This document shows, piece after piece, positions 1 to 62,492 of a stretch of 62,492 bases of DNA. The translations under genes and the position numbers were made by a program. The notes below the pieces were generated by a model. That model made no database searches. It had not been told where the DNA came from and saw only the letters and a program-made list of their open reading frames with translations. How positions within the stretch are numbered: position 1 is the first letter of the stretch; every line of letters begins with the position of its first letter. The stretch comes from Thermodesulfovibrio sp. (lineage in GTDB: Bacteria; Nitrospirota; Thermodesulfovibrionia; Thermodesulfovibrionales; UBA6898): NCBI GenBank assembly GCA_013824615.1, contig PNOC01000017.1, positions 1-62,492 of the forward strand, read 5' to 3'.

Positions 1-345
1 GACCGTTCCGGTGCTTACATAGCACGTTACATTGCAAAAAATATTGTTGCGGCCGGGATCGCAGACAGGGTTGAGGTTCAGCTTGCCTATGCTATCGGCA
101 TCCCCGAGCCGGTCTCGATTCTTGTCGATACCCACGAAACCGGGAGGATTGATGAGGAATTGATCGCGAAGCTTATCAGAAAGAACTTTGACCTTACGCC
201 CAAGGGCATCATCGACCACCTGAAACTCAGGCGGCCGATCTTTAAGAAGACTGCCGCTTACGGGCACTTCGGAAAGAACGACCCTGATTTCACCTGGGAG
301 CTGACCGACAAGGCTGCAGCGCTGAAGAAGGAAGCAGGGCTCTAG
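1..345 (+). CDS. metK: S-adenosylmethionine synthetase, C-terminal part (5' end outside window)
   Basis: The frame is open from the first base and ends at TAG 343-345, giving the last 114 residues. The segment contains the MetK C-terminal signatures [28 protein letters not shown] and [10 protein letters not shown], which belong to the C-terminal domain of the enzyme that makes SAM from methionine and ATP in the cytoplasm. The gene directly downstream is ahcY, so the two belong to the same methyl cycle. They are separated by a riboswitch that senses SAH, the by-product of SAM use. Only the start is missing; there is no sign of damage. Confidence 0.95.
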
Positions 346-356
346 GAAATTTAACT

Positions 357-464
357 CCACCCCGTCGAGGGGCGCTGCAGCAGTCGCCGCAAGGTGTGTC
401 TGCCAGGCTCGATGGGGTGGTTCAAATGCAGCAACGGCGCCCATTCACAATCTGAATGGGAGGA
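357..464 (+). promoter_or_regulatory. SAH (S-adenosylhomocysteine) riboswitch controlling ahcY
   Basis: This region contains the conserved blocks of the SAH aptamer in order: CGAGGGGCGCTGC (366-378), GCCAGGCTCG (402-411), TTCAAA (421-426) and AACGGCGCCC (433-442). P1 is a 13-bp helix, 357-369 with 408-420. The pseudoknot pairs GGGCGC 370-375 with GCGCCC 437-442. The expression platform is visible: CCCATTCA 440-447 can instead pair with TGAATGGG 453-460, which would bury the Shine-Dalgarno GGGAGG (458-463). Bases 440-442 cannot be in both helices. Bound SAH should therefore free the ribosome site and switch ahcY on, as known for this riboswitch class. Confidence 0.95.
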
Positions 465-469
465 ATTTT

Positions 470-1879
470 ATGACTACTGCAATGGCTACGAAAGACTACG
501 TTGTCGCTGACATCAAACTGGCTGATTGGGGCCGCAAGGAGATCGCCATCGCTGAAACCGAAATGCCCGGTCTGATGGCGATCCGCGAAGAGTTCGCCAG
601 GAGCCAGCCGCTCAAGGGCGCGCGCATCACTGGTTCGCTGCATATGACCATCCAGACCGCCGTGCTGATCGAGACGCTGAAGGCGCTCGGCGCGGAGGTC
701 CGCTGGGCCTCGTGCAACATCTTCTCCACCCAGGACCACGCTGCCGCATCTATCGCTGCAGGCGGAACCCCGGTCTTCGCCGTGAAGGGCGAATCGCTCG
801 AGGACTACTGGGACTACACGCACCGCATCTTCGAATGGGCCGACGGCGGCTATTCCAACATGATCCTCGACGACGGCGGCGACGCCACGCTGCTGCTGCA
901 CCTGGGTGCACGGGCCGAGAAGGACATTAAGGTGCTCGACAAGCCCGACAGCGAGGAAGCGACCGTGTTGTTCGCCAGTATCAAGGACAAGCTCAAGCAG
1001 GACCCGACGTGGTATTCAACGCGCATAGCGAAGATCAAGGGAGTTACCGAGGAGACCACGACGGGCGTGCACCGGCTGTATCAGATGCACGAGAAGGGCG
1101 AGCTCAAGTTCCCGGCGATCAACGTCAACGACTCGGTCACCAAGTCCAAGTTCGACAACCTCTACGGCTGCCGTGAATCGCTGGTTGACGGCATCAAGCG
1201 CGCCACCGACGTCATGATTGCCGGCAAGGTCGCGTTGATCTGCGGCTACGGCGACGTGGGTAAAGGATCGGCGCAGGCCATGCGCGCCCTCTCGGCCCAG
1301 GTCTGGGTCACGGAGATTGACCCGATCTGCGCGCTGCAGGCGGCGATGGAAGGCTACCGCGTCGTGACCATGGACTACGCCTGCGACAAGGCCGACATCT
1401 TCGTCACCTGCACAGGCAACGTCCACGTAATCGACCATCAGCACCTGGTGAAGATGAAGGACCAGGCCATCGTTTGCAATATCGGCCATTTCGACTCCGA
1501 AATCAACGTGGCGTCTCTCGAGAAATACCAGTGGGAAGAGATCAAGCCGCAGGTCGACCATATCATCTTCCCGGACAAGAAACGCATCATCCTGCTGGCC
1601 AAAGGCCGTTTGGTGAACCTCGGTTGTGGCACCGGCCACCCGTCATACGTGATGTCATCCTCCTTCGCCAACCAGACCATCGCCCAGATTGAACTGTTCA
1701 CGCAGGCCCAAAAGTACCCGGTCGGCGTGTACACCCTGCCGAAGCACCTGGACGAAAAGGTTGCGCGTCTGCAACTGAAGAAGCTCAACGTGCAGCTGTC
1801 CACACTGACTGATCAGCAGGCAGCCTATATCGGCGTGCCGAAGGAAGGTCCGTACAAGTCGGCACACTACCGCTACTGA
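470..1879 (+). CDS. ahcY: S-adenosylhomocysteine hydrolase
   Basis: Encodes 469 aa. The enzyme reversibly splits S-adenosylhomocysteine into adenosine and homocysteine, relieving product inhibition of methyltransferases. Visible signatures are [15 protein letters not shown], the STQDHAAAS active-site stretch, the NAD-binding [12 protein letters not shown] motif, and the C-terminal KSAHYRY tail that reaches into the neighbouring subunit. The length fits the long bacterial form, which carries an insert of about 40 residues. ATG 470 follows GGGAGGA at good spacing. The gene is more GC-rich at third positions than its neighbours and looks beta/gammaproteobacterial; together with its riboswitch it may have been acquired as a unit (inference). 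A terminator follows at 2005-2036. Confidence 0.97.
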
Positions 1880-2004
1880 GCGGACGGTTAGCAGCATTGA
1901 TATTCTTCCAGAAAAAGTATCTTGCCGGCTGGGAGATGGGCAGATAACATCCTAACGTAGGCGCGAAATACTTTTCGCCCTTACATGCCGTGCGGAATTT
2001 TGAT

Positions 2005-2036
2005 AAGCTCTCCGGTAACACGGGGAGCTTTTTTTT
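2005..2036 (+). terminator. Rho-independent terminator after ahcY
   Basis: AAGCTCTCC (2005-2013) pairs with the strand around GGGGAGCTT (2022-2030), about 9 bp with one G-T pair. An unbroken T run to 2036 follows. It closes the metK/ahcY unit. Confidence 0.85.
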
Positions 2037-2125
2037 CCCTCGGGACATCCCATAAAATAGGCGTGGGGGTTATGGCTGCTTTCGCCCACGCGGCGGCGAA
2101 TGAAATCTGATTTTGCGGAGGAATC

Positions 2126-2665
2126 ATGAGTGAAGAAAAAAAAGAAAAATGGCTTAATTATCTTGCGCTGACTACGATCATTTTTGCTGTTTGCGCAACC
2201 CTTTCGACGTTCAAGGGTGGAGGACAATCGACCAGGTCGGTCCTCTCCCAGTCACAGGCCTCGAACCAGTGGGCCTACTATCAGGCAAAGAGCATCAAGG
2301 GGTATCTTTATGAGCTTCAGCAGGAGAAGTTTGAGCTGGAACTTAAGGCCGCTGATCCGCGGGTAAAAAAAATGATAGGGGACGAGTATCAGAAAAAAAT
2401 TGAAGGATACGCAAAAAAAATAAAAAAATATGATGAAGAAAAAATCAAAATTGAGCAGGAAGCCAGAGCACAGGAAAAGATCAGGGATGATGCGCAGCTC
2501 CATTCCAAGGCTTTTGGCATGGCCGTGATCTTTCTCCAGATTGCGATACTGCTTTCATCGATCGCGGCACTGCTGAAAAAGAAACCCGTTTGGGTGGCAG
2601 GACTTACCGCCGGCCTGGTGGGGCTTGTTTTTTTTGCTAATGGGTTTCTCCTGTTCTGGAAATAG
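2126..2665 (+). CDS. DUF4337 family membrane protein
   Basis: Encodes 179 aa. A membrane helix lies near the N-terminus (about 10-28, LNYLALTTIIFAVCATL). A conserved SQASNQWAYYQAKSIKG segment follows, then a charged coiled-coil stretch (about 65-125), and two C-terminal helices (about 130-150 and 155-177). This layout is that of the DUF4337 family, whose function is unknown. ATG 2126 follows GCGGAGGAATC, a strong ribosome site. The gene stands alone, with a terminator upstream and its own short spacer to the PilZ gene. No role can be assigned from the sequence. Confidence 0.8.
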   Translation: MSEEKKEKWLNYLALTTIIFAVCATLSTFKGGGQSTRSVLSQSQASNQWAYYQAKSIKGYLYELQQEKFELELKAADPRVKKMIGDEYQKKIEGYAKKIKKYDEEKIKIEQEARAQEKIRDDAQLHSKAFGMAVIFLQIAILLSSIAALLKKKPVWVAGLTAGLVGLVFFANGFLLFWK

Positions 2666-2688
2666 GGCAGCGGGCTGTTTTTATTTGA

Positions 2689-2700
2689 AGAACATGTTCT
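2689..2700. promoter_or_regulatory. 12-bp perfect palindrome upstream of PilZ gene
   Basis: AGAACATGTTCT is its own reverse complement. It lies about 22 bp before a TATGAT (2723-2728), a plausible -10 element for the PilZ gene, so it would overlap the -35 position. It could be an operator; no regulator is identified. Confidence 0.35.
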
Positions 2701-2733
2701 GTTCTGATAGAATTTGAAATGGTATGATAGCGT

Positions 2734-3435
2734 ATGAGCGATAATAGGCATCATAAACGGTTCATGGTCGAGGGGATGGAGATTAATGGCAAGATGCTGT
2801 TTGCTACAGAGGTCTTTGTCCAGAATGTCAGTATCAGCGGCATGTCGTTTAAGGCGGACCGGCGGCTGGATATCGGCAAGGAATACACGATAAGGCTTCA
2901 GGATCAGGGCCGGACGATTGCGGTCAAGGGCATCGTGGTCTGGTCAAGCCTGGTCGGCAATAAAGCTGGTCATGACGGGGATTCCATCCCCGTATATGCG
3001 GCCGGCATGAAGTTCACCAATGTTCTGAACGAACGCATCAACGAAATCATCAGCTTTATTGAAAGCCACGAACGGCAGGGGCAGGACCAGGGGGCCGGAC
3101 ACCGGCTGAGTGGTCTGAGATTTGCAATCACGAATCCCGGCAAGGCAGTTCTTCAGTTCCCCTCTCACTACCTGGTCAAAAAGATCAGCGCCGGCGGCAT
3201 GCTGATCGAAAGTGACCAGTCACTTGCCCAGGAGGAGCGCTTCCCCATGGAGCTGTCGATACCGGAAGAAGCGGCAATCACTTTTATCGGCAGGGTGGCC
3301 TCCTGCAGCTGCAACAGTATTAAGGGGGTCGAACATTTTGATATCGGTATCGAATTTATTGAGATGGCTGTTCCTCACCGGAAGAAATTGCATGAGTTCA
3401 TTGCCATGCTGGATACGATGAGTGAGAACTTCTGA
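2734..3435 (+). CDS. Tandem PilZ-domain protein (putative c-di-GMP receptor)
   Basis: Encodes 233 aa. The N-terminal half has the PilZ signature: a basic RHHKRF segment (residues 5-10), then NVSISGMSF (about 33-41) matching the (D/N)xSxxG motif. The C-terminal half, from about residue 125, repeats the fold with KKISAGGMLIE but lacks a clear RxxxR, so it is probably a non-binding PilZ copy. Such proteins act in the cytoplasm as c-di-GMP effectors. No Shine-Dalgarno sits before ATG 2734, and a possible -10 (TATGAT 2723-2728) is only 5 bp upstream, so the mRNA may be nearly leaderless. The target process is not evident. Confidence 0.8.
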   Translation: MSDNRHHKRFMVEGMEINGKMLFATEVFVQNVSISGMSFKADRRLDIGKEYTIRLQDQGRTIAVKGIVVWSSLVGNKAGHDGDSIPVYAAGMKFTNVLNERINEIISFIESHERQGQDQGAGHRLSGLRFAITNPGKAVLQFPSHYLVKKISAGGMLIESDQSLAQEERFPMELSIPEEAAITFIGRVASCSCNSIKGVEHFDIGIEFIEMAVPHRKKLHEFIAMLDTMSENF

Positions 3436-3476
3436 CGTGCAGTACTACTGTTTGTTCTAAACTAACGGAGGTATCA

Positions 3477-4562
3477 ATGGGATTTTTTGACAAGGTTCGC
3501 GCAGAGTTTATCGACATTATCGAATGGCTGGATCCGACCGATAATACCCTGGTCCACCGTTTTGAGCGTTATGACAACGAGATCAAGTATGAGGCGAAAC
3601 TCGTGGTCAGGGAGGGACAACAGGCCGTCTTTGTCAACGAAGGCCAGATAGCGGACGTTTTCAAACCCGGGACGTACACGCTGACTACGCAGAACCTGCC
3701 GGTGCTTACGACACTGAAGGGCTGGAAGTATGGCTTCCATAGTCCGTTCAAGGCTGAAGTCTATTTCTGCAGCACCCGGCAGTTCACCAGCCTGAAATGG
3801 GGAACCCCGGGCCCGGTAACCATGCGGGACAAGGAATTTGGGGCCGTACGCGTTACCTCCTTCGGGATCTACTCGATCAGGATCAAGGACCCTGCTGTTT
3901 TCATCAGGGAGATAGTCGGGACCGACGGCAACTTTACCACCGAGTCGATCGAGGACAATCTGCGCGGAAAGATAGGGATGCGTATCAAGGAGGTCCTGCC
4001 TGAAGCGGGCATTCCGATAATTGACCTTGAGGCAAAGGTGGTTGCTCTTGGGCAGACGCTGAAGGATCGCATAGCTCCTGCTTTTGAAGGCTTCGGGCTG
4101 GACCTGACTGAGATTCAGGTCCAGGATATCGGTCTGCCTGAGGAAGTCGAGCGTGCCATTGATAAGGCAGGCGCCATCAAGGCTGTCGGGGACCTCAGGA
4201 ACCTGACTCAGTATGAGACTGCCGAAGCAATTCCGACTGCAGCAGCGAACCCGGGCGGTATGGCTGCCGCCGGGGTTGGTATGGGTATGGGGTTTGCAAT
4301 GGCAAACCAGATGGGCCAGTCCATGGCGGGACAGCAGGCCGGGCAGTCACCTCCTCCTCTGCCGGTCTTTCATGTGGCGGTTGCAGGCCAGCAGGCAGGT
4401 CCGTTCGGCATGGATGTTCTCAGGCAGAAGGTGATGTCGGGAGAGATAACCAGGGAGACGCTGGTCTGGAGGTCAGGCATGGAGCAGTGGATAGCAGCCG
4501 GACAGGTCCCGGACCTTGCGGTATTATTCGCTGACGCTCCTCCCCCGTTGCCGGGGAAATAA
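3477..4562 (+). CDS. SPFH-domain protein with C-terminal GYF_2 domain
   Basis: Encodes 361 aa. Residues 1 to about 250 form an SPFH (stomatin/prohibitin/flotillin) domain of the subtype often annotated as virion-core-like; it includes VREGQQAVFVNEG, TYTLTTQNLPVL and the KDRIAPAFEGFGLDL helix. A Gly/Ala/Met/Gln-rich linker (about 250-295) leads to a GYF_2 domain (about 300-355) with AGPFGMDVLRQKVMSGEI and LVWRSGMEQW. SPFH proteins scaffold membrane microdomains, and GYF_2 domains bind peptides. It is the first gene of a six-gene operon reaching 10065, with ATG after CGGAGG. Context suggests an organiser of a membrane-stress complex (inference). Confidence 0.85.
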   Translation: MGFFDKVRAEFIDIIEWLDPTDNTLVHRFERYDNEIKYEAKLVVREGQQAVFVNEGQIADVFKPGTYTLTTQNLPVLTTLKGWKYGFHSPFKAEVYFCSTRQFTSLKWGTPGPVTMRDKEFGAVRVTSFGIYSIRIKDPAVFIREIVGTDGNFTTESIEDNLRGKIGMRIKEVLPEAGIPIIDLEAKVVALGQTLKDRIAPAFEGFGLDLTEIQVQDIGLPEEVERAIDKAGAIKAVGDLRNLTQYETAEAIPTAAANPGGMAAAGVGMGMGFAMANQMGQSMAGQQAGQSPPPLPVFHVAVAGQQAGPFGMDVLRQKVMSGEITRETLVWRSGMEQWIAAGQVPDLAVLFADAPPPLPGK

Positions 4563-4566
4563 TATT

Positions 4567-6495
4567 TTGTTAAAGGCAAACTGCCCCTCCTGCGGCGCTG
4601 AAGTTCCATTCAGCTCGAGTGTTTCGGTCTTTGCTGTCTGCGATCACTGCAGGTCGATGATTGTCAGGCATGACATGGACCTTGAGTCCCTTGGCGTAAT
4701 GGCCCAGATACCCGATGATCTGTCTCCTCTTCAGCGCGGCAGCCGGGGAAAATATAGCGGTACGGGGTTTGAAGTGGTAGGTCGCCTGAAAGTGGCCTGG
4801 AGTGAGGGTTACTGGAACGAGTGGTTTCTGAGTTTTGAGGACGGCAGGCGGGGCTGGCTCGGTGAGGCGATGGGTTTCTTTATGCTCAGTTTTGAGGCTG
4901 AGGGCATTAAGATTATCCCCGACCGCTCCGCAATTAAGCCTGGTGAGACGATCTCGTTCGGCAAGGCCGGCAGGTTTGTGGTGGATGACATCAAGGAAGC
5001 GACCTGTATCGGCAGTGAAGGTGAGCTGCCTTTCCCCGGGCTGCTCGGCAGGAAAACAACCAGCATCGACCTCAGCTCTGATGACGGCAACTATGCGAAT
5101 ATCGAGTATTCTGAACAGGACGGGGTAACGATATATTTTGGCAGGTATGTCGAATTTCCCTCCTTTGACTGGTCCAACCTCAGGGATCTTTCCTCAGAGG
5201 TGAAAAAGGTCCGCTCCGCTGCAGTCTTCAAATGTCCTGATTGTGGAGGTCCCGGTTCGTTGCGAACACCGGGGCTGACAGCCTCGGTTGTCTGTTCCTA
5301 CTGCTCCTCTGTTATCGACACGACAAATCAGCAATTCGCTCTTCTCCAGAAGGCGGAAAAAAAAACCAGTATCAAGCCGCTTATCCCGCTCGGCAAGAAG
5401 GGGCGTTTCGGAGATACGGATTGGGAGAATATAGGGTTCATGCGCCGCACGGACGATTCTGGTCTGTACTCATGGGATGAATACCTCCTTTTTAATCCCT
5501 TCAATGGCTTCCGGTGGCTGACCACCTATAACGGTCACTGGAACTTTATCGAGATGCTGCGCACCCGGCCTCCGTCAGCCCTGGCGGGTCCGACTCTGGG
5601 ATGGCATGGCAGGATGTTCCGGAAATTTCTGGAGGGTAAGGCGAAGGTCAGCTACGTCCTCGGCGAGTTTTACTGGCGGGTGAAGGTCGGGGAGACGGTT
5701 GATGTTGTCGATTATATATCGCCTCCTGAAATACTCTCCTCGGAGGGCTATGAGACCGAAATTACCTGGTCGCTTGGGAAATATCTTGAACCCGGGGACG
5801 TTGCCGGGGCCTTCGTTCTCGGGGACGGGATGCCTGAGAAAGTGGGAGTGGCTCCAAATCAGCCGAACCCCTACGCTTCGCACTCCCGCATTATGAAGTT
5901 CGCGTTCTTGGCCTTTGCCATCTTTATTACCCTGTTGCAGATGTATTTTGTGGTCACGTCTCCGGACAAGGAAGTCTTCCGGGAGACCTTTTCCTTCAGG
6001 CATGAGGAGAGGACAAAGGCCTTTGTTACGAAGCCCTTCGAGCTATCCGGAGGACAGGGAAATCTGTCGGTCAAGCTCCATGCTGATGTGCAGAATGACT
6101 GGATGGAGGCTGCGATAGACCTTGTCGATGAAACGACGAATAAGACCATAGCATTTTCGCAGACTGCCGAGCATTATTCAGGTGTTGACGGTGGCGAGTC
6201 ATGGACCGAAGGCAGCCAGGACTCCCGTTTTCTTCTCAACGCGGTCCCGGGGGGGCGCTACCACCTTCTGGTGCAGCCTGCTGCTGATACGACAAAGCCG
6301 GGAGAGAAGACCTTTACCCTCTCACTCCGCAGGGGTGTTGTTACCTGGTCCAATTTCTTTCTGGGGCTGGTTCTGCTCCTGATCTACCCTCTCTGTACCT
6401 GGTGCAGAAAAAACAAGTTTGAGGTCTCTCGCTGGGCCGAGAGCGATCTCTCCCCCACCGGCGCCGATAACTCTGAAGACGACGAAGGAGAGTGA
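4567..6495 (+). CDS. Zinc-ribbon / DUF4178 tandem membrane protein
   Basis: Encodes 642 aa from TTG 4567; an earlier in-frame start would overlap the SPFH gene and add unrelated residues. The layout is duplicated. A zinc ribbon (CPSC about 6-9, CDHC about 24-27) precedes one DUF4178 domain containing YWNEWFLSFEDG. A second ribbon (CPDC about 223, CSYC about 245) precedes a second DUF4178 containing YSWDEYLLFNP. Then come a membrane helix (about 455-473), a probable extracytoplasmic beta domain and a final helix (about 607-626). DUF4178 commonly co-occurs with DUF350 and polyamine-synthase-like genes, as here. Its biochemical role is unknown. Confidence 0.8.
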   Translation: MLKANCPSCGAEVPFSSSVSVFAVCDHCRSMIVRHDMDLESLGVMAQIPDDLSPLQRGSRGKYSGTGFEVVGRLKVAWSEGYWNEWFLSFEDGRRGWLGEAMGFFMLSFEAEGIKIIPDRSAIKPGETISFGKAGRFVVDDIKEATCIGSEGELPFPGLLGRKTTSIDLSSDDGNYANIEYSEQDGVTIYFGRYVEFPSFDWSNLRDLSSEVKKVRSAAVFKCPDCGGPGSLRTPGLTASVVCSYCSSVIDTTNQQFALLQKAEKKTSIKPLIPLGKKGRFGDTDWENIGFMRRTDDSGLYSWDEYLLFNPFNGFRWLTTYNGHWNFIEMLRTRPPSALAGPTLGWHGRMFRKFLEGKAKVSYVLGEFYWRVKVGETVDVVDYISPPEILSSEGYETEITWSLGKYLEPGDVAGAFVLGDGMPEKVGVAPNQPNPYASHSRIMKFAFLAFAIFITLLQMYFVVTSPDKEVFRETFSFRHEERTKAFVTKPFELSGGQGNLSVKLHADVQNDWMEAAIDLVDETTNKTIAFSQTAEHYSGVDGGESWTEGSQDSRFLLNAVPGGRYHLLVQPAADTTKPGEKTFTLSLRRGVVTWSNFFLGLVLLLIYPLCTWCRKNKFEVSRWAESDLSPTGADNSEDDEGE

Positions 6496-6497
6496 CG

Positions 6498-6635
6498 ATG
6501 AAGATCTATCTTGCGTACGGGATTATTATCTGTACCCTGTTTGCTCTGGCAGGCACCCAGGGATATGCAGTATCGGGGCTTATGCATTCCGCGGGGAGGA
6601 CCGGCTTTTTCGGTTCCGGCCCTCATCATAAATAA
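6498..6635 (+). CDS. Small secreted protein in SPFH/DUF4178 operon (45 aa)
   Basis: Starts at ATG 6498, two bases after the DUF4178 stop, with GAAGGAG at good spacing. The product has a signal-peptide-like N-terminus (MKIYLAYGIIICTLFALAG, cut probably after GYA) and leaves a mature peptide of only about 21 residues, rich in Gly/Ser/His (SGLMHSAGRTGFFGSGPHHK). It sits between DUF4178 and DUF350 in an otherwise tightly packed operon, so it is likely translated. It shows no domain I recognise. It could be a small periplasmic or membrane-bound partner of the system. Confidence 0.6.
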   Translation: MKIYLAYGIIICTLFALAGTQGYAVSGLMHSAGRTGFFGSGPHHK

Positions 6636-6660
6636 AACACTGCAACTCTAAGGAGGAGAT

Positions 6661-6876
6661 ATGGAACATTTTATCAATGTAAAGGACCTGGTGTCCTCGG
6701 TGGTTTTTTCTTTTTTTGGTATTGCCATGTTTGGCCTGGCTTTTTTTATATTCGACAAGCTAACCCCCGGGGACCTCGGCTGTGAGCTTCTTGAGAAGCA
6801 GAATACCGCAGCGGCTATTGTTGTCGGTGCCCTGGTTATCGGGATGTCTATCATTATAGGACTTGCCATTCACTGA
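6661..6876 (+). CDS. DUF350 small membrane protein
   Basis: Encodes 71 aa with two hydrophobic helices (about 10-32 and 49-70). It carries the DUF350 hallmarks LAFFIFDKLTPGDLGCELLEK followed by NTAAAIVVGALVIGMSII. The start follows AAGGAGGAGAT. DUF350 proteins (YjfL-like) are inner-membrane proteins of unknown mechanism that travel with DUF4178, SPFH and polyamine-related genes. The downstream synthase-like gene starts 17 bases after this stop, so the two are probably translated from one message. Confidence 0.85.
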   Translation: MEHFINVKDLVSSVVFSFFGIAMFGLAFFIFDKLTPGDLGCELLEKQNTAAAIVVGALVIGMSIIIGLAIH

Positions 6877-6893
6877 CCGTTCGGCAGCCCTTT

Positions 6894-8390
6894 GTGTCAT
6901 ATGCCCTGCTCTTTTCTGTCTTTGTAATATCGACCTGCGGTCTCGTTTATGAGCTGACTGCAGGTGCGCTGGCGAGCTATCTGCTTGGGGATTCGGTCAC
7001 CCAGTTCTCGATTATTATCGGCGTCTACCTGTCCGCCATGGGGCTGGGTTCCTATCTTTCCAAATATATCGTCAAAAATATTATTGCGGTCTTTATTGAG
7101 ATTGAACTGATTATCGGACTGGTGGGCGGGTGCTCAGCAGCTGTGCTGTTTTCACTTTTTGAGGTGACAGCCCATTTCAGGCCTCTGCTCTACTCTCTTA
7201 TAGGGGTGACCGGGGTGCTGGTAGGACTGGAAATCCCCCTTATCATGCGGGTGCTTAAGAACAAGTTTGAGTTCAAGGACCTTGTCTCGAAAATATTCAC
7301 GTTTGATTATATCGGTGCCCTGTTTGCCTCCCTGCTTTTTCCCATTATTCTCGTCCCCCACCTGGGTTTGATCAGGGCCTCGTTCCTGTTCGGCATCATC
7401 AATGTTCTGGTGGCCCTCTGGGCACTCCACCTGTTTAAAAAAGAGGTCCCGCAACCCCGGGCGCTTGCGCTGGCAGGGGTCATTTTGCTGGTACTCCTGC
7501 TGGCAGGAGTTGTTTATTCCGGAAATATTACGGAGTTTACCGAGACCCTTGCCTATAAGGGCAGCATCATTTTTGCCAAGACAACCAAATACCAGCGGTT
7601 GGTCATCACCCGCGAGGAGGAGAGTCTGCAGCTCCACCTGAACGGCAATCTGCAGTTCAATTCGCGTGATGAATACCGTTACCATGAGGCCTTGGTGCAT
7701 CCCGGTCTGCAGTCGCTTGAAGCTCCCAAAGAGGTTTTGGTACTCGGTGGCGGCGACGGTCTGGCGGTCAGGGAGATCCTGAAATACAATTCAGTGAACG
7801 CGGTTACCCTTGTCGACCTCGATGCGGATATTACAAAACTCTTTCAGAAACATGAGATGCTTGTTGCCTTGAACAAAAACGCTCTGAATTCTTCAAAGGT
7901 CAGGGTCATCAATGCCGATGCCTTTATCTGGATGAAAGGAAACACCCGGCAGTATGACTTCATTGTGGTTGACTTTCCCGACCCGTCCAACTTCTCACTC
8001 GGAAAATTATATACCAATACCTTTTACCGGCTGCTGGGCAGGGCGCTGAGCGATGACGGGGTTATGGTCATCCAGAGCACCTCCCCGTTTGTGGCGAGAC
8101 GGTCTTTCTGGTGCGTGGTGAATACCCTGAAATCAGTGGGGTTTATAACAACTCCGTATCATGTGTATCTGCCGTCTTTCGGGGACTGGGGATATGTCAT
8201 TGCCTCGAAAAAGGAGTTCTCCATGCCTGATACATTTATGTCCGGGCTAAAGTTCATCACGCCTGATACGGCCAGGGGGATGACCGGATTTCCTCCGGAC
8301 ATGGCGCAGGTTGATGCCGATGTCAACAGGCTGAATAATCAGGTATTGGTAAGATATTTTGAGGAGGAGTGGTCCCGCGTTGTCCACTGA
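6894..8390 (+). CDS. Membrane-anchored spermidine synthase-like protein
   Basis: Encodes 498 aa. The N-terminal part (about 1-210) is hydrophobic with six or seven membrane helices. The C-terminal part is a polyamine-synthase/Rossmann methyltransferase-like domain: GGGDGLAVREIL binds the nucleoside cofactor, TLVDLD follows strand 2, and VVDFPDPSNFSLGKLYT contains the catalytic Asp region. Related enzymes transfer an aminopropyl group from decarboxylated SAM. No SAM decarboxylase gene is in the operon, so the donor could differ (inference). The start is GTG 6894 with no clear Shine-Dalgarno. The FAD oxidase start overlaps the end of this gene. Confidence 0.8.
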   Translation: MSYALLFSVFVISTCGLVYELTAGALASYLLGDSVTQFSIIIGVYLSAMGLGSYLSKYIVKNIIAVFIEIELIIGLVGGCSAAVLFSLFEVTAHFRPLLYSLIGVTGVLVGLEIPLIMRVLKNKFEFKDLVSKIFTFDYIGALFASLLFPIILVPHLGLIRASFLFGIINVLVALWALHLFKKEVPQPRALALAGVILLVLLLAGVVYSGNITEFTETLAYKGSIIFAKTTKYQRLVITREEESLQLHLNGNLQFNSRDEYRYHEALVHPGLQSLEAPKEVLVLGGGDGLAVREILKYNSVNAVTLVDLDADITKLFQKHEMLVALNKNALNSSKVRVINADAFIWMKGNTRQYDFIVVDFPDPSNFSLGKLYTNTFYRLLGRALSDDGVMVIQSTSPFVARRSFWCVVNTLKSVGFITTPYHVYLPSFGDWGYVIASKKEFSMPDTFMSGLKFITPDTARGMTGFPPDMAQVDADVNRLNNQVLVRYFEEEWSRVVH

Positions 8391-10065
8391 CAGGAAAGGG
8401 CCGGTGCTGAGCCGCCGTACTTTTCTCCAGAAGAGTCTTATCAAGGGTGCGCTTCTGACGGTCTCGGCGGCGGGTTTGACAACCTGCAGGGGAGGCCCGC
8501 CCGGCCAGATGGGGAAATCCGGCGTTGTGAATAAATACCGTGGCGGCATAGCAGGCTCGAACTGGAAAGCAGGGCATATGCTGCTGCAGCACGGGCCTCT
8601 TACTCCGACAGAGACAGAAAAGACCGGCATTATTATTGTCGGCGGCGGCATAGCAGGGCTCTCGGCAGCACGCGAAATATCAAAAAAGCAGTTCAAGGAT
8701 TTTCTGGTCCTGGAACTTGAAGAAAAGGCCGGCGGCAATGCGATAAGCGGTGCCAATGCCGTTTCCCCCTACCCGTGGGGGGCGCACTACATACCCATCC
8801 CTTCTGAAGAGGCTACCTTTACAAGAGAGCTATTCGAGGAACTGGGGGTTATCGAAGGGTACAACAGCAGGGGGCTTCCCCTCTACAATGAGTATTATCT
8901 CTGCTCAGACCCCCACGAACGGCTTTTTATCCATGGCAGGTGGCAGGAGGGGCTCATACCTCATTTGGGAATATCAGAAGATGACAGGCGGCAGCATGCA
9001 GAGTTCTTCAGTGCCATGGAGCAGTTCAGGAGGGCGCGGGGCAACGACGGCAGACGTGCCTTTGCGATCCCGCTGGAGCTGAGCTCCCGGGACAGCAGAT
9101 TCCGCAGCTATGATACTCTCAGTATGAGCAGGTTCATGGCTGACAGCGGCTGGAATTCTGAACCGCTCCGGTGGTATGTGAACTACTGCTGCCGTGATGA
9201 CTATGGCACTCGCCTTGAGGAGACATCTGCCTGGGCCGGCATTCATTACTTTGCATCGCGCAATGGCCGCGCGGCCAATGCCGACTCCCCTTCAGTGTTG
9301 ACCTGGCCGGAAGGGCTCGGGTGGATTGTCGGAAAACTGGGAGAAACCATGAGCGGCAATATCCGTGGTCAGGCCTGTGTGCTGAATATAGAAGCAACAG
9401 GCAATGAGGTAGCTGTAGATTATTACGATATACCCCGTGGAAAAGTGGTGAGGGTCCTCGCCGGGACGGTTATTTATGCTGCACCCAGGTTCACCGCGTT
9501 CAAAACAATAAAGTCCTTCAGGGATAAGCTGCCGGCCTATGCAGATTGCTTCGGATATACCCCCTGGATGGTCGCAAATGTGACGATGAAAGGTCAGCCT
9601 GAGGGTGTAGGGACGGACCTTTCATGGGACAATGTGAGCTACTATAATGATTCGCTCGGCTATATCGTGGCGAATCACCAGTCCCTGGCCCGTCATCGGG
9701 AGAAGACAGTGCTTACCTGTTATTTTCCTCTTACTGCCGGAGAGCCCCCGGCAGAGCGGCAGAAGGCTCTGAAACGTACTTATGATGAATGGTCAGCCAT
9801 GGTCGTTCAGGACCTATCCCGGATGCATCCCGGGATCGAAAAGAGCATCGAAGAAGTGAATGTCTGGATCTGGGGCCACGCGATGATACGACCGATGCCC
9901 GGATTGATATGGGGCAGGGCGAGGCAGGAGGCTATGAAGCCTCTTGAAAAGATCCATTTCGCCCACTCCGACATGAGCGGTATCTCGATCTTCGAAGAGG
10001 CCCAGTACCGGGGCATTATGGCTGCAAGGGCGGCGCTGCGAGAATTTACAGGGAACAATTCATAA
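8380..10065 (+). CDS. Tat-exported FAD-dependent amine oxidase-like protein
   Basis: I prefer TTG 8380, which lies 10 bases after GAGGAGGAG and overlaps the synthase stop by 11 bases; this gives 561 aa. A twin-arginine signal (SRRTFLQK, residues 11-18, then a hydrophobic stretch) marks export of the folded protein. The FAD-binding dinucleotide fold follows (IIIVGGGIAGLSAAREI, about 84-100), with VLELEEKAGGNA binding the ribose and adenine. The C-terminal SGISIFEEAQYRGIMAA resembles the FAD-contact region of flavin amine oxidases and phytoene-desaturase-type enzymes. It is the last gene of the SPFH-polyamine operon, and oxidation of a polyamine-like product outside the membrane is an attractive but unproven role. 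Confidence 0.75.
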   Translation: MSTDRKGPVLSRRTFLQKSLIKGALLTVSAAGLTTCRGGPPGQMGKSGVVNKYRGGIAGSNWKAGHMLLQHGPLTPTETEKTGIIIVGGGIAGLSAAREISKKQFKDFLVLELEEKAGGNAISGANAVSPYPWGAHYIPIPSEEATFTRELFEELGVIEGYNSRGLPLYNEYYLCSDPHERLFIHGRWQEGLIPHLGISEDDRRQHAEFFSAMEQFRRARGNDGRRAFAIPLELSSRDSRFRSYDTLSMSRFMADSGWNSEPLRWYVNYCCRDDYGTRLEETSAWAGIHYFASRNGRAANADSPSVLTWPEGLGWIVGKLGETMSGNIRGQACVLNIEATGNEVAVDYYDIPRGKVVRVLAGTVIYAAPRFTAFKTIKSFRDKLPAYADCFGYTPWMVANVTMKGQPEGVGTDLSWDNVSYYNDSLGYIVANHQSLARHREKTVLTCYFPLTAGEPPAERQKALKRTYDEWSAMVVQDLSRMHPGIEKSIEEVNVWIWGHAMIRPMPGLIWGRARQEAMKPLEKIHFAHSDMSGISIFEEAQYRGIMAARAALREFTGNNS

Positions 10066-10131
10066 AAAAACAGCTGAAATGTTATCATGTAACCCAATAG
10101 GGGCTGCAGGAATCAGAAGGAGAGGGGATTC

Positions 10132-10164
10132 ATGATCGAAAAATCACGGATACTTGTCGGCTAA
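10132..10164 (+). CDS. 10-codon leader ORF coupled to chemoreceptor gene
   Basis: MIEKSRILVG is preceded by AAGGAGAGGGGATTC, a strong ribosome site. Its TAA stop (10162-10164) directly abuts the chemoreceptor ATG at 10165. The chemoreceptor has no Shine-Dalgarno of its own at the right distance, so its translation probably depends on termination of this leader. The leader has no run of one amino acid that would suggest classic attenuation. Confidence 0.5.
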   Translation: MIEKSRILVG

Positions 10165-12348
10165 ATGAAAAAAGGCTTCAGCGATCTCAGAATATCGGGG
10201 AAGTTGTTTCTCGCGCCGATGGTAGGAATAATTTTTCTGATTTTGCTTGCTTTGTCGGCGTATATAGGGCTTACCTATCAGCGGTCTTCTGTAATAGAAA
10301 TATACAAGCAGTTCAAGGGCTTTGAAAACAGCGCACGGATTATCAATGACGTAACAAACGTCCATGCCAATGTATACCGGATAGTCAGTCTGGCTGCTGC
10401 CCGGACAGACCAGAAGGAACTTTCTGATCTCTCCGACGAGCAGACGGCCGTCCTTGCAGGGGACATCGAGCTGCTTGATGAGATACTGAAGACCGTGGCT
10501 CTCAATGAAAAGGAGACGAAACTTTACCGCGGTGCGAAGGAGCAGCTTGAGGATTACCGGAAGGCTGCCGCCGCAGTTATGGGCGAGGCGTCAGCCGGAA
10601 ATTCAGGTTCTGCGATATCGATGACCGAGGCAGCGGCTAAGTTCCAGGTGCTTAACAACAATCTGCTGGAACTGCTTGAACTCGAAAATAAACTCTCCCG
10701 CGAAAGCTATGCTGCTTCAATGAAAAAATTCGATACAACCATAATTATCTTTGCAGTCATAGTCATCGCAGCCATAGTGTTGTCCGTATTTACCGGCGTA
10801 TTTATTCTCAGGAAGATGGTGGCGGCGCCGATCAAGGCTATCGCCACTGCGGCGCAGAATATCTCGGAAGGGGACCTTACCTTTGATGTAAGGGCCGGGG
10901 GCGACGACGAAATCGGAAGAATGATACAGCTGCTGAAGGAGTCGTTCGGAACTCTCGGCAACATCCTCCGGAGCATACGGGACTTGTCCTCGCGGATTTC
11001 AGATGTGGTTCGGGATGTCGGTGCCCAGTCCAGAGGTGTTGTGGCAGGTGCCGAGGTCGAGGCTGAAGCTATCATCAGTATATCTGAGTCGGTTGGCGGA
11101 CTGAACAGTGCCACCATCGAGATTGCCGGGAATACGGAAAATCTTGCGGTTTCTGCTGAAGGCACCTCTGCATCGATAGAAGAGATGGCCGTCAATATAA
11201 AAAGCATCAACAATAATATGCACGATCTCTCGGGGGCCGTCGAGTCAATTGCCTCCTCAGTTGAGGAACTTTCGGCAACGATCAGTGAAGTAGCCTCTCA
11301 TGCTGGTGCGTTAGACTCTGCATCAAAGGAGACGCTTATTTCGATATCCGAAATCACGACCGCTATCACAGAGGTTAAGGAAAGTGCGCGTGAGTCAGCG
11401 CTCCAGTCCAGAAAGGTCAGCAGCGAAGCCTCCACCCTCGGCATGACATCGATAGAAAAGAATATTGAGGGAATGAAGAACATAAAGGCAGCTGTCGAGC
11501 AGACGGCTGATTTCATCACCACACTTTCCGGAAGGTCCGAGGAAATAGGCAATATACTGACCGTAATAGAGGAGGTCACCGACAAGACCGGGCTGCTCTC
11601 GCTTAATGCTGCAATATTGGCAGCTCAGGCCGGCGAGCACGGGAAGGGGTTTGCTATTGTGGCTGATGAGATAAAGGAACTGGCGTATGAAACAACCATT
11701 TCTACCGGTGAAATAGCGGCCCTGATCAAGGCTGTTCAGCAGGACATTGAAAACGTGTCTGATGCAATGCATCGGGGTATCGGGTTTGTTGAGGCCGGCT
11801 TTATCCTGACCGGAGAGACAAAAAAAGCGCTGACGGCTATCCTGAGAAGTTCTGAAAAGTCCACCGAAATGGCCCGCTCAATCGAAGATGCAACTGCCAT
11901 ACAGGTAAAGTCTGCGGGGCTCGTCTCTGAAGCGATGCAGCGCGTCAGGGACATGAGTGACCATATCGCCAGGACAACGGCTGAGCAGTCCAAAGGTGCG
12001 GTCCTCATTACCAACGACACGGAAAAGATGCGCGACGCTTCCCATCTGGTAAGTACAGCCACTGCAGAGCAGGCAAAAACCAGCGCTTATATAGCGCAGG
12101 CTGTGGGAAATATTTCGGAGCTGAGCAGGCAGATATCTGTGGCCCTCTCGGAACATAAGCGGAACTCTGCAAAGATTCTCGAAACCATAGAGCAGATGAA
12201 AAATATTCCGGTCGAAAATATGAAGATGGCGAGCAGCATCAGCAGCTCTCTGGAGGGCATTATGAATGATGCTGAGCACCTCAGGGCAGAAACTCAGAGA
12301 TTCAAGCTGGGAGATGAAAGGGCACTGAAAAAAAATAGTACCGGTTGA
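10165..12348 (+). CDS. Methyl-accepting chemotaxis protein
   Basis: Encodes 727 aa. A first membrane helix (about 12-34), a helical periplasmic sensor domain (about 35-190) and a second helix (about 193-213) are followed by HAMP (about 214-268, with EGDLTFDV and DDEIGRM). The long cytoplasmic coiled coil has a hairpin tip at [27 protein letters not shown]. The tip reads [10 protein letters not shown] where classical receptors have AAIEAARAGE, a variant that may alter CheA/CheW contact. There is no C-terminal CheR-docking pentapeptide. No che genes are nearby and the ligand is unknown. Start choice: see the abutting leader ORF. Confidence 0.93.
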
Positions 12349-12397
12349 GCAATAATCCGTTCGCCGGGGCAGAGTAGTTATGCAGTCCCGTATGGTT

Positions 12398-12436
12398 AAA
12401 AAAGGGCCCCTGCCGTGAAGCAGGAGCCCTTTTTTT
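12398..12436. terminator. Bidirectional terminator between convergent genes
   Basis: A run of A, then GGGC..CCTGC, a short loop, GCAGG..GCCC and a run of T forms a GC-rich hairpin with A/T tails on both sides. It sits between the chemoreceptor (plus strand) and the small membrane protein (minus strand) and can serve both. Confidence 0.85.
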
Positions 12437-12443
12437 CGCCAGG

Positions 12444-12839
12444 CTAGCTTCCGGGTTCTTTCTTTTCCTCTGGCTGCTCTTCAGTCTTTTCCTCCGCGGC
12501 CTTTTTGTTCCGGTGCTTTCTGCCTGCCAGGAAGGATGCGGCAGGGCTCCAGTTAAAGGTCGAGACCTTGGACATTTCACCGATTGTAACGGCAAATATC
12601 TTTGTCAGCGCCAACTGCATCACCATGGCGATGCCGATGAAAGGCAGAAAAGCCGCATACAGAAGCCCCAGGGCCGGTCCTGCTGCCAGAACCAGGAGGG
12701 GGCTTGCCTTGTAATAGGTTGCCGTGCGATCGCCCGGAAGCGTTTCCTCTTTGCTGACGATAACCCTCTGCCCGTTTGTTACGTTCCAGTAATTCCCTTT
12801 GGAGACCTTCTCTCCACCCGTATGTCTGATCTTTAACAT
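12444..12839 (-). CDS. Hypothetical protein with two hydrophobic segments
   Basis: Encodes 131 aa. The start follows AAAGGAGGATACGAAC on the minus strand. The N-terminal part is polar (GNYWNVTNGQRVIVSKEE). The middle (about 46-90) is hydrophobic with one long or two short membrane helices (LLVLAAGPALGLLYAAFLPF and the following IGIAMVMQLAL). The tail is highly charged (KKAAEEKTEEQPEEKKEPGS). I do not recognise the family. It is monocistronic and ends at the shared terminator. Confidence 0.65.
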   Translation of the reverse strand: MLKIRHTGGEKVSKGNYWNVTNGQRVIVSKEETLPGDRTATYYKASPLLVLAAGPALGLLYAAFLPFIGIAMVMQLALTKIFAVTIGEMSKVSTFNWSPAASFLAGRKHRNKKAAEEKTEEQPEEKKEPGS

Positions 12840-13175
12840 GTTCGTATCCTCCTTTTATTTTGCTTTCCTGATTTCATATTACCAGAAGGAAATAGGAGAT
12901 GTAATTGGGAATAATACCTATATCGCAGGAAAAGAAGTCTTAGTCCGGCAGCAGCATCAAACAAAAGGAATCAGACATCCTTGCCCAGGTTCAGGAAGTA
13001 TTCAGGAAGTATGAATTGGCGATCAAAAGACAGGGGACTGAAAATATGTACCTGTGATAAAATATATCGGGTCGGGGGGGAAACATCAGGGCCGATATTC
13101 CGGGATTGAACTTTGAAATGATATAGATTGAATATGTGTCAGGTTTCTGATCATTGAGATAGTAAGGAGGCTTCC
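12840..13175. other. Intergenic region with divergent promoters and a gene remnant
   Basis: About 336 bp between divergent genes. The left edge is the leader of the minus-strand gene; the right edge holds AAGGAGG for the LamG gene. An 11-bp unit TTCAGGAAGTA occurs twice in tandem (12990-13011). This lies within a short open stretch without a start codon, ending at TGA near 13057, that reads like the helical C-terminus of a lost gene (ESDILAQVQEVFRKYELAIK). No intact gene is seen. Confidence 0.4.
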
Positions 13176-16100
13176 ATGAAAAAAAAGATTTCGTTTAAGA
13201 GTATTGCCTGTGTAATCAGCCGGAAGCGGGAGGTGGTGGTCCCTTGGGTTAACAAGGTTGCAATAATTGCTGCATGTCTTGCATTCTTTCTGCTGTTCTC
13301 TTCGTTTATTTGCTCGGTTGATATCGCCTGCGCTGCATCTCCCGGTCTTGTCGCGTGGTGGCCGGGCGATGGAAATGCTCATGACATCGTTGGGGGCCAT
13401 AATGGTACCTTTGCAGCAGGTACGTATGCACCGGGCATGGCAGGTCAGGCTTTCAACTTTGATGGGACGAGTGATTATGTGGTAATACAAAACGGGCTGG
13501 TCCCCAACAATGCCAGGAATTTTACGGTAGAGGCCTGGGCATACCCCGGAGTTCTTGACAATCAGTCACGCATGATGGTTTATGGAGGATCAACTGCAGG
13601 AGAATATGAATTCCTGATCAATGACACGAACAACTATGGCTTCGGGGTCAAACTGACAAATGGGAGCTGGTATAAGGTCTCAAGTCCGGCCGCTAGTGGA
13701 AAATGGTCTCATATAATTGGTATTAGACGGGGTCAGACAATTGAGCTATGGGTTGACGGGGTTCTGAAGGCCAGCGATTCGAGCTTGGAGGATCTGGATC
13801 TTCAGGCTACCGGGAACGGTTCGAACAACTCCCGCATAGGTGCTTACAATGAATTTAATGACCAACACAAGAGTTACTGGAGCGGTTTTATTGATGAGGT
13901 CAAGATATATACTGCTGCTCTATCCAATCAGGAAATTACTACTGAGTACAATTCCGGAGTAGCCGGCCATAACAAGCCTTGCGTTCAGGCACCCTCCGGC
14001 CTTGTCTCCTGGTGGAGTGGGGACGATACTGCGCTGGATATGGTGGGTACGAATAACGGAATTTTGAGCGGTACAACTTATGATGCTCAGGCATTCAAAT
14101 TTGATGGGATTGATGATTATGTGTCTGTTCCTGCCAGCAGCAATTGGGCGTTTGGGACTGGCGATTTTACGGTAGAGTTCTGGACATTCGGTACCAGTGA
14201 CGACTTCAAGAGACCTCTTATCAACAACCGCAAGACACCGGCTTCTGACAACATGTGGGCCATCGAGATCTATGGCGTGGCAAACAGAGTAGAGTTTCAC
14301 TCAGGGCTGAATATTTTTTTGGAGGCCACCAACCTGTTAACCAGTTCCAGCTGGAATCACGTTGCCGTCATAAGGAACAGTGGTTTATTGAGTATGTATA
14401 TCAATGGGAATTTGTCCGGGAGTATAGCCAACACGACTAATTTCTCCGAGATCAACGACCTCCAGGTCGGCAGGGACATTATGGATGGAAATCAACTCCT
14501 GGGCAGAACTTTTCAGGGCCTGATGGATGAAGTTGCGATATTTAACCGCGCCCTTTCGCAGGCCGAAATACAGGCCATCTATAACGCAGGCAGTGCGGGA
14601 AAGTGCAAAGATTGCTTCATGCCCCCTTCGGGGCTTGTCTCCTGGTGGCCAGGGGAGGGAGATGCGACTGATATCTCCGGGCCTAACAATGGGACGTTTT
14701 CTGCGAACACATATGCTAACGGTCGGGTTGGGCAGGCGTTCAGCTTCGACGGGGTGGATGACTATGTCAGCGTCGGAATGCTCGGCAACGTCGGGCTGAA
14801 TGAAAGTTTTCCGTTTACTGTTTCCGCATGGATTAACGTGATGGACGTTAATGCCTATCAGGCTATTGCCGGTAATTACATGGGCGAAGGTGGCGGTACT
14901 TATAATTTCTCAACATATATCGGCATAAACAGTGGTTTACTATTTTTTGCTCTGAACCAGCGGCAGAGAGCTGGAATTTCCGTATCCACACCAATAGTCA
15001 CGGGCTGGCACCATGTTTCAGGAACCTATGATGGAAACAATATTTTTCTTTATCTTGACGGGCAACAGAAGGGCACTGCTGCGAGAAGTTTCTCAGGCTC
15101 GACTGATAATACAAGAGGATGGTACCTAGGCAACTTTTCGCCTGAGACAACAGCTGCACATGGTTATCAGTCGTCATTCATAGGCCAGATTGACGAAATT
15201 GCTACCTTTAGTCGGGCTCTTTCTATGGATGAGGTTCGGGGTGTTTATCAGGCCGGCCTGGGAGTCTGCAAATCCTGCTTCATGCCGCAGAACGGGCTTG
15301 TCTCCCGTTGGCGGGGGGAGGGGGATTCGAAAGATGCCAGGGGTATCAACAACGGAAGCGTGCACTCCGATTTTCTGGCACTGATCCTGGGACAGGCATT
15401 TAATTTTGCCGGTACGGGCGATTATGTGACTATGACGGATACCAACTTTCCTTCTGGAAACAGTCCACGGACAGTTGATTTTTGGTTCAGCACGTCTGAT
15501 GACACAACCGAACGATATATGTTCAGCTACGGTGCCGCCAATTCGAATCAACGGTTCTCAGTTGGACTTTATAGCGGCTACCTCCATGCTGAAAACAATG
15601 GGAGCGGCCTTCACGGCAGTACGCTGCTTAATAGTGTCGGGGCACACCACGCGGCAGCAACATGGGATGGATTTGCTTTGAACCTATTCGTTGACGGTAA
15701 TAAAGAAACGCTTACTCCTGTAGCAGTATCGTGGCCGGCAAGTTTAGAAACAACGCTGACAGGTCAGGCAAGCATCGGACGTCTGAATAGCGGAGGACTT
15801 TCTTACACCGGGCTCCTCGATGAAGTCGGCATCTACAACCGCGCTCTCACTGCGGACGAGATAGCCTGGAAGTACTCCTGCATAGCTGACTCAAATCCTA
15901 ACCCCTATTCGCTCACATCGCAATTCGGTATGTATCCCGGGACAACAGCAAGCTCTTCTTTTATAGTAACCGGCATTAACATGCCTCTTTCGATCAGGAT
16001 ATCGAGCATTCCGCAAAACGGCTTCTTCGGGATTAATGGCGGAGCATGCAATCTGCAGGATGCAACGGTTGTAACCGGTGATGTTGTGCAGGTCTGTCTC

Positions 16101-16481
16101 GACATTCCGGGATTTCCGCCAGGACAGCAGGTCTCAACAGAGGTTACCGTTGGGTTGGGCATTAACGTACCTCCTGCTACCTTTACGGTAACCTCAACAG
16201 ACTATGCTGTTGCCCGTGAATCGGCTGCAAGACACTACTATTTTGGCAGCCTTCAGGAGGCCTACAATAATGTCATCGACACAAATATTGACACCATCAT
16301 TGCGAAGGAGTCATTGACTCCAGGCGCACTTGACTGCAGCGATCTATCCGACCAGTCTGTCACAATCATCGGAGGATATGACCCTCTGTTCGGTCCGGGA
16401 ACAGGAGCGTTCACAACTATAACCCCGACCCTTGTTATCAGCAGGGGAACGGTGACGCTTGAAAATATCCTGGTACAGTGA
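13176..16481 (+). CDS. Exported four-LamG surface protein with C-terminal GGYD module
   Basis: Encodes 1101 aa. A long N-terminal region with a hydrophobic core (about 29-48) ends in ACAA and is probably a signal peptide. Four LamG (concanavalin-like jelly-roll) domains follow at about 55-265, 272-475, 483-700 and 702-900. Each opens with a LVSWW/GDG motif and closes with IDEVxxxxRALS. Linkers carry paired cysteines (CKDC, CKSC). A beta-rich domain (about 905-1010) precedes the shared C-terminal module (about 1013-1101) with [14 protein letters not shown] and a final [10 protein letters not shown]. LamG domains bind carbohydrate or protein ligands. ATG follows TAAGGAGG. Placement suggests a surface adhesin or sugar-binding protein (inference). 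Confidence 0.85.
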
Positions 16482-16510
16482 TGCAACCTATGGCAGAAGG
16501 GGAGGCGACA

Positions 16511-19147
16511 ATGAACAGAGGTAAGACTGCGATTTTAAAACCTGGAATAGTAACAGTTTTACAGATACTGCTTATCCTCATAAATATGTTTTTCAACCGA
16601 ACAGATTCTTCCGCGGCGCCGTTTGCGTATATTACAAACCACGGGAGCAACACGGTCTCGGTGATAGATACGGCCACAAACACGGTGGTTGGCACACCCA
16701 TTACCGTGGGAAGCGGTCCTTTTGGCGTTGCGGTCAATCCCACGGGCAGTCATGTGTATGTGACCAACGTAAATGCCCATACTGTTTCAGTAATAGAGAC
16801 AGACACAAACACCGTTGTTGAAACGATTCCGGTGGGTTATTATCCTCGAGGTATTGCGGTTAATCCCTCAGGCAGTCGGGTATATGTGGCAAATTCTGAC
16901 GATAACAATTATTTGCCTGTGGACATAGTCTCGGTGATAGACACAGCGACAAGCACTGTTATCGATACGATCGAAGTCGGAAATATTCCGTTTGGTGTGG
17001 CAATTAACTCCTCCGGCAGCCTTGTTTATGTGACAAACGACGGAACAGATAATATATCAGTGATAGACACCGCCAGCAATACGGTTATTGATACGATTGC
17101 GGTGGGAAGAGTTCCTGTGGGCATAGCAATCAATCCCTCGGACAGCCACCTCTATGTGGCACATTATCATTCTACCGCCTATTTCTCCGCGATAGACACG
17201 GCCACGCAAAGCGTTGTTGGTTCACTTTTAGGGCCTCCAGCGCCTGCGACGAGTGGCTATGTTTATGGACTGGCAGTTCATCCTATGGGCAGCCACGTTT
17301 ATGTCGCAAATGCTGCTGCTAATAATGTATCAGTTATAGAGACAGCCAATAATACCTTTGTTGGAACACCCATTGCGGTAGGAGAGTATGCTTTTGGCAT
17401 TGCGATTAATCCCTCAGGCAGCCATGTATATGTAGCAAACCACTCCGATGCTTCTGTTTCGGTTATAGAAACAGCCACGAACACTGTTGTCGGAACTCCC
17501 ATCCCGGTTGGAAATCTGCCTGTCGCCATCGGCAAGTTTATCGGGCCTCCCGAATGCGCCCCGCCTTCTGCCGGAGCTCCTTTCTGGGCGGTTTCCGGAC
17601 TGGTTTCCTGGTGGGGGGCTGACAATAATCTGCTCGATATGATGGGGACGAACAACGGGACCTATGTGGGTGTCGAGACCTATGCGCAGGGCAGCGTGGG
17701 GAAGGCTTTTTCTTTCGATGGGAGCTCTCAGTATGTTCAGGTGACGTCCCCTGCCGCCCTTCCGGTTGGAAGTGCAGCGCGCACCGTGATGCTCTGGTTC
17801 AAGACGCCGAGTTCGCTGTCCGGGGATTCAGCTCTTATACAGTATGGTACAGCCTCAGACAGCAATATGTTTGGCCTTATCTTTTCGAGTAATGACACGG
17901 GGAAGCTCTACTTTTATGGTCATAACGCCGACTTGTCCGGAACGACTTCCATCCAGCCGGATACGTGGTACCATGGTGCCGTGACGTATGATTCCTCGGT
18001 CGTCAGGCTTTATATCAACGGAAATGAAGAGGCCAGCGCACCAATCGTACTTAATACCGTACTGGATATTAATGGACTAACCATAGGCTACCGGGTCGGC
18101 GGAGCGAAATGGCAGGGGCTGATCGATGAGCCGGCCATTTTCAACCGTGCCCTGGCAGTGGATGAGATCGCTGCAATCTACAATGCCGGCAGCGCCGGCA
18201 AGTGCCGATCATGCAGCATGCCGCCTTCCGGGATGGCATCCTGGACAGCTTCCGGCCTGATTTCCTGGTGGGGAGGGAACAACAATACACTGGATACGGT
18301 GAGCGGGAACAGTGGCACCTTTATTGGCAATGGGCTATATGCTCCCGGCCGCGTTGGGTCGGCCTTCAGCTTTGACGGCGTGAGTGATTACGTTTTGATG
18401 AATCTTATTTCAACAGTCACCGATAACCTCTCGATGTCCGCCTGGGTCAAATGGGGCGGTCCTAATGCTTCGAACTCTTTCCAGAGGATATTTTACAATG
18501 GCGATTCCGGCCCGGACGGTTACGGTATCTACCTGGCGTCGTTAAATCAAAACGGAGTTCCTGATGGAACACTGACAATCCTTGTGGGAGGACATACGTT
18601 CACTTATACGGGAAGTCAACTTGCTCAGGGCGCATGGCATCACGTTGCCGCTGTCAGGAACAGCGGGACCTGGACCTGCTATCTTGATGGCATCGCATTA
18701 AGCGTTGATAATAACAATACGGCACCGAATACGCCTACCGGAAGCGCTTCCATTGGCGGCAGTTCCTATGGTAACGATATGTTTAAGGGTCTTATAGACG
18801 AAGTCCAGTTCTTCAACCGCGCCCTTTCCCCGGATAAGATTGCACTTATTGCTAACCGGGGTGGTATTGCCAACTGTTCTGTCCCGATGATCAAACGAAA
18901 GCCTTCCAATACCTTTCATGAACGATTTTCAGATGCCTTTACCGGCATACAGGACAGTGACAGCATTCTGGTGAGAGAAGGTACACTAACGGAAAATCCT
19001 GATTTCAGCAGTGCCGGAAATTCGATCAGCCTGCAGGGCGGATGCAACGCTGACTTCGTGACTGATCCGCTGAAGTATTCCACAATAAACGGCAGCCTGA
19101 CGATTACCAATGGCGGAATATCTATAGAAAATATTGTTGTCCGGTAG
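16511..19147 (+). CDS. Exported YVTN seven-bladed propeller plus two LamG domains
   Basis: Encodes 878 aa from ATG 16511, which follows GGGGAGG; an in-frame ATG at 16478 has no ribosome site. The signal peptide covers about 1-35. Residues 36 to about 350 hold seven YVTN repeats (YVTN/YVAN...[10 protein letters not shown]...NPSGSH), enough for a closed seven-bladed propeller. Two LamG domains follow (about 363-575 and 580-783), then the C-terminal module (about 794-878) ending in [11 protein letters not shown]. It lies 29 bp after the preceding LamG gene in the same direction. YVTN propellers occur in surface-layer and periplasmic proteins; the ligand here is unknown. Confidence 0.85.
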
Positions 19148-19163
19148 GAGAGAGAAAGGAACT

Positions 19164-19319
19164 TTGACAAGGATGCTTTCCAGAGATGGCATCAGTGTGA
19201 CCCTCTCCGGAGGCTTTGATGCGGACTTTAATCCCGGTGCAGGAAGCACGACGTTTGTTGGTTCTCTTTCAATCGGAGGCACCGGTAGCGTTACATTTGG
19301 AAATATTACCATAAAATAA
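19164..19319 (+). pseudogene. Orphan copy of the C-terminal GGYD module
   Basis: A short frame (51 codons from TTG 19164, preceded by GAAAGGA) encodes only the end of the module shared by the neighbouring surface proteins: SVTLSGGFDADFNPGAG, then SLSIGGTGSVTFGNITIK and stop. It starts 16 bp after the preceding gene's stop, which itself ends in the same module. The simplest reading is the remnant of a lost paralogue or of a partial duplication. A tiny expressed protein cannot be ruled out. Confidence 0.6.
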
Positions 19320-19337
19320 ACATATACGGAGGCGTGG

Positions 19338-22025
19338 ATGAAGACAACAACTGCAGTTAGAAGTATTATTCCTGGATTGTTTGTGCTGTTCGTTATAACG
19401 TTGTTTGCAGGTTTAAACACTGCATCAGCAGCGACCATAAACGTTACAACCACTGCTGACGAGCTGAATGCCAATGGGCAATGCTCGCTGCGCGAAGCAA
19501 TAACCAACATTAATGATGGGGCGAGCACCTATTCTGACTGCGCACCCACTGGCGCATATGGAATCACCGACACCATAAATATTCCCGTCGGGACATATAC
19601 CACTACTACCGGCAGTTACAACATAGCACAAAACGTCTCCATTGTTGGTACCGGGGCAGGAACCACTACCATAAACGGCGGCGGGTTGAACCGGGTGTTC
19701 TATATCACCGGTGCTTATACCGTTTCCATTTCCGGCGTTACAATCACCGGCGGCACGGCGCCAGACTTCGGCGGCGCCATTTATATGGCCGGTGTCGGCA
19801 CGCTTACTGTCTCCAACTCCACCATCACCGGCAACTCGGCTGTTGGTCCAGGCGGCGGTATTTCCAGTGGAAATTTCATCGGCGGCACGGTAAACGTCAC
19901 CAACTCCACCCTTAGCAACAACACTGCGGGTTGGGATGGCGGAGGCATTCATAGCTACACCACGATAAACGTCACCAACTCCACGGTCACCGGAAACGTA
20001 TCGATGGGCTGGACCGGCGGCGGCATTATGAACGGCGGCCATCTCGCCCTTACCAACTCGACGATCACCGGCAACTGGGCACGGGGTGGCCCGGGCGGCA
20101 GTGGCATCTATGCCGGCACCCTCACCGCCATCAATTCCATCGTGGCGAACCAGACCGTGGGCGAGGATTGTGTCGGCGTAATCACCACCTCCGGCGGTTA
20201 TAATCTGGAAAGCGCGACTTCTTGCGGGTTTACCGGCACTGGCGATATGCAGAATACAGCCCCGCTCCTCGGGCCTCTGCAGGACAACGGGGGACCGACA
20301 TTTACCCATGCACTGCTTGACGGAAGCCCCGCGATTGATAGCATCCCGAACGGGGTTAACGGGTGCGGAACAACCATAACAACAGACCAACGGGGTGTTT
20401 CACGTCCCCAACCGAGCGCCGGATTGTGCGATATGGGCGCTTTTGAGGTTGAATATCATTGTGTCCAGCCTCCCTCGGGACTTATCTCCTGGTGGGGTGG
20501 AGACAACAATGCGCTGGACATGGTGGGAACCAAAAACGGGACACTGGTGGGCGGGGTTACGTATGCTCAGGGGAAAGTTGGACAGGCGTTTAGTTTTGAT
20601 GGGATAAACGACTATATCAGTGCCAATCTTGTTTCCACTGCTACCATTGACGTTTCGATGGACGCCTGGGTTAACTGGGGCGGGCCGAATGACGCGAACT
20701 CCGTCCAGAGAATTTTTTACATCGGAAATTCCTCTTCGGATGGTTATGGCATATACCTGGATGCTGACGGAACTCTGGCTGTTCTTAAGGGAGGAAACAG
20801 TTATGACAAGACTACCGTAAAACTGACCCCGGGGGTTTGGCAGCATATCGCCGTGGTCCGTTACAATCTCACAATATGGAAGGTCTATCTAAATGCAACT
20901 CAAGTGTCAATAGCTGAGAATATGTATTCTTTTCCGGATGTCCCTACTGGCAACACTTTCATAGGTGGGAGTACTACCGGGTCAGAACCATTTAAAGGTC
21001 TGATAGACGAAGTGGAATTCTTCAACCGAACCCTCTCTGCCTCTGAGATTGCTGCCATCTACAACGCCGGCAGTGCGGGAAAATGCAGGTCCTGTGCTCC
21101 TCCGCCCTCTGGAATGGTCTCCTGGTGGGGGGGAGATAACAATGCGCTGGATAGGGCAGGAACAAACAATGGAACACTGGTAAACGGCACGACCTATGCC
21201 TCCGGCAGGGTGGGACAGGCCTTCAGCTTTGATGGGGTGGATGATTCTGTCAGCGTTGGAATGCTTGGTAATATCGGACGCAATGAAGGTAATTCCTTTA
21301 CGGTTTCAGCATGGATTAATCTTCTGGATATTAATGCCTATCAGGTTGTTGCCGGCAATTATATGGGAGAAGGAGGCGACACCGGTAATTTCTCAACATA
21401 TATGGGTATAAACAACGGTGAGATAATGTTTGTTCTGAACCAAAGACAGATAGATGGGGTCTCCATTGCCGTACCGGTAGCAAAGGGCTGGCACCATGTT
21501 ACCGGAACATATGATGGAACGAATATTGTTCTTTATCTTGATGGACAACTGAAGGGCACAGTGGTGAGAAGTTTCACCGGCTCGACTGATAATACAAGAG
21601 GATGGTACATAGGCAACTTTTCACCGGAGACAACCGCCGCACATGGGTATCAGTCGTCATTTTCCGGCCTCATCGACGAAGTCGAGATCTTCAACCGGGC
21701 CCTTTCGGCGGATGAGATCGCCGCTATCTACAACGCCGGCAGCGCCGGGCAATGCGTCGTCCCGATGATCAAGCGCGAACCGTCCAATACCTACTATGAC
21801 AGGTTTGTTGATGCATTTACGGGTGCACTGGACAGCAACAATATTCTGGTGAGGGAAGGTACAGTAACCGAAGACGCGGATTACAATAATGCCGGGGTGC
21901 TGGTCAATCTGCGTGGCGGGTGCAGCCTCGATTTCGTGCCTGATCCGCTGAAGTATTCGACCATAAACGGGAGTCTCAAGATCAGCAATGGCGGCATATC
22001 GGTAGGAAATATTATAGTCAAATAG
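19338..22025 (+). CDS. Exported CSLREA/beta-helix protein with two LamG domains
   Basis: Encodes 895 aa. The signal peptide ends at ASA-A (residue 31). Next comes a CSLREA domain (CSLREAITNIND) and a right-handed beta-helix with repeated NSTITGN-type rungs (about 100-270), ending in a choice-of-anchor-like segment with DQRGVSRPQ and CDMGAFEVE. Two LamG domains follow (about 376-588 and 588-810) and the C-terminal module (about 812-895, LRGGCSLDFV...GGISVGNIIVK). Its second LamG closely resembles the third LamG of the 13176-16481 protein, and its first resembles the second LamG of the YVTN protein, so domains have been exchanged. ATG follows ACGGAGGCG. Confidence 0.85.
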   Translation: MKTTTAVRSIIPGLFVLFVITLFAGLNTASAATINVTTTADELNANGQCSLREAITNINDGASTYSDCAPTGAYGITDTINIPVGTYTTTTGSYNIAQNVSIVGTGAGTTTINGGGLNRVFYITGAYTVSISGVTITGGTAPDFGGAIYMAGVGTLTVSNSTITGNSAVGPGGGISSGNFIGGTVNVTNSTLSNNTAGWDGGGIHSYTTINVTNSTVTGNVSMGWTGGGIMNGGHLALTNSTITGNWARGGPGGSGIYAGTLTAINSIVANQTVGEDCVGVITTSGGYNLESATSCGFTGTGDMQNTAPLLGPLQDNGGPTFTHALLDGSPAIDSIPNGVNGCGTTITTDQRGVSRPQPSAGLCDMGAFEVEYHCVQPPSGLISWWGGDNNALDMVGTKNGTLVGGVTYAQGKVGQAFSFDGINDYISANLVSTATIDVSMDAWVNWGGPNDANSVQRIFYIGNSSSDGYGIYLDADGTLAVLKGGNSYDKTTVKLTPGVWQHIAVVRYNLTIWKVYLNATQVSIAENMYSFPDVPTGNTFIGGSTTGSEPFKGLIDEVEFFNRTLSASEIAAIYNAGSAGKCRSCAPPPSGMVSWWGGDNNALDRAGTNNGTLVNGTTYASGRVGQAFSFDGVDDSVSVGMLGNIGRNEGNSFTVSAWINLLDINAYQVVAGNYMGEGGDTGNFSTYMGINNGEIMFVLNQRQIDGVSIAVPVAKGWHHVTGTYDGTNIVLYLDGQLKGTVVRSFTGSTDNTRGWYIGNFSPETTAAHGYQSSFSGLIDEVEIFNRALSADEIAAIYNAGSAGQCVVPMIKREPSNTYYDRFVDAFTGALDSNNILVREGTVTEDADYNNAGVLVNLRGGCSLDFVPDPLKYSTINGSLKISNGGISVGNIIVK

Positions 22026-22088
22026 TGAGCGGAGGAAAATGGACAGAGAGCCGGTCTGTTACTGGCATTGAATGAGATAAAAAATTGC

Positions 22089-22117
22089 TTGTATATTCGC
22101 CGGCCCTGTCATATATT
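22089..22117 (+). promoter_or_regulatory. Putative promoter for the sulfur/selenoprotein operon
   Basis: TTGTAT (22089-22094), 17 bp, TATATT (22112-22117) fits a housekeeping promoter. An AAGCTT-N7-AAGCTT inverted repeat follows at 22137-22155 in the leader. The first gene starts at 22209. Confidence 0.45.
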
Positions 22118-22208
22118 ATATTATCTATCGGATCATAAGCTTTATTTATAAGCTTGGAAGGGTACACCTTTCAGGGGCGCATTATAAAGCAGTGAAAGGA
22201 GATAACGT

Positions 22209-23765
22209 ATGGCTGACGATGCATGTTCCTGCACTCCCCCGCAGCAACCGAAAGGGCTCCAGGCACTTTGGAAATACGAAGACTGGATGGCCGTCTGGGT
22301 AGGTTTCTTCATCATTGCCTTGGTCCTTGTCCTGTATCAGTTTAAAGTGGTGGACATGACCAAGGTGTCGCCCAGCTACAAGTGGGCGACGGACAGTCAG
22401 GTGTCCGGTCGTGCAGCAAAATGGAATGGGGCGATCGATCTTCTCGTTGCCGACGCAAAGGCGAAGGAGGAGATGGGGACGGTTAACCGGCTGACGCAGC
22501 TCAGGGAAGCCATAGCCGCAGGGGACCGGAAGGCCATTGAGGAGGCGTCTGCCCGTGTCGACCGCATCGGGGGTGTTCCGGGTGCTCTCGGCAAGGAGAT
22601 AAACGGCCACGCAAAGGCAGTCCCCGGAAAGGTCTTTCTGGGCGATAATATCATGAGGGTCGCCAGGATCTTCGTTGTATTATTTATCGTCGCAACGGTC
22701 GGTGCCGTCATCCTTGGCCACAAGGGAGCGAGATTTATAGCCGGCTTTCCTATCGTCTTTGCTCTTGCCTGGCTCTCCCGCTTCATTGCCGGTAATGCCG
22801 GGCCGATAGATTTAGGCATCGAATATGTTGTCTTTGCGCTGGTGACCGGTCTGGTGATCAGCAATTTTTTTACCCTCCCGGAATGGTTCATGGAGTCTGT
22901 CCGCACGGAATACTATATCAAGTCCGGTCTCGTGGTTCTTGGCGCGGGCCTGCTTTTTTTCGAGATCATCCAGGCAGGATTTCTCGGTATTATCCAGGCA
23001 GTGCTCGTTATCTTTGTTGTCTGGTATTTCTGCTTTTGGCTCTGCCGGAAACTCAAAGTCGATGATGATTTCGGTGCGATACTCTCCAGCGCGGTCTCCA
23101 TTTGCGGTGTTTCTGCTGCGATAGCCTCCTGCGGTGCTATCCAGGGTGACAAAAAGAAGCTCTCGTATGTGACGTCTCTGGTCCTTATCGTTGCGGTGCC
23201 GATGATGGTCGTGATGCCCTGGGCAGTAAAGTATTTTAATATCCCTGAAATCGTCGGCGGGGCGTGGCTCGGCGGCACACTGGATACCAGCGGTTCGGTT
23301 GTCGCTGCCGGTGCCCTTATCAGTGAGGCTGCCATGAAGACAGGGGTCATCGTGAAATTCTCACAGAACGCGCTGATGGGAGTTGCCGCTTTTGCTCTGG
23401 CTATCTGGTGGTCTTTTAAAAAAGGCGCAGAGACAGGTGAAAAACCGAGCGCGGGCGTGATCTGGGAAAGGTTTCCAAAGTTCGTGCTCGGCTTTATCGC
23501 AGCCTCGGCATTCTTTTCATTGTTTCTGCATATCGATACGGTCAATGCTACCAAGAGCACACTGAGTGAACTCCGAACCTGGTGGTTTGCTTTGGCGTTT
23601 GTCTCGATTGGGCTGGAGACCCGCTTTACGGATCTGGTCAAGATGGAGGGCGGCCGGCCGGCCCTGGCCTTCATCGTGGCGCAGGCGTTCAACGTTGTCT
23701 GGACCCTGATCCTTGCCTATCTGCTCTTCGGCGGTATTATTTTTGCCGTGCCAGATATCAGATAA
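22209..23765 (+). CDS. YeiH/UPF0324-family transporter (putative sulfur oxyanion exporter)
   Basis: Encodes 518 aa, well above the usual 330-350 for UPF0324. An N-terminal extension (1 to about 150) contains an extra membrane helix (WMAVWVGFFIIALVLVLY, about 25-42) and a soluble, helical, charged region. The family core follows with some ten helices and the signatures SSAVSICGVSAAIASCGAIQ and GGAWLGGTLDTSGSVVAAGAL. Members are annotated as putative sulfate exporters, with little experimental proof. ATG follows GAAAGGAGATAACGT. The rhodanese gene 71 bp downstream and the MauE/DoxX gene make a sulfur-redox context. Confidence 0.8.
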   Translation: MADDACSCTPPQQPKGLQALWKYEDWMAVWVGFFIIALVLVLYQFKVVDMTKVSPSYKWATDSQVSGRAAKWNGAIDLLVADAKAKEEMGTVNRLTQLREAIAAGDRKAIEEASARVDRIGGVPGALGKEINGHAKAVPGKVFLGDNIMRVARIFVVLFIVATVGAVILGHKGARFIAGFPIVFALAWLSRFIAGNAGPIDLGIEYVVFALVTGLVISNFFTLPEWFMESVRTEYYIKSGLVVLGAGLLFFEIIQAGFLGIIQAVLVIFVVWYFCFWLCRKLKVDDDFGAILSSAVSICGVSAAIASCGAIQGDKKKLSYVTSLVLIVAVPMMVVMPWAVKYFNIPEIVGGAWLGGTLDTSGSVVAAGALISEAAMKTGVIVKFSQNALMGVAAFALAIWWSFKKGAETGEKPSAGVIWERFPKFVLGFIAASAFFSLFLHIDTVNATKSTLSELRTWWFALAFVSIGLETRFTDLVKMEGGRPALAFIVAQAFNVVWTLILAYLLFGGIIFAVPDIR

Positions 23766-23836
23766 TAATTATCAGGCAATAGTATTATTTATCAAATATG
23801 GCCGAGATAAATCCGCAAGGGAAGGAGGTGAGAGAG

Positions 23837-24334
23837 ATGAAAAAGATACTGATACTCGCTTTTATCATGGTGTTTGCTGCAGGCAGTTCACTCGTGTTTG
23901 CAGCTGATTTTTCCGCCGGAGCACTCAAAAAAGTGGAGGAGCTCAAGATCCTCAGCAGAGATAAAAAGGATATCCCCGAGTCATTCGGAGGGGTAAAAAA
24001 GATCACGGCGGATGAGCTCAAGGCGATGATGGACCAGAAGAAGGCGTTTGCACTTCTGGATAACCGCGTGCCGGCAGATTTTGAGAAGGAACGCATCACC
24101 GGTGCCAAACGGCTTTCCCCTGATGACCTGCTCGATAAGGGTCTGAAGGCTGCGGAAGCGGTCGGGCTGAAGAAGTCGGACACGATTGTCTTTTATTGAA
24201 ACGGTGTGAAATGCTGGAGGTCATCCGGCGCCATCGTTCTTCTTCAGGATGCAGGGTACAAGAACCTGCTTTGGTATCGTGACGGTATGCCTGACTGGAT
24301 CAAGAAGGGTTATCCCACCGCAGAGGGTAAGTAG
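23837..24334 (+). CDS. Periplasmic rhodanese-like selenoprotein (in-frame UGA = Sec at residue 121)
   Basis: Read through the TGA at 24197-24199, the frame gives 165 aa and ends at TAG 24332-24334. ATG 23837 follows AAGGAGGTGA; the signal peptide is residues 1-22 (cut after VFA). The rhodanese fold is evident: ALLDNRVPADFEKERITGA, then DTIVFY, the UGA, then NGVKCWRSSGA and the C-terminal YKNLLWYRDGMPDWIKKGYP. In cysteine homologues the strand ends FYCNGxKCWRS, so UGA replaces the loop cysteine. A SECIS-like hairpin follows (24213-24229). Stopping at UGA would delete the active site and the conserved C-terminal third. Likely a periplasmic sulfurtransferase; dependence on selABCD elsewhere is assumed. 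The alternative is a nonsense-mutated gene. Confidence 0.85.
24213..24229 (+). promoter_or_regulatory. Candidate bacterial SECIS element
   Basis: GCTGG (24213-24217), loop AGGTCAT (24218-24224) and CCGGC (24225-24229) form a 5-bp stem (one G-T pair), extendable by a T-G pair outside. The apical loop carries GGTC, as in the E. coli fdhF SECIS that SelB recognises. The stem begins 13 nt and the GGT 19 nt after the UGA at 24197-24199, within the spacing known to work in bacteria. The hairpin is inside the coding frame, as bacterial SECIS elements are. Confidence 0.75.
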
Positions 24335-24356
24335 GAGCATGCATATCATAATCCGG

Positions 24357-24374
24357 AGGGGCTGTGAAGCCCCT
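24357..24374 (+). other. Hairpin after the rhodanese gene
   Basis: AGGGGCT (24357-24363), loop GTGA, AGCCCCT (24368-24374): a perfect 7-bp stem with a tetraloop and no T run. It lies in the spacer before a small membrane-protein gene. It could stabilise or process the mRNA, or attenuate transcription. Confidence 0.4.
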
Positions 24375-24391
24375 TCGTGCTTTACACGTCT

Positions 24392-24577
24392 ATGAAAAAA
24401 ACATTTCAGGAAATTATCTTTATTCTGATGCTCTCGCTGTTCATTTCGCTCATGTACACGACTGCCTCACCGACAGGTATGGTTCTCCTGAAAAAAGCGT
24501 TCAGGATATACGTTCCGGATTCTCCAGCGGCAGAGAAGTCTGATCAGGCAGCGGATGTACCGGGAGACCGGAAGTGA
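24392..24577 (+). CDS. Small single-pass membrane protein (61 aa)
   Basis: Starts at ATG 24392; an in-frame GTG at 24377 is possible, and neither has a good Shine-Dalgarno. One membrane helix (about 7-25, EIIFILMLSLFISLMYT) is followed by a short outside segment and a charged tail. The stop overlaps the next start (GTGA, 24574-24577), so it is translationally coupled to the MauE/DoxX-like gene. I recognise no domain. Its place suggests an accessory subunit of that membrane protein. Confidence 0.55.
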   Translation: MKKTFQEIIFILMLSLFISLMYTTASPTGMVLLKKAFRIYVPDSPAAEKSDQAADVPGDRK

Positions 24578-25041
24578 CTGCATTTCTCTCCTGTATTTTC
24601 CGGGGCATTGTCGGCGGGATTTTTCTCATATCCGGCCTGGCGAAGATTTCTGATCCTGTGCGTTTTATGCTGACCCTCAGAGAGTTCAGACTTTTTCCCG
24701 AGATCATCGTCCCGTTCACCGCACTATATCTCCCCTGGCTCGAATTCATCCTGGGGCTCTGTGTCCTCGTCGGTCTTATGCACAGGACTGCGGCCCTGAT
24801 GCTTTCCTGTCTTAACGGGATATTTACCCTTGCCATTGTCTCACTGATTGTCCGGGGCATCGAGATTGATTGCGGCTGCTTCGGCCTGCTTGCGGATATC
24901 TTAAAGCTGCCGGATATGGCGGATTATAAAGCGGTTATAAGAAATTGTATTTTTATCGCGCTCTGTTATGCTATTTATAAAGCAAAGAAAACCAGTCTTT
25001 CATTGGAAGGCTATATTCTTAAAGCTCGTAGACGGCTGTAA
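24574..25041 (+). CDS. MauE/DoxX-family redox-associated membrane protein
   Basis: Encodes 155 aa with four predicted membrane helices. It has the MauE/DoxX pattern: FRGIVGGIFLISGLAKISDP at the first helix, then PWLEFILGLCVL, and a CGCFG cysteine pair (about residue 107) before the last helix. MauE/DoxX proteins act in the membrane in disulfide or sulfur redox chemistry; DoxD-like members form thiosulfate:quinone oxidoreductase. GTG 24574 overlaps the preceding stop. A role in passing electrons to or from the adjacent Sec-rhodanese is plausible but inferred only from neighbourhood. Confidence 0.7.
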   Translation: MTAFLSCIFRGIVGGIFLISGLAKISDPVRFMLTLREFRLFPEIIVPFTALYLPWLEFILGLCVLVGLMHRTAALMLSCLNGIFTLAIVSLIVRGIEIDCGCFGLLADILKLPDMADYKAVIRNCIFIALCYAIYKAKKTSLSLEGYILKARRRL

Positions 25042-25059
25042 GACTAAAAGGAGTTATCC

Positions 25060-25794
25060 GTGGATTTTGGAGCTTTCGGTGCCATAAGCTTTGATCTCAA
25101 ATTTCTTTCGGCGTTATTCAGTATCATTATCATTGATCTGATTCTGGCCGGAGACAATGCGGTTGTTATCGCCCTGGCGGTGAGGTCATTGCCTGCTGAA
25201 CAGAGAAAAAAGGGGATCATCTTTGGTTCGGGTGCTGCAGTTTTATTAAGAGTTGTTGCCACTTTTTTTGTGGCGCAACTGCTTACCATAAGTTTTATCA
25301 AGCTTACGGGCGGCATTTTGATACTATGGATTGCGGTGAAGCTTTTTATGGAGGGCGTGCCTGAAGAGAAACTTGAGAAAAAAGCCTCGACCGTTGCCCA
25401 GGCCGTAAAAGTCATCGTTATTGCAGATATTACCATGGCCATCGACAATATGCTGGCGGTTGGGGGAGCCTCGCACGGGAATCTCGTGCTCCTTATTTTT
25501 GGACTCGGACTGAGCATTCCCCTTGTTGTTTTTACGAGCAACTTATTATCCATACTGATGGACAAATATCCGGTGATTATCTATATCGGTGCTGCTGTGC
25601 TGGGCAAGGTTGGCGGAGAAATGATCATGACGGATCCCCTGACCATGAGGAGCCTCAGCCCTGACAAGTGGATAATATATGCGGTCGAGGCTTTTTTTGC
25701 GGTCGGCGTGATTGCTGCGGGCAAGCTGTGGATGAAATGGAAGATAGCGAAGGCTGAAAAAAATGAACAGACCCATGATAGCAGCAGTGAATAG
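25060..25794 (+). CDS. TerC-family integral membrane protein (YjbE-like)
   Basis: Encodes 244 aa. It has the TerC signatures near the N-terminus (IIIIDLILAGDNAVVIALAV) and in the second repeat (IVIADITMAIDNMLAVGG), each placing an Asp-Asn pair in a membrane helix, with about seven helices overall. TerC proteins handle metals, notably Mn(II) export or loading of exported proteins; older names refer to tellurium resistance. GTG 25060 follows AAAAGGAG and lies 18 bp after the MauE-like stop, so it can be co-transcribed with the sulfur genes. The charged C-terminal tail is cytoplasmic. Confidence 0.85.
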   Translation: MDFGAFGAISFDLKFLSALFSIIIIDLILAGDNAVVIALAVRSLPAEQRKKGIIFGSGAAVLLRVVATFFVAQLLTISFIKLTGGILILWIAVKLFMEGVPEEKLEKKASTVAQAVKVIVIADITMAIDNMLAVGGASHGNLVLLIFGLGLSIPLVVFTSNLLSILMDKYPVIIYIGAAVLGKVGGEMIMTDPLTMRSLSPDKWIIYAVEAFFAVGVIAAGKLWMKWKIAKAEKNEQTHDSSSE

Positions 25795-25869
25795 GGCGCG
25801 GTCATCAGTGAACGGTGCGCGACAGGTAACTGTTTCCTCGGGTCAGGAACTGAGAGTATTGGAGGAACT

Positions 25870-26673
25870 ATGGCAATCTTAACCATATCGCGGGAGTTTG
25901 GAAGCGGCGGCAGAGAAATAGGCCTGGCGACGGCGCAGAAGTTGCACTATGCCTATATCGACAAAGAGCAGTTGATGGTGGATATGCGGGCTGACGGCAG
26001 CGAGTGGGTGGAATGGGGGAAGACCTTTGACGAGCACCGGCCGACCATATGGGAAAAATATGACTGGTCCTTCAGAGGCTTCGGGGCACTGCTGCAAAGT
26101 CATATCCTGGACCATGCGCTCAGCAACAACACGGTGATCATGGGAAGAGGCGGGAACTTTCTGCTGCAGGATATCCCTCATGCGCTCAGCATTCGGGTGA
26201 AGGCTCCCCTGGATCAGAGAATTGAGAGGATCATGGTAAGGGAAGCAGTGGATAAAGACACTGCCCGCTGGCTCTGTGAAAAGACGGACAAAGAAAGATC
26301 AGGTCAGATCTATCTGCTTTATGGCAGGCACTGGGATGACCCTGCAGCGTACGATATGGTCTTTGATACTGGGGTCAGGACGCTGGAGGAAATAACAGCA
26401 CTCATTATCAGTACTCTTTCAGAAAAAGAGAAGGCGCATACCGAAGCAGCAGAAAAACTTCTCAACACAAAGGCCGTGGCGGCCAGAATAAAGTCTGAGA
26501 TACTTACTGACCACGCGCTGTTCGTTCCGGTTCTCGATGTCTTCCTTGAAGGAGATCAACTCATCCTTCGAGGTGTTACCCATAGCCCTCAGGAGCATAA
26601 AAAGATAGAGGAAAAGGCAAAGAGGATCGCGGGGGATATCCCCCTGAAGTGCGAACTGCATTACCGGGGATAG
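25870..26673 (+). CDS. Cytidylate kinase-like protein with C-terminal BON-like domain
   Basis: Encodes 267 aa. The N-terminal two-thirds match the cytidylate-kinase-like family: P-loop-type ISREFGSGGREIG (5-17), IMGRGGNFLLQD (about 92), and a lid region with DKTD..ERSGQIYLLYG. It lacks the standard Cmk GPSGAGKST loop, and a true cmk is present at 38005, so its substrate is probably different. The last 65 residues (VAARIKSEI...LRGVTHSPQEHKKIEEKA) look like a BON domain, normally found in envelope or phospholipid-binding proteins. The combination is unusual. ATG follows TTGGAGGAACT. Confidence 0.75.
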   Translation: MAILTISREFGSGGREIGLATAQKLHYAYIDKEQLMVDMRADGSEWVEWGKTFDEHRPTIWEKYDWSFRGFGALLQSHILDHALSNNTVIMGRGGNFLLQDIPHALSIRVKAPLDQRIERIMVREAVDKDTARWLCEKTDKERSGQIYLLYGRHWDDPAAYDMVFDTGVRTLEEITALIISTLSEKEKAHTEAAEKLLNTKAVAARIKSEILTDHALFVPVLDVFLEGDQLILRGVTHSPQEHKKIEEKAKRIAGDIPLKCELHYRG

Positions 26674-26832
26674 TCTTTAATCCAGGAATCCGTTGGCATG
26701 TCCTGTTCCTTATGGGCTTCTCATCGGGACAATGGGTGCACCGGTTGTTTTCCTTTCAAAAACACTTACTATCAGGCTCTTGGAGACCTGCGCAACAATC
26801 CTCCTCAGTCAACGGGATTTCACAAAAAGTTC

Positions 26833-26862
26833 TTACGAAAAAGCTCATATTTACAGTATAAT
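26833..26862 (+). promoter_or_regulatory. Putative promoter for the NHL/LamG gene
   Basis: A perfect -10 TATAAT (26857-26862) lies 18 bp after TTACGA (26833-26838), a weaker -35. The NHL/LamG start is at 26952, and no gene lies between. Confidence 0.55.
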
Positions 26863-26951
26863 TTAGTCATAAATTCCCTGATCGTGGGAGGGGTTTATGG
26901 TGGAACGAGTATATAAATAAGATAATAAGCAGGTCGGGCAAGGGAGGAATT

Positions 26952-29900
26952 ATGTCAATGTCTGATGTTCGTGTGAAGAATCTGGTTATGCTGATTATGG
27001 TGCTATTTTCATTTTTTGTAATATTCAGCCTTGCCGGGCTGGCCTCTGCCGAAACCTACCAGTTTCAGCTCAAGTGGGGTTCTTCCGGAGCCGGAAACGG
27101 AGAGTTTAACTATGCCTCACGGGTCGCCGTTGCTCCATCCGGCTCTGTGTATGTGACTGATCACAGCAATAATCGTATCCAGAAGTTTGATATGAACGGG
27201 GGATACATAGGGCAATGGGGCTCGGCCGGGCCGGGAGAAAGTCAATTTAATAATCCTATGGGAATAGCGGTGGATACCTTTGGCAATGTCTATGTTGCCG
27301 ATACACAAAATAATCGCATCCAGAAGTTTGACTCTGATGGAGGTTTCATCCGGCAGTGGGGCGGCCCTGGTGGGGCTGATGGCGAATTTACTCAGCCCTT
27401 TGCTGTGGCTGCCAGTGCGTCAGGCCACATTTATGTTGCCGAAGATGGCAATCGGGTGCAGAAGTTCGACCTTGACGGCAGCTTCATTACAAAATGGGGG
27501 TCCTCGGGGACAAATCCCGGGCAGTTCTCCGGCCCTCGCGGTATTGCTGCAGACACCTTCGGCAATGTCTATGTGTCTGAGTACTTCAACAACCGGATAC
27601 AGAAGTTCACTTCCGACGGAGGCTACATAAGGCAGTGGGGCACTGCAGGGCCGCTTGATGGCCAATTTAATATGCCCTATGGCTTGGCCGCGGATGCAGC
27701 CGGGAATGTATTTGTGGTGGACCACGGCAACGGACGCGTGCAGAAGTTCGACCCGGAGGGTAACTTTATCAGCAGGTTCGGCTCCGGGGGGTCCGGGGAT
27801 GGCCAACTATCGTTCCCTACCGGTGTTGCTGTGAATGCTTATGGCAGCGTCTACGTGGCGGATATGTATAACAACCGTGTCCAAAAATTCTATCTTCCGG
27901 TTTGTGTAGCCCCTCCTTCCGGACTTGCAGGCTGGTGGACGGGGGACGGGAATGCAAACGATATCAGCGGCGGCCATAATGGGACCTTGATGAACGGCGC
28001 AACATATGAAGCCGGTCGGGTCGGGCAGGCCTTCAGTTTCAACGGCGCAAATGATTACGTGGCAATCCCCGCTCATGTTTCCATGAACCTTGGCACGGAG
28101 TTTACGGTCGATTTCTGGATGCAGCCGGCGGTGACTATTGACCCCTCAGACCCTCTGATGCATACCCTTCTTTTCAAGGGAGATTCCAATCTGATCGACA
28201 TAGCCAACGGCGATGGACGTATTGAAATTATCGGGCCTGCACAGCGACCCACCTCAGTCACGAGCACCTGGACCGCTGGCCAGTGGTATCACATTGCCGT
28301 AACATTTGATTCAGGCGGCTATAAGATATTTGTCAACGGGTTACAGGAAGGAAGTTCTCCGGATACCTATTCTATATTCGGAAATATGAGCGAGCTTGAT
28401 CTTGGGGGCGGGTTCGCCCCTGATACAGATTTCAACGGCCTTATTGACGAAATTGAGGTCTTCACCCGAGCCTTGTCTGATCAGGAGATTATCGCCATCT
28501 ATAATGCCGGCACCGCCGGTAAATGCAAACCCTGCATAGCTCCTCCTTCCGGCATGGTTGCATGGTGGGCGGGGGACGACAACGCCGAGGATATGCTGGG
28601 CATTAGCCCTGGCACATTGATGAATGGTGCAACCTTTGCCGACGGCAAGGTCGGCCGGGCGTTCAGTTTCAGCGGGCCGGAGGCTTCCGTTACGGTGCCT
28701 GCCAGCAGTTCCTGGGCTTTTGGAACCGCTGACTTTGCAATTGACTTTTGGGCATACAGTACATCTTTTGCTGCCCGTCGTCCTCTAATCAACAACCGAA
28801 AGACTGGAGCTGGTGACAATATGTGGGCCATAGAGATTTATGGCTCGGCAAATATGGTAGAGTTCCATTCAGGGTCGTCGATATACCTGCAGGCCACCAA
28901 CCCGTTGCTCAATTCGAACTGGAACCATATTGCCGTGACAAGATCTGCTGGTACGCTGAGCATTTATATAAATGGGACCCTGTCCGGGAGTGCAGGCGTA
29001 GGGAGCGATTTTTCTCAAGTCAATGATCTGCAAATAGGCAGGGACATTATGTCGGGGAACCAACTCTCCGGCGGGAGTTTTCAGGGTCTTATCGACGAAG
29101 TAGAAATCCATAACCGCGCACTGACCGCAGCCGAGATCGCTGCCATCTATAACGCTGGCGGCGGAGGCATGTGCAAAGCCTGTACTGCTCCGCCTTCCGG
29201 CATCGTCGCCTGGTGGAAGGCGGATGGCAATGCGGTTGACGCTGTGGGGACAAACCATGGGACGCTGCAGGGTGGAATGGGATACGTTCCCGGCAAGGTA
29301 GGTCAGGCATTCAGTTTTAACGGAGTGAACAATTATGTGCAGACACCTCCTACGAACAGTATTCCCTTCGGAGGAGCGGCAAGGACCCTGGACTTCTGGA
29401 TGAAAACAGATGATCAGCAGGATGGAAAAGCGCCAATCGTCTACGGGGCACACACTTCGGAGAGTGCATTTTATGTATCACTGTTCGGCGGAAAAGCCTG
29501 CATTGGATATTGGGGAGGTGGTCCGCTTGAAGTCTGCGGTTCAATGCCTGTCACCAATGGGGAATGGCACTATATAGCGCTCACGTACGAGTCCGGGGAG
29601 GCCAGGCTTTTTGTTGACGGAGTGCTGGACGCCGGCGTGACGAGATCGTATAATACTTCGCTTACGGAGACCGTACTTATCGGAGGGGGCGTTTCGGTTT
29701 CTTATTATTCCGGTTTTGTCGATGAGATCGGAATCTACGACCGTGCCCTATCCGCCCCGGAGATCGCCGCACTGTATAACGCGGGCAGCACAGGCAAGTG
29801 CTTTAACGCCGACACGACTCCCAACGGGTTTATCTTCGAACCCGTTACCGGTGCGACGCCGAATGTATCGTACAATGCCGGCATGATCACGGTAACCGGC

Positions 29901-30635
29901 ATAAACGTACCGGTTGAGGTCACGGTGAGTGGAGGGGAGTATTCTATCGGCTGCACAGGGACATTCACCACTGCCCCGGGCACGGTTGTCAATGGGAATA
30001 CGGTCTGCGTGAGGCAGATGTCTTCTCCAGACTACTCGACTACTACCACCACGACCCTGACCATAGGAGACGGCAGCGCCGATTTCAATGTAACGACCAT
30101 GCTATCACATACTCTCAATGCGGTTGCTGTGCCTTCCGGGGGGAAGACCTTTTCCCCATCATCCTGGATAGTTGGTGACGGTGGTAATATCGTTATTAAT
30201 ATAGAAGCGAATTCGCCGTACTATTTTATTTCCGCGACAGATACCTGCGGTGAGGGCGGAACTCAGAACGGGACAGTCGATGAAAACAACATGTCATACA
30301 GCGTTCCCTCCGTGACCATCGACTGCAGCGTTACGGTGCAGTATGCGGAATACCTCGTCAGACGGCTCCTGGCAGAAGTGCCAACCGGACATTACCTCTC
30401 TATACAGGCCGCATACGAGAGTCCCATAAGCGGCGAGGAGATACAGGCCCAGCAGACAACGTTTCCGGGAGATCTGAATCTGAACCTGCCGGTTTCTCTG
30501 ACGTTGAGGGGCGGATACGATTCCGGCTTTGTACCCAATGCGGGAGGCTTCACGACCATCGGCGGAATGATGACAGTTATACAGGGGACGGTGACGGTGG
30601 AGAATATAACAGTGCATGCAGTAGAGCAAAAATGA
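26952..30635 (+). CDS. Exported NHL six-bladed propeller plus three LamG domains
   Basis: Encodes 1227 aa, the largest protein in the window. A signal peptide (about 1-38, ending ASAE) precedes six NHL repeats (about 40-315; units such as FNNPMGIAVDTFGNVYVAD followed by NNRIQKF), a complete six-bladed propeller. Three LamG domains follow (about 318-520, 530-735, 747-950), then two beta-rich domains (about 955-1140) and the C-terminal module (about 1140-1227: YLSIQAAYESPISGEEI, LRGGYDSGF, TVTVENITV). The second LamG is close to the second LamG of the 13176-16481 protein. ATG follows GGGAGGAATT. Probably a surface adhesin or glycan-binding protein. Confidence 0.85.
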   Translation: MSMSDVRVKNLVMLIMVLFSFFVIFSLAGLASAETYQFQLKWGSSGAGNGEFNYASRVAVAPSGSVYVTDHSNNRIQKFDMNGGYIGQWGSAGPGESQFNNPMGIAVDTFGNVYVADTQNNRIQKFDSDGGFIRQWGGPGGADGEFTQPFAVAASASGHIYVAEDGNRVQKFDLDGSFITKWGSSGTNPGQFSGPRGIAADTFGNVYVSEYFNNRIQKFTSDGGYIRQWGTAGPLDGQFNMPYGLAADAAGNVFVVDHGNGRVQKFDPEGNFISRFGSGGSGDGQLSFPTGVAVNAYGSVYVADMYNNRVQKFYLPVCVAPPSGLAGWWTGDGNANDISGGHNGTLMNGATYEAGRVGQAFSFNGANDYVAIPAHVSMNLGTEFTVDFWMQPAVTIDPSDPLMHTLLFKGDSNLIDIANGDGRIEIIGPAQRPTSVTSTWTAGQWYHIAVTFDSGGYKIFVNGLQEGSSPDTYSIFGNMSELDLGGGFAPDTDFNGLIDEIEVFTRALSDQEIIAIYNAGTAGKCKPCIAPPSGMVAWWAGDDNAEDMLGISPGTLMNGATFADGKVGRAFSFSGPEASVTVPASSSWAFGTADFAIDFWAYSTSFAARRPLINNRKTGAGDNMWAIEIYGSANMVEFHSGSSIYLQATNPLLNSNWNHIAVTRSAGTLSIYINGTLSGSAGVGSDFSQVNDLQIGRDIMSGNQLSGGSFQGLIDEVEIHNRALTAAEIAAIYNAGGGGMCKACTAPPSGIVAWWKADGNAVDAVGTNHGTLQGGMGYVPGKVGQAFSFNGVNNYVQTPPTNSIPFGGAARTLDFWMKTDDQQDGKAPIVYGAHTSESAFYVSLFGGKACIGYWGGGPLEVCGSMPVTNGEWHYIALTYESGEARLFVDGVLDAGVTRSYNTSLTETVLIGGGVSVSYYSGFVDEIGIYDRALSAPEIAALYNAGSTGKCFNADTTPNGFIFEPVTGATPNVSYNAGMITVTGINVPVEVTVSGGEYSIGCTGTFTTAPGTVVNGNTVCVRQMSSPDYSTTTTTTLTIGDGSADFNVTTMLSHTLNAVAVPSGGKTFSPSSWIVGDGGNIVINIEANSPYYFISATDTCGEGGTQNGTVDENNMSYSVPSVTIDCSVTVQYAEYLVRRLLAEVPTGHYLSIQAAYESPISGEEIQAQQTTFPGDLNLNLPVSLTLRGGYDSGFVPNAGGFTTIGGMMTVIQGTVTVENITVHAVEQK

Positions 30636-30834
30636 CGGAAAAACCTTAGTGATTTTAACTCGCTGCAAGGGCGCCTCACTGTTGCAATTAAGCCGGGTGA
30701 TTCGAGAAATGTTGTTTGAGAAAAAGGCCCTCATAGATATTTTGACGCTGAAGCCTGATAAACTTAAATTACGAGAAGCAGAGCCCCTTCAGGGCGCTCT
30801 AGTTTAACCGGACAGTAATGCACTGAGGTGAGAA

Positions 30835-32496
30835 ATGAAAATAATGAATCTGTTCAGACCGGCAGTATTTTTGGTGGTTATTCTGGCAGCGACGGTACTG
30901 GTTGCTCTGTTTTCTGGAGGTGAGTCATCCGCGGCTACGCTGCTTGTCACGTCTTTGAGCGATGACGCTAATCCAGGGACCCTCCGCAACCTTATTGCAG
31001 CTGCCTCTGCGGGTGACACGATTAAATTCGGAGTAACCGGCAGGATTAATCTTGCCAGTGGCAGCGGAAGTCTTGTAATAACCAAGAATCTTACCATTGC
31101 CGGCCCTGGGGCAGAAGTCCTCGAAATCAGCGGTTACGATCCAGTTACTACCGTTGCAGGCAGGGTTTTTTTTATCAATACTGTCGCTTTGACAACAATT
31201 TCAGGGGTGACTATTCGGGATGGTAATGCTGGCATCGGGGTGGGTGGAGGCATTGATAATCGTGGCAGCCTGAAAGTCAGTGAGGTAATCTTTACGCTTA
31301 ATACTGCGAGCATTGGCGGTGGTCTCCACTCGCAGACAGAAACCGCCACGCTGCTCATTGAGAGAAGCTATTTTTTTAACAATAATGCCGATAATGGTGG
31401 CGGGGCAATTGCAAAAGCTACCGGTGACGCAAACATCTTAGATTCTGCTTTTGCGGGGAATGCAGCCTACTATGGGGGTGCTATTGCGATGACCAACACA
31501 GGTCTGCTGACGATACAGAACACTACTTTTCATTCTAACAATGCAAATATTGCCGGAGCGATTACCACATCTTCCGCAAGCAGTACGCTGACATTACTAA
31601 ACTGCACTTTTTCTGACAATTACGCGAATTCTCCAGGTGGTACCTTGAGCATCGAGACGGGGTCGACTGTCAATGCGAGCAATACTATTTTTGCAAACAT
31701 TAACGTCACGGGCGCAAGCAACTGTAATGTTCCCATTAACGGGACGAATAGTCACAACCTTGATTTCGGCGGACCTGTGGAGTCGTTGAACTCCTGTGGC
31801 GCCCTGCTTACGGGTAATCCCCTGCTCGGAGTTTTCAATACGAACGGCGGGATGACTCCGACCCGCGCTCCACAGCCGGGAAGCGCTGCTATTGACGCAG
31901 GAGATTCGGCCGGCGCACCTGCTACAGACCAGCGCGGCTGGCCGCGGCCTTATGGTGCTGCTGTGGATATCGGCGCTGTTGAGGTCATGCCTTCAGCCCT
32001 GCTGGAGGTTCTCAGGTCAGGTCTTGGGAGCATAATCTCTAACCCTCCGGGCCTCGTTTGTACCACCGGCTGTGCTGGTGCCTCAACGTATTTTCAGTTG
32101 AACAGCACTGTTGTTTTGTCTTCCATCCCTGATCCAGGGAACGAGATCTTCGGAGGGTGGACAGGCACCGGCTGCGGCAGTTCAGTCCTTATGTCCGTTA
32201 ACCGGCAGTGCACAGCAACGTTTACGCACTGCGCGGGAAATCCGGTGAAGGGACCGCTCAACTCATACCTGACAATAACCGAAGTCTACAATAGCGCTGG
32301 AGGGGGGGCAACAGTCCCTCTTCTTGTCACTGCGTCCCGCCGGATTGAAGACCTGATTCTGAATGATAACAAGACACTGATTTTAAGCGGAGGATATGAC
32401 TGCGCCTTTGAGAGTCCAGTCGGTTTGACGTATATCGACGGCATAATTTCGATAGGTGGCGGTACCGTTATCCTTGACAGAATCTCTATTCTGTAG
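30835..32496 (+). CDS. Exported beta-helix protein with GGYD C-terminal module
   Basis: Encodes 553 aa. The signal peptide ends at SSA-A (about 34). A right-handed beta-helix (about 60-330) shows repeated GGG/GGAI turns and N-rich rungs, ending in a choice-of-anchor-Q-like segment with DQRGWPRPYGAAVDIGAVE. An InlB-like repeat follows (about 388-458, with WTGTGCGSS and CTATF), then the shared module (about 465-553: SYLTITEVYNSA, LSGGYDCAFE, ISIGGGTVILDRISIL). There is no LamG domain, so the C-terminal module is what unites it with the other four proteins. ATG follows TGAGGTGAGAA; 199 bp of unremarkable sequence separates it from the gene before. Confidence 0.8.
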   Translation: MKIMNLFRPAVFLVVILAATVLVALFSGGESSAATLLVTSLSDDANPGTLRNLIAAASAGDTIKFGVTGRINLASGSGSLVITKNLTIAGPGAEVLEISGYDPVTTVAGRVFFINTVALTTISGVTIRDGNAGIGVGGGIDNRGSLKVSEVIFTLNTASIGGGLHSQTETATLLIERSYFFNNNADNGGGAIAKATGDANILDSAFAGNAAYYGGAIAMTNTGLLTIQNTTFHSNNANIAGAITTSSASSTLTLLNCTFSDNYANSPGGTLSIETGSTVNASNTIFANINVTGASNCNVPINGTNSHNLDFGGPVESLNSCGALLTGNPLLGVFNTNGGMTPTRAPQPGSAAIDAGDSAGAPATDQRGWPRPYGAAVDIGAVEVMPSALLEVLRSGLGSIISNPPGLVCTTGCAGASTYFQLNSTVVLSSIPDPGNEIFGGWTGTGCGSSVLMSVNRQCTATFTHCAGNPVKGPLNSYLTITEVYNSAGGGATVPLLVTASRRIEDLILNDNKTLILSGGYDCAFESPVGLTYIDGIISIGGGTVILDRISIL

Positions 32497-32556
32497 TCTG
32501 TTGTATGAGGGATGCCCCCGGCTCGCCGGGAAATTATGTTTTATCCGGCAAACCCC

Positions 32557-32586
32557 TTGATAAAATAAGGAAAAATCGGCGATAAT
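32557..32586 (+). promoter_or_regulatory. Putative promoter of the aromatic/ispH/rpsA operon
   Basis: TTGATA (32557-32562), 18 bp, GATAAT (32581-32586) is close to the housekeeping consensus. Transcription would begin about 60 bp before pheA. A CCCGGCTCGCCGGG hairpin lies just upstream and may end the preceding transcript. Confidence 0.55.
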
Positions 32587-32655
32587 AGCAATCTGTCAGG
32601 CTGGAGGCTTCCGTTAATACCGGAGGCAATTTGGGTGTCCTGATATCGATTGTAT

Positions 32656-33729
32656 ATGAAAGAACTCGATAACCTCAGAAAAAACATCGACCGAACAGAT
32701 GACGAGATTCTCGCGCTGCTGAATCAGCGCGCCGGATATGTCCTTGAGGTCGGCAATATCAAGCGTGCCCAGAAGGTCAAGTTCTACCGGCCTGATCGGG
32801 AACGCCGGATACTGGAGCGTCTCACAAAAAACAACGACGGGCCGTTTCCGAGCGATGCCCTGCGGGCGATCTACCGTGAAATCCTCTCTGCGTCTCTTTC
32901 GCTCGAAGAACCGCTGAAGGTCTCCTGCCTCGGTCCTCTGGCTACCTATACCCATCTGGCTGCGCTGAGGTTTTTTGGTTCTTCGGCCGCCTTTGTGCCG
33001 GTGGACAGTATCCGCAAGGTCTTCGAGAATGTAGAGACGAATAAGGCCGAATACGGAGTCGTGCCTATAGAGAACTCCAACGAGGGGGTGGTGAGTCATA
33101 CGCTCGACATGTTTGTTGACTCTGACCTTCAGGTCGTTGCCGAGATCATCCTTGAGATTTCTCATAATCTGCTTTCAAAACAGACAGACCGGCGGAAGAT
33201 AAAAAAGGTCTATTCTCATCCGCAGGGGCTTGCCCAGTGCCGCGCCTGGCTTGAGGCGAATATGCCGGGCGTGCCGGTTGCCGAATCGACCAGCACTGCA
33301 AGGGCAGCAGAGCTTGCCTCGAAAGAGCGCTACACTGCGGCCATCGCCAGTGAGATAGCTGCCCGCATGTATGACCTGAATATAGTCGAACGCAATATCC
33401 AGGACAGCCGGAGAAATATTACGCGGTTTCTTGTCATATCAAAGGAATTTCCTCATCGCACCGGCAATGACAAGACCTCGGTCATGTTCTCGATCAAGCA
33501 CAGGCCAGGTACGCTGTATGATGTCCTGCTGCCCTTCAAGCGGGCCAAGATAAATTTGACGAAGATCGAATCTCGGCCTTCCAAGAGAAAGGCATGGGAG
33601 TATATCTTTTTTGTCGATATGGAAGGGCATGTCGAGGATAAGAAGGTCAGTAAGGCGATTGAGCAGTTGAAGGAGAATTGCCTTTATCTTAAGATCCTCG
33701 GTTCATACCCCCAAGGGAGGATACAATGA
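32656..33729 (+). CDS. pheA: Chorismate mutase / prephenate dehydratase (P-protein)
   Basis: Encodes 357 aa from ATG 32656. The N-terminal chorismate mutase (about 1-85) has LRKNIDRTDDEILALLNQRA and FYRPDRERRIL. The prephenate dehydratase (about 90-270) has GPLATYTHLAALRFFG, YGVVPIENSNEGVV and a late SRRNITRFLVI. The ACT domain (about 280-355, KTSVMFSIKHRPGTLYDVL, then IESRPSK) should bind phenylalanine for feedback control. It commits chorismate to phenylpyruvate. No convincing Shine-Dalgarno precedes the start. Its stop overlaps hisC by ATGA, and it opens a ten-gene operon. Confidence 0.95.
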   Translation: MKELDNLRKNIDRTDDEILALLNQRAGYVLEVGNIKRAQKVKFYRPDRERRILERLTKNNDGPFPSDALRAIYREILSASLSLEEPLKVSCLGPLATYTHLAALRFFGSSAAFVPVDSIRKVFENVETNKAEYGVVPIENSNEGVVSHTLDMFVDSDLQVVAEIILEISHNLLSKQTDRRKIKKVYSHPQGLAQCRAWLEANMPGVPVAESTSTARAAELASKERYTAAIASEIAARMYDLNIVERNIQDSRRNITRFLVISKEFPHRTGNDKTSVMFSIKHRPGTLYDVLLPFKRAKINLTKIESRPSKRKAWEYIFFVDMEGHVEDKKVSKAIEQLKENCLYLKILGSYPQGRIQ

Positions 33730-34796
33730 TTCAACCGCCGGATTATGTACTCGGCATTCAGCCGTATGTGCCCGGGAAGCCGCTTGAAGAGCTTGAGCGG
33801 GAACTCGGCATCTCAAACTCGATAAAACTCGCCTCGAACGAAAATCCTGTCGGCCCGTCACCAGCCGCAATTAAAGCGCTCCAGGATTCGTTTGCTGATC
33901 TCAACCGGTATCCCGACGGGGCAGGGTATTATCTGAAACAGACGCTGGCTGCAAAGCTTGGTGTTTCCGAGGATGAGCTGATACTCGGCAACGGCTCGAA
34001 TGAACTGCTGGATATCGCGGTCAGGACCTTCATGAAGGCAGGAGATGCGGCAGTAATGGCCGTGCCCTCCTTTGTCGTTTATGCGATGGCTGTGCAAGCG
34101 GTCGGCGGCAGGTCTGTCCAGGTACCACTGAAGGATTTTACGCATGATCTGGCAGCCATGGCAGCTGCGATTACGCCCGAGACGAAGATGTTGTTTATTG
34201 CAAACCCGAACAACCCGACTGGGACGATCAATCGCAAGGCTGAATTTGACGCGCTGATGAACCGGGTTACTCCAGATATGCTTGTGGTGCTCGACGAGGC
34301 TTATTTTGAGTATGTGACCGAAGCCGACTATGCGGACAGTATGAAATATCTGCGGTCGGATAAAAATATACTGGTCCTGCGCACCTTCTCGAAGATATAT
34401 GGACTGGCCGGTCTGCGCATCGGATACGGGATGGGGAAGAAAGAGATACTCAACAATATGAACCGCATCCGCGAACCGTTCAACACGAATGCGGTTGCCC
34501 AGAAGGCGGCGCTGGCTGCCCTGGGAGATGACGACCATGTCCGGCGCTCCCGGGAAGTGAACGAGGCAGGCAAGAAATATCTTTATAAAGAACTTGACTC
34601 AATCGGCTTCCGCTACGTCCCGACCCATGCCAACTTTATTTACATGCCGGTCGAGGACGCGATGACGATCTACCATGAACTTTTGAAAAAGGGCGTCATC
34701 ATCAGGCCGATGGGGCCGAAGGCGATCAGGGTGACGATCGGCCTGCCTGAAGAGAACTTCAGATTTATTGATGCATTAAGGGATGTGAAGAAGTAA
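33726..34796 (+). CDS. hisC: Histidinol-phosphate / aromatic aminotransferase
   Basis: Encodes 356 aa, a fold-type I PLP aminotransferase. Key stretches are SIKLASNENPVGPSP, the PNNPTGT motif, DEAYFEY (cofactor Asp and Tyr) and FSKIYGLAGLRIGYG, where K223 forms the Schiff base. Sequence places it in the HisC family. Its position between pheA and aroF suggests it also, or mainly, transaminates phenylpyruvate and hydroxyphenylpyruvate in Phe and Tyr synthesis, as known for such operon-linked HisC paralogues. Start overlaps pheA stop (ATGA). Confidence 0.92.
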   Translation: MIQPPDYVLGIQPYVPGKPLEELERELGISNSIKLASNENPVGPSPAAIKALQDSFADLNRYPDGAGYYLKQTLAAKLGVSEDELILGNGSNELLDIAVRTFMKAGDAAVMAVPSFVVYAMAVQAVGGRSVQVPLKDFTHDLAAMAAAITPETKMLFIANPNNPTGTINRKAEFDALMNRVTPDMLVVLDEAYFEYVTEADYADSMKYLRSDKNILVLRTFSKIYGLAGLRIGYGMGKKEILNNMNRIREPFNTNAVAQKAALAALGDDDHVRRSREVNEAGKKYLYKELDSIGFRYVPTHANFIYMPVEDAMTIYHELLKKGVIIRPMGPKAIRVTIGLPEENFRFIDALRDVKK

Positions 34797-34815
34797 ATTA
34801 GAGGCAGCAATAGTC

Positions 34816-34833
34816 TTCCCGCGAATGCGGGAA
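34816..34833. repeat. Short REP-like hairpin in hisC-aroF spacer
   Basis: TTCCCGC (34816-34822), loop GAAT, GCGGGAA (34827-34833) forms a perfect 7-bp stem in the only sizeable gap of the operon (53 bp). It may be a small dispersed palindrome or an mRNA-stability element. Confidence 0.5.
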
Positions 34834-34849
34834 AGCGGAGAGGAAACAG

Positions 34850-35875
34850 ATGGACATAATTGTATTAAGCCATGAAGCAACAGAAGAAGATATTCAGCAT
34901 ATCATAAAAAGGCTTGCCGGCTGGGGATTGAAGATCAACCTCTCCCAGGGGACCGAGCGGACGATCATCGGCGTAATCGGCGACACCTCCAAGGTCACGG
35001 AGGAAGAAGAGGATTCGATCCGCGCTGCCACCGGGGTTGAGAATGTGGTCAGGATCCTGAAACCGTTCAAGCTTGCCAGCCGTGAATTCAGAAAAGAGAA
35101 CACGATCATTGATGTCCGGGGGATAAAGATCGGTGGGAAAAGGATCCCGGTCATGGCCGGCCCGTGCGCCGTCGAGAGCGCTGCGGTCCTGACGAGCATT
35201 GCCGAAAAGGTGAAGGCCTCCGGCGCGCTGTTTCTGCGCGGCGGCGCTTATAAGCCGAGGACCTCTCCCTATGCCTTTCAGGGGCTTGGCGAGGAGGGAC
35301 TGAAACATCTCGCCGAAGCGCGCGAGAAGACAGGACTGCCGATCGTGACCGAGATCATGGACCCGCGCGATCTTGATGTGATTTCAGAATACGCTGACAT
35401 TATCCAGATAGGTGCAAGAAATATGCAGAACTTCAGGCTGCTGCTCGAAGTGGGTGGTTCATCGAAGCCGATCCTCCTGAAGCGCGGACTTTCCTCGACG
35501 ATCAAGGAATGGCTCATGTCGGCTGAATATATCATGTCCCGCGGCAACCAGAACGTTATGCTCTGTGAACGCGGCATCAGGACCTTTGAGACAGCAACGC
35601 GAAATACGCTCGACCTTAGTGCTGTCCCGGTGCTGAAGCAGTTGACGCATCTCCCTGTGGTTGTCGACCCGAGCCACGGCGTCGGCAAGAGGGACCTCGT
35701 CGCCCCGATGGCAAAGGCAGCTATTGCCGCCGGTGCTGATGCGTTGATGATAGAGGTGCATACGAATCCCGAGGAGGCGATGTCTGACGGTGACCAGTCG
35801 CTGAAGCCGGAGCAGTTCGAGAAGCTGATGAAGGAACTGAAGCCTGTTGCCGAGGCAGTCGGGAGAGAAATCTAG
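34850..35875 (+). CDS. aroF: 3-deoxy-7-phosphoheptulonate synthase, type I-beta
   Basis: Encodes 341 aa. A ferredoxin-like regulatory domain (about 1-70, [18 protein letters not shown]) precedes the TIM-barrel catalytic domain. Motifs are [27 protein letters not shown], the GARNMQNF segment, [10 protein letters not shown] and [12 protein letters not shown], which include the metal- and phosphate-binding residues. It condenses erythrose-4-phosphate with phosphoenolpyruvate, the first step of the shikimate pathway. The N-terminal extension is typical of feedback-regulated Thermotoga-type DAHP synthases. ATG follows GGAGAGGAAACAG. Confidence 0.95.
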
Positions 35876-35880
35876 CATTG

Positions 35881-36726
35881 ATGTTTCCTAAAATTGCGAT
35901 TCTCGGTGTAGGCCTCATCGGCGCTTCCCTCGGCCTGGCCGCCAGGAAGCATGGCCTCTGCCGGGAGATCGCGGGCTATGGCCGTTCAATTGAAAATCTG
36001 GAGCTGGCAAAAAACAGAGGAGCTATTGACTCTTTTTCAGGCGATCCTGCCCTGGTCTGCAGGGATGCGGATCTGGTTATTCTGGCAACCCCGGTCGGCA
36101 GTTTCAAGGCTCTGGTTGCACAGATAGCCGGTTCTCTGAAGCAGGGGGCGATCGTGACCGATGCCGGAAGTGTGAAGGGCGAGCTTGTCTCCAGTCTCGA
36201 AGCAATGATGCCTGAAGGTGTCCGGTATATAGGTGCCCATCCCATTGCAGGGAGTGAACTCTCCGGGGCTGATGCAGCGTATGACTCCCTGTATAGCGGT
36301 GCCAGATGTATTATTACGCCAACAAAAAAATCCGACCCTGACGCTTTAGCAATAATAAGGGAATTTTGGCAGCGACTTGGTGCCGGGGTGGTTGAGATGG
36401 ACCCCGCAGACCATGACCGCGTTTATGCCGCTGTCAGCCATCTGCCGCATCTTGTGGCCTATACCATGGTCAATACGGTTGCGGATATAGACCGCTCATA
36501 TCTGCCTCTGGCTGGACAGGGTTTTAAAGACATGACCAGGATTGCGGGGAGCTCTCCTGAAATCTGGAGGGATATCTGCCTCATGAACCGGAAGAATCTC
36601 ATCGGTATGATTTCGGTATTTCAGAAGAACCTTGATGCATTAAGCACTTATCTTGCGGCAGCAGAAGAAGGCCCTCTTGAGGGGGAATTCCGCAAGGCAC
36701 GGGAACTCAGGGAGAGCCTTGGATAG
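35881..36726 (+). CDS. tyrA: Prephenate dehydrogenase
   Basis: Encodes 281 aa from ATG 35881 (a TTG at 35878 is in frame). The NAD(P)-binding motif is at the N-terminus (IAILGVGLIGASLGLAA). VILATPVGSF, TDAGSVKG and IGAHPIAGSELSG are the substrate-region signatures, and DHDRVYAAVSHLPHLVAY carries the conserved His. It oxidatively decarboxylates prephenate to 4-hydroxyphenylpyruvate for tyrosine. It has no fused chorismate mutase or ACT domain, so chorismate mutase activity comes from PheA. It is 5 bp from aroF and overlaps aroA. Confidence 0.93.
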   Translation: MFPKIAILGVGLIGASLGLAARKHGLCREIAGYGRSIENLELAKNRGAIDSFSGDPALVCRDADLVILATPVGSFKALVAQIAGSLKQGAIVTDAGSVKGELVSSLEAMMPEGVRYIGAHPIAGSELSGADAAYDSLYSGARCIITPTKKSDPDALAIIREFWQRLGAGVVEMDPADHDRVYAAVSHLPHLVAYTMVNTVADIDRSYLPLAGQGFKDMTRIAGSSPEIWRDICLMNRKNLIGMISVFQKNLDALSTYLAAAEEGPLEGEFRKARELRESLG

Positions 36727-38008
36727 CATTGAGGTAAAAGGGACAAAACGCTTCAGGGGGGAAATCACCCCGCCGCCGGACAAGTCTCTGTCCCATCGCG
36801 CCGTCTTTTTCTCGTCTCTGGCAAACGGAGTCGGCAGGGTCAGTAATTTCCTGAGGGCGCAGGACACCGAAAGCTCGATGCATGCCTTCAGGTCTCTCGG
36901 GGTGAAGATCGAGGACCACGGGCAGGAACTGATCATTCACGGCAAGGGCCTTCACGGGCTGACGGAGCCGGGAGATGTTATAGACTGCGGCAATTCGGGG
37001 ACGACGATCCGGTTGCTGTCAGGGGTGCTTGCCGGTAATCCGTTTTTTTCGGTCCTGACCGGCGATGAATCGCTCAGAGGGCGGCCGATGGCGCGGGTGA
37101 TCAAGCCGCTGACGCAGATGGGTGCGCTGATAACAGCGCGTGCTGACAATAAATATCCGCCGGTTGCCATTAAGGGCGGAGGCCTCAGGCCAATCTCGTA
37201 TGCCATGCCGATGGCCAGTGCCCAGGTAAAGTCATCAGTGCTTCTTGCCGGGCTGTACACGGAAGGCACAACGGTTGTTTCTGAACCGGCTCGCTCACGT
37301 GATCACACTGAACGCATGCTGCCCTCTTTCGGAGCAGACCTGAAGGTAGACGGGCTTACGGTCACCCTTACTGGTGGAAGAAATCTGAATCCTCTTGACA
37401 TCGTTGTTCCGGGAGATATATCCTCTGCAGCTTTTTTTATGGTGGCTGCCCTGGTGGTTCCCGGTGCCGAGGTATTGATCCGGAATGTCGGCATCAACCC
37501 GACCAGGACCGGCATCATTACCGTCCTGGAACGCATGGGCGCCACGATCCGCAAAGAGAATATCCGTGAGGTCTCCGGTGAGCCGGTGGCGGACATATAT
37601 TGTAAAGGGACGTCAGGACTTAGGGCGGTTGAGGTGGCAGGCGATATCGTGCCGTCACTTATTGATGAATTCCCGATACTCTGCATTGCAGCAGCTCGGG
37701 CAGAGGGGGTAACGATAATCAGGGGGGCGGAAGAACTGCGGGTCAAGGAATCTGACCGCATACAGGCCATGGCAACAGAACTTCGCAAGATGGGGGTTGA
37801 GGTCCATGAATTCCCTGACGGCCTGAGCATTACGGGGACGGACCAGTTAAGAGCTGCCGAGGTCGAAAGCCACGGGGACCACCGTATTGCAATGTCGATG
37901 GCGGTTGCCGGGCTGACGGCTGACGGCATTACCACGATACATAATGCCTCTGCGGTCGCCATATCCTTTCCCGGATTTTTCGAGATGATTGCAGGTTGCT
38001 CTTCGTGA
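36719..38008 (+). CDS. aroA: 3-phosphoshikimate 1-carboxyvinyltransferase (EPSP synthase)
   Basis: Encodes 429 aa from TTG 36719, which follows AGGGAG and overlaps the tyrA stop by 8 bases; the residues upstream of this TTG match tyrA's third frame, not the family. Motifs in order are PPDKSLSHRAVFFSSLA, NSGTTIRLLSG, RGRPMARVIKPL, the INPTRTGI segment, ELRVKESDRI and DHRIAMSMAVAGL. It transfers enolpyruvate from PEP to shikimate-3-phosphate. Length fits the family. The next gene's GTG overlaps the stop. Confidence 0.95.
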   Translation: MDSIEVKGTKRFRGEITPPPDKSLSHRAVFFSSLANGVGRVSNFLRAQDTESSMHAFRSLGVKIEDHGQELIIHGKGLHGLTEPGDVIDCGNSGTTIRLLSGVLAGNPFFSVLTGDESLRGRPMARVIKPLTQMGALITARADNKYPPVAIKGGGLRPISYAMPMASAQVKSSVLLAGLYTEGTTVVSEPARSRDHTERMLPSFGADLKVDGLTVTLTGGRNLNPLDIVVPGDISSAAFFMVAALVVPGAEVLIRNVGINPTRTGIITVLERMGATIRKENIREVSGEPVADIYCKGTSGLRAVEVAGDIVPSLIDEFPILCIAAARAEGVTIIRGAEELRVKESDRIQAMATELRKMGVEVHEFPDGLSITGTDQLRAAEVESHGDHRIAMSMAVAGLTADGITTIHNASAVAISFPGFFEMIAGCSS

Positions 38009-38676
38009 AAAAGGTAGTGGCAATAGACGGGCCCTCCGGTGCTGGAAAGAGCACGATTGCAAAGATGCTTGCCCGGGAGCTTGGCTTCCACTATCTTGAT
38101 ACCGGGGCCCTGTACCGCGCGGTTGCTCTGCACCTGCTGCAGCAGGGTTTTCAGGAAAATGCCGGGGATGAGGAAATAACCCTTGCGTTGAAGAAGGTGC
38201 GGGTGGCCTTCAGACAGGGCAGGGTCATGATGGGTAATGTTGATGTGTCGGATGATATCCGCTCGCCGGAGGCGAGCCATTTTGCCTCAGTTTTTTCGGC
38301 CAGAAAGCCGGTGCGGGAATATCTTCTGGATATCCAGCGCGACGCGGCGCGTCATGCCGACATCGTTGCCGAGGGCCGGGACATGACGACGGTTGTTTTT
38401 CCCGGGGCCTACCACAAGTTTTATCTCGATGCCTCGGTTGAGGAGCGGACCAGACGCCGGACCACCGAACTTCTTGCAAAGGGATATGACGTGCAGGAGG
38501 AGAGGATCCGGACCGAGATCATCGAGCGCGATGCGCGCGATGCAGGACGGGATATTGCACCGCTGAAGAGGGCTGAGGATGCCTGTTTTGTCGATTCAAC
38601 GGGTCTCGACGTCACAGAAGTATTCAGCCTGATGCTGAAGAGTCTCCGGCGTCCCCGGGAGATGCCGAGACGCTGA
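38005..38676 (+). CDS. cmk: Cytidylate kinase
   Basis: Encodes 223 aa from GTG 38005, which overlaps the aroA stop (GTGA). The P-loop IDGPSGAGKSTIAKML, YLDTGALYRAVAL and the DxxDxxR-type RDARDAGRDIAPL are the standard Cmk signatures, with EGRDMTTVVFP in the NMP-binding region. It phosphorylates CMP and dCMP. Order aroA-cmk-ispH-rpsA is common in several bacterial groups. It is distinct from the kinase-like gene at 25870. Confidence 0.95.
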   Translation: MKKVVAIDGPSGAGKSTIAKMLARELGFHYLDTGALYRAVALHLLQQGFQENAGDEEITLALKKVRVAFRQGRVMMGNVDVSDDIRSPEASHFASVFSARKPVREYLLDIQRDAARHADIVAEGRDMTTVVFPGAYHKFYLDASVEERTRRRTTELLAKGYDVQEERIRTEIIERDARDAGRDIAPLKRAEDACFVDSTGLDVTEVFSLMLKSLRRPREMPRR

Positions 38677-39545
38677 TGGCCCCTCTGGAGATTATAACCG
38701 CGCGGCGTGCAGGCTTCTGTTTCGGCGTGAAACGCGCGATTGACATCACTTTTGATATTTCACAGCATGACCGGGAGGGAGTCTACACCCTCGGGCCTAT
38801 AATCCACAATCCTCAGGTTATCCAGCGGCTGAAGGACGAGGGGATTTCGCCTATAGAGGTGGACGGACTTGATGCTGTGGAGGTGAAGACGCTCATTATC
38901 CGGACGCATGGCGTACCCTGTCAGCTCTATGATACTATAACCAAACGCGGATACAAGGTCATTGATGCAACCTGCCCCTTTGTGAAGAAGGCCCAGGACT
39001 ATGCCCGGGCGCTTGCTGAAAGCGGGTATCAGGTGGTGATTTTGGGCGACAGGGACCATCCGGAGGTAAAGGGGCTCGTCAGTTATGCCGGCTCCGATGC
39101 ACTGGTCGTTGACGGAGCCATGCCGGTGAAAGGTCTCAAGTCCAGGGTCGGGATCGTGGTGCAGACAACGCAGCCGGTCGATGCGTTAAAAAAGCTGCTT
39201 TCTGAAATTGTGGAACAGGTGCGCGAGGTCAAGGTTCATAATACTATATGCAACTCGACCGCCCTGAGGCTGAAAGAGACGGAAGATATGGCCGGCAGGG
39301 TTGATGTGATGATCGTGGTCGGTGGTAAGAACAGTGCCAATACAACGCAGCTCGCCAACCTCTGTAATTCTCTCGGCGTCAGCACCTATCATATCGAGAC
39401 GGCTGCCGAGATTGAGGTGTCCTGGTTTGATCGGGCCTGCAAAGTTGGCATTACTGCCGGGGCCTCGACGCCGGACTGGATTATTTTTGAGGTCGAAAAA
39501 CGAATAAAAGACATAGGAGGGATTATCCCTGATGGAACATACTAA
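38676..39545 (+). CDS. ispH: 4-hydroxy-3-methylbut-2-enyl diphosphate reductase
   Basis: Encodes 289 aa, a [4Fe-4S] enzyme making IPP and DMAPP in the last step of the MEP pathway. The three cluster cysteines are visible in GFCFGVKRA, DATCPFVKK and TICNSTALR; RTHGVP and GGKNSANTTQL bind substrate. ATG 38676 overlaps the cmk stop (TGATG). Its 3' end overlaps the rpsA start by 14 bases. This is the stand-alone short form, not the ispH-rpsA fusion found in some clostridia. Confidence 0.96.
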   Translation: MAPLEIITARRAGFCFGVKRAIDITFDISQHDREGVYTLGPIIHNPQVIQRLKDEGISPIEVDGLDAVEVKTLIIRTHGVPCQLYDTITKRGYKVIDATCPFVKKAQDYARALAESGYQVVILGDRDHPEVKGLVSYAGSDALVVDGAMPVKGLKSRVGIVVQTTQPVDALKKLLSEIVEQVREVKVHNTICNSTALRLKETEDMAGRVDVMIVVGGKNSANTTQLANLCNSLGVSTYHIETAAEIEVSWFDRACKVGITAGASTPDWIIFEVEKRIKDIGGIIPDGTY

Positions 39546-41109
39546 CAACGACATGGAACGGCTGTATGCCGAGACATTCCAGAGCATTGAAGAAGGCTCG
39601 ATTCTCAGCGGCAAAATCATCAGCGTAAAGCAGGATGGTATTATCGTTGATATCGGCTATAAATCCGAGGGGTTTATTCCGAGTGATGAATTTACTGACG
39701 AGGAGAGGAAATCGCTCCACCCCGGGGACAGCATTGATGTTTACGTTGTGAGTATCAGGGATTCTGAAGGTGTGGTAAAACTTTCGAAAGAAAGGGCCTC
39801 CAAGATAAAAGTCTGGGACGTACTCGAGAAGGTTGTACAGAGCGGGGAACTGGTGAGCGGCGTTATCACGGAAAAGACCAAGGGAGGCCTGATGGTGGAT
39901 ATCGGCGGCGTCAAGGCATTTCTCCCGGGTTCCCAGATTGATATCAAAATGGTGAAGGATCTCAACAGCCTGATTGGCGTGCGCATGGATTTCAGGATAC
40001 TGAAGATCAACAATAAACGTTCGAATATCATCGTATCGAGAAGGGCCGTTGTTGAAGAGCAGAGGGCGCAGCTGAAGGGCGAGACCATGAGCCGGCTCAG
40101 CGAAGGCGCGCTGCTTGAGGGGCTGGTAAAGAATATAACGGATTATGGTGTTTTTGTTGATCTTGGCGGAATAGATGGGTTGCTGCATATCTCTGATATT
40201 TCGTGGGGCCGTATCACGCATCCCTCCGAGTTTTTTGCAGTCGGGGAGAAGATAGAGATTATCGTCCAGAAATATGACGCGACACAGGAGCGCATCACCC
40301 TTGGCTACAAGCAGAAGACCCTTGACCCGTGGGCAAAGGTTGAAGAGCGGTACCCCGTCGGACAGATCGTGAAGGGAGTTGTCGCCAGCCTTACTGACTA
40401 CGGTGTTTTTTTAAAGCTTGAGGAAGGGCTCGAAGGTCTGGTCCACATCTCTGAAATTGACTGGGCCCCGAAGATGAAACATCCCTCGAAGGTGCTGGCG
40501 GTTGGGGAGACGGTGGAGGCGGTTGTTCTCAAGGTGGATAAAGATGAGCGCAAACTGTCTCTCAGCATTAAGCAGACGAAGCCCAGCCCCTGGGAGATTA
40601 TCGGGCGCCAGTACACTGCCGGCCAGCAGATAAGCGGGAAGGTCAAGAGCCTTACTGACTTCGGGGCTTTTGTCGGACTGCCGGAGGGGGTTGATGGATT
40701 GCTCCATATCTCCGACCTGTCCTGGACAAAGCATATCAAGCATCCGTCAGAAGTCCTGAAAAAAGGACAGAAGATTGATGTCGTCATTCTTTCGATGGAT
40801 CCTGCGAACGAAAAAATGGCCCTTGGCTTGAAACAGCTTGAGACAGACCCCTGGATAGAAGCAATCCCTGCGCGGTTCAGGCTGGGAGATGAGGTAACAG
40901 GGAAGGTGCTGCGTGTCACCGATTTTGGTATCTTTGCCGAACTTGAGGGAGGGGTGGAAGGCCTGATTTATTCATCAGAAATTTATCAGCCCTCAGAAGG
41001 GGAGCAGATTAAAGAAGGCGATGAGGTTGCAACCCGGGTTATCAAGGTGGATGCTGCAGAGAGAAAGATCGGCCTGAGCATGAAGAACCTTAGGAACGCA
41101 GGAGAATGA
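39532..41109 (+). CDS. rpsA: 30S ribosomal protein S1
   Basis: Encodes 525 aa with six S1 RNA-binding domains (about 25-91, 107-172, 193-261, 278-348, 365-435, 450-519). The four central ones carry the GLxHISxxxW-type signature (GLLHISDISWG, GLVHISEIDW, GLLHISDLSW). S1 holds mRNA on the small subunit during initiation. The ribosome site AGGAGG lies inside ispH. The long N-terminal first domain and six repeats match Gram-negative S1. The stop overlaps sppA (ATGA). Confidence 0.95.
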   Translation: MEHTNNDMERLYAETFQSIEEGSILSGKIISVKQDGIIVDIGYKSEGFIPSDEFTDEERKSLHPGDSIDVYVVSIRDSEGVVKLSKERASKIKVWDVLEKVVQSGELVSGVITEKTKGGLMVDIGGVKAFLPGSQIDIKMVKDLNSLIGVRMDFRILKINNKRSNIIVSRRAVVEEQRAQLKGETMSRLSEGALLEGLVKNITDYGVFVDLGGIDGLLHISDISWGRITHPSEFFAVGEKIEIIVQKYDATQERITLGYKQKTLDPWAKVEERYPVGQIVKGVVASLTDYGVFLKLEEGLEGLVHISEIDWAPKMKHPSKVLAVGETVEAVVLKVDKDERKLSLSIKQTKPSPWEIIGRQYTAGQQISGKVKSLTDFGAFVGLPEGVDGLLHISDLSWTKHIKHPSEVLKKGQKIDVVILSMDPANEKMALGLKQLETDPWIEAIPARFRLGDEVTGKVLRVTDFGIFAELEGGVEGLIYSSEIYQPSEGEQIKEGDEVATRVIKVDAAERKIGLSMKNLRNAGE

Positions 41110-41954
41110 AAAAGATCTGTCTGGTCATATCGGGTCTGCTGGCCGTGCTGATTGTTATCAGTCTGGCCCTGACCCTGATGCAGAAGAATGTGCCGCTCAG
41201 GCATAAACTCGCCCTGGTGAGGATCGAAGGACCAATTATGGATTCTAAGGATCTGGTTGAAGAGATTCGGGAGCATGCCAAAGACAACTCCATCAAGGCG
41301 ATTGTCCTGAGGATTGACAGTCCCGGCGGGGCTGTTGCCCCATCCCAGGAGATTTATGCCGAGGTGAAAAAGGCCGCAGAGAAGAAGAAAGTGGTTGTTT
41401 CGATGGGCTCTATTGCAGCTTCCGGTGGTTATTATATTGCTGCCCCGGCCACGCGCATCTTTGCCAATCCCGGTACGCTGACCGGTTCGATCGGGGTCAT
41501 CATGGAAATCCCGAATGTGGAAGAGCTGATGAAGAAGATCGGGGTGAGGTCAGAGGTGGTCAAGAGCGGAAAAAACAAGGATATGGGTTCTGCGTTCAGA
41601 ACCATGCAGCCGGAGAGCAGACAGATTCTCCAGGACGTGCTTGATAATGTGCATGCGCAGTTTATAAAGGCCGTGGCCGAGGGCAGGAAGATGAAGGCAG
41701 AGGATGTCCGGTCTCTGGCCGACGGCAGGATATTCTCCGGTGAGCAGGCACACGCCCTCAAACTGGTTGACGAACTGGGTACGCTTGACGATGCCACCCG
41801 GGCAGCGGCAAAAATGGCCGGTCTCGGAGAAGACCCTGACGTGGTTGTAAAAAAAGAAAAGATTTCTTTTTTTGATATACTGAGGGGTAAATTCCCGAAG
41901 GAATTTTCTGATATAATGCCTGCGGTAAAAATAAAATATCAATATGCGCCTTAA
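41106..41954 (+). CDS. sppA: Signal peptide peptidase SppA (36K type)
   Basis: Encodes 282 aa, the short single-domain form. An N-terminal membrane anchor (about 4-24) precedes the S49 protease domain. S106 in GSIAASGGYYIA is the nucleophile, and the lysine in the SGKNKDMGS segment is the general base; LRIDSPGGAVAPSQEI and NPGTLTGSIGVIM shape the pocket. It degrades cleaved signal peptides in the membrane. Start overlaps the rpsA stop. The family is often placed next to rpsA and an IHF/HU gene, as here. Confidence 0.94.
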   Translation: MKKICLVISGLLAVLIVISLALTLMQKNVPLRHKLALVRIEGPIMDSKDLVEEIREHAKDNSIKAIVLRIDSPGGAVAPSQEIYAEVKKAAEKKKVVVSMGSIAASGGYYIAAPATRIFANPGTLTGSIGVIMEIPNVEELMKKIGVRSEVVKSGKNKDMGSAFRTMQPESRQILQDVLDNVHAQFIKAVAEGRKMKAEDVRSLADGRIFSGEQAHALKLVDELGTLDDATRAAAKMAGLGEDPDVVVKKEKISFFDILRGKFPKEFSDIMPAVKIKYQYAP

Positions 41955-41963
41955 GGAGGTACT

Positions 41964-42251
41964 ATGACAAAGTCTGTTCTTATCGAAAAGGTTTCTGAGA
42001 AGGCTGAAGGTCTGACGAGAAACCAGACTGAAATCATTGTCGACACGGTCTTTGACAGCATCAAACATGCCCTGCTCCATGGCGATAAGATCGAGATACG
42101 GGGATTCGGGAACTTCAGGCTGAAGACGCGCGGTCCCCGGAAGGCCCGGAACCCGAAGACCGGCGAAAGCGTAGAGGTAAAAGGCAAGAAGGTGCTCTAT
42201 TTCAAGGTAGGCAAGGCCCTTAAAGAGACTCTGAACCCGGAAGATAAATAG
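41964..42251 (+). CDS. Integration host factor / HU family DNA-binding protein
   Basis: Encodes 95 aa. The fold of the family is clear: helical N-terminal TKSVLIEKVSEKAEGLTRNQTEIIVD, then IEIRGFGNFRLKTRGPRKARNPKTG, the DNA-embracing beta arm with the Pro that intercalates in the minor groove, and a C-terminal helix. R and N in the ARNPKTG turn are the IHF/HU hallmark. The rpsA-sppA-adjacent member is usually called IHF beta. ATG follows AAGGAGG. It ends the operon. Confidence 0.92.
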   Translation: MTKSVLIEKVSEKAEGLTRNQTEIIVDTVFDSIKHALLHGDKIEIRGFGNFRLKTRGPRKARNPKTGESVEVKGKKVLYFKVGKALKETLNPEDK

Positions 42252-42281
42252 TTATCAGGCTGCAAAAGGGTAAGAACCCTA

Positions 42282-42437
42282 CTGTCATGGTGAGCCCTTC
42301 GATAAACTCAGGGTGACATGAAAGTCGTCATCCTCGGGCTTGACCCGGGGATCCATGGTTCGACAAGATCACCATGACCGATCACCCTGAGCCTGTCAAA
42401 GGGCTCGATTCCCGCTTAAGAACTTCGGGAATGACAG
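42282..42437. repeat. Compound palindromic (MITE/REP-like) repeat
   Basis: CTGTCAT (42282-42288) and ATGACAG (42431-42437) bound the element. Inside, 42292-42316 is an imperfect 25-bp inverted copy of 42382-42406 (GAGCCCTTCGA...CTCAGGGTGA type, 4 mismatches). Inner hairpins form around CCTCGGG/CCCGGGG (about 42331-42351) and ATTCCCG/CGGGAAT near the right end. Sequences of this type are widespread dispersed repeats in environmental genomes. No ORF is inside. It fills the gap between the IHF/HU gene and the DUF4412 gene. Confidence 0.8.
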
Positions 42438-42480
42438 GCAAATTAAGAAGTTATAAGCAATCAAAAAAGGAGATTACGGT

Positions 42481-43098
42481 ATGAAGAAAATTTTGGGGAC
42501 GGTTGTTTCGTTATTCGTTGCGGTTCTGTTTGTCGGGGTTGCTTTTGCAGTGAATATGTCAACCCTCAAGAATTATTCCGCTGACATGGAGACCACCACA
42601 AAACAGGGGACGTTCACTTCGAAGATATTCTATAAAGACACCAAGACAAGGATGGAGAGCAAAGGTTCGATAATTATTATGCGCACCGACAAGAAGGTCA
42701 TGTGGATGGTGCAGCCGGAGCAGAAGTCTTACATGGAGATGGCCCTGGACATAAACAAACAGGACATCCAGTCAAAGCTCCAGGACCCGAATATCAAGGT
42801 GGACAAGGAGTTTGTTGCCAATGACGTGGTCGACAAACATCCTGCGAAGAAATATCATATGACGATAACGACTAACGGCAAGAAGGAGCAGTCCGGCTTT
42901 ATCTGGGAGGCGACGGACCTCAGCAATTTCCCGGTGAAATATGAGTCCGAGGACAAGAAGACCTCAACGGTCTGGAAGAATATAAAAACCAACAGTGTTT
43001 CTGATTCCGCGTTTGAAGTCCCTGCAGATTACAAAAAAATGACAATGCCCTCGATGCCTGAAGGCATGGGCGGCGGTTCTTCCAGAAAGAGAAAATAG
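42481..43098 (+). CDS. Exported DUF4412 protein
   Basis: Encodes 205 aa. The signal peptide is about 1-22 (VGVAFA). The mature part has a lipoprotein-carrier-like beta fold: YSADMETTTKQGTFTSKIFYKD, KTRMESKG, and a late YHMTITTNGKKEQSGFIWEATDLSNFPVKYE, consistent with DUF4412. The C-terminus is Gly/Ser/Arg-rich. The function is unknown; the family resembles LolA/LolB-type folds that bind hydrophobic ligands. ATG follows AAAAAGGAGATTACGGT. A terminator follows at 43109. Confidence 0.75.
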   Translation: MKKILGTVVSLFVAVLFVGVAFAVNMSTLKNYSADMETTTKQGTFTSKIFYKDTKTRMESKGSIIIMRTDKKVMWMVQPEQKSYMEMALDINKQDIQSKLQDPNIKVDKEFVANDVVDKHPAKKYHMTITTNGKKEQSGFIWEATDLSNFPVKYESEDKKTSTVWKNIKTNSVSDSAFEVPADYKKMTMPSMPEGMGGGSSRKRK

Positions 43099-43108
43099 TT
43101 TGTGGCAG

Positions 43109-43143
43109 AATGCCGGCCTGTAAATCGGCCGGCATTCTTATTT
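43109..43143 (+). terminator. Hairpin terminator after DUF4412 gene
   Basis: AATGCCGGCC (43109-43118) and GGCCGGCATT (43127-43136) form a perfect 10-bp stem with an 8-nt loop. The following CTTATTT is only a weak U tract. Confidence 0.65.
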
Positions 43144-43186
43144 GCGCCGTTGCTGTTATATGCCGACCCCTTTCTGAAGGATCCCT

Positions 43187-43942
43187 ATGAATTCGAAAAT
43201 TACGATGAAACAAAAAGACGAGTTTGCAACCATGCAGATTCCTCCTTATCTTATTAACGAACATTATGACGACCGCTATTTTGATGTGGTCAATGCCATT
43301 GAAGAGGCGAAGCAGGTCTTTTTTGAGGGCTGTGGTCTTATGGGCACCTTATCTGCCATGGGGCCTGAAAGCAAGATATTCAGTATAGGTGAGACCGGGT
43401 TTGGCGCAGGTCGTATGCTTATCGCGCTCCTGGATTATCTGGATAATTCCGCCGTTACCGAGGCAGCCATAACCTATAATTCCGTTGAACTGCATCCGAT
43501 AACTTCTGGACGGATGGCTGCAATCCTCGAGGGATTCAGACCGGCTGTCGGCCCCTTGATTGATCTGCTGGTTGGGGCATACAGCCAGCTTGATATCAGC
43601 AGGCACGGCTGGAATCAACTGCAACTCAGGCGCCCCTTTGGCATCCTGACCCTGAATCTATGGATCGGGGAGGCGCTCGAAATGGTCCACGCGCTTACAT
43701 CTCCCTGTGACGCCTGGTTTCTGGATGGTCATGGACCAAAGAAAAACCCTGCCATGTGGCGTCCGGAGCTTCTGATGGAAATAGGCAATAAAACCGGGTC
43801 GGGCGGAACCTGTGCCACATATACTGTTGCCGGCGAAGTCCGGCGGGGACTTGCTGCAGCCGGTTTTCTTGTAGAACAGTGCCCCGGGTTCGGCGGAAAA
43901 AAAGCAGTCCTCAAGGGGATAAAACGGCAGCTTCACAGCTGA
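43187..43942 (+). CDS. mnmD: MnmD-like tRNA U34 methyltransferase
   Basis: Encodes 251 aa. This is the methyltransferase-30 family (the stand-alone MnmD part of MnmC). It has the SAM-binding IGETGFGAGRML (about 66-77) and the family signature DAWFLDGHGPKKNPAMW (about 181-197), where the classical form reads FLDGFAPxKNPxMW. The family completes 5-methylaminomethyl-2-thiouridine at tRNA wobble position 34. There is no FAD oxidase domain, so it does only the methylation step, or the substrate differs. Start ATG follows GAAGGA. Its 3' end is 7 bp from the next small gene. Confidence 0.8.
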   Translation: MNSKITMKQKDEFATMQIPPYLINEHYDDRYFDVVNAIEEAKQVFFEGCGLMGTLSAMGPESKIFSIGETGFGAGRMLIALLDYLDNSAVTEAAITYNSVELHPITSGRMAAILEGFRPAVGPLIDLLVGAYSQLDISRHGWNQLQLRRPFGILTLNLWIGEALEMVHALTSPCDAWFLDGHGPKKNPAMWRPELLMEIGNKTGSGGTCATYTVAGEVRRGLAAAGFLVEQCPGFGGKKAVLKGIKRQLHS

Positions 43943-43949
43943 GGAACAA

Positions 43950-44174
43950 ATGGCAGGAATAAGCACCCCATACGCTGACTTCTTTTGTGGTTTCCTTATG
44001 CTTGTGGGTGGGGTTTTACTATTTATCTACAGAAATGAAATCGGCAATTTTACTGACTACTACACCGGTCGCGGAGGATATGTCGACAAGCCGACTCCGG
44101 GATGTCTGCTCATTCCTTTTGCCCTGGCCCTGGTGGCCGGCGGGGTGATTATTATTCTGAAAAGTGCAGGATAG
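43950..44174 (+). CDS. Small membrane protein, two helices (74 aa)
   Basis: Two hydrophobic helices (about 8-28 and 50-71) flank a polar loop with YYTGRGGYVDKPTPG. A weak GAGGAA ribosome site precedes ATG, 7 bp after the methyltransferase stop. I do not recognise the family. Coupling to mnmD is likely by spacing; no functional link is evident. Confidence 0.6.
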   Translation: MAGISTPYADFFCGFLMLVGGVLLFIYRNEIGNFTDYYTGRGGYVDKPTPGCLLIPFALALVAGGVIIILKSAG

Positions 44175-44314
44175 GTCTGCTTCAGCTTCTCCCCTTGAGA
44201 GGGAAGCGATATCCGATTGACAACACGCGCATCATTTGCCTATATTAGCGGAAGCAGTATCAAACACTTGTTTTAATCCAGTTGTGCATAACCAAATACT
44301 CTTGGAGGCGAACC

Positions 44315-45289
44315 ATGGTTGACAAACTTCTGCGCACCCTCATCTGTCTCGTCTGTCTCTGTGCTGTGCAGGTATCTGCAGAGCAGTATCCCTCGAAGCC
44401 GATCACGATTATCGTGCCGTTCTCAGCAGGCGGGCCGACCGATACCTCGGCACGGCTGCTCGCCCAGTACATGGGTGAAACGCTTAAAACTCAGGTAATC
44501 GTCGAGAATGTGGCCGGAGCCGGCGGTACCATGGCCGCAGCCCGCGTGGCCGGCTCACCGCCGGACGGCTACACTGTTTTTTTCCACCACATAGGGTTTT
44601 CGACCGCTCCTTCGCTTTATCGCAAGCTTCCGTATGACACGATCCGGGATTTCGAACCCCTCGGGATGGTCGGTGATGTTGCGATGACTCTGGTTGCGCG
44701 CAAGGATTTTCCTGCCAGGGGCCTGAAGGAACTGATCGCCTATGTCAAGGCGAACAAGGACAAAGTCAATCTCGCGAATGCCGGATTGGGAGCTGCCTCG
44801 CACCTCTGTGGTATGCTTTTTATGTCAGCGATCCAGACGGACTTCACAACCATCCCCTACAAGGGGACGGGGCCGGCGATGAACGATCTTCTGGGCGGAC
44901 AGGTGGACTTCATGTGCGATCAGACCAGCAATACGATCAGTCAGATAAAGGCCGGCAAGATCAAGGTCTACGGGGTGACAACCAAAACGCGGGTATCCGC
45001 GCTGCCGGATGTGCCGACCCTGGATGAAGCCGGGTTGAAGAACTTTGAGATTTCGGTCTGGCAGGGGTTGTATGTGCCGAAGGCTACGCCGAAACCGATT
45101 ATCGAGAAGCTCACCAAGGCCCTTCAGACAGCGCTGGCAAATCCGACTCTTAAGCAGCGTTTTGTTGAACTGGGCACGGTTCCGGCCGGCAAGGAAAGTG
45201 CAACGCCCGAAGCGCTCCGCAAACACCTGAAGGCTGAAATTGACAAATGGGGACCTATCATCAAAAAGGCCGGTGTCTACGCTGACTGA
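44315..45289 (+). CDS. tctC: Tripartite tricarboxylate transporter substrate-binding protein (TctC/Bug)
   Basis: Encodes 324 aa from ATG 44315, which follows CTTGGAGGCGAACC. The signal peptide ends VSA-EQ (about 22). The Bug family is clear: YPSKPITIIVPFSAGGPTDTSARLLA, VENVAGAGGTMAAARVAGSPPDGYT and IPYKGTGPAMNDLLGGQVDFMCDQ, with binding residues in the PFSAGGPTD loop. It captures a carboxylate (or similar small ligand) in the periplasm for TctA/TctB encoded next. The ligand cannot be read from sequence. Such systems abound in betaproteobacteria, so transfer is possible. Confidence 0.93.
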   Translation: MVDKLLRTLICLVCLCAVQVSAEQYPSKPITIIVPFSAGGPTDTSARLLAQYMGETLKTQVIVENVAGAGGTMAAARVAGSPPDGYTVFFHHIGFSTAPSLYRKLPYDTIRDFEPLGMVGDVAMTLVARKDFPARGLKELIAYVKANKDKVNLANAGLGAASHLCGMLFMSAIQTDFTTIPYKGTGPAMNDLLGGQVDFMCDQTSNTISQIKAGKIKVYGVTTKTRVSALPDVPTLDEAGLKNFEISVWQGLYVPKATPKPIIEKLTKALQTALANPTLKQRFVELGTVPAGKESATPEALRKHLKAEIDKWGPIIKKAGVYAD

Positions 45290-45307
45290 CATAGGGCTGC
45301 TGCGACA

Positions 45308-45763
45308 GTGACTTTGCGCAATCCCAAGGATTTCTGGACAGGCATCATTTACATAGCCTTTGGCTCGGGCGCTATCATTATGGCCCGGGACTATGGCATG
45401 GGGACGGCCCGCAAGATGGGGGCCGCTTATTTCCCGGTTGTACTCAGTGTCATCCTGATAGTGATAGGCCTTATTTCTCTGCTCCGGTCTTTCCTGAGAC
45501 CCGGCACTCCTGTTGGAAGGTTTCCCTTCAGGGGACTTATGCTGGTCACGGCTGCCACGGCCCTCTTCGGCCTGATCGTCCGCGGCGCAGGCATGGTTAT
45601 TGCGCTGCCCGTCCTGGTTATCGTCAGTGCCTATGCAAGCAGGAAGTTCAGTTGGCGCACGTCCATCTACCTGTCAGTTCTGCTGACCGTGCTCTGCATC
45701 CTGATATTTCTGAAAGGGCTGGGAATTCCGCTTCCGATCCTTGGCTCCTGGTTCGGTTCATGA
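45308..45763 (+). CDS. tctB: Tripartite tricarboxylate transporter small membrane subunit (TctB)
   Basis: Encodes 151 aa with four membrane helices, N-terminal NPKDFWTGIIYIAFGSGAI and GTARKMGAAYFP, both typical of TctB. GTG 45308 lies 18 bp after the tctC stop. It is the small, poorly conserved membrane subunit partnering TctA. The tctA start lies 25 bp beyond its stop. Confidence 0.9.
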   Translation: MTLRNPKDFWTGIIYIAFGSGAIIMARDYGMGTARKMGAAYFPVVLSVILIVIGLISLLRSFLRPGTPVGRFPFRGLMLVTAATALFGLIVRGAGMVIALPVLVIVSAYASRKFSWRTSIYLSVLLTVLCILIFLKGLGIPLPILGSWFGS

Positions 45764-45788
45764 CCGGCCATACTGGTTAGGAAGGCTT

Positions 45789-47291
45789 ATGGAACTTCTT
45801 GCTAATCTTATTCTCGGGTTTCAGACGGCGATTACGCTGACGAATCTGATGTACTGTTTTATCGGTGTGTTTCTCGGCACGCTGATTGGTGTATTGCCGG
45901 GGCTTGGTCCCACCGCGACCATTGCCATGCTCCTGCCTGTCACATTTACGCTGCCCCCGGTCTCCGCTTTAATCATGCTGGCAGGTATTTACTACGGTTC
46001 CCAATACGGTGGTTCTACGACTTCAATACTCGTCAATGTTCCCGGTGAGGCGGCCTCTGTAGTCACGACGCTTGACGGCTATCAGATGGCCCGCCAGGGA
46101 CGCGCAGGGGTGGCGTTGACCGCTGCGGCCATCGGCTCTTTTTTTGCAGGCACCGTAGCAACGCTTCTGCTGGCCTTTTTTGCTCCGCCTCTTGCGGACG
46201 TGGCTCTTAAGTTCGGTCCTGCAGATTATTTTTCACTTATGGTGCTCGGCCTGCTTGCTTCGGTGGTCCTGGCGCAGGGCTCGCTGCTGCATGCTATCGG
46301 TATGGTCGTGCTTGGACTGCTTCTGGGACTGGTCGGAGCTGACGTTAATTCCGGCGTGCAGCGGTTTTCCTTCGGTATGCCCCAGCTTGCTGATGGCATC
46401 GGGTTCGTTGTGGTTGCTATGGGCATGTTCGGGCTTGCCGAGATCGTCCGCAACCTCGAGCGTGAGGAGGGTGGGACGGCAGAAGTGACAAAAATTACCA
46501 GTCTGATGCCGACCAAAGAAGACTGGAAGCGCATGGTTGCCCCGATTCTCCGGGGGACTGCCATCGGTTCTGTCCTTGGCATTCTGCCGGGCAGCGGCTC
46601 AATACTCGGAGCCTTTGCAGCCTATTCGATTGAAAAAAAGGTTTCAAAACATTCTGCTGAGTTCGGGAAAGGTGCGATCGAAGGTGTTGCTGCGCCGGAG
46701 TCTGCAAACAACGCAGGAGCCCAGACCTCCTTCATCCCCATGCTGACACTCGGCATTCCGTCTAACCCGGTTATGGCGCTTATGGTAGGCGCTATGATCA
46801 TTCAGGGCATTCAGCCGGGGCCTTCCGTGATGACTGAACAGCCTGCTCTTTTTTGGGGTATCATTGCTTCGATGTGGATAGGCAATCTGTTTCTTGTCAT
46901 TTTGAATCTTCCCCTGATCGGGATGTGGGTTCGGATCATCATGATTCCCTATCATATCCTGTTTCCTGCGATTCTTGTCTTCTGCAGCATAGGCGTCTTC
47001 AGCCTTAAGAATACTCAATTTGATATCTACCTGATGGCCCTGTTCGGTCTGCTTGGGTACCTGTTTGTCAAGCTGGACTGCGAACCTGCGCCTATGCTGC
47101 TTGCCTTTATTCTCGGGCCCATGATGGAAGAGTATCTGCGCCGCGCGCTGCTGCTCTCGCGCGGCGACCCGACCGTCTTTTTTACTCGTCCAATCAGCGC
47201 AACACTGCTTGGCCTTGGTCTGCTGGCTGTCATAGCCGCGAGCATCCCTGCGCTATACAAAAAAAGGGAAGAGGCCTTCCGCGAGGAGTGA
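45789..47291 (+). CDS. tctA: Tripartite tricarboxylate transporter large permease (TctA)
   Basis: Encodes 500 aa from ATG 45789, which follows TTAGGAAGGCTT; an in-frame upstream extension would overlap tctB and is not family-like. About eleven or twelve membrane helices. Signatures are GVFLGTLIGVLPGLGPTATIA, YYGSQYGGSTTSILVNVPGE, and the mirror repeat ILPGSGSILGAFAAYSIEK followed by PESANNAGAQTSFIPMLTLGIP. This is the ion-coupled permease of the complex. Order C-B-A is the classic tct order. Confidence 0.94.
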   Translation: MELLANLILGFQTAITLTNLMYCFIGVFLGTLIGVLPGLGPTATIAMLLPVTFTLPPVSALIMLAGIYYGSQYGGSTTSILVNVPGEAASVVTTLDGYQMARQGRAGVALTAAAIGSFFAGTVATLLLAFFAPPLADVALKFGPADYFSLMVLGLLASVVLAQGSLLHAIGMVVLGLLLGLVGADVNSGVQRFSFGMPQLADGIGFVVVAMGMFGLAEIVRNLEREEGGTAEVTKITSLMPTKEDWKRMVAPILRGTAIGSVLGILPGSGSILGAFAAYSIEKKVSKHSAEFGKGAIEGVAAPESANNAGAQTSFIPMLTLGIPSNPVMALMVGAMIIQGIQPGPSVMTEQPALFWGIIASMWIGNLFLVILNLPLIGMWVRIIMIPYHILFPAILVFCSIGVFSLKNTQFDIYLMALFGLLGYLFVKLDCEPAPMLLAFILGPMMEEYLRRALLLSRGDPTVFFTRPISATLLGLGLLAVIAASIPALYKKREEAFREE

Positions 47292-47329
47292 GGAGGGCGC
47301 TTCAGGAGACTTATGCCTGGATAACAAAC

Positions 47330-47464
47330 ATGCAGAATGATATGCTGTGCAGTGAAGAGGTTCAGCCACAAGCGGCCTGGCGGATTGTCGTCGAGGCCTG
47401 GCTGAAGATGCAAGGCTATATTACCGTTACAACCAATGGAAAAGTGTTACCCTATTCTTTCTGA
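47330..47464 (+). pseudogene. Short ORF or gene remnant in the tctA-toxin-antitoxin spacer
   Basis: The 307-bp spacer (47292-47598) holds one short frame of 44 codons from ATG 47330, reading EEVQPQAAWRIVVEAWLKMQG. It looks like the N-terminal helix of a larger nuclease-like or mobile-element protein that has been cut off. There is no clear ribosome site. The rest of the spacer shows nothing apart from the AGGTGAAG ribosome site of the antitoxin gene. Confidence 0.3.
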
Positions 47465-47598
47465 TTTTGGAATCATAAACTGCTGGCGTGCACATGATCT
47501 ACGGCACGGCCTGCAGGATCGGACTGGAGCGGTTGAGGCGGGAAAATATCACATTTAAGCAGTTACCGTATAAAATAAAGGTTATGTGAGGTGAAGCC

Positions 47599-47829
47599 AT
47601 GAAAAAATTGACGAGGATAACTTTTAACCCTGAAATAATGGGCGGCAAACCCTGCATCAGGGGGATGCGTGTTACGGTCGGGATGATCGTGGGCATGATC
47701 GCTTCAGGCCATTCCAGGGAAGACATTCTGAAACTCTATCCTTATTTGGAGGCCCCGGATATTGACGAAGCACTTTCTTACGCCGCATGGCGTTCTGAAG
47801 AAGTTGAAGTGCCTTTTCAGGCGGCATGA
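47599..47829 (+). CDS. DUF433 antitoxin-like protein
   Basis: Encodes 76 aa. The DUF433 signature is clear: ITFNPEIMGGKPCIRGMRVTVGMIV, then GHSREDILKLYPYLEAPDIDEALSYA. This is a small helix-turn-helix domain found as the antitoxin of DUF5615/PIN-like toxins. ATG follows GTGAGGTGAAGCC. Its stop overlaps the toxin start by ATGA, so they are translated together. As in related pairs it probably neutralises the toxin and represses its own promoter. Confidence 0.85.
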   Translation: MKKLTRITFNPEIMGGKPCIRGMRVTVGMIVGMIASGHSREDILKLYPYLEAPDIDEALSYAAWRSEEVEVPFQAA

Positions 47830-48188
47830 AGTTTCTGATCGATATGAATCTCTCTCCCGACTGGGTCGAGGTTCTTGCTGCTGAGGGCATAGAAGCCATT
47901 CACTGGTCAAAGATCGGATTAGCTACAGCGCAGGACAAAGAACTGATGGCATGGGCCAAAGGCAACGGCCATATCGTTTTAACCCACGATCTCGACTTCG
48001 GGGCTATTCTTGCTGCAACTGGCGCTGAAGCCCCAAGCGTTGTTCAATTGCGCTTACAGGATCTGGCGCCTTCACATGCCAAACAGCTTGTCGTTAAAGT
48101 TCTACATGATTACCGGCTTGAACTGGAGCAGGGCGCACTCATTAGTGTAGACGAGGATAAGGCTCGGGTAAGGATCTTGCCCCTGTGA
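47826..48188 (+). CDS. DUF5615 PIN-like toxin
   Basis: Encodes 120 aa. The N-terminal KFLIDMNLSPDWVEVLAAEGIEAIHW and the central GHIVLTHDLDFGAILA are the DUF5615 (Mut7-C/PIN-like) signatures, with acidic residues D7 and D57/D59 placed to bind the metal of a nuclease site. The partner is the overlapping DUF433 gene. The next frame, a helicase fragment, starts inside its stop. The pair sits at the edge of an accessory region. Confidence 0.85.
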   Translation: MKFLIDMNLSPDWVEVLAAEGIEAIHWSKIGLATAQDKELMAWAKGNGHIVLTHDLDFGAILAATGAEAPSVVQLRLQDLAPSHAKQLVVKVLHDYRLELEQGALISVDEDKARVRILPL

Positions 48189-48403
48189 TACTGAAATCCT
48201 ATCAGACCGATGCCCTTGACTGGCTGGAAGCTTTTTTCAGGCGCTGCAAGCTGAGCAAGAATCCAGCTGTTGCCTATGCGGAGACAACAGAGGAATGGCG
48301 TGGTATCGCACTGAATTACCGTTCTCTGAGGAGGCAGGATATCCGTTGCGGGCGCCTGAAAAAAGCTGAGGCTATCAGGGTTGCTCACCTTGATAGCCTC
48401 TAA
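48185..48403 (+). pseudogene. 5' fragment of a type III restriction/DEAD-box helicase gene
   Basis: GTG 48185 overlaps the toxin stop. About 48 residues (MILKSYQTDALDWLEAFFRRC, then NPAVAYAETTEEW and LNYRSL) match the extreme N-terminus of Res-type helicases, which normally continue for 800 or more residues with a Walker A motif. Here the similarity ends abruptly, and after 24 unrelated residues the frame stops at 48403. The gene was cut, either by insertion of the element that follows or by a deletion. Confidence 0.55.
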
Positions 48404-48429
48404 TCTATGACACGTACTGCCTGTTGTTA

Positions 48430-48474
48430 TGGTGGCGGGAAGAGGATTTGAACCTCTGACCTTCGGGTTATGAG
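48430..48474 (-). other. 3' half of a tRNA-Met (CAU) gene; attachment-site-like scar
   Basis: On the minus strand, from 48474 down to 48430, the sequence reads anticodon loop CTCATAA, stem CCCGA, variable loop, a T arm with TTCAAAT between AGAGG and CCTCT, acceptor strand TCCCGCC and ACCA. The other half is missing: beyond 48474 the sequence does not pair with CCCGA and is AT-rich. Tyrosine recombinases commonly use exactly this part of a tRNA gene (anticodon loop to 3' end) as attB. The fragment therefore looks like the left attachment site of an integrated element extending to the right. Confidence 0.75.
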
Positions 48475-48590
48475 AACTACATACAAATCACCATAGAACA
48501 GCTTACCATAAGGATCTACGCATAATCAAGCTATTATTTAGTAACTCTTAACGCCATTAAAAGTATCATATAATTTAAAATTTAATGATT

Positions 48591-48602
48591 TATACATGTA
48601 TA
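48591..48602. promoter_or_regulatory. 12-bp palindrome before the recombinase trio
   Basis: TATACATGTATA is a perfect palindrome within a very AT-rich stretch. TATAAA directly overlaps its right half and could be a -10 element. It may be an operator for the element. It also contains the ATG at 48596, an alternative start of the first gene. Confidence 0.35.
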
Positions 48603-48646
48603 AAATATGTTTGACTTTTCCTGCTTTTTCCTTTAATCTTTCTTTC

Positions 48647-49393
48647 ATGATTTTGTTCGATGTCAAAGCCATATCGCTTCATTCTGATTTGTCGGTATGT
48701 TCTCAGTCATTCTTCAAGAGGATGAAGAGGAGTCTGCTCAATAGCGGCATTAATCTTCTGTCATATGCCAAGTACGATTCCCCTTTCGTTCTCAGGAGCA
48801 ATAAAGGACAGCCGCCACAGCTTCTGTCACACCATTTCGTGTATCTGCTTGTCAAAAACGCTGGGGAACCCTCTTTTTACGCAAGGGAAGTCACTACCAT
48901 CGAGCAAGTGAGTGAGGTCTTAGCGGCCGACAAACTCCATTTTCGTCTTATAGAGAATGCATTGATGGGCAAGAAACCATATAGCTCGCAAACACAATCA
49001 CATCAGAAGCGCCGTTCGGCACAGCAACTATGCCCTCTTTGTCCGGGTCCTCTCACTGGACAGAAAGGCAAAAAAGGTAAAATCAAAGATGGAAAAGAAT
49101 ACTTCGAGGTCAAATGTCATTACCGTCACTACCCCAGGTACAATTGCGATTTCTTTGTCGAGTTAGAAAAGACAGAATACATTCTTTTCAAGAAAAACCG
49201 ATATCCAACCAATAAGTGGCTCAACAAACTTGATGCAAAGCGCTGCCCACGATGCAAGGACCTCTTATTTGAGATGAAGTTGCCAGACGGCAGAATTTAT
49301 CACCAATGTCGAAATACATTAATCAGGCAATTCCCTGGGGAAGATTACTGTGACTTTCGGACTGAGATAACCGATGAAAAACTCAAAAGATGA
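48647..49393 (+). CDS. Zinc-finger protein of unknown function, first gene of recombinase trio
   Basis: Encodes 248 aa from ATG 48647, or 265 aa from ATG 48596; neither has a clear ribosome site. The N-terminal half has no recognised domain. The C-terminal half has two cysteine-rich units: CPLCPGPL with CHYRHYPRYNC (about 130-170), and CPRCKDLLFEM with CRNTL...DYCDF (about 205-240), resembling zinc ribbons of the topoisomerase/nuclease type. It overlaps the next gene by 20 bases. Translational overlap with two recombinase-family genes suggests a DNA-binding accessory subunit of the element. Confidence 0.6.
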   Translation: MILFDVKAISLHSDLSVCSQSFFKRMKRSLLNSGINLLSYAKYDSPFVLRSNKGQPPQLLSHHFVYLLVKNAGEPSFYAREVTTIEQVSEVLAADKLHFRLIENALMGKKPYSSQTQSHQKRRSAQQLCPLCPGPLTGQKGKKGKIKDGKEYFEVKCHYRHYPRYNCDFFVELEKTEYILFKKNRYPTNKWLNKLDAKRCPRCKDLLFEMKLPDGRIYHQCRNTLIRQFPGEDYCDFRTEITDEKLKR

Positions 49394-51983
49394 TTTAGCA
49401 ATTAAGAGACTTTATAAAGTCACAAAGACTCCGGAAGCCGAACGCTTCTACCCGGAAGAAGTTATTAGAGATATCCTGACCTTTAATAATAAAGCCGAAT
49501 ATATGAAACATATCGAAATAGTATTGTTCATATTACGATTATTCGACGTACCAGAGGACTTAAAGGGGGCTGGGCATGTTATTCACTTTGTCTTTCCTTT
49601 TCTGGACCCTTTTTTAAAATTAGCTGGCATGTCAAAACGAGGCAGAGACCTGGTAATAGAGGTGACCGAGACTTGGATAGAATGTCTACTTTCTTTTTCT
49701 GACGACTCCTTGTACTTCGAAGACGTCACTATTTTAGAGTCTCAGCTTTTCCGTTTTCATCTCGAAGCGTCGGGTGTCAAGAAATCTAGAAGATATGGAG
49801 ACCGAATTCAGGAAATAGAATCTTCAATCCCGACACCGCTTTATCAAAGCTATGGACCATTTGTGCATTTATGCATAAGAGATTTCTTGATAAGTGATTT
49901 CGTGATAAAGGACTTTAGGCAGGAAACCCGTGAGAATACTATCGATGAGCATATTCGCTCGGCAAGGATGTTCTTCCATTTCATGCAGCAATCGATAAGA
50001 TATACAGCTAATCATCCCCCTAAAATACCCGAATACTATATAAATAATTTTGTGGAAGAGTATGACAGGATAGTCAATATTCGGATTTCCAGGGCTGAGC
50101 AGCCGGAGGTTGGTAACTTTTTCGATCTCGGGGAGCGGGCGTCTGCATATAAAAGATATTTCTGCAGACTCATTAAGGATCATTACACCCCAATCGATCA
50201 AGAAGACAGAAATCTTCTTCCAGAGTTACTTGATACGGAGATAGAGGACTGCGATTTTACGCAAACTGCTGAAGGGCGTGTCGAATGCTATGGAAAATCA
50301 AGTTCAGATGATGTACCCGACAACCTCAGGATGGTAACACACTCTTTGATTTTTCGGGAAGAAAGTGGGGACTCTAAAATCTATGGCCTTGAGGCTCCTA
50401 TCCTTGAAGAATTGATATTTGTCAGCGGGCATAAAGAGGCTGTAGTTAGAACAAAACCTACTTTAAGACGATCTTGGTCGGAATTCATCGATTTGAAGAA
50501 ATATTTCTTCTTCTGGGATAGCTTTTTTATTAATCTTTATTCCTATTCGAGACTATACCAGGTTATCGAGACGACCTTCAATGAGGAAGCCCAAAGCAGG
50601 GAAAATGTTATTTGTGTATTCTTGATGCTGCTCATCCATACGGGGCTTAACCCTCGCTATCTCTTGCAAACTCAGACTGAGACGGCTTCTGAAGATGCAC
50701 GGCAATCTTTGCCAGTCATCAGGAAGGATCGCGACCACTTCGAGTGCATAATTGGACTTCCTATTCCTGAAAGAAAGACCTTTGACTCTAGCGGGTGTCT
50801 GTCGACTTACAAGAATGTCACCGTTCCGATATTCCCTTTCGTGAAGCCCTATGTAAATAACTTGTTCTCCCCTGCAAAGAAATATCTTTTTAGCTTTGTG
50901 GACAAGAAAGGAGAGGAGAGCCGTATTGATCTGATCATGATTAGGGCTTTCCTCAAACAAAACCTTCAGCCATATGGGTTAAGCATAAGCCTGGAGGCGA
51001 TTGCCAATTCATTCTTCAGTCTGTACTCAACGCGATATGGCATGGATCCGGTTGTGGCATGTTACATAAGCAAAAACCATTATAGAATCTTTAATGCACC
51101 TTTGCACTACATCTTTGTTCCTAAAAAGCACCTATTTGAATCATATAGCAGGACATCAATCAAAGTGCACCGGGCGATTAAAGAAAACATGGAATTGATG
51201 ACTGTGGGTAAAAGCATACGTACCCCTGTAAGCCTTGCAGAGGATAATGTATTCAAGGCTGCCCAAAATGAAAGAGGATATGGTTCTCCCCAGATACCTG
51301 AGCGAGAAACATGGATTACTTTCGTGGATGACCTGAAGAAAAGCATCAAGTCGTGTGGAATCAAACAGCTCTACCGACGTCACAACCTGTATAGCATCTA
51401 TTTATATTTTGCGTTAATGCTTGCTACGAGTCTTCGGCCACGGAACAATCCTGACATCGCCTGGGACACTTACAACAGCCAGCTCGGGATTATGATACTA
51501 GCTGACAAGCTGAGCCCACAGTTTTATGAGGAAAGGCTGGTTCCAATTTCCAAGTCAGTCGGTGGATTAATCGACGGCCTTCGTAATAACTTCCCAAGGT
51601 TCAAGTCTATCGTCGACGATTATCTCTGCCCTGGCTTTTCGGATCTTCAGCCGTCTCGTCTGTTCTTTTTTCTCAATGAGAATTACGAGTCGGTAGCATT
51701 TGAGCTTAAAGCAATAAAGAGGATTTTGGCTGAAGAGTACATTTCTTTTCCTCTCCCCCTGAATACACCCAGGCACTACATAAGATCTTCGTTCTACTGG
51801 GAAAATATTCATCATGAACTGGCCTCCATCTTTATGGGACATCAGACGTCGGGCAAGGAATGGCTCACCGATTTCTCATCCGTAGACCTATCAGAGATAG
51901 TCGACATCTTTAGTAAGAACGTCGAAAGTGTGCTCCGAGAGCTTGGTTTTGACTCGGTTCAGTATCTTCCCGCTGTGAGATAA
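49374..51983 (+). CDS. Large degenerate tyrosine-recombinase-like protein
   Basis: Encodes 869 aa. Most of it has no recognisable domain, but the C-terminal 200 residues follow the tyrosine-recombinase pattern in weakened form: LATSLRPRNN (R688), RHYIRS (H801, R804) and FMGHQTSGKE (H823). The catalytic tyrosine expected about nine residues after the last His is absent (KEWLTDF there). It therefore probably cannot cut DNA alone, and may serve as a partner subunit for the intact recombinase encoded two bases downstream. Paired recombinases are known from Tn554 and other multi-recombinase elements. The start overlaps the zinc-finger gene. Confidence 0.6.
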   Translation: MKNSKDDLAIKRLYKVTKTPEAERFYPEEVIRDILTFNNKAEYMKHIEIVLFILRLFDVPEDLKGAGHVIHFVFPFLDPFLKLAGMSKRGRDLVIEVTETWIECLLSFSDDSLYFEDVTILESQLFRFHLEASGVKKSRRYGDRIQEIESSIPTPLYQSYGPFVHLCIRDFLISDFVIKDFRQETRENTIDEHIRSARMFFHFMQQSIRYTANHPPKIPEYYINNFVEEYDRIVNIRISRAEQPEVGNFFDLGERASAYKRYFCRLIKDHYTPIDQEDRNLLPELLDTEIEDCDFTQTAEGRVECYGKSSSDDVPDNLRMVTHSLIFREESGDSKIYGLEAPILEELIFVSGHKEAVVRTKPTLRRSWSEFIDLKKYFFFWDSFFINLYSYSRLYQVIETTFNEEAQSRENVICVFLMLLIHTGLNPRYLLQTQTETASEDARQSLPVIRKDRDHFECIIGLPIPERKTFDSSGCLSTYKNVTVPIFPFVKPYVNNLFSPAKKYLFSFVDKKGEESRIDLIMIRAFLKQNLQPYGLSISLEAIANSFFSLYSTRYGMDPVVACYISKNHYRIFNAPLHYIFVPKKHLFESYSRTSIKVHRAIKENMELMTVGKSIRTPVSLAEDNVFKAAQNERGYGSPQIPERETWITFVDDLKKSIKSCGIKQLYRRHNLYSIYLYFALMLATSLRPRNNPDIAWDTYNSQLGIMILADKLSPQFYEERLVPISKSVGGLIDGLRNNFPRFKSIVDDYLCPGFSDLQPSRLFFFLNENYESVAFELKAIKRILAEEYISFPLPLNTPRHYIRSSFYWENIHHELASIFMGHQTSGKEWLTDFSSVDLSEIVDIFSKNVESVLRELGFDSVQYLPAVR

Positions 51984-51985
51984 CC

Positions 51986-54412
51986 GTGGACATTGCAAAA
52001 CTTCAGGATGCAATTGACGGCATAAATGAGACCCTTATGAGGGTCTACGCCAGACCTCCCGGCTGTTGCAAGAAGGTTAAGGCAGCCATTCTTGCTAGGG
52101 CTACGACAAACGAGACCTTATCCCGCCTTGAGCTTACGTATAAAGACATCGATGAGATAGGAAAAGAATTGATTCATGAAAGCCCCTACAACTACGTAAC
52201 CTATCTCAACAGGAAGACATTGAACGATGTCCTACAACGGCTCATAAAAAAGGAAATGATCGTGAGCCCCTATTTCAATGTCCCGGAGCAGAAGCATAGA
52301 AAAGTGTACACGAAGTTTATCGACGTAGGCTATAAGGAATTGTTACTCATTGAGGCCATAGATCGAGAGCTGAGGGCATTCAGTCCACACACTGTGGAAT
52401 TGCCTGTGGAAACGACTCTCTCAGGCGATGATGATCTGATTTGCGGGATTATAGCATCCTCCGTTATCCATGGCGCTATGTTGTTCAAGGGTTTTCACGA
52501 ACAGTTGCTGTCAGTGGATGTTGGAAGCATCGATCTCAGGAATGGTTTCATGACGGTCAGAACTCATGATAGTAGAGATACAGAAGGCAATCACAATGTC
52601 GCTTTTTTCAGATATTTTATTTCACCCATCACGATGGTCTATTTGCTGAAATATGTATCTTTGCACAGTAAAGAATTGAGAATCATCAACCCACGACTAA
52701 GGAACGGGAATCCGAGGACTTTTTTTTTCGGTGAGCGATGGAAAGAAGGGCCTGGCAATATAACTTTAAATTCAGTTTTTCTGCAATGGACTGAGACTAT
52801 AGCGAAAAAGTACGATCTGCCATCAGGAATGGAGCTGGAGAGGTTTAGATCCATTAGTATGAGATATTTGACGATGAAATATCCCATATTTCTCTTAAGT
52901 GTCCAGTCAAGGGCGCTTCTTTCCTACTCGGTGCCCGTAGATCATTTTGCTCCTCTACTGAATGTGAAACTGAGTGGTCCTTCTTATGATTTAAAAACGT
53001 TATCAAAGAGCGGCAAAGGCTCTGATGAGGCGCTCCGGCAGATGCTGGATAACAACGAAACCCTTACTAATGCCGTTCTGGAAATTATTTCGCAACGGGG
53101 CAGCATAAAGGATAAGGTCGACAGAAAGCCAGTTGCTGTAGAAATCCGGCAAAAAGTGGATGAGATAACAAAGGCCATGTCGCAAGAATCTGGCGAAGTG
53201 CCGCCTGTACTTGGGAACTACCAGATATATTGGGATTGGCTTTTATATCTCATTGAGTCCACCTCTCTGTCGCCCGGATCCATTAGTACCTATACTGGAA
53301 GTATCGGCAGACACTTTATGCCCTTGCTATCGGAAAAGAGCATTTTAACCTCTAAAAAAGAATATATAGAAGAGCGTATTCTGAATTGTATTAAGCGCTA
53401 TGAGACAAACGATATTATTAAGGATCTGAGACGTTTTTTTAGTTTCATCAAGCTGCAACATCCTGAGGTTGACCTTCCGAGCTTATCCCAAAAGAAATTC
53501 TTAAAGGCGATATGTTCAACGCCAAAACCACTTCTCTATTTCGAAGACGTGCGAAAGGTTATCAGCGCTGTATCAGATATCCATCTTAGGTTGATTATCC
53601 TTCTTGGCTTTTATGCGGGGCTTAGGGCGGGAGAAATTGTCAACCTCAAACTCAGCAATCTGATTTACGACGGAGGGTACGTCCTTTGCGTAAGGAAATC
53701 AAAGACAAAGAATGGCTCCAGAAATATTCCACTTTATTTGTTGATGCCTGACGAGTATCTGATAGAACTTGTCACTTACTGGAAAGCAGAAACAAGCAAG
53801 AGAAGACCCGATGGCTTTCTTTTTGTCAAGAAAGGCAAGAAACTCAGCAAACACACGTCATCTACCGTAGCATGCTTGTTTCGGGAAATCCTTGGCATCG
53901 AAATGGAATTTCATCATCTGAGGCATTCCTTTGCGAACTGGGTTTTGATTCGATGGTTTGCGGCCATCTATGGAAAAGATCTCTTTGAACCGGGCTGTCA
54001 TTTCCTTAGCGAAGAAGTGTTTAACGATGAATATCTTGAAAAGTTGAGGTTGCTCTTGTTTGGCTTTCGGATACTGAAAAAAGGGCAGAACTCTTTTTCC
54101 CATGTTTTCGCGGCGCTGGCACGACTTATCGGTCACGGCAGCCCCAGAATAACGATCAGGTATTATGTACATGTAATAGATTTTCTCATGCATCTCTATT
54201 TGAGGAGAAAGCACGGTGATTATCACGTCAAACTGACGAACAAGATGATGGCTGAGTTGTTAAACGTGTCACATGTGACGTTGCCAAAATATTTCGCGGT
54301 CAACCAAGTTAAACCCATGACGGTACAGGACATCGTCAATGCACAAAAGCGACGTCTTGGCTTGTCTGATATGATGGCATTTGAGACTCAGCAGTCCGGT
54401 CAGTCAGACTGA
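51986..54412 (+). CDS. Large tyrosine recombinase/integrase
   Basis: Encodes 808 aa from GTG 51986, two bases after the previous stop. Residues about 400-500 resemble a SAM-like core-binding domain (YQIYWDWLLYLIESTSLSPGSI). The C-terminal catalytic domain is complete: GLRAGEI (R547), a Lys in the beta hairpin SKTKNGSRNIPL, HHLRHSF (H643, R646), IGHGSPRIT (H717) and Y726 in IRYYVH. The first 400 residues are unlike ordinary integrases, which have 300-450 aa in total. About 50 extra residues also sit between HxxR and GH. It is the probable engine of the element. Confidence 0.8.
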   Translation: MDIAKLQDAIDGINETLMRVYARPPGCCKKVKAAILARATTNETLSRLELTYKDIDEIGKELIHESPYNYVTYLNRKTLNDVLQRLIKKEMIVSPYFNVPEQKHRKVYTKFIDVGYKELLLIEAIDRELRAFSPHTVELPVETTLSGDDDLICGIIASSVIHGAMLFKGFHEQLLSVDVGSIDLRNGFMTVRTHDSRDTEGNHNVAFFRYFISPITMVYLLKYVSLHSKELRIINPRLRNGNPRTFFFGERWKEGPGNITLNSVFLQWTETIAKKYDLPSGMELERFRSISMRYLTMKYPIFLLSVQSRALLSYSVPVDHFAPLLNVKLSGPSYDLKTLSKSGKGSDEALRQMLDNNETLTNAVLEIISQRGSIKDKVDRKPVAVEIRQKVDEITKAMSQESGEVPPVLGNYQIYWDWLLYLIESTSLSPGSISTYTGSIGRHFMPLLSEKSILTSKKEYIEERILNCIKRYETNDIIKDLRRFFSFIKLQHPEVDLPSLSQKKFLKAICSTPKPLLYFEDVRKVISAVSDIHLRLIILLGFYAGLRAGEIVNLKLSNLIYDGGYVLCVRKSKTKNGSRNIPLYLLMPDEYLIELVTYWKAETSKRRPDGFLFVKKGKKLSKHTSSTVACLFREILGIEMEFHHLRHSFANWVLIRWFAAIYGKDLFEPGCHFLSEEVFNDEYLEKLRLLLFGFRILKKGQNSFSHVFAALARLIGHGSPRITIRYYVHVIDFLMHLYLRRKHGDYHVKLTNKMMAELLNVSHVTLPKYFAVNQVKPMTVQDIVNAQKRRLGLSDMMAFETQQSGQSD

Positions 54413-54526
54413 TTGTCCATGGAATTGCAGTCGACTTGAAGTCCTCCGATCGATTCTTTGCCGGCCGCAGTCGGAGTCTCCATGCATTCAAGTAATCCAT
54501 ATCTTTAATGTTTCGTAAGCCTGACT

Positions 54527-56437
54527 CTAATTGCGCTTCTTTACCGGGAATCGGCATACATCGCTTATCACTGGGCAATTGGGTAATGACTTCCGAAATG
54601 TTTTTCCGTAAAGTTTAGTCCTAATGCGTGCGTCTAATATCGCCACTACGCCGGAATCATTTTCTCTTCTAATGAGTCTCCCGAAGCCCTGTCTGAATTT
54701 TATTAACGCAGGCGGAAGCAGGTATGACCAGAAAGGCTGCAGGCCCCGTTTTTTCAACTCTTCCTGATGAGCCATGGCAACCGGATCGGTCGGCACGCCA
54801 AAAGGCAACTTCATGATAATCACGCACTGTAACGCGGGGCCGGGAATATCGACCCCTTCCCAGAAGGTTGCCGCACCGAGAAGCACTCCTTTATCTGTTT
54901 TCTTGAATTTATTAATGAGACTGTTTGTTGCGCTATCTCCCTGTTTTAGAAAAACGAAATCAGGGCACTGTTTACACAATAATTCGTGAGCCTCATTCAT
55001 GGCAGCATAACTGGTGAAAAGGATCAATGTTCTTCCCTGGAAATGCGTGATAAGTTTTTCGATTTCGGCGATAGCTGCCGGAACGTAGCCTTTCTCTAAG
55101 GGCTCGGGCATGGTTGACGGAATATAAATAGCAGCTTGTTTCCTGTAATCAAAGGGCGATTCTACAATCTTTTCCTCGGCGTTTATGATTCCTATCCTCG
55201 ATCGATAAAATCGCATATTCTTGTTCACCGCAACGGTGGCAGAAACATGCACTGTAGTAATTTTGTTTGCGCTGAACAGTTTTTTCCGTAAGATATCTGA
55301 GACTGAAAGAGGCGTCGCAGTAAAGGTCCAGTTGTGTTTTGTCACGTGCTTCCAATGAACATATCCTTTTTCTTTTTTCAATATACAATCTATGATTTTA
55401 ACGAAATCGTCCAATTGAGCTGAATATTGCATAACGAGGTCGACTTTGCATTTTTGCAGAATGCTGCTGAGATGAATCAGTGAAGACTGCAATTGTTTCA
55501 GGCATTCCAAATCCTCATCCGTTAAATCCTGCCCTATATCTTTTAGTGTATGTATTGCTGTTTCGTGTAATTCATAGATTCTTTCTACTACTGATCTTAT
55601 AGCTTTTATGGCAGCATCTTTCAGCTCACGGGATACCCGTACTCTGCCTAAAAGACCGCCGTCCGATCGCTGATCGTACAATTCTTTAATTGCTGTGATG
55701 ACATCTTTGCCTGAAATATCGTTGCTAAAAACTATGGTGGCTGTGTCTTCCAAATTATGGCACTCGTCAAAAATGATTGCTTCGGTGTCGTCCAATTTCT
55801 TTGAGCTATTTTTCAATAAATGTAGTGTTTTGTGGTGGTTAGTCACGAGAATATGAGCATCTCGATATTTTTTGGCTGTCATCATATAGGTGCAGCTTTC
55901 CTTTAACTGGCATTTTGATGAGCAGGCGTGGCTGTCGCGGCAAATTCTCTTTTTTAGGCTATCTGGCACTGAAAACTCGCAGTCAAGAAACGTTGCTTCT
56001 GGGTTTTTCCTGCGCAAAACGGCGATTTTCTCCAAAGCATCGATATCATCGGAGTTTCCAAAAAAACCCAATTGATGTCCCTGTGACATCCGTGAGTCAC
56101 ATATATAATTGTCAGATCCCAGACTGAGCAAAAACTCAAACGGAAGAATCTTCTGCAAATTAGGCAGGTCTACATCGACAAGCTGCTTTTGCAGTGTTTT
56201 GCTAGAAGTGCTAATAATCACTTTTTTCTTCGTTTTTAGAGACAAAAGTATAGCTGGAATGAGATATGCGATGGTTTTACCCACGCCAGTGGGAGCCTCT
56301 GCGATGAGATGTTTCAACTCTCTCAAGCAGTATTCAATGTGGCATGCCAATTCGAGCTGTTGATTCCTTGGCAGCAGTTTCATGATTTTTTGCAGTTCCG
56401 CAAAAATTGCTTCGGTTTCACAAGCAGATGATTTCAT
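54527..56437 (-). CDS. DinG/XPD-type ATP-dependent DNA helicase with Fe-S cluster
   Basis: Encodes 636 aa from ATG 56437, which follows GGGAGG on the minus strand (an ATG 12 bases earlier is possible). Walker A is EAPTGVGKT. The four Fe-S cysteines lie between it and motif II (YICDS, then CRDSHACSSKCQLKESC). Motif II is DECH (FDECHNLED). Motifs V and VI are GAATFWEGVDIPG and RQGFGRLIRREND. This is the superfamily 2 family of DinG/XPD helicases, which unwind 5'-3'. It is convergent with the recombinase gene and shares its AT-rich composition, so it is probably cargo of the element or a defence or repair function. Confidence 0.85.
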   Translation of the reverse strand: MKSSACETEAIFAELQKIMKLLPRNQQLELACHIEYCLRELKHLIAEAPTGVGKTIAYLIPAILLSLKTKKKVIISTSSKTLQKQLVDVDLPNLQKILPFEFLLSLGSDNYICDSRMSQGHQLGFFGNSDDIDALEKIAVLRRKNPEATFLDCEFSVPDSLKKRICRDSHACSSKCQLKESCTYMMTAKKYRDAHILVTNHHKTLHLLKNSSKKLDDTEAIIFDECHNLEDTATIVFSNDISGKDVITAIKELYDQRSDGGLLGRVRVSRELKDAAIKAIRSVVERIYELHETAIHTLKDIGQDLTDEDLECLKQLQSSLIHLSSILQKCKVDLVMQYSAQLDDFVKIIDCILKKEKGYVHWKHVTKHNWTFTATPLSVSDILRKKLFSANKITTVHVSATVAVNKNMRFYRSRIGIINAEEKIVESPFDYRKQAAIYIPSTMPEPLEKGYVPAAIAEIEKLITHFQGRTLILFTSYAAMNEAHELLCKQCPDFVFLKQGDSATNSLINKFKKTDKGVLLGAATFWEGVDIPGPALQCVIIMKLPFGVPTDPVAMAHQEELKKRGLQPFWSYLLPPALIKFRQGFGRLIRRENDSGVVAILDARIRTKLYGKTFRKSLPNCPVISDVCRFPVKKRN

Positions 56438-56610
56438 ATGACCTCCCATGAATATTTTCCGTGGACATTGATGCTTGTTTCATTACTCAAATCCTCCCTT
56501 TGTTTTTAGACTTTTGTTAATATTACCGGGAGGTCGAAATGGTTAATATCACATGAAATCAGGGTGTTAGCTGTGGCTAAAATGCTACAAGTTGCAATTA
56601 AGTTGCAAAT

Positions 56611-57000
56611 ATGATAAAAAACACGATGACTTATTCGAATTGGAAGGGTTTCGAGGGGATTTATCGTGCCGAAGAGATAGAGGCACGTCTGCGAAGAAGG
56701 CTTGGCAAAACACCTGGGAAGAAAGATTTTTATGATGAGGGAGAATCCGCTGCATGGTGGGCGCTATATCGTTTTCGAAGGCGCCAGTTGGTAAAGTCGG
56801 AGAACTCGAAGTCAAAAAATAATTCGGCGTGTACCAAATGTCATCGCAATTTAGTTGATCTGCGTGAGATACTGGCCGCGACTGAACGCATTGAGCTTGT
56901 AGAGACAATTTTTCTTGATTGTGCCTTGAAATTATCTCCTTCCAATGCTTCATCGCTTTTGGAAAAAAAATTCACAAAGAAATATGGATACTGGGAATGA
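56611..57000 (+). CDS. Unknown protein, 129 aa
   Basis: A charged, helical protein. The first part (EEIEARLRRRLGKTPGKKDF, then ESAAWWALYRFRRRQL) is basic; the second has CTKCHRNLVDLREILAATERIELVE. The single CxxC plus His could bind metal. I do not recognise the family. No ribosome site precedes ATG 56611 or the in-frame ATG 56626. A reading frame starting in its stop (ATGA, 56997) continues as a possible decayed gene. It is divergent from the helicase gene and probably belongs to the element. Confidence 0.4.
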   Translation: MIKNTMTYSNWKGFEGIYRAEEIEARLRRRLGKTPGKKDFYDEGESAAWWALYRFRRRQLVKSENSKSKNNSACTKCHRNLVDLREILAATERIELVETIFLDCALKLSPSNASSLLEKKFTKKYGYWE

Positions 57001-57436
57001 ATCGGAACGAAGAGTATTCGATGGGCTTTTGCCAAGACTTCGTCCCGAAACACGAACAGATCAGTACTTCCTCCACACGAATTTCGATTTACTGAAATTA
57101 TTTCTTTCCGTTTCAACTCCACATAACAGAGGGGACTCAGCTGGCGAGAATTTCTCCCTACACTGTTCTGTTCAATGTTGCCCTTTTTCTTAACCGTGTA
57201 AGTTTCGTTTCGAAACAGGGAAGGCTTTTTGTTTATTGTCCCTCCAAGTGCGCAAAACCAATGCCCCGATATGGACGTGGCTACCACCATCTTATCCCCA
57301 GTTGTAGCTATTTTCCATTGATGTAGAAATATAATAATTTGAAATAAGGAGTATTACTCCGATGTCTGTCCATTGAAAACTCAAACTTAGTCGGCATTGG
57401 ATGTCGCAAGGTGTATTCTTTCAGCACACGATGCAG
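57001..57436. other. AT-rich spacer without a confident gene
   Basis: About 440 bp between the last element gene and the cobalamin-operon promoter. One frame from ATG 56997 is open to 57326 except for a TGA at 57093-57095. Its last part, YCPSKCAKP...YHHLIPSC, looks like a zinc-binding tail, so a decayed gene is possible. No tRNA, attachment repeat or terminator is seen. Confidence 0.35.
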
Positions 57437-57439
57437 CTA

Positions 57440-57469
57440 TTGACAAACGTATTCTCTTTCGTTTTAAAT
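57440..57469 (+). promoter_or_regulatory. Promoter of first cobalamin-riboswitch operon
   Basis: A perfect -35 TTGACA (57440-57445) is followed after 18 bp by TTAAAT (57464-57469). The riboswitch aptamer begins about 8 bp further, as expected for a leader RNA. Confidence 0.65.
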
Positions 57470-57476
57470 TAAATTA

Positions 57477-57747
57477 ACTTTCAGGTGCCGCAAGGCATAA
57501 GAGGGAATCCCGTGAGGAGCAATCCAAACCGGGAGCGGTCCCGCCGCTGTAACCGGGACGAAAGCCGAAATGCCACTGTCTGCGCAAACAGACGGGAAGG
57601 CCGGTGAGTAGGATGAACCGGGAGCCAGAAGACCTGCCTGAATGATTCGTATCCGATCGTTACAAGTACCTTCCCGCGGATGGGAGGTGAGGATGAAGCA
57701 AACAGGGTGCAATCCTCAAGGCATTTAATGTCTTGAGGTTTTTTTTT
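57477..57747 (+). promoter_or_regulatory. Cobalamin riboswitch with terminator expression platform
   Basis: The class signatures are all present: P1 strands TTCAGG (57480-57485) and CCTGAA (57637-57642), the core GAGGGAATCC, the highly conserved GGTCCCGCCGCTGTAACCGGGACG (57538-57561), then GCCACTG, GGGAAGGC and the B12-box end AGCCAGAAGACCTGCC. Between aptamer and gene a GC-rich stretch precedes the terminator at 57714-57747. Adenosylcobalamin binding should favour termination, so the operon is repressed when B12 is plentiful. Confidence 0.96.
57714..57747 (+). terminator. Riboswitch-controlled terminator
   Basis: CCTCAAG (57714-57720) pairs with CTTGAGG (57732-57738). The stem extends inward through GCAT/ATGT to a 3-nt loop, followed by nine T (57739-57747). 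It lies 29 bp before the methyltransferase start. Confidence 0.9.
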
Positions 57748-57776
57748 GCAAACAGGATAGGAACAAATAAACGATC

Positions 57777-59345
57777 ATGACGAGACAGACCACATTCTCT
57801 TTACCTGATCCGCAGGATAGCTCTCCCCAGTATCTTGAAGATCTCGCAACCGGCTACTGGTATTCCGATATGCTCTTTGCCGCTGTTGAGCTAGATATTT
57901 TTACGTTCCTTGGAGAAGACGGCAAGTTGCCCGATGAGCTGGCTGAAAGCCTTGATATGGGAGGGGAAGGGCTTTCCCGTTTTCTCCATGCCCTCACGAC
58001 CATTGGCCTTATAGTGAAACACGGAGACAGATACTGCAATACTTCCGTTGCGAATCAATACCTTGTTTCCGGTAAACAGGAATATTGGGGCGACTCGATC
58101 TTATGGAGAAAAGAGCTTTCGCAGAACTGGAAAACGCTTATCCCCAGTCTTAAGTCCGGAGGCAGGATCGGATACGGCCCCGTAAGTGGCAAGGAAGTTG
58201 AAGACCCCGCAGTGCGGATGAATCGCATCACACGGTATACCGATGCCATGGCCTGTTGTGCCAGGGTGAAGGCCCGTGAGATGATGCCTTTTTTTGAGGG
58301 GCTTGACATCAGCGGCGATCTGCTCGATATCGGGTCGGGATCAGGGGCACTTGCCACGGTTTTCCTCGATCGTTTTCCATTGCTTAAAGCCTGCCTCGTT
58401 GATCTCCCGGAGGTACTCGGGATCTCTGAAAAAAGGATGCAGGAGGAAGGTCTTGCAGCAAGGACGTCCTTTGTGCCTGCAAATGTCCTTGAGGCATGGC
58501 CCCTTGGAGAGGCCCGGTATGACGTCATCATGCTTTCGAATATCGTCCATGCCTTCTCCGAGGCAGAACTTCCTCATCTGATTGCCCAGGCTGCGGCACA
58601 CCTGAAACAGGAAGGGCTTCTGATTATCCACGATTTTTTCCTCGATCATTTTTCGTCCAAGGCTGCACTCTTTGATCTCAATATGTTCATCAACACATAT
58701 AACGGAAGGGTTTTTCGTTCTTCTGTGGTGGAGAAGAAATTATCAGAAGAAAGCCTGCTTCATACGGGCTTGCTTCCGCTGAAGACTGATACTGCAGTTA
58801 TTATCAGTGCGCGCAATCCTGATATACTCTCACGCCTCAGTCTGGACTCAACGCAGCTTCTCATATCGAGGATACGTCACATGGGGTTTTCAGACTGCAG
58901 GCTGATTTCTGCGGAGCAGATCACTGTTTCAGAGTGGCCGGAACTCAAATGCAGATTCGGCTGTAGTTACTACGGAAGTCCCCATTGCCCTCCGCATGCC
59001 CCTCAACCAGAGCATACACGGAAGGTTATATCTGGCTACCGTACCGCTCTTATCATTCAGGGGGAACCCCCGACACGGGACTTCCAGCGCGGGGTGCTGC
59101 AGGCAGAGCGGGAGGCGTTTCTCCTTGGGTTTCACCGGGCTCTTGCTTACTGGGCCGGCCCCTGCACCCTCTGCAAGACTTGTGAAACCGATAAAAACTG
59201 CTGCAACAGAAAAGACGCACGCCCCTCGATGGAAGGCGCAGGCATCGATGTCTATGAGACCGTCAGAGCAGCCGGCTTATCGCTAAGAACACTCGCTGAC
59301 AAGACCGACTTTGTAAAATATTTCGGTCTTCTTCTTATCGAATGA
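57777..59345 (+). CDS. bzaC: SAM-dependent methyltransferase fused to DUF2284; candidate BzaC
   Basis: Encodes 522 aa. The N-terminal part (about 15-95) is the winged-helix dimerisation domain of class I O-methyltransferases of the BchU/hydroxyindole type. The methyltransferase domain has LLDIGSGSGALATVFL (SAM loop) and AHLKQEGLLIIHDFF. The last 150 residues are a DUF2284 metal-binding domain rich in cysteine (CRFGCSYYGSPHCPPHAP, CTLCKTC, NCCNRK). Control by a cobalamin riboswitch and two B12-type radical SAM genes behind it fit the anaerobic benzimidazole pathway, in which BzaC methylates 5-hydroxybenzimidazole. The assignment is by context; another cobalamin-repressed methylation is possible. 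Confidence 0.6.
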   Translation: MTRQTTFSLPDPQDSSPQYLEDLATGYWYSDMLFAAVELDIFTFLGEDGKLPDELAESLDMGGEGLSRFLHALTTIGLIVKHGDRYCNTSVANQYLVSGKQEYWGDSILWRKELSQNWKTLIPSLKSGGRIGYGPVSGKEVEDPAVRMNRITRYTDAMACCARVKAREMMPFFEGLDISGDLLDIGSGSGALATVFLDRFPLLKACLVDLPEVLGISEKRMQEEGLAARTSFVPANVLEAWPLGEARYDVIMLSNIVHAFSEAELPHLIAQAAAHLKQEGLLIIHDFFLDHFSSKAALFDLNMFINTYNGRVFRSSVVEKKLSEESLLHTGLLPLKTDTAVIISARNPDILSRLSLDSTQLLISRIRHMGFSDCRLISAEQITVSEWPELKCRFGCSYYGSPHCPPHAPQPEHTRKVISGYRTALIIQGEPPTRDFQRGVLQAEREAFLLGFHRALAYWAGPCTLCKTCETDKNCCNRKDARPSMEGAGIDVYETVRAAGLSLRTLADKTDFVKYFGLLLIE

Positions 59346-59372
59346 GCCAATGAAGGAGCCGATGAAAATACG

Positions 59373-60695
59373 ATGCGTATACTTCTGATACAATCGCTGT
59401 CCGTAGAAGGTATGAGTGCGGAGAAGGTATATCCGATCGGCCTCGTCTCACTTGCCGGTCTGATTACAAGGCCGGAAAATGAGGTTGCACTCATAGACCT
59501 GAACATACACCCTGATCCCTTTCGGGCCCTAAGGGAGAAGCTGGTCGAGTTCAATCCTGACGTCGCGGGGATTTCTCTCAGAAATATCGATCCCCTCGGC
59601 AATAAGGCCTCGTCGCTCATCCCTCCTTTTGTCGCTGTCGTCCGCATGGTAGCGACCATCTGTCCGAGGACGCGTATCATTGCAGGTGGAACCGGTTTTT
59701 CGCTCTTTCCCGAGCGCCTGATGCTTGAACTCCCGGAGATCAGCTATGGCATTATCGGCGAGGCCGAAGAATCCTTTCCGGCCCTGATCGCTTCACTTGA
59801 TAATCCGCCGTCTCTGAAAGGTCTCTGCAGACGAAAGGGAGACGGGATTATCATAACGCCGCCGTCCCGCGAATACGACATGGCACATTACGAAGCACCC
59901 GATCGCACGCTGCTTGATCCGGCGCAATACCTTGACATCAACACCTATGTCCCGGCAATCGGTATTGAAACAAAGCGGGGCTGTCCGTATAAGTGCGCCT
60001 ACTGTGTCTATCCCAAGCTCCAGGGAACGAAGCTGCGGTGCAGACTGCCACATTCGGTTGTGGACGAAATGGAATCCCTCCATAAGGAATACGGCATCAA
60101 AAGCTTTCATTTCACCGATCCGGTGGTGAACATCCCCGGAGGGCACCTCGAAGATATCTGCAGAGAGATTCTCAGAAGAAAGCTGTTGATCCGCTGGGAT
60201 GGGTTCATGCGCGAAAACCTGCTGACTGGAAAAAATGTCTCACTGTATGTAAAGGCCGGTTGCGAATGTTTTTCTTTTTCACCCGACGGTTACTGCGGGG
60301 AGGCGCTCGAGATGCTCGGCAAAGGGATGGGAGAAGAGGATATTCTGAAAGCGGCCAGGTTAGTTTCAAAAACCGACGTTATTACGGTCTATCACTTTAT
60401 GGTGAACGTTCCCGGAGAGACGAAGGAGACCGCAGAAAAGGGCATTAAACTCTTCGACCGCCTGTATGATCTTCATGCTGCCAAACGGAACCTCGGTACG
60501 ATTGTGCTGAATAATATCAGGATACATCCCGGCACGCGGATTGAAGAAATTGCCCGAAGAGACGGCGTTATCGGCCCCAATACCGACCTTCTCTATCCAA
60601 CGTATTATAATCCGGCTCCCTTCGAATCGCTCCGGTATAAGCTCGAAACAATGCACTACCTCAGAAATATCTTTTCCTGGGAGGGACTGTCATGA
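59373..60695 (+). CDS. bzaD: B12-binding-type radical SAM protein; candidate BzaD
   Basis: Encodes 440 aa. The N-terminal part (about 1-140) is a B12-binding-like Rossmann domain (MRILLIQS, VALIDLNIHPD, IIAGGTGFSLFPE, IGEAEESFP) without the DxHxxG motif; this is usual for BchE-like radical SAM enzymes. The radical SAM core has C204, C208 and C211 in CPYKCAYC for the 4Fe-4S cluster. ATG 59373 follows AAGGAG. In bza operons BzaD and BzaE C-methylate the methoxybenzimidazole intermediates; which of the two genes here is which cannot be told from sequence alone. Confidence 0.6.
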   Translation: MRILLIQSLSVEGMSAEKVYPIGLVSLAGLITRPENEVALIDLNIHPDPFRALREKLVEFNPDVAGISLRNIDPLGNKASSLIPPFVAVVRMVATICPRTRIIAGGTGFSLFPERLMLELPEISYGIIGEAEESFPALIASLDNPPSLKGLCRRKGDGIIITPPSREYDMAHYEAPDRTLLDPAQYLDINTYVPAIGIETKRGCPYKCAYCVYPKLQGTKLRCRLPHSVVDEMESLHKEYGIKSFHFTDPVVNIPGGHLEDICREILRRKLLIRWDGFMRENLLTGKNVSLYVKAGCECFSFSPDGYCGEALEMLGKGMGEEDILKAARLVSKTDVITVYHFMVNVPGETKETAEKGIKLFDRLYDLHAAKRNLGTIVLNNIRIHPGTRIEEIARRDGVIGPNTDLLYPTYYNPAPFESLRYKLETMHYLRNIFSWEGLS

Positions 60696-62206
60696 AGATT
60701 GTTCTTCTGGAACATCCGCGCTCCATCACCGTGGAGCGGTGCAACGACATTGCAAATACGCCTCTTTCCTCATGTCTGCTTACCGGGTATGCCGGAGCTG
60801 TGCTGGCTAAAGAGGGGCACGAGGTCCGGATTATCGAAGGATACCTTGACCGACTTTCCTGGGATTCGATACATGAGACGATCCAGACTGCAAAACCCGA
60901 TATCCTCGGCGTGCATATGGTCTATCACTGGAAAGGTGACGAAGAGCTCTACCGGTTTCTTGGTGAACTCAGAGAAGAAGGCCTCGCACCTCTTATCATT
61001 GCGTATGGTTTTTACCCCACCATCTCACATGCGCAGATACTGGACGACTGCAGCTCTATTGACGCCGTAGTCGTTGGTGAACCGGAAGTGCCCTTCGCCA
61101 GCCTCGCTCGCTATCAGCAGGGGCAGGGCATTCTCCGACAGATACCGGGAATAGCAGCCCGCTCCGGTTCAGGGGATGTTGTCCTCATCCCCCAGAAGCC
61201 AGTTGCTGATCTTGACTCTATTCCTTTTCCGCTTAGGACAGAGGCACTCTACCGGATTGGCGAGGTGAATATCCTTGGCAGCAGAGGATGCTACGGCCGA
61301 TGCACCTTCTGTTATATCAACACCTTCTATGGCAAGGGAATGCCTTGGAGGTTCCGGAGCCCTGAAAATATTATTGCAGAGATTGACGCAATCATCCAGG
61401 AGCGCGGGGCACGGGATTTTTATTTTACCGACCCGAATTTTTTCGGTCCCGGACAGAGGGGACAGGAACGCGCGATGAAGATCGCAGAGCTTCTGAAGCC
61501 GCGCAACATACTCTTCGGCATTGAGGGCAGGGTCAATGACATCAGGGATGAGACGATTGAAGCTCTCGTCGAAGCTGGCCTCCGCCATATTCTCATCGGA
61601 CTCGAGAGCGGCAGGAACGAGGCGTTGCAGCGCATGAACAAAATGACAACGGTTGCAGAAAATGAGGAGGCCCTCAGGATTCTCAGAAAGCACGGCATCG
61701 AACCGAATGTCGGTTTTATTATGTTTGAGCCCGACTCAACGATCGAGGACCTCCGTACTAATTTTGAGTTTCTAAAACGGAATAATCTGCTCAAGAACCT
61801 TCCGGTAACCGCCAATGTTCTGTACCATCATCAGATCATCCTCGGTGGTACCGATGCCTATCATGAGCTCAGGAATACAGGCCGGCTGGAACTCTCTGCC
61901 TCTTCAGCCTATGAAGGCACTGCCTATTTTCAGAATGCTGCGGTTGCGGAGCTGGCAGCCATTATGCGGGAGATTACCAACTTCTTATTCAGCGTTATGG
62001 ACGGTATCTGGAGCGGGAAAACAATCTCGCCCCCCGGCTCACACGAGAAGTACCAGACAGTCAATCAGATACTTGTCGATGTTTTCGAACAGAGTCTCTC
62101 TACACTTGAGCAAGAAGGCCGGCTCAGCAATGAAGCACCAGCCTTGGTCCTGAGTCAGAGCAGGGAAAAGATCTCACTGCTAATTGGCGATAATCATGAG
62201 CACTGA
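60692..62206 (+). CDS. bzaE: B12-binding-type radical SAM protein; candidate BzaE
   Basis: Encodes 504 aa; ATG overlaps the previous stop (ATGA). The N-terminal B12-binding-like domain (about 1-140, HEVRIIEGYLDRLSWDSI, VVVGEPEVPFASL) precedes the radical SAM core with C200, C204 and C207 in CYGRCTFC, YFTDPNFFGPG and IGLESGRNEALQRM. The C-terminal helical region (about 400-504) is typical of BchE/methyltransferase-type members. As the third gene under a cobalamin riboswitch it most likely makes part of the B12 lower ligand. The operon ends here; a second riboswitch begins 70 bp later. Confidence 0.6.
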   Translation: MKIVLLEHPRSITVERCNDIANTPLSSCLLTGYAGAVLAKEGHEVRIIEGYLDRLSWDSIHETIQTAKPDILGVHMVYHWKGDEELYRFLGELREEGLAPLIIAYGFYPTISHAQILDDCSSIDAVVVGEPEVPFASLARYQQGQGILRQIPGIAARSGSGDVVLIPQKPVADLDSIPFPLRTEALYRIGEVNILGSRGCYGRCTFCYINTFYGKGMPWRFRSPENIIAEIDAIIQERGARDFYFTDPNFFGPGQRGQERAMKIAELLKPRNILFGIEGRVNDIRDETIEALVEAGLRHILIGLESGRNEALQRMNKMTTVAENEEALRILRKHGIEPNVGFIMFEPDSTIEDLRTNFEFLKRNNLLKNLPVTANVLYHHQIILGGTDAYHELRNTGRLELSASSAYEGTAYFQNAAVAELAAIMREITNFLFSVMDGIWSGKTISPPGSHEKYQTVNQILVDVFEQSLSTLEQEGRLSNEAPALVLSQSREKISLLIGDNHEH

Positions 62207-62238
62207 TCATGGTTTGACCTCATAATTAAAAATTCATG

Positions 62239-62268
62239 TTGACAAACTTTCAGAGCGTGTGTTTTTAT
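62239..62268 (+). promoter_or_regulatory. Promoter of second cobalamin-riboswitch operon
   Basis: TTGACA (62239-62244) is followed by an AT-rich TTTTAT (62263-62268) at 18 bp. The aptamer begins a few bases further, the same arrangement as at 57440. Confidence 0.55.
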
Positions 62269-62274
62269 TAGATT

Positions 62275-62492
62275 AACTTTCAGGTGCCGCAAGGCATAAG
62301 AGGGAATCCCGTGAGGAGTAATCCAAACCGGGAGCGGTCCCGCCGCTGTAACCGGGACGAAAGCCGAAACGCCACTATCTGCGCAAGCGGACGGGAAGGC
62401 CGGTGAGTAGGATGAACCGGGAGCCAGAAGACCTGCCTGAATGATTCGTATCCGAGTACGATATGGCTATACGCATTCGCCAATCGTCATAA
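62275..62492 (+). promoter_or_regulatory. Second cobalamin riboswitch (expression platform cut by window end)
   Basis: The aptamer (62275-62442) is complete and differs from the first copy at only about five positions, most of them in one hairpin (CTATCTGCGCAAGCGGACG here). Identity extends past the aptamer through GATTCGTATCCGA, then stops. The regulated gene lies beyond the window; a ThiC-like bza synthase, cobT or a cobalamin-transport gene would be expected. Confidence 0.95.

Follow-up and report, generated by a model that had tools for sequence, protein, structure and literature searches.

The window analysed here, a whole stretch of 62,492 nucleotides, contains on its forward strand a predicted rhodanese selenoprotein gene with the following features in and around it.

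22209-23765, + strand: YeiH-family transporter (Cons_hypoth698, putative sulfate/sulfite exporter; PF03601, 2.1e-44)
23823-23829, + strand: Shine-Dalgarno sequence AGGAGGT, read from the sequence, preceding the ATG at 23837
23837-24334, + strand: predicted gene of a rhodanese selenoprotein (165 aa, residue 121 being Sec), ATG at 23837 and TAG at 24332-24334 (from translation and homologues)
23837-23902, + strand: probable Sec-type signal peptide MKKILILAFIMVFAAGSSLVFA, judged by eye from the translation
24197-24199, + strand: TGA codon predicted to be read as selenocysteine, residue 121 (TGA in nine genomes, TGC or TGT in others)
24212-24214, + strand: TGC codon of Cys126, the second loop chalcogen (Cys or Sec in 54 of 54 homologues)
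24213-24229, + strand: SECIS-like hairpin, 6-bp stem GCUGGA (24213-24218)/UCCGGC (24224-24229) with loop GGUCA (24219-24223)
24392-24577, + strand: small probable membrane protein of 61 aa, no family (ORF, profile search and neighbourhood comparison)
24574-25041, + strand: MauE/DoxX redox-associated membrane protein (PF07291, 6.9e-24)
25060-25794, + strand: TerC family membrane protein, YjbE type (PF03741; TIGR03717 above cut-off), operon membership uncertain
25870-26673, + strand: cytidylate-kinase-like protein (PF13189, 1e-38), operon membership uncertain

The rhodanese frame is interrupted at the catalytic-loop position by a single TGA, whose coordinates, as given in a sequence-only reading of this DNA, proved exact on re-reading; from there the frame runs on for 44 further codons to the TAG stop. 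The Pfam Rhodanese profile (PF00581) spans the TGA, covering residues 57-156 (3.5e-16; 59.9 bits versus a cut-off of 22.2), and the claimed alignment of the TGA with the cysteine of homologues is borne out by relatives that carry TGC or TGT as the codon of residue 121. In the predicted structure (pLDDT 90), whose best fold matches are rhodanese structures, U121 directly follows the strand 117-120 and a helix starts at residue 128. Standard annotation ends the gene before the active site, a loss that had also been foreseen, so that the enzyme goes unrecognised in these genomes; the 120-aa product called instead would, according to the model, lack the catalytic loop. The probable signal peptide suggests that the rhodanese is periplasmic. 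TGA is otherwise a usual stop in the window, ending 20 of the 37 long ORFs, which rules out a general reassignment of UGA.

The genes named as a check by the sequence-only reading, selA, selB, selC and selD, with a lack of selB or selC as grounds for dropping its claim, are all present in the organism's own 3.6-Mb genome: profile matches identify selB (369 bits) adjoining selA (613 bits) and selD (354 bits), which reads through one TGA, and selC is a tRNA-Sec (69.5 bits) whose anticodon is UCA. Only one SelB lies above the cut-off, and among the candidate tRNAs checked the UCA anticodon occurs in tRNA-Sec only. Across the class, SelB was found in 218 of 230 genomes (206 over the cut-off), all nine TGA genomes included; it is so nearly universal that its presence is of no use as a correlate of the TGA. 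The selD gene (L013:1501-2427; G000:C13:4687-5613) has its in-frame TGA in the context CAG-U-AAKF, making the selenophosphate synthetase itself a probable selenoprotein; the hairpin following this TGA in the own genome has no GGUC loop. One tRNA-Cys (L002:1493-1591; G000:C43), with the anticodon GCA and a body resembling that of tRNA-Sec, scores 48.3 bits, above the Rfam tRNA-Sec cut-off, and by its sequence looks like the selC* tRNA-Cys known from Nitrospirae (PMC7609411).

The hairpin at 24213-24229 begins 13 nt past the UGA, with the loop beginning at 19 nt; the core folds at -9.0 to -9.6 kcal/mol, and a 44-nt stretch at -16 kcal/mol (z -2.3). Bacterial SECIS rules (PMC13188914) specify a loop of 3-9 nt with a G in the first two places, a stem of 4-16 bp, a distance of 16-37 nt from the UGA and an energy of -7.5 kcal/mol or lower, and the hairpin agrees with them in loop, stem, distance and energy, as had been supposed from its geometry. 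Taken by itself it is only modest, 1-7% of synonymous recodings of the same peptide folding as well, and the evidential weight is therefore placed on the comparison across genomes. Eight of the nine TGA genes pass these rules with an unbulged stem, and the hairpin of locus L054 reaches -10.3 kcal/mol once a bulge is allowed. In L054 the closing A-U pair is swapped for C-G, in L058, L059 and L065 U-A replaces U-G, and the 3' register of the 17-nt hairpin shifts by one base between subgroups. Under one common relaxed threshold, a hairpin with a GGUC or AGUC loop lies at the same distance in 9 of 9 Sec genes versus 3 of 37 Cys genes (Fisher 2e-7, relatedness ignored); among six relatedness-independent pairs a mean of 4.6 agree and none disagree, which is too few pairs to reach 0.05.

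The nearest relative found by searching genome contigs, at 92% identity, has TGA at the same codon, and other relatives have TGC or TGT. Among the 230 genomes of the class, TGA stands exactly at residue 121 in nine, own genome included, from six families (loci L036, L037, L038, L052, L053, L054, L058, L059 and L065). Cys forms are found beside TGA forms, and a tree of 54 homologues indicates at least six switches between Sec and Cys. Selection past the TGA is strong: over the 44 codons compared with L037, dN is 0.03 and dS 1.41, with 19 third-position differences, two at first positions and none at second positions. A Cys homologue (L070; G158:C10:150939-151412) meets an in-frame TAA towards the end of the alignment, at about residue 163, and hence has a shorter C-terminus. 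A plasmid search returned distant matches only.

On this comparative sequence evidence we consider it very probable that the product of the locus is a single-domain rhodanese of the periplasm with a selenocysteine, inserted at the UGA, as its catalytic nucleophile. The hairpin would direct this insertion, with SelB and Sec-tRNA(UCA) carrying it out. A pseudogene, or a sequencing error turning TGC or TGT into TGA in a dead or artefactual gene, might come to mind since TGA is one base away from both codons and most of the TGA genomes are metagenome assemblies; but the presence of TGA at this codon in eight other genomes shows that it is not a base-calling error, a possibility that the sequence-only reading had itself raised, the TGA genes carry the hairpin, and frame and stop are intact. 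The nine-genome TGA together with the selection beyond it refutes such an origin, to which we attach practically no weight. A selC*-type tRNA-Cys might also decode the UGA as cysteine, giving an ordinary Cys rhodanese, as the score of the genome's own tRNA-Cys above the tRNA-Sec cut-off and the selC* tRNA-Cys with a UCA anticodon known in other bacteria (PMC7609411) would allow. That tRNA-Cys, however, has the anticodon GCA, on which ground it was rejected, and UCA was found only on tRNA-Sec among the candidates checked, beside a single SelB over the cut-off; the chance of cysteine insertion is thus very remote. UGA termination always competes with selenocysteine insertion, and so the UGA could act mostly as a regulatory stop that ends a functional 120-aa protein, insertion being minor or selenium-sensing. 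This is improbable, because, judged by the structure model, a product of 120 aa would be missing both the catalytic loop and the end of the fold, and because the existence of Cys alternatives makes the full-length product look like the one selected.

The loop of the predicted selenocysteine rhodanese reads FYUNGVKC, with the pattern U-N-G-x-K-C-W (UxxxxC), and positions 121 and 126 are both occupied by Cys or Sec in every homologue. The second invariant loop Cys probably pairs with Sec, and the sequence leads us to propose a redox-active Sec/Cys pair capable of a Se-S or S-S bond. It is proposed that the selenolate of Sec121, at the start of the loop, would take up sulfane sulfur and that Cys126, at the other end, would resolve the Sec121-bound sulfur to a selenenylsulfide; that the loop serves both as a redox pair and as a sulfur carrier we regard as an evenly balanced proposition. 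A selenolate would be expected to react differently with thiosulfate, polysulfide or selenium species. Another set of rhodaneses from the same taxonomic family places Sec at position 126 (CRGxGU, CxxxxU; loci L042-L044 and L046-L050), with the TGA about 15 bases into the loop (near position 1700 in L048, for example), and in this Nitrospirota group a clean GGCUGC-GGUC-GCAGCC hairpin follows the TGA. A phylum-wide sample of another phylum, entered via L020, contained three CxxxxU rhodaneses with TGA (L088, L092 and L097) and no UxxxxC member.

Predictions of selenocysteine rhodaneses go back to 2005 (PMC1088965), and five forms of rhodanese selenoprotein were listed in 2026, namely forms 1-4 (UxxS, UxxG, CxU and UxxG) and TsoB (UxxxxU) (PMC13188914). 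TsoB (NF045694) is the best-scoring curated family for the 165-aa rhodanese (5.5e-15), although at 54.5 bits the match stays far below the cut-off of 805; the two share the five-residue spacing of the loop chalcogens and Sec at the first position, whereas TsoB has two Sec in a fusion of 572 positions and the protein described here is a stand-alone Ux4C form with one TGA. Forms 1-4 have in common with it a Sec in the rhodanese domain and a bacterial SECIS past the UGA, but the UNGxKCW loop (UxxxxC) and the conserved YeiH operon set it apart from them. The CxU family rhodanese_LYCAU (NF041203) reaches 45.2 bits against a cut-off of 115, and the FYUNGVKC loop differs from LYCAU, which places the protein outside that family. 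TIGR03865, the PQQ-dependent catabolism-associated CXXCW protein, resembles the CW end of the loop and the C-terminal part (residues 97-163, 8.9e-13) at 48.5 bits, below its cut-off of 128. PspE, the periplasmic rhodanese of E. coli, is likewise small, exported and single-domain and converts thiosulfate to sulfane sulfur (PMC10215317), and it provides a working model of the chemistry; its nucleophile, however, is Cys49 and the similarity is weak (26 bits). By sequence, the UxxxxC form and its sulfite-type transporter operon look like an undescribed variant of the predicted selenocysteine rhodaneses, absent from the forms listed in PMC13188914. They add a UxxxxC Sec form and a natural exchange of Sec and Cys that has recurred, for the most part inside a single operon context; this exchange, with the Cys orthologues as ready controls, makes directly testable why a sulfur-transfer enzyme uses selenium.

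Most homologues that exceed about 50% identity preserve the order YeiH-rhodanese, whether they are Sec or Cys forms; in a few homologous loci the YeiH match is weak or lies downstream. Against TIGR00698 the YeiH-family protein scores 75 bits, under the cut-off of that family. MauE and TerC genes are frequent near homologues without being constant: the TerC gene adjoins the rhodanese gene in several relatives, and MauE is missing from several loci. On a Plesiomonas plasmid, a Cys rhodanese adjoins MauE/DoxX. YeiH confers resistance to sulfite in Salmonella (PMC12880088), and the own genome contains dsrA (552 bits), so that sulfite is a likely internal metabolite. Rhodanese chemistry converts sulfite and sulfane sulfur to thiosulfate (PMC10215317), and with the YeiH operon and dsrA this leads us to propose a periplasmic role in sulfite and sulfane-sulfur handling. 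The rhodanese and the YeiH-type transporter would act in the periplasm on sulfite that has been exported, or on other sulfur oxyanions, forming for example thiosulfate from a persulfide and sulfite, and the rhodanese might be re-reduced via redox proteins of the membrane, the neighbouring MauE/DoxX being one example. This part of the scheme, including the possible re-reduction by MauE/DoxX, is tentative, the substrate being suggested by the neighbouring genes only. Should the sulfite link be true, the supply of selenium and the handling of sulfur oxyanions would be coupled in subsurface Nitrospirota.

A serious rival, though on balance an unlikely one, is that the Sec protein serves periplasmic thiol-disulfide or selenium-oxyanion reduction and not sulfur transfer. 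The Cx4C/Ux4C loop with Sec at one or the other position depending on the clade, the MauE/DoxX neighbour and the naming of TsoB, the best-scoring curated family, as a rhodanese/DsbD fusion (PMC13188914) are all consistent with reduction, but the modelled fold and the position of the loop match those of sulfur-transferring rhodaneses, and the most constant partner gene encodes a transporter of the sulfur-oxyanion type. A wider reading can be offered tentatively: rhodanese selenoproteins with a two-chalcogen loop, in which Sec occupies either position according to lineage (Ux4C, Cx4U, Ux4U), may form a hitherto unlisted group in Nitrospirota whose loop acts as a selenenylsulfide redox switch and which, from the YeiH operon, handles periplasmic sulfite and sulfane sulfur.

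Very large ORFs made of repeated units, LamG-like by eye, lie on both flanks of the operon (13176-22025 and 26952-30635), and the window further contains two cobalamin riboswitches and one SAH riboswitch, at 57466-57655, 62265-62454 and 361-449.

Follow-up and report, generated by a model that had tools for sequence, protein, structure and literature searches.

Does the three-gene cluster beside the 3' half of a tRNA-Met gene in genome G000, a Thermodesulfovibrio sp. of the phylum Nitrospirota, encode the recombination machinery of an integrative element, and, if so, is that element of a type already described? The window analyzed here is the entire contig C17 of this genome (62,492 bp). Given the tRNA fragment, the predicted folds of the three proteins (P1, P2, and P3), and the recurrence of the same arrangement in other genomes, we consider it probable (roughly 0.7) that the trio is the recombination module of a tRNA-targeting integrative element, one end of which (attR) lies in the window.

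A tRNA-fMet half lies beside three coupled genes

ARAGORN identified no complete tRNA in the window. On the reverse strand, positions 48430 to 48474 carry 45 bp identical to an intact tRNA-fMet gene located elsewhere in the genome (G000:C43:16336-16412), spanning the anticodon loop to the acceptor end, in keeping with the initial annotation of this sequence as the 3' half of a tRNA-Met gene, which we interpret as an attachment-site scar. The 5' half of tRNA-fMet occurs in a single copy in G000, at C43. A 23-bp part of the tRNA half was matched in 0 of 100 shuffled windows, and a separate Rfam search did not detect the half tRNA, returning chance matches only. Located 3' of the half tRNA on the same strand, a terminator-like hairpin with a T-run (48359 to 48400) resembles those found behind intact tRNA-fMet genes in relatives; the terminator region and half together are 82% identical over 84 bp to the sequence following the intact G006 tRNA, and the terminator region is 76% identical over 121 aligned bp to its equivalent in G002.

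The genes encoding P1 (48596 to 49393), P2 (49374 to 51983), and P3 (51986 to 54412) all lie on the forward strand and run away from the half tRNA, each overlapping or abutting the next gene, as previously noted. Homologues of P1 align from Met18, and its true start is probably at 48647, 172 bp from the tRNA half, close to the 170 bp first given. Downstream of the trio, a gene encoding a YoaA/DinG-like helicase (54527 to 56449) lies on the reverse strand; in G050 and G034, too, a helicase of this type follows the trio, there on the trio's own strand. The forward-strand interval 57466 to 62206, containing a cobalamin riboswitch, a methyltransferase-DUF2284 gene, and two B12-binding radical SAM genes, is probable cargo, given that it falls between the tRNA scar and the end of the contig.

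Cobalamin riboswitches at 57466-57655 and 62265-62454 and a SAH riboswitch at 361-449 all scored above the Rfam gathering score, and the first of these is 122 bp ahead of the methyltransferase-DUF2284 gene. A DUF5615/PIN-like gene encoding a possible toxin (47826-48188) lies just beyond the element, on its chromosomal flank.

P2 and P3 are recombinase-fold proteins and P1 has a ParB fold

P3 (808 aa) matches Pfam PF00589 (E 3.8e-16) and, as judged from its sequence, is a long tyrosine recombinase with the full R-K-H-R-H-Y set (R547, K573, H643xxR646, H717, and Y727), every residue of which is kept in 14/14 aligned relatives, bearing out the earlier description of a recombinase with all catalytic residues. 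That its N-terminal half might also be a recombinase fold is only a guess.

P2 (869 aa) has no Pfam match in its window copy, and its relatives match PF00589 (Phage_integrase) weakly, with a best E of 3e-5 (homologue L054). In its structure model (pLDDT 70.5, pTM 0.52), residues 160-603 matched XerA 4a8e (Z 15.0, 251 aligned, rmsd 12.0), and the catalytic part of this region (384-601) matched the SSV1 integrase (Z 12.4 and rmsd 3.1 over 144 aligned residues). A second region, residues 639-824, matched 3nkh (Z 13.8, rmsd 2.9, 169 aligned). The modeled P2 therefore contains two tyrosine-recombinase folds in tandem, its two matches to recombinases accounting for its double size. The sub-domains of P2 and P3 aligned weakly with hhalign (E 0.007 to 0.15), hence the two-fold reading rests on the structure model. 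Among the 11 sequences reaching the C-terminal domain, R688, K712, R800, and H823 are kept in all, H801 and R804 (HxxR) in 10, and a Tyr at the nucleophile column in none, consistent with the initial annotation of P2 as a recombinase-like protein lacking the catalytic tyrosine. In the N-terminal fold, Tyr579, near the nucleophile position, is invariant (12/12) and almost nothing else is kept there. In the 11 loci compared, the distance matrices of P2 and P3 are correlated (r 0.94; 0 of 5000 permutations), indicating that the pair travels as a unit.

P1 (265 aa) combines a ParB/Srx-fold N-domain with two Cys4 zinc ribbons, the protein carrying two CxxC pairs with partner Cys residues. The best match to its AlphaFold model (pLDDT 81.8) was ParB 7o0n (Z 10.1, rmsd 2.8, 90 residues aligned), the best Foldseek hit was to Noc (E 7e-5), and the gene occupying the equivalent position in G139 matches Pfam ParB_N (E 5e-8). 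By the modeled fold of its N-domain, P1 belongs to the ParB superfamily. The canonical arginine-rich ParB motif is, by eye, not intact in P1 and is present in the G139 counterpart. The first genes of L091, L093, L094, and L098 read as ParB-like without the ribbons. The label "recombinase trio" used in the initial annotation hence fits P2 and P3 but not P1, which is a ParB-fold zinc-ribbon protein.

Half tRNAs recur upstream of the trio across the phylum

We scrutinized genome, phage, and plasmid collections for relatives of the trio. The P2 profile matched 7 of 176 genomes of the order and 17 of 395 genomes sampled from the phylum Nitrospirota. No match to P2 or P3 was found among 50,697 phage records, no relative was confirmed in viral contigs scanned with P2, and genome contigs scanned with P3 alone gave no match. 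Distant relatives of both proteins are encoded by adjacent genes, as in the trio, on Vibrio cyclitrophicus pLMG21359 and on Acinetobacter and Sphingobium plasmids (profile E 8e-34 to 6e-22 for P2 and 2e-55 to 3e-39 for P3), but the first gene beside these pairs has no significant match to P1. A tblastn search of 72,556 plasmid records with P2 gave one weak match, in Ketogulonicigenium. Treating G006 and G101 as independent hosts was rejected, their loci being 99.994% identical over 15.8 kb and representing one contig binned twice; the contigs concerned, G006:C165 (L072) and G101:C32 (L073), were binned in different families, i.e., cross-contamination of MAGs.

Trio loci were scanned for tRNA T-arms outside complete tRNAs. 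G124 (a P3 fragment) and G101 were not counted, leaving 16 loci, 13 of which had at least 5 kb upstream; those of G139, G196, and G246 fell short of this threshold. Two T-arm matches lacking tRNA context, upstream in G139 and downstream in G188, were dropped. A 3'-half tRNA was present upstream of the trio in 8 of the 13 loci, being of the fMet type in G000, G050, G034, G006, and G188, Lys in G349 and G351, and Gly in G103, which has a conventional integrase alongside and is the weakest of the eight cases. Despite having at least 5 kb upstream, G253, G266, G279, G408, and G238 had no half tRNA there. Where present, the half tRNA was on the strand opposite the trio in every case (8/8), at a distance of about 0.1 to 15 kb, and the T-arm scan found none downstream. 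Within the order, at least two copies of the fMet 3' half were found in 7/7 genomes with P2 vs. 8/169 of the others (Fisher p 7e-9; 8e-8 with the contig shared by G006 and G101 counted once).

An 88.7-kb element in G188 is delimited by a tRNA repeat

On a single contig, G188:C76 carries the half tRNA (21389-21429), the trio (22893-28732), and the 3' end of an intact tRNA-fMet (from 110140), enclosing 88.7 kb. The two tRNA copies (21389-21429 and 110140-110180) match at 41/41 positions and, extended through the terminator, are 97.5% identical over 80 bp. Partial and intact tRNA ends with a recombinase between them, the arrangement expected of a tRNA-targeting element, are thus found on one contig in G188, whereas in G000 itself the half and intact tRNA-fMet are on separate contigs (C17 and C43). 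The tRNA-fMet sites of the relatives G003 (C6) and G004 (C96) are without the element; for the G000 element itself, neither an empty site nor an excised circle was seen. The repeat delimiting the G188 element and the recurrence of the same geometry across the phylum support the earlier proposal that a three-gene module is part of a tRNA-associated integrative element.

The G188 element carries defence cargo, including Wadjet JetABCD, the Gabija protein GajA (E 4e-205) with a GajB-like helicase, a Druantia-like component (DruE-like), and a ZacC-like protein; its ORFs also read as including AbiE genes. Inspection of the ORFs by eye revealed no genes for conjugation or virions. Within this defence island, the start of one ORF (G188:C76:66753-67883; L125) looked tubulin/FtsZ-like by eye.

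A small gene and CAGGAC repeats may mark the opposite end

A gene encoding a small protein of ~97 aa lies beside tRNA-fMet in 14 of 176 genomes, the G000 copy being at C43:16549-16842; that it is a native gene was rejected given its presence in just these 14. Eleven of the 14 have it directly downstream of an intact tRNA-fMet, accompanied by two or three CAGGAC repeats spaced 11-12 bp apart. In G154, it likewise follows an intact tRNA, but the repeat is a variant one, and in G089 none was found next to it. G188, which is outside the order, has four CAGGAC repeats. The repeats (L122, L127, and L052), located between the terminator and the small gene, were absent from five mononucleotide-shuffled copies of all loci. 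In G001 (C82:7402; L057), a half tRNA-fMet with the repeats is followed directly by the small gene, which is how a junction between two elements, tandem or circular, would be expected to look.

The small protein is encoded in 5/7 genomes with P2 vs. 9/169 without. Seven of these nine P2-negative carriers have the gene beside the intact tRNA-fMet; none of the nine has a second fMet 3' copy, which counts against the gene being an end marker. We favor, without regarding it as settled, the small protein as marking the tRNA-side end of trio elements, possibly as a candidate excision factor with the CAGGAC repeats as putative arm sites. The other end of the G000 element is probably at C43:16413 onward, adjoining the intact tRNA. 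If this is right, the element extends from C43:16413 to C17:48475 by way of unassembled DNA, with transporter genes (by reading) as cargo on the C43 side and the cobalamin-riboswitch genes on the C17 side. The join is tentative, as the flank upstream of the C43 tRNA is not syntenic with that of G000's genus and the ends of C17 and C43 do not overlap.

SE and GInt elements are the closest of the designs compared

Among the published designs available for comparison, SE and GInt come closest, although neither fits the gene set of the trio. SE elements likewise have an operon of overlapping or coupled genes at one end and pair Tfp, a recombinase-fold protein without catalytic residues, with the long recombinase IntB (PMC10214605, PMC9345347, as far as accessible). 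In the same accessible text, they additionally have a second active recombinase (IntA), Srap, and imperfect 19-bp inverted ends, are reported from Gammaproteobacteria only, and have no described tRNA target. The trio, unlike SE, has a ParB-zinc P1, a two-fold P2, and tRNA core repeats of ~80 bp. In place of IntA-Tfp-IntB-Srap with two intact recombinases, P3 alone has the catalytic set and the first gene encodes a ParB-fold protein. GInt elements share with the trio a multi-gene recombinase operon at one end, a degenerate protein (GinC), and cargo islands, but they have four genes (GinA-GinD), two intact recombinases, 10-11 nt repeats, and ssb targets (PMC5385486, available portions), and the main text of that paper makes no mention of tRNA. 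Only two recombinase-fold genes are present here, compared with the three integrase genes plus GinD of ginABCD.

RIT and Tn554 resemble the trio in having several tyrosine-recombinase genes in a row (PMC8138268, in the part available to us). RIT, however, comprises three recombinases (RitA, RitB, and RitC) and Tn554 comprises TnpA, TnpB, and TnpC, whereas the trio has one active recombinase, one degenerate, and one ParB-like protein. Three consecutive tyrosine recombinases are not found, P1 being no recombinase by fold, nor are the two intact recombinases of Tn554, as P2 is without the Tyr and P1 is a ParB-fold protein. A temperate phage is likewise not indicated, given the lack of P2 and P3 relatives in phage records and of any virion gene seen by eye in the G188 element. 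Gamma-Mobile-Trio elements also have three signature proteins and islands rich in both defence and offence, according to the descriptions in citing papers (PMC12039261, PMC12715929). In a search for GmtX, GmtY, and GmtZ homologues, no GMT-named NCBIfam model matched the window or Vibrio proteins, in a library that may hold no GMT models. Gamma-Mobile-Trio elements are reportedly described from Gammaproteobacteria. The trio may be related to them.

In the accessible portion of the open literature on ParB plus tyrosine-recombinase or zinc-ribbon elements and trios, we found nothing describing the trio module. The initial annotation's possible "new class" is only partly supported, given the plasmid-borne P2 and P3 relatives, the possible relation to Gamma-Mobile-Trio elements, and the fact that a catalytically dead recombinase working alongside a long, active partner is already known from SE (Tfp/IntB) and GInt (GinC) in the text accessible to us (PMC10214605, PMC5385486). 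Our best reading is that the element works like SE and GInt but differs in gene set and target.

Proposed mechanism and alternative explanations

We propose that the element integrates within tRNA genes, in their 3' half, the target in G000 being the initiator tRNA-Met. P3 would be the catalytic recombinase, cutting in the anticodon loop and rejoining DNA within the core, from anticodon loop to terminator, that the element and tRNA gene have in common. Integration would restore a whole tRNA at one end and leave a 3'-half scar at the other. P2, with its double recombinase fold and a C-terminal site without nucleophile, may act as a noncutting synapse partner, and P1 as a DNA-binding accessory loading on or bridging sites at the element ends through its ParB fold and zinc ribbons. 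The chemistry ascribed to P3 follows from the established tyrosine-recombinase family, and the roles of P1 and P2 from conservation and analogy with SE elements, in which, according to the accessible text, the ends reportedly cannot recombine unless intA, tfp, intB, and srap are all present (PMC10214605). The genes and their residues, the predicted folds, the scar, the recurrent geometry, the complete element in G188, and the co-evolution of P2 and P3 are observed, whereas we infer the division of labour, movement of the element, and recombination by the trio rather than by another integrase.

The main alternative is that another integrase is responsible. Conventional integrases occur near the trio in G050, G034, and G188, with weaker matches in G103 and G351 and one by reading in G139. 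The trio could be a passenger or nested element in islands that conventional arm-binding integrases of the PF12167 type, present in those of G050, G034, and G188, integrate at tRNA-fMet. A trio-less 20-kb element in G003 (C56:2638-22455; L062, L063), extending from an intact tRNA-fMet to a half, has a conventional integrase beside the tRNA, making tRNA-fMet a shared hotspot, and the P2-negative genomes with extra fMet 3' copies also count in favor of this account. We nevertheless consider this account unlikely. No conventional integrase was found on C17 or C43 of G000, where no recombinase outside the trio was present, or, with the integrase profile, in the G006 locus; in G188 and G050 it is at neither end; and in all five fMet loci, the trio is the nearest of the identified recombinases to the half tRNA. 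A passenger would also leave the fixed orientation of trio to scar unexplained.

The varying scar-to-trio distances and the accretion seen at tRNA-fMet in G003 and G001 would be compatible with the half tRNA being a relic of an older, unrelated insertion, with the trio nearby by chance or through island accretion. This is very unlikely given that the half recurs in five fMet and two Lys loci from different families in a constant strand relation and that G000, G050, G034, G006, and G188 each have exactly one fMet half per genome. A third account, in which the trio is no mobility module but a system for chromosomal functions or defence that travels in tRNA-borne defence islands, is scarcely credible. 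In its favor are the many defence systems of the G188 island and the fact that integrases do not usually have a ParB-like partner; against it, PADLOC matched none of P1, P2, and P3 and the catalytic set of P3 is complete in all 14 proteins.

Starting from the recombination module that we favor, a bolder and rather doubtful extension can be drawn. The active site of P2 might be split over its two folds, the phosphate-gripping residues (R688, K712, H801, R804, and H823) being in the C-terminal fold and Tyr579 in the N-terminal one, perhaps with Flp-like shared cutting, and P2 and P3, if the N-terminal half of P3 were a recombinase fold, might form a four-domain pseudo-tetramer replacing the usual tetramer. 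Together with the ParB-type P1, they would then represent a separate ancient recombination superfamily extending from Nitrospirota to proteobacterial plasmids.

Implications

If the trio is indeed the recombination module of a tRNA-targeting element, a tRNA-targeting branch from a poorly studied phylum would be added to the small group of mobile elements in which a giant active recombinase has a catalytically dead partner, and a ParB-type protein would be tied to site-specific recombination. It would help to explain how large defence islands, such as the 88.7-kb example in G188, enter tRNA genes without evident conjugation or phage genes. P2, the tRNA half, and the end repeats provide a sequence handle by which such islands can be found, and what dead recombinases contribute would become testable.

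Follow-up and report, generated by a model that had tools for sequence, protein, structure and literature searches.

According to pathway summaries (PMC6461909, PMC8123684), BzaF makes 5-hydroxybenzimidazole from aminoimidazole ribotide, and differing sets of bza genes lead to differing benzimidazoles. The title of Mathur et al. 2020 (cited in PMC8123684) says that 5-hydroxybenzimidazole is activated and methylated by CobT and BzaC. Two described arrangements are closest to the locus presented here, namely the bzaA/bzaB-type operon as outlined in PMC8123684, and the bzaF-cobT type of Geobacter sulfurreducens, which makes the 5-hydroxybenzimidazole cobamide (PMC8123684). On the genes present, their order and orthology, the riboswitches and terminators, and the adjacency of the two contigs, all documented below, the locus constitutes, with a probability of roughly 0.93, the first half of an anaerobic cobalamin operon (bzaF-CDE) from an uncultured member of the Nitrospirota, which has two B12-repressed units and is cut in the assembly within the second riboswitch. 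The host is probably an oxygen-avoiding soil or sediment bacterium that builds the lower part of B12 with these genes, and uncultured Nitrospirota would then join the predicted anaerobic producers of true B12.

The window, i.e. the whole stretch of 62,492 nucleotides that was analysed, is the entire contig C17 of a 3.6 Mb genome in 96 contigs (completeness estimate 100%), and its end coincides with the contig end, inside the cobalamin riboswitch RS2. Three open reading frames, bzaC, bzaD and bzaE, are located on the forward strand between RS2 and a first cobalamin riboswitch, RS1 (Table 1). The initial annotation had read this region as bzaC, bzaD and bzaE under a cobalamin riboswitch, and the reading is borne out by the RF00174 matches, by TIGR04385 for BzaD, by the trees and by synteny in 49 named loci; the limits it gave, 57440-62206, are also correct, with TTGACA at the first position and the bzaE stop at the last. 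Both aptamers score about 75-83 bits above the RF00174 gathering score of 31.5.

Table 1. Features of the bza locus on C17, the synthase gene on C80 and the permease genes of Bacillota bza loci.
Feature	Position	Strand	Length	Basis and remarks
TTGACA, probable -35 box before RS1	57440..57445	+		Sequence; same placement before RS2 and in relatives
Cobalamin riboswitch aptamer 1 (RS1)	57466..57655	+		RF00174, 114.1 bits, E 7.4e-28, full length
Intrinsic terminator, RS1 expression platform	57714..57746	+		11-bp stem then T run; directly before bzaC
bzaC, SAM-dependent O-methyltransferase with C-terminal DUF2284	57777..59345	+	522 aa	PF08100/PF00891/PF10050
bzaD, B12-binding/radical SAM	59373..60695	+	440 aa	TIGR04385 equivalog, 682 bits vs cut-off 450
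bzaE, B12-binding/radical SAM	60692..62206	+	504 aa	Pfam, clade, synteny; start overlaps bzaD stop
TTGACA, probable -35 box before RS2	62239..62244	+		Conserved before RS2 in L040, L041, L043
Cobalamin riboswitch aptamer 2 (RS2)	62265..62454	+		RF00174, 106.6 bits, E 1.1e-25, full length; terminator on C80
Linker from RS2 aptamer to terminator; C17 end	62455..62492	+		Junction alignment vs L040
bzaF (probable)	C80 (locus L008) 116-1420			ThiC-family search, clade, context; begins downstream of RS2 terminator
NCS1-type permease	L052 140-1546			PF02133
NCS1-type permease	L056 3425-4768			PF02133
NCS1-type permease	L066 639-1997			PF02133
NCS1-type permease	L068 3466-4818			PF02133
NCS1-type permease	L085 3606-4961			PF02133

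TTGACA is found at about equal distance before both aptamers, which suggests two promoters, one for the bzaCDE unit and another for the bzaF-cob unit. A promoter scanner reported no full promoter in the region upstream of RS1, where the -10 region does not show the consensus, and a consensus -10 box was found for neither unit. The two aptamers of the window are 96% identical to each other, and the corresponding pairs in the relatives L040 and L041 are 93% and 95% identical, whereas the aptamers of the window and of L041, which belong to different genera, share 75-77%. The paired riboswitches are thus more alike within a genome than between genera, which appears to be a mark of concerted evolution or of repeated recombination at the riboswitch. 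The genome has further riboswitches. One of the SAH type is located at 361-449 of the window, just before an adenosylhomocysteinase-like reading frame (470-1879), and two more cobalamin riboswitches are found on contig C18 (L007 10266-16602) near genes for a btuB-like receptor, btuF-like and btuC-like proteins and an ABC ATPase, together with a second cobC-like phosphatase; the C18 genes may provide B12 uptake alongside de novo synthesis.

Between the end of the RS2 aptamer and the end of C17 there are 38 bases with no terminator, and contig C80 (13.6 kb) opens with a terminator matching that of RS1 but without an aptamer. A search for an exact overlap between the ends of C17 and C80 gave none, and the join was therefore checked against the relative L040, where a single contig carries RS1-bzaC-bzaD-bzaE-RS2-bzaF-cobU-cobT-cobS-cobC-cobQ-cbiB-cobD-cbiA unbroken. 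The end of C17 and the start of C80 align to it without a gap, such that base 1 of C80 abuts position 62492. The adjacency is deduced by comparison with L040 and from a single riboswitch divided over both contig ends rather than from reads, and the assembly probably broke at RS2 because the two aptamers are so nearly identical. Since C80 with bzaF-cobU-cobT abuts C17, and the cluster of L040 is unbroken, the lack of a linked ThiC-type synthase, with which the initial annotation had headed its entry, is an artefact of the contig edge, whereas it was right to propose that bzaF and cobT might come after the second riboswitch, both being located on C80 directly after RS2. A false lead, a B12-ligand pathway supposedly without its first enzyme, is hereby removed, and the near-identical riboswitch pair provides an example of an assembly split exactly within an operon.

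The genes on C80 are arranged as bzaF-cobU-cobT-cobS-cobC-cobQ-cbiB-cobD-cbiA, followed by CbiX/CbiC-like, cbiM, cbiQ, cbiO and cobA-like genes, and cobT matches TIGR03160 with 459 bits (cut-off 319). The genome encodes two ThiC-family proteins with 46% identity, one on C80 and another on C14 beside thiE- and thiG-like genes, as read from their translations; a ThiC paralogue and cobT, the absence of which the initial annotation had regarded as contrary evidence, are thus both present. TIGR00190 (thiC) gives 576 bits for the C80 synthase against a cut-off of 460, and thiC HMMs alone would name it ThiC; BzaF and ThiC are not told apart by the NCBI thiC models, an NCBIfam scan of the protein reported no BzaF model, and the PDB, searched by sequence for a BzaF structure, gave ThiC entries only. 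In a ThiC-family tree of 35 rows, with the ThiC matches of related genomes left out, it falls among the ThiC paralogues that occur singly in bza loci (SH-aLRT 100), in a clade separate from the BzaA-like (first-of-pair) and BzaB-like (second-of-pair) clades. Its homologues in 61 related genomes fall into two separate identity bands, 72-96% and 44-51%, and the gap indicates the same division as the tree. Judged by clade, context and the separate thiC rather than against a biochemically tested reference, the protein is probably a BzaF. BluB, the aerobic DMB synthase, was rejected on score, the best match to TIGR02476 in the genome reaching 92 bits against a cut-off of 150 and none passing; with no BluB above the cut-off and with CbiD found in the genome, the gene content fits the anaerobic route.

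The activities of the bza and cob enzymes and the product are predicted from the known bza pathway. BzaF would convert aminoimidazole ribotide to 5-hydroxybenzimidazole, which CobT would join to ribose phosphate; BzaC would O-methylate the CobT-activated base, and BzaD and BzaE, as B12-dependent radical SAM enzymes, should add the remaining methylations giving 5,6-dimethylbenzimidazole (DMB), with CobU and CobS expected to perform the final steps to cobalamin. Each half is preceded by its own cobalamin riboswitch and intrinsic terminator, a layout from which both units should be OFF when B12 is plentiful.

The named-genome scan with BzaE gave the 49 loci, including Moorella, Eubacterium, Pseudoramibacter, Desulfocucumis and many Nitrospirota. 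bzaC and bzaD are found on the same stretch as bzaE, in the order bzaC-bzaD-bzaE, in 41 of them, and nearly all loci with enough sequence show this order, with two Moorella loci lacking bzaD. Linked synthases come as a tandem ThiC-like pair in Bacillota and in one Desulfobacteraceae, and as a single ThiC-like protein in Nitrospirota and Actinomycetota. Among the 61 related genomes, 26, the present one included, have a bzaF-type gene of the high-identity band, and a cobalamin riboswitch is located upstream of bzaF in 16 of the 20 loci scanned; bzaD (above cut-off) and bzaE are confined to one and the same set of six genomes, and the bzaCDE cassette is present in only 6 of the 26 with bzaF. RS2-bzaF-cob seems to be the common unit, with RS1-bzaCDE as an optional cassette, which may turn a maker of 5-hydroxybenzimidazole cobamide into a maker of cobalamin; as most of the bzaF genomes examined are without bzaCDE, close relatives may make different cobamides. 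In one family member (G017, L091 2833-3874) parts of a group II intron separate bzaF from the cobalamin riboswitch.

In five Bacillota loci without linked bzaA/bzaB an NCS1-type permease gene precedes cobT-bzaC-bzaD-bzaE, with cobS before cobT in two of the five and the permease gene after a cobalamin riboswitch in four. Two of these loci, L056 and L066 (Syntrophaceticus schinkii), belong to genomes that have CbiD and for which no ThiC-family protein was shown, in assemblies that may be incomplete, which suggests that these organisms import a benzimidazole and then tailor it. In S. schinkii Sp3, bzaC is broken into two reading frames (L066 3285-4830), with matches to group II introns further along at 7713 and 9519-9949. 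In Moorella thermoacetica and M. stamsii (L082 8302-11515, L049 8427-11509) an intact bzaE comes directly after bzaC, with no bzaD; this contrasts with a review giving the M. thermoacetica operon as bzaA-bzaB-cobT-bzaC, with 5-methoxybenzimidazole cobamide as the product.

The permease loci bear on the possibility that the window carries a bzaCDE unit of its own, without a linked ThiC-type synthase, by which an imported benzimidazole is tailored. Nothing ThiC-like is present within 57440-62206, and the riboswitch-permease-cobT-bzaCDE operons of L056 and L066 appear to be of this kind, but the gapless abutment of the bzaF-cobU-cobT contig and the whole cluster of L040 make this very improbable. 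That the methyltransferase and the radical SAM pair instead serve the modification of bacteriochlorophyll or hopanoids, as BchE, BchU, HpnJ and HpnR do, is scarcely credible. The superfamilies are the same, and BzaE, having no curated model of its own, finds its top curated match in BchE with 114 bits; these identities, a placement with which the initial annotation had named as contrary evidence, were nevertheless rejected at scores far under the cut-offs of these models (BchE 104-114 against 481, BchU 46 against 276, HpnJ 61-89 against 578 and HpnR 60-77 against 650). BzaD forms a single clade with Eubacterium (SH-aLRT 100) and BzaE with Eubacterium and Moorella (SH-aLRT 96), the Eubacterium references being bza-operon proteins of E. 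barkeri/aggregans. Both clades stand apart from 24 further B12 radical SAM proteins, of which some are long-branched. Synteny with bza operons, the cobalamin riboswitch and the cob genes also speak against such a role.

A third reading accepts the bza operon but not DMB as its product, which would be, for instance, a 5-methoxy- or 5-methoxy-6-methyl-benzimidazolyl cobamide, with one tailoring enzyme inactive or an intermediate captured by CobT/CobS. The variation of the benzimidazole with the bza gene set (PMC6461909, PMC8123684) and the Moorella loci with bzaC and bzaE but no bzaD are in its favor; in the present locus, however, all of bzaC, bzaD and bzaE are intact and conserved together, and the radical SAM motif CxxxCxxC is kept in both BzaD and BzaE, so that this outcome is unlikely. 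The bzaF-CDE operon leading to DMB is the preferred reading.

BzaC has a dimerization domain (Pfam) at its N-terminus and a DUF2284 at about residues 376-521 (window 58902-59339). The 39 orthologues aligned from bza loci show 37-81% identity to the window protein; DUF2284 is present on every BzaC with a complete frame, and seven cysteines (392, 396, 404, 463, 466, 469 and 475 in the window protein) are invariant in all 39. O-methyltransferase chemistry does not explain this cysteine domain, and the two papers found that mention DUF2284 do not, going by title and abstract, deal with bza. A fold search with full-length BzaC gave methyltransferases only, and DUF2284 was therefore folded separately (pLDDT 81.5, the first cysteine loop being of low confidence). 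The best solved neighbors of the model are QueG, a reductive dehalogenase, nitroreductases, MMACHC and BluB, with weak matches (Foldseek E 0.04, TM 0.48; VIA Z of at most 7.7) in a range where the shared arrangement is common, and the likeness is a lead for function and not a result. It is a doubtful but conceivable idea that BzaC is two-part, with DUF2284 as a corrinoid- and iron-sulfur-binding redox domain of nitroreductase-like fold (as in QueG, reductive dehalogenases and MMACHC) that couples cobamide chemistry, or the reactivation of B12 in BzaD/BzaE, to the tailoring of the lower ligand. The cysteine-rich BzaC tail and the permease-bearing Bacillota operons are testable leads.

With the bzaA/bzaB-type operon the locus has in common its orthologous BzaC, BzaD and BzaE, their order and the linkage to cobT, and cobalamin riboswitches also precede several of the Bacillota bza loci tested. 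It differs in that one BzaF-type synthase replaces the BzaA/BzaB pair, that bzaCDE precedes the synthase with a second riboswitch between them, and that a long cob operon is attached. The bzaF-cobT type of G. sulfurreducens, likened here by its description, likewise has a single ThiC paralogue by cob genes; bzaC, bzaD and bzaE are present in the Nitrospirota locus in addition, so the predicted product is DMB, unlike in the Geobacter type. A close counterpart is L040 (Nitrospiraceae palsa_1316, PLXX01000137), with the same gene order, both riboswitches, and BzaE and BzaF 89% and 96% identical, which differs from the window in being unbroken across RS2. The system belongs to the known bza kind, with a two-riboswitch arrangement.
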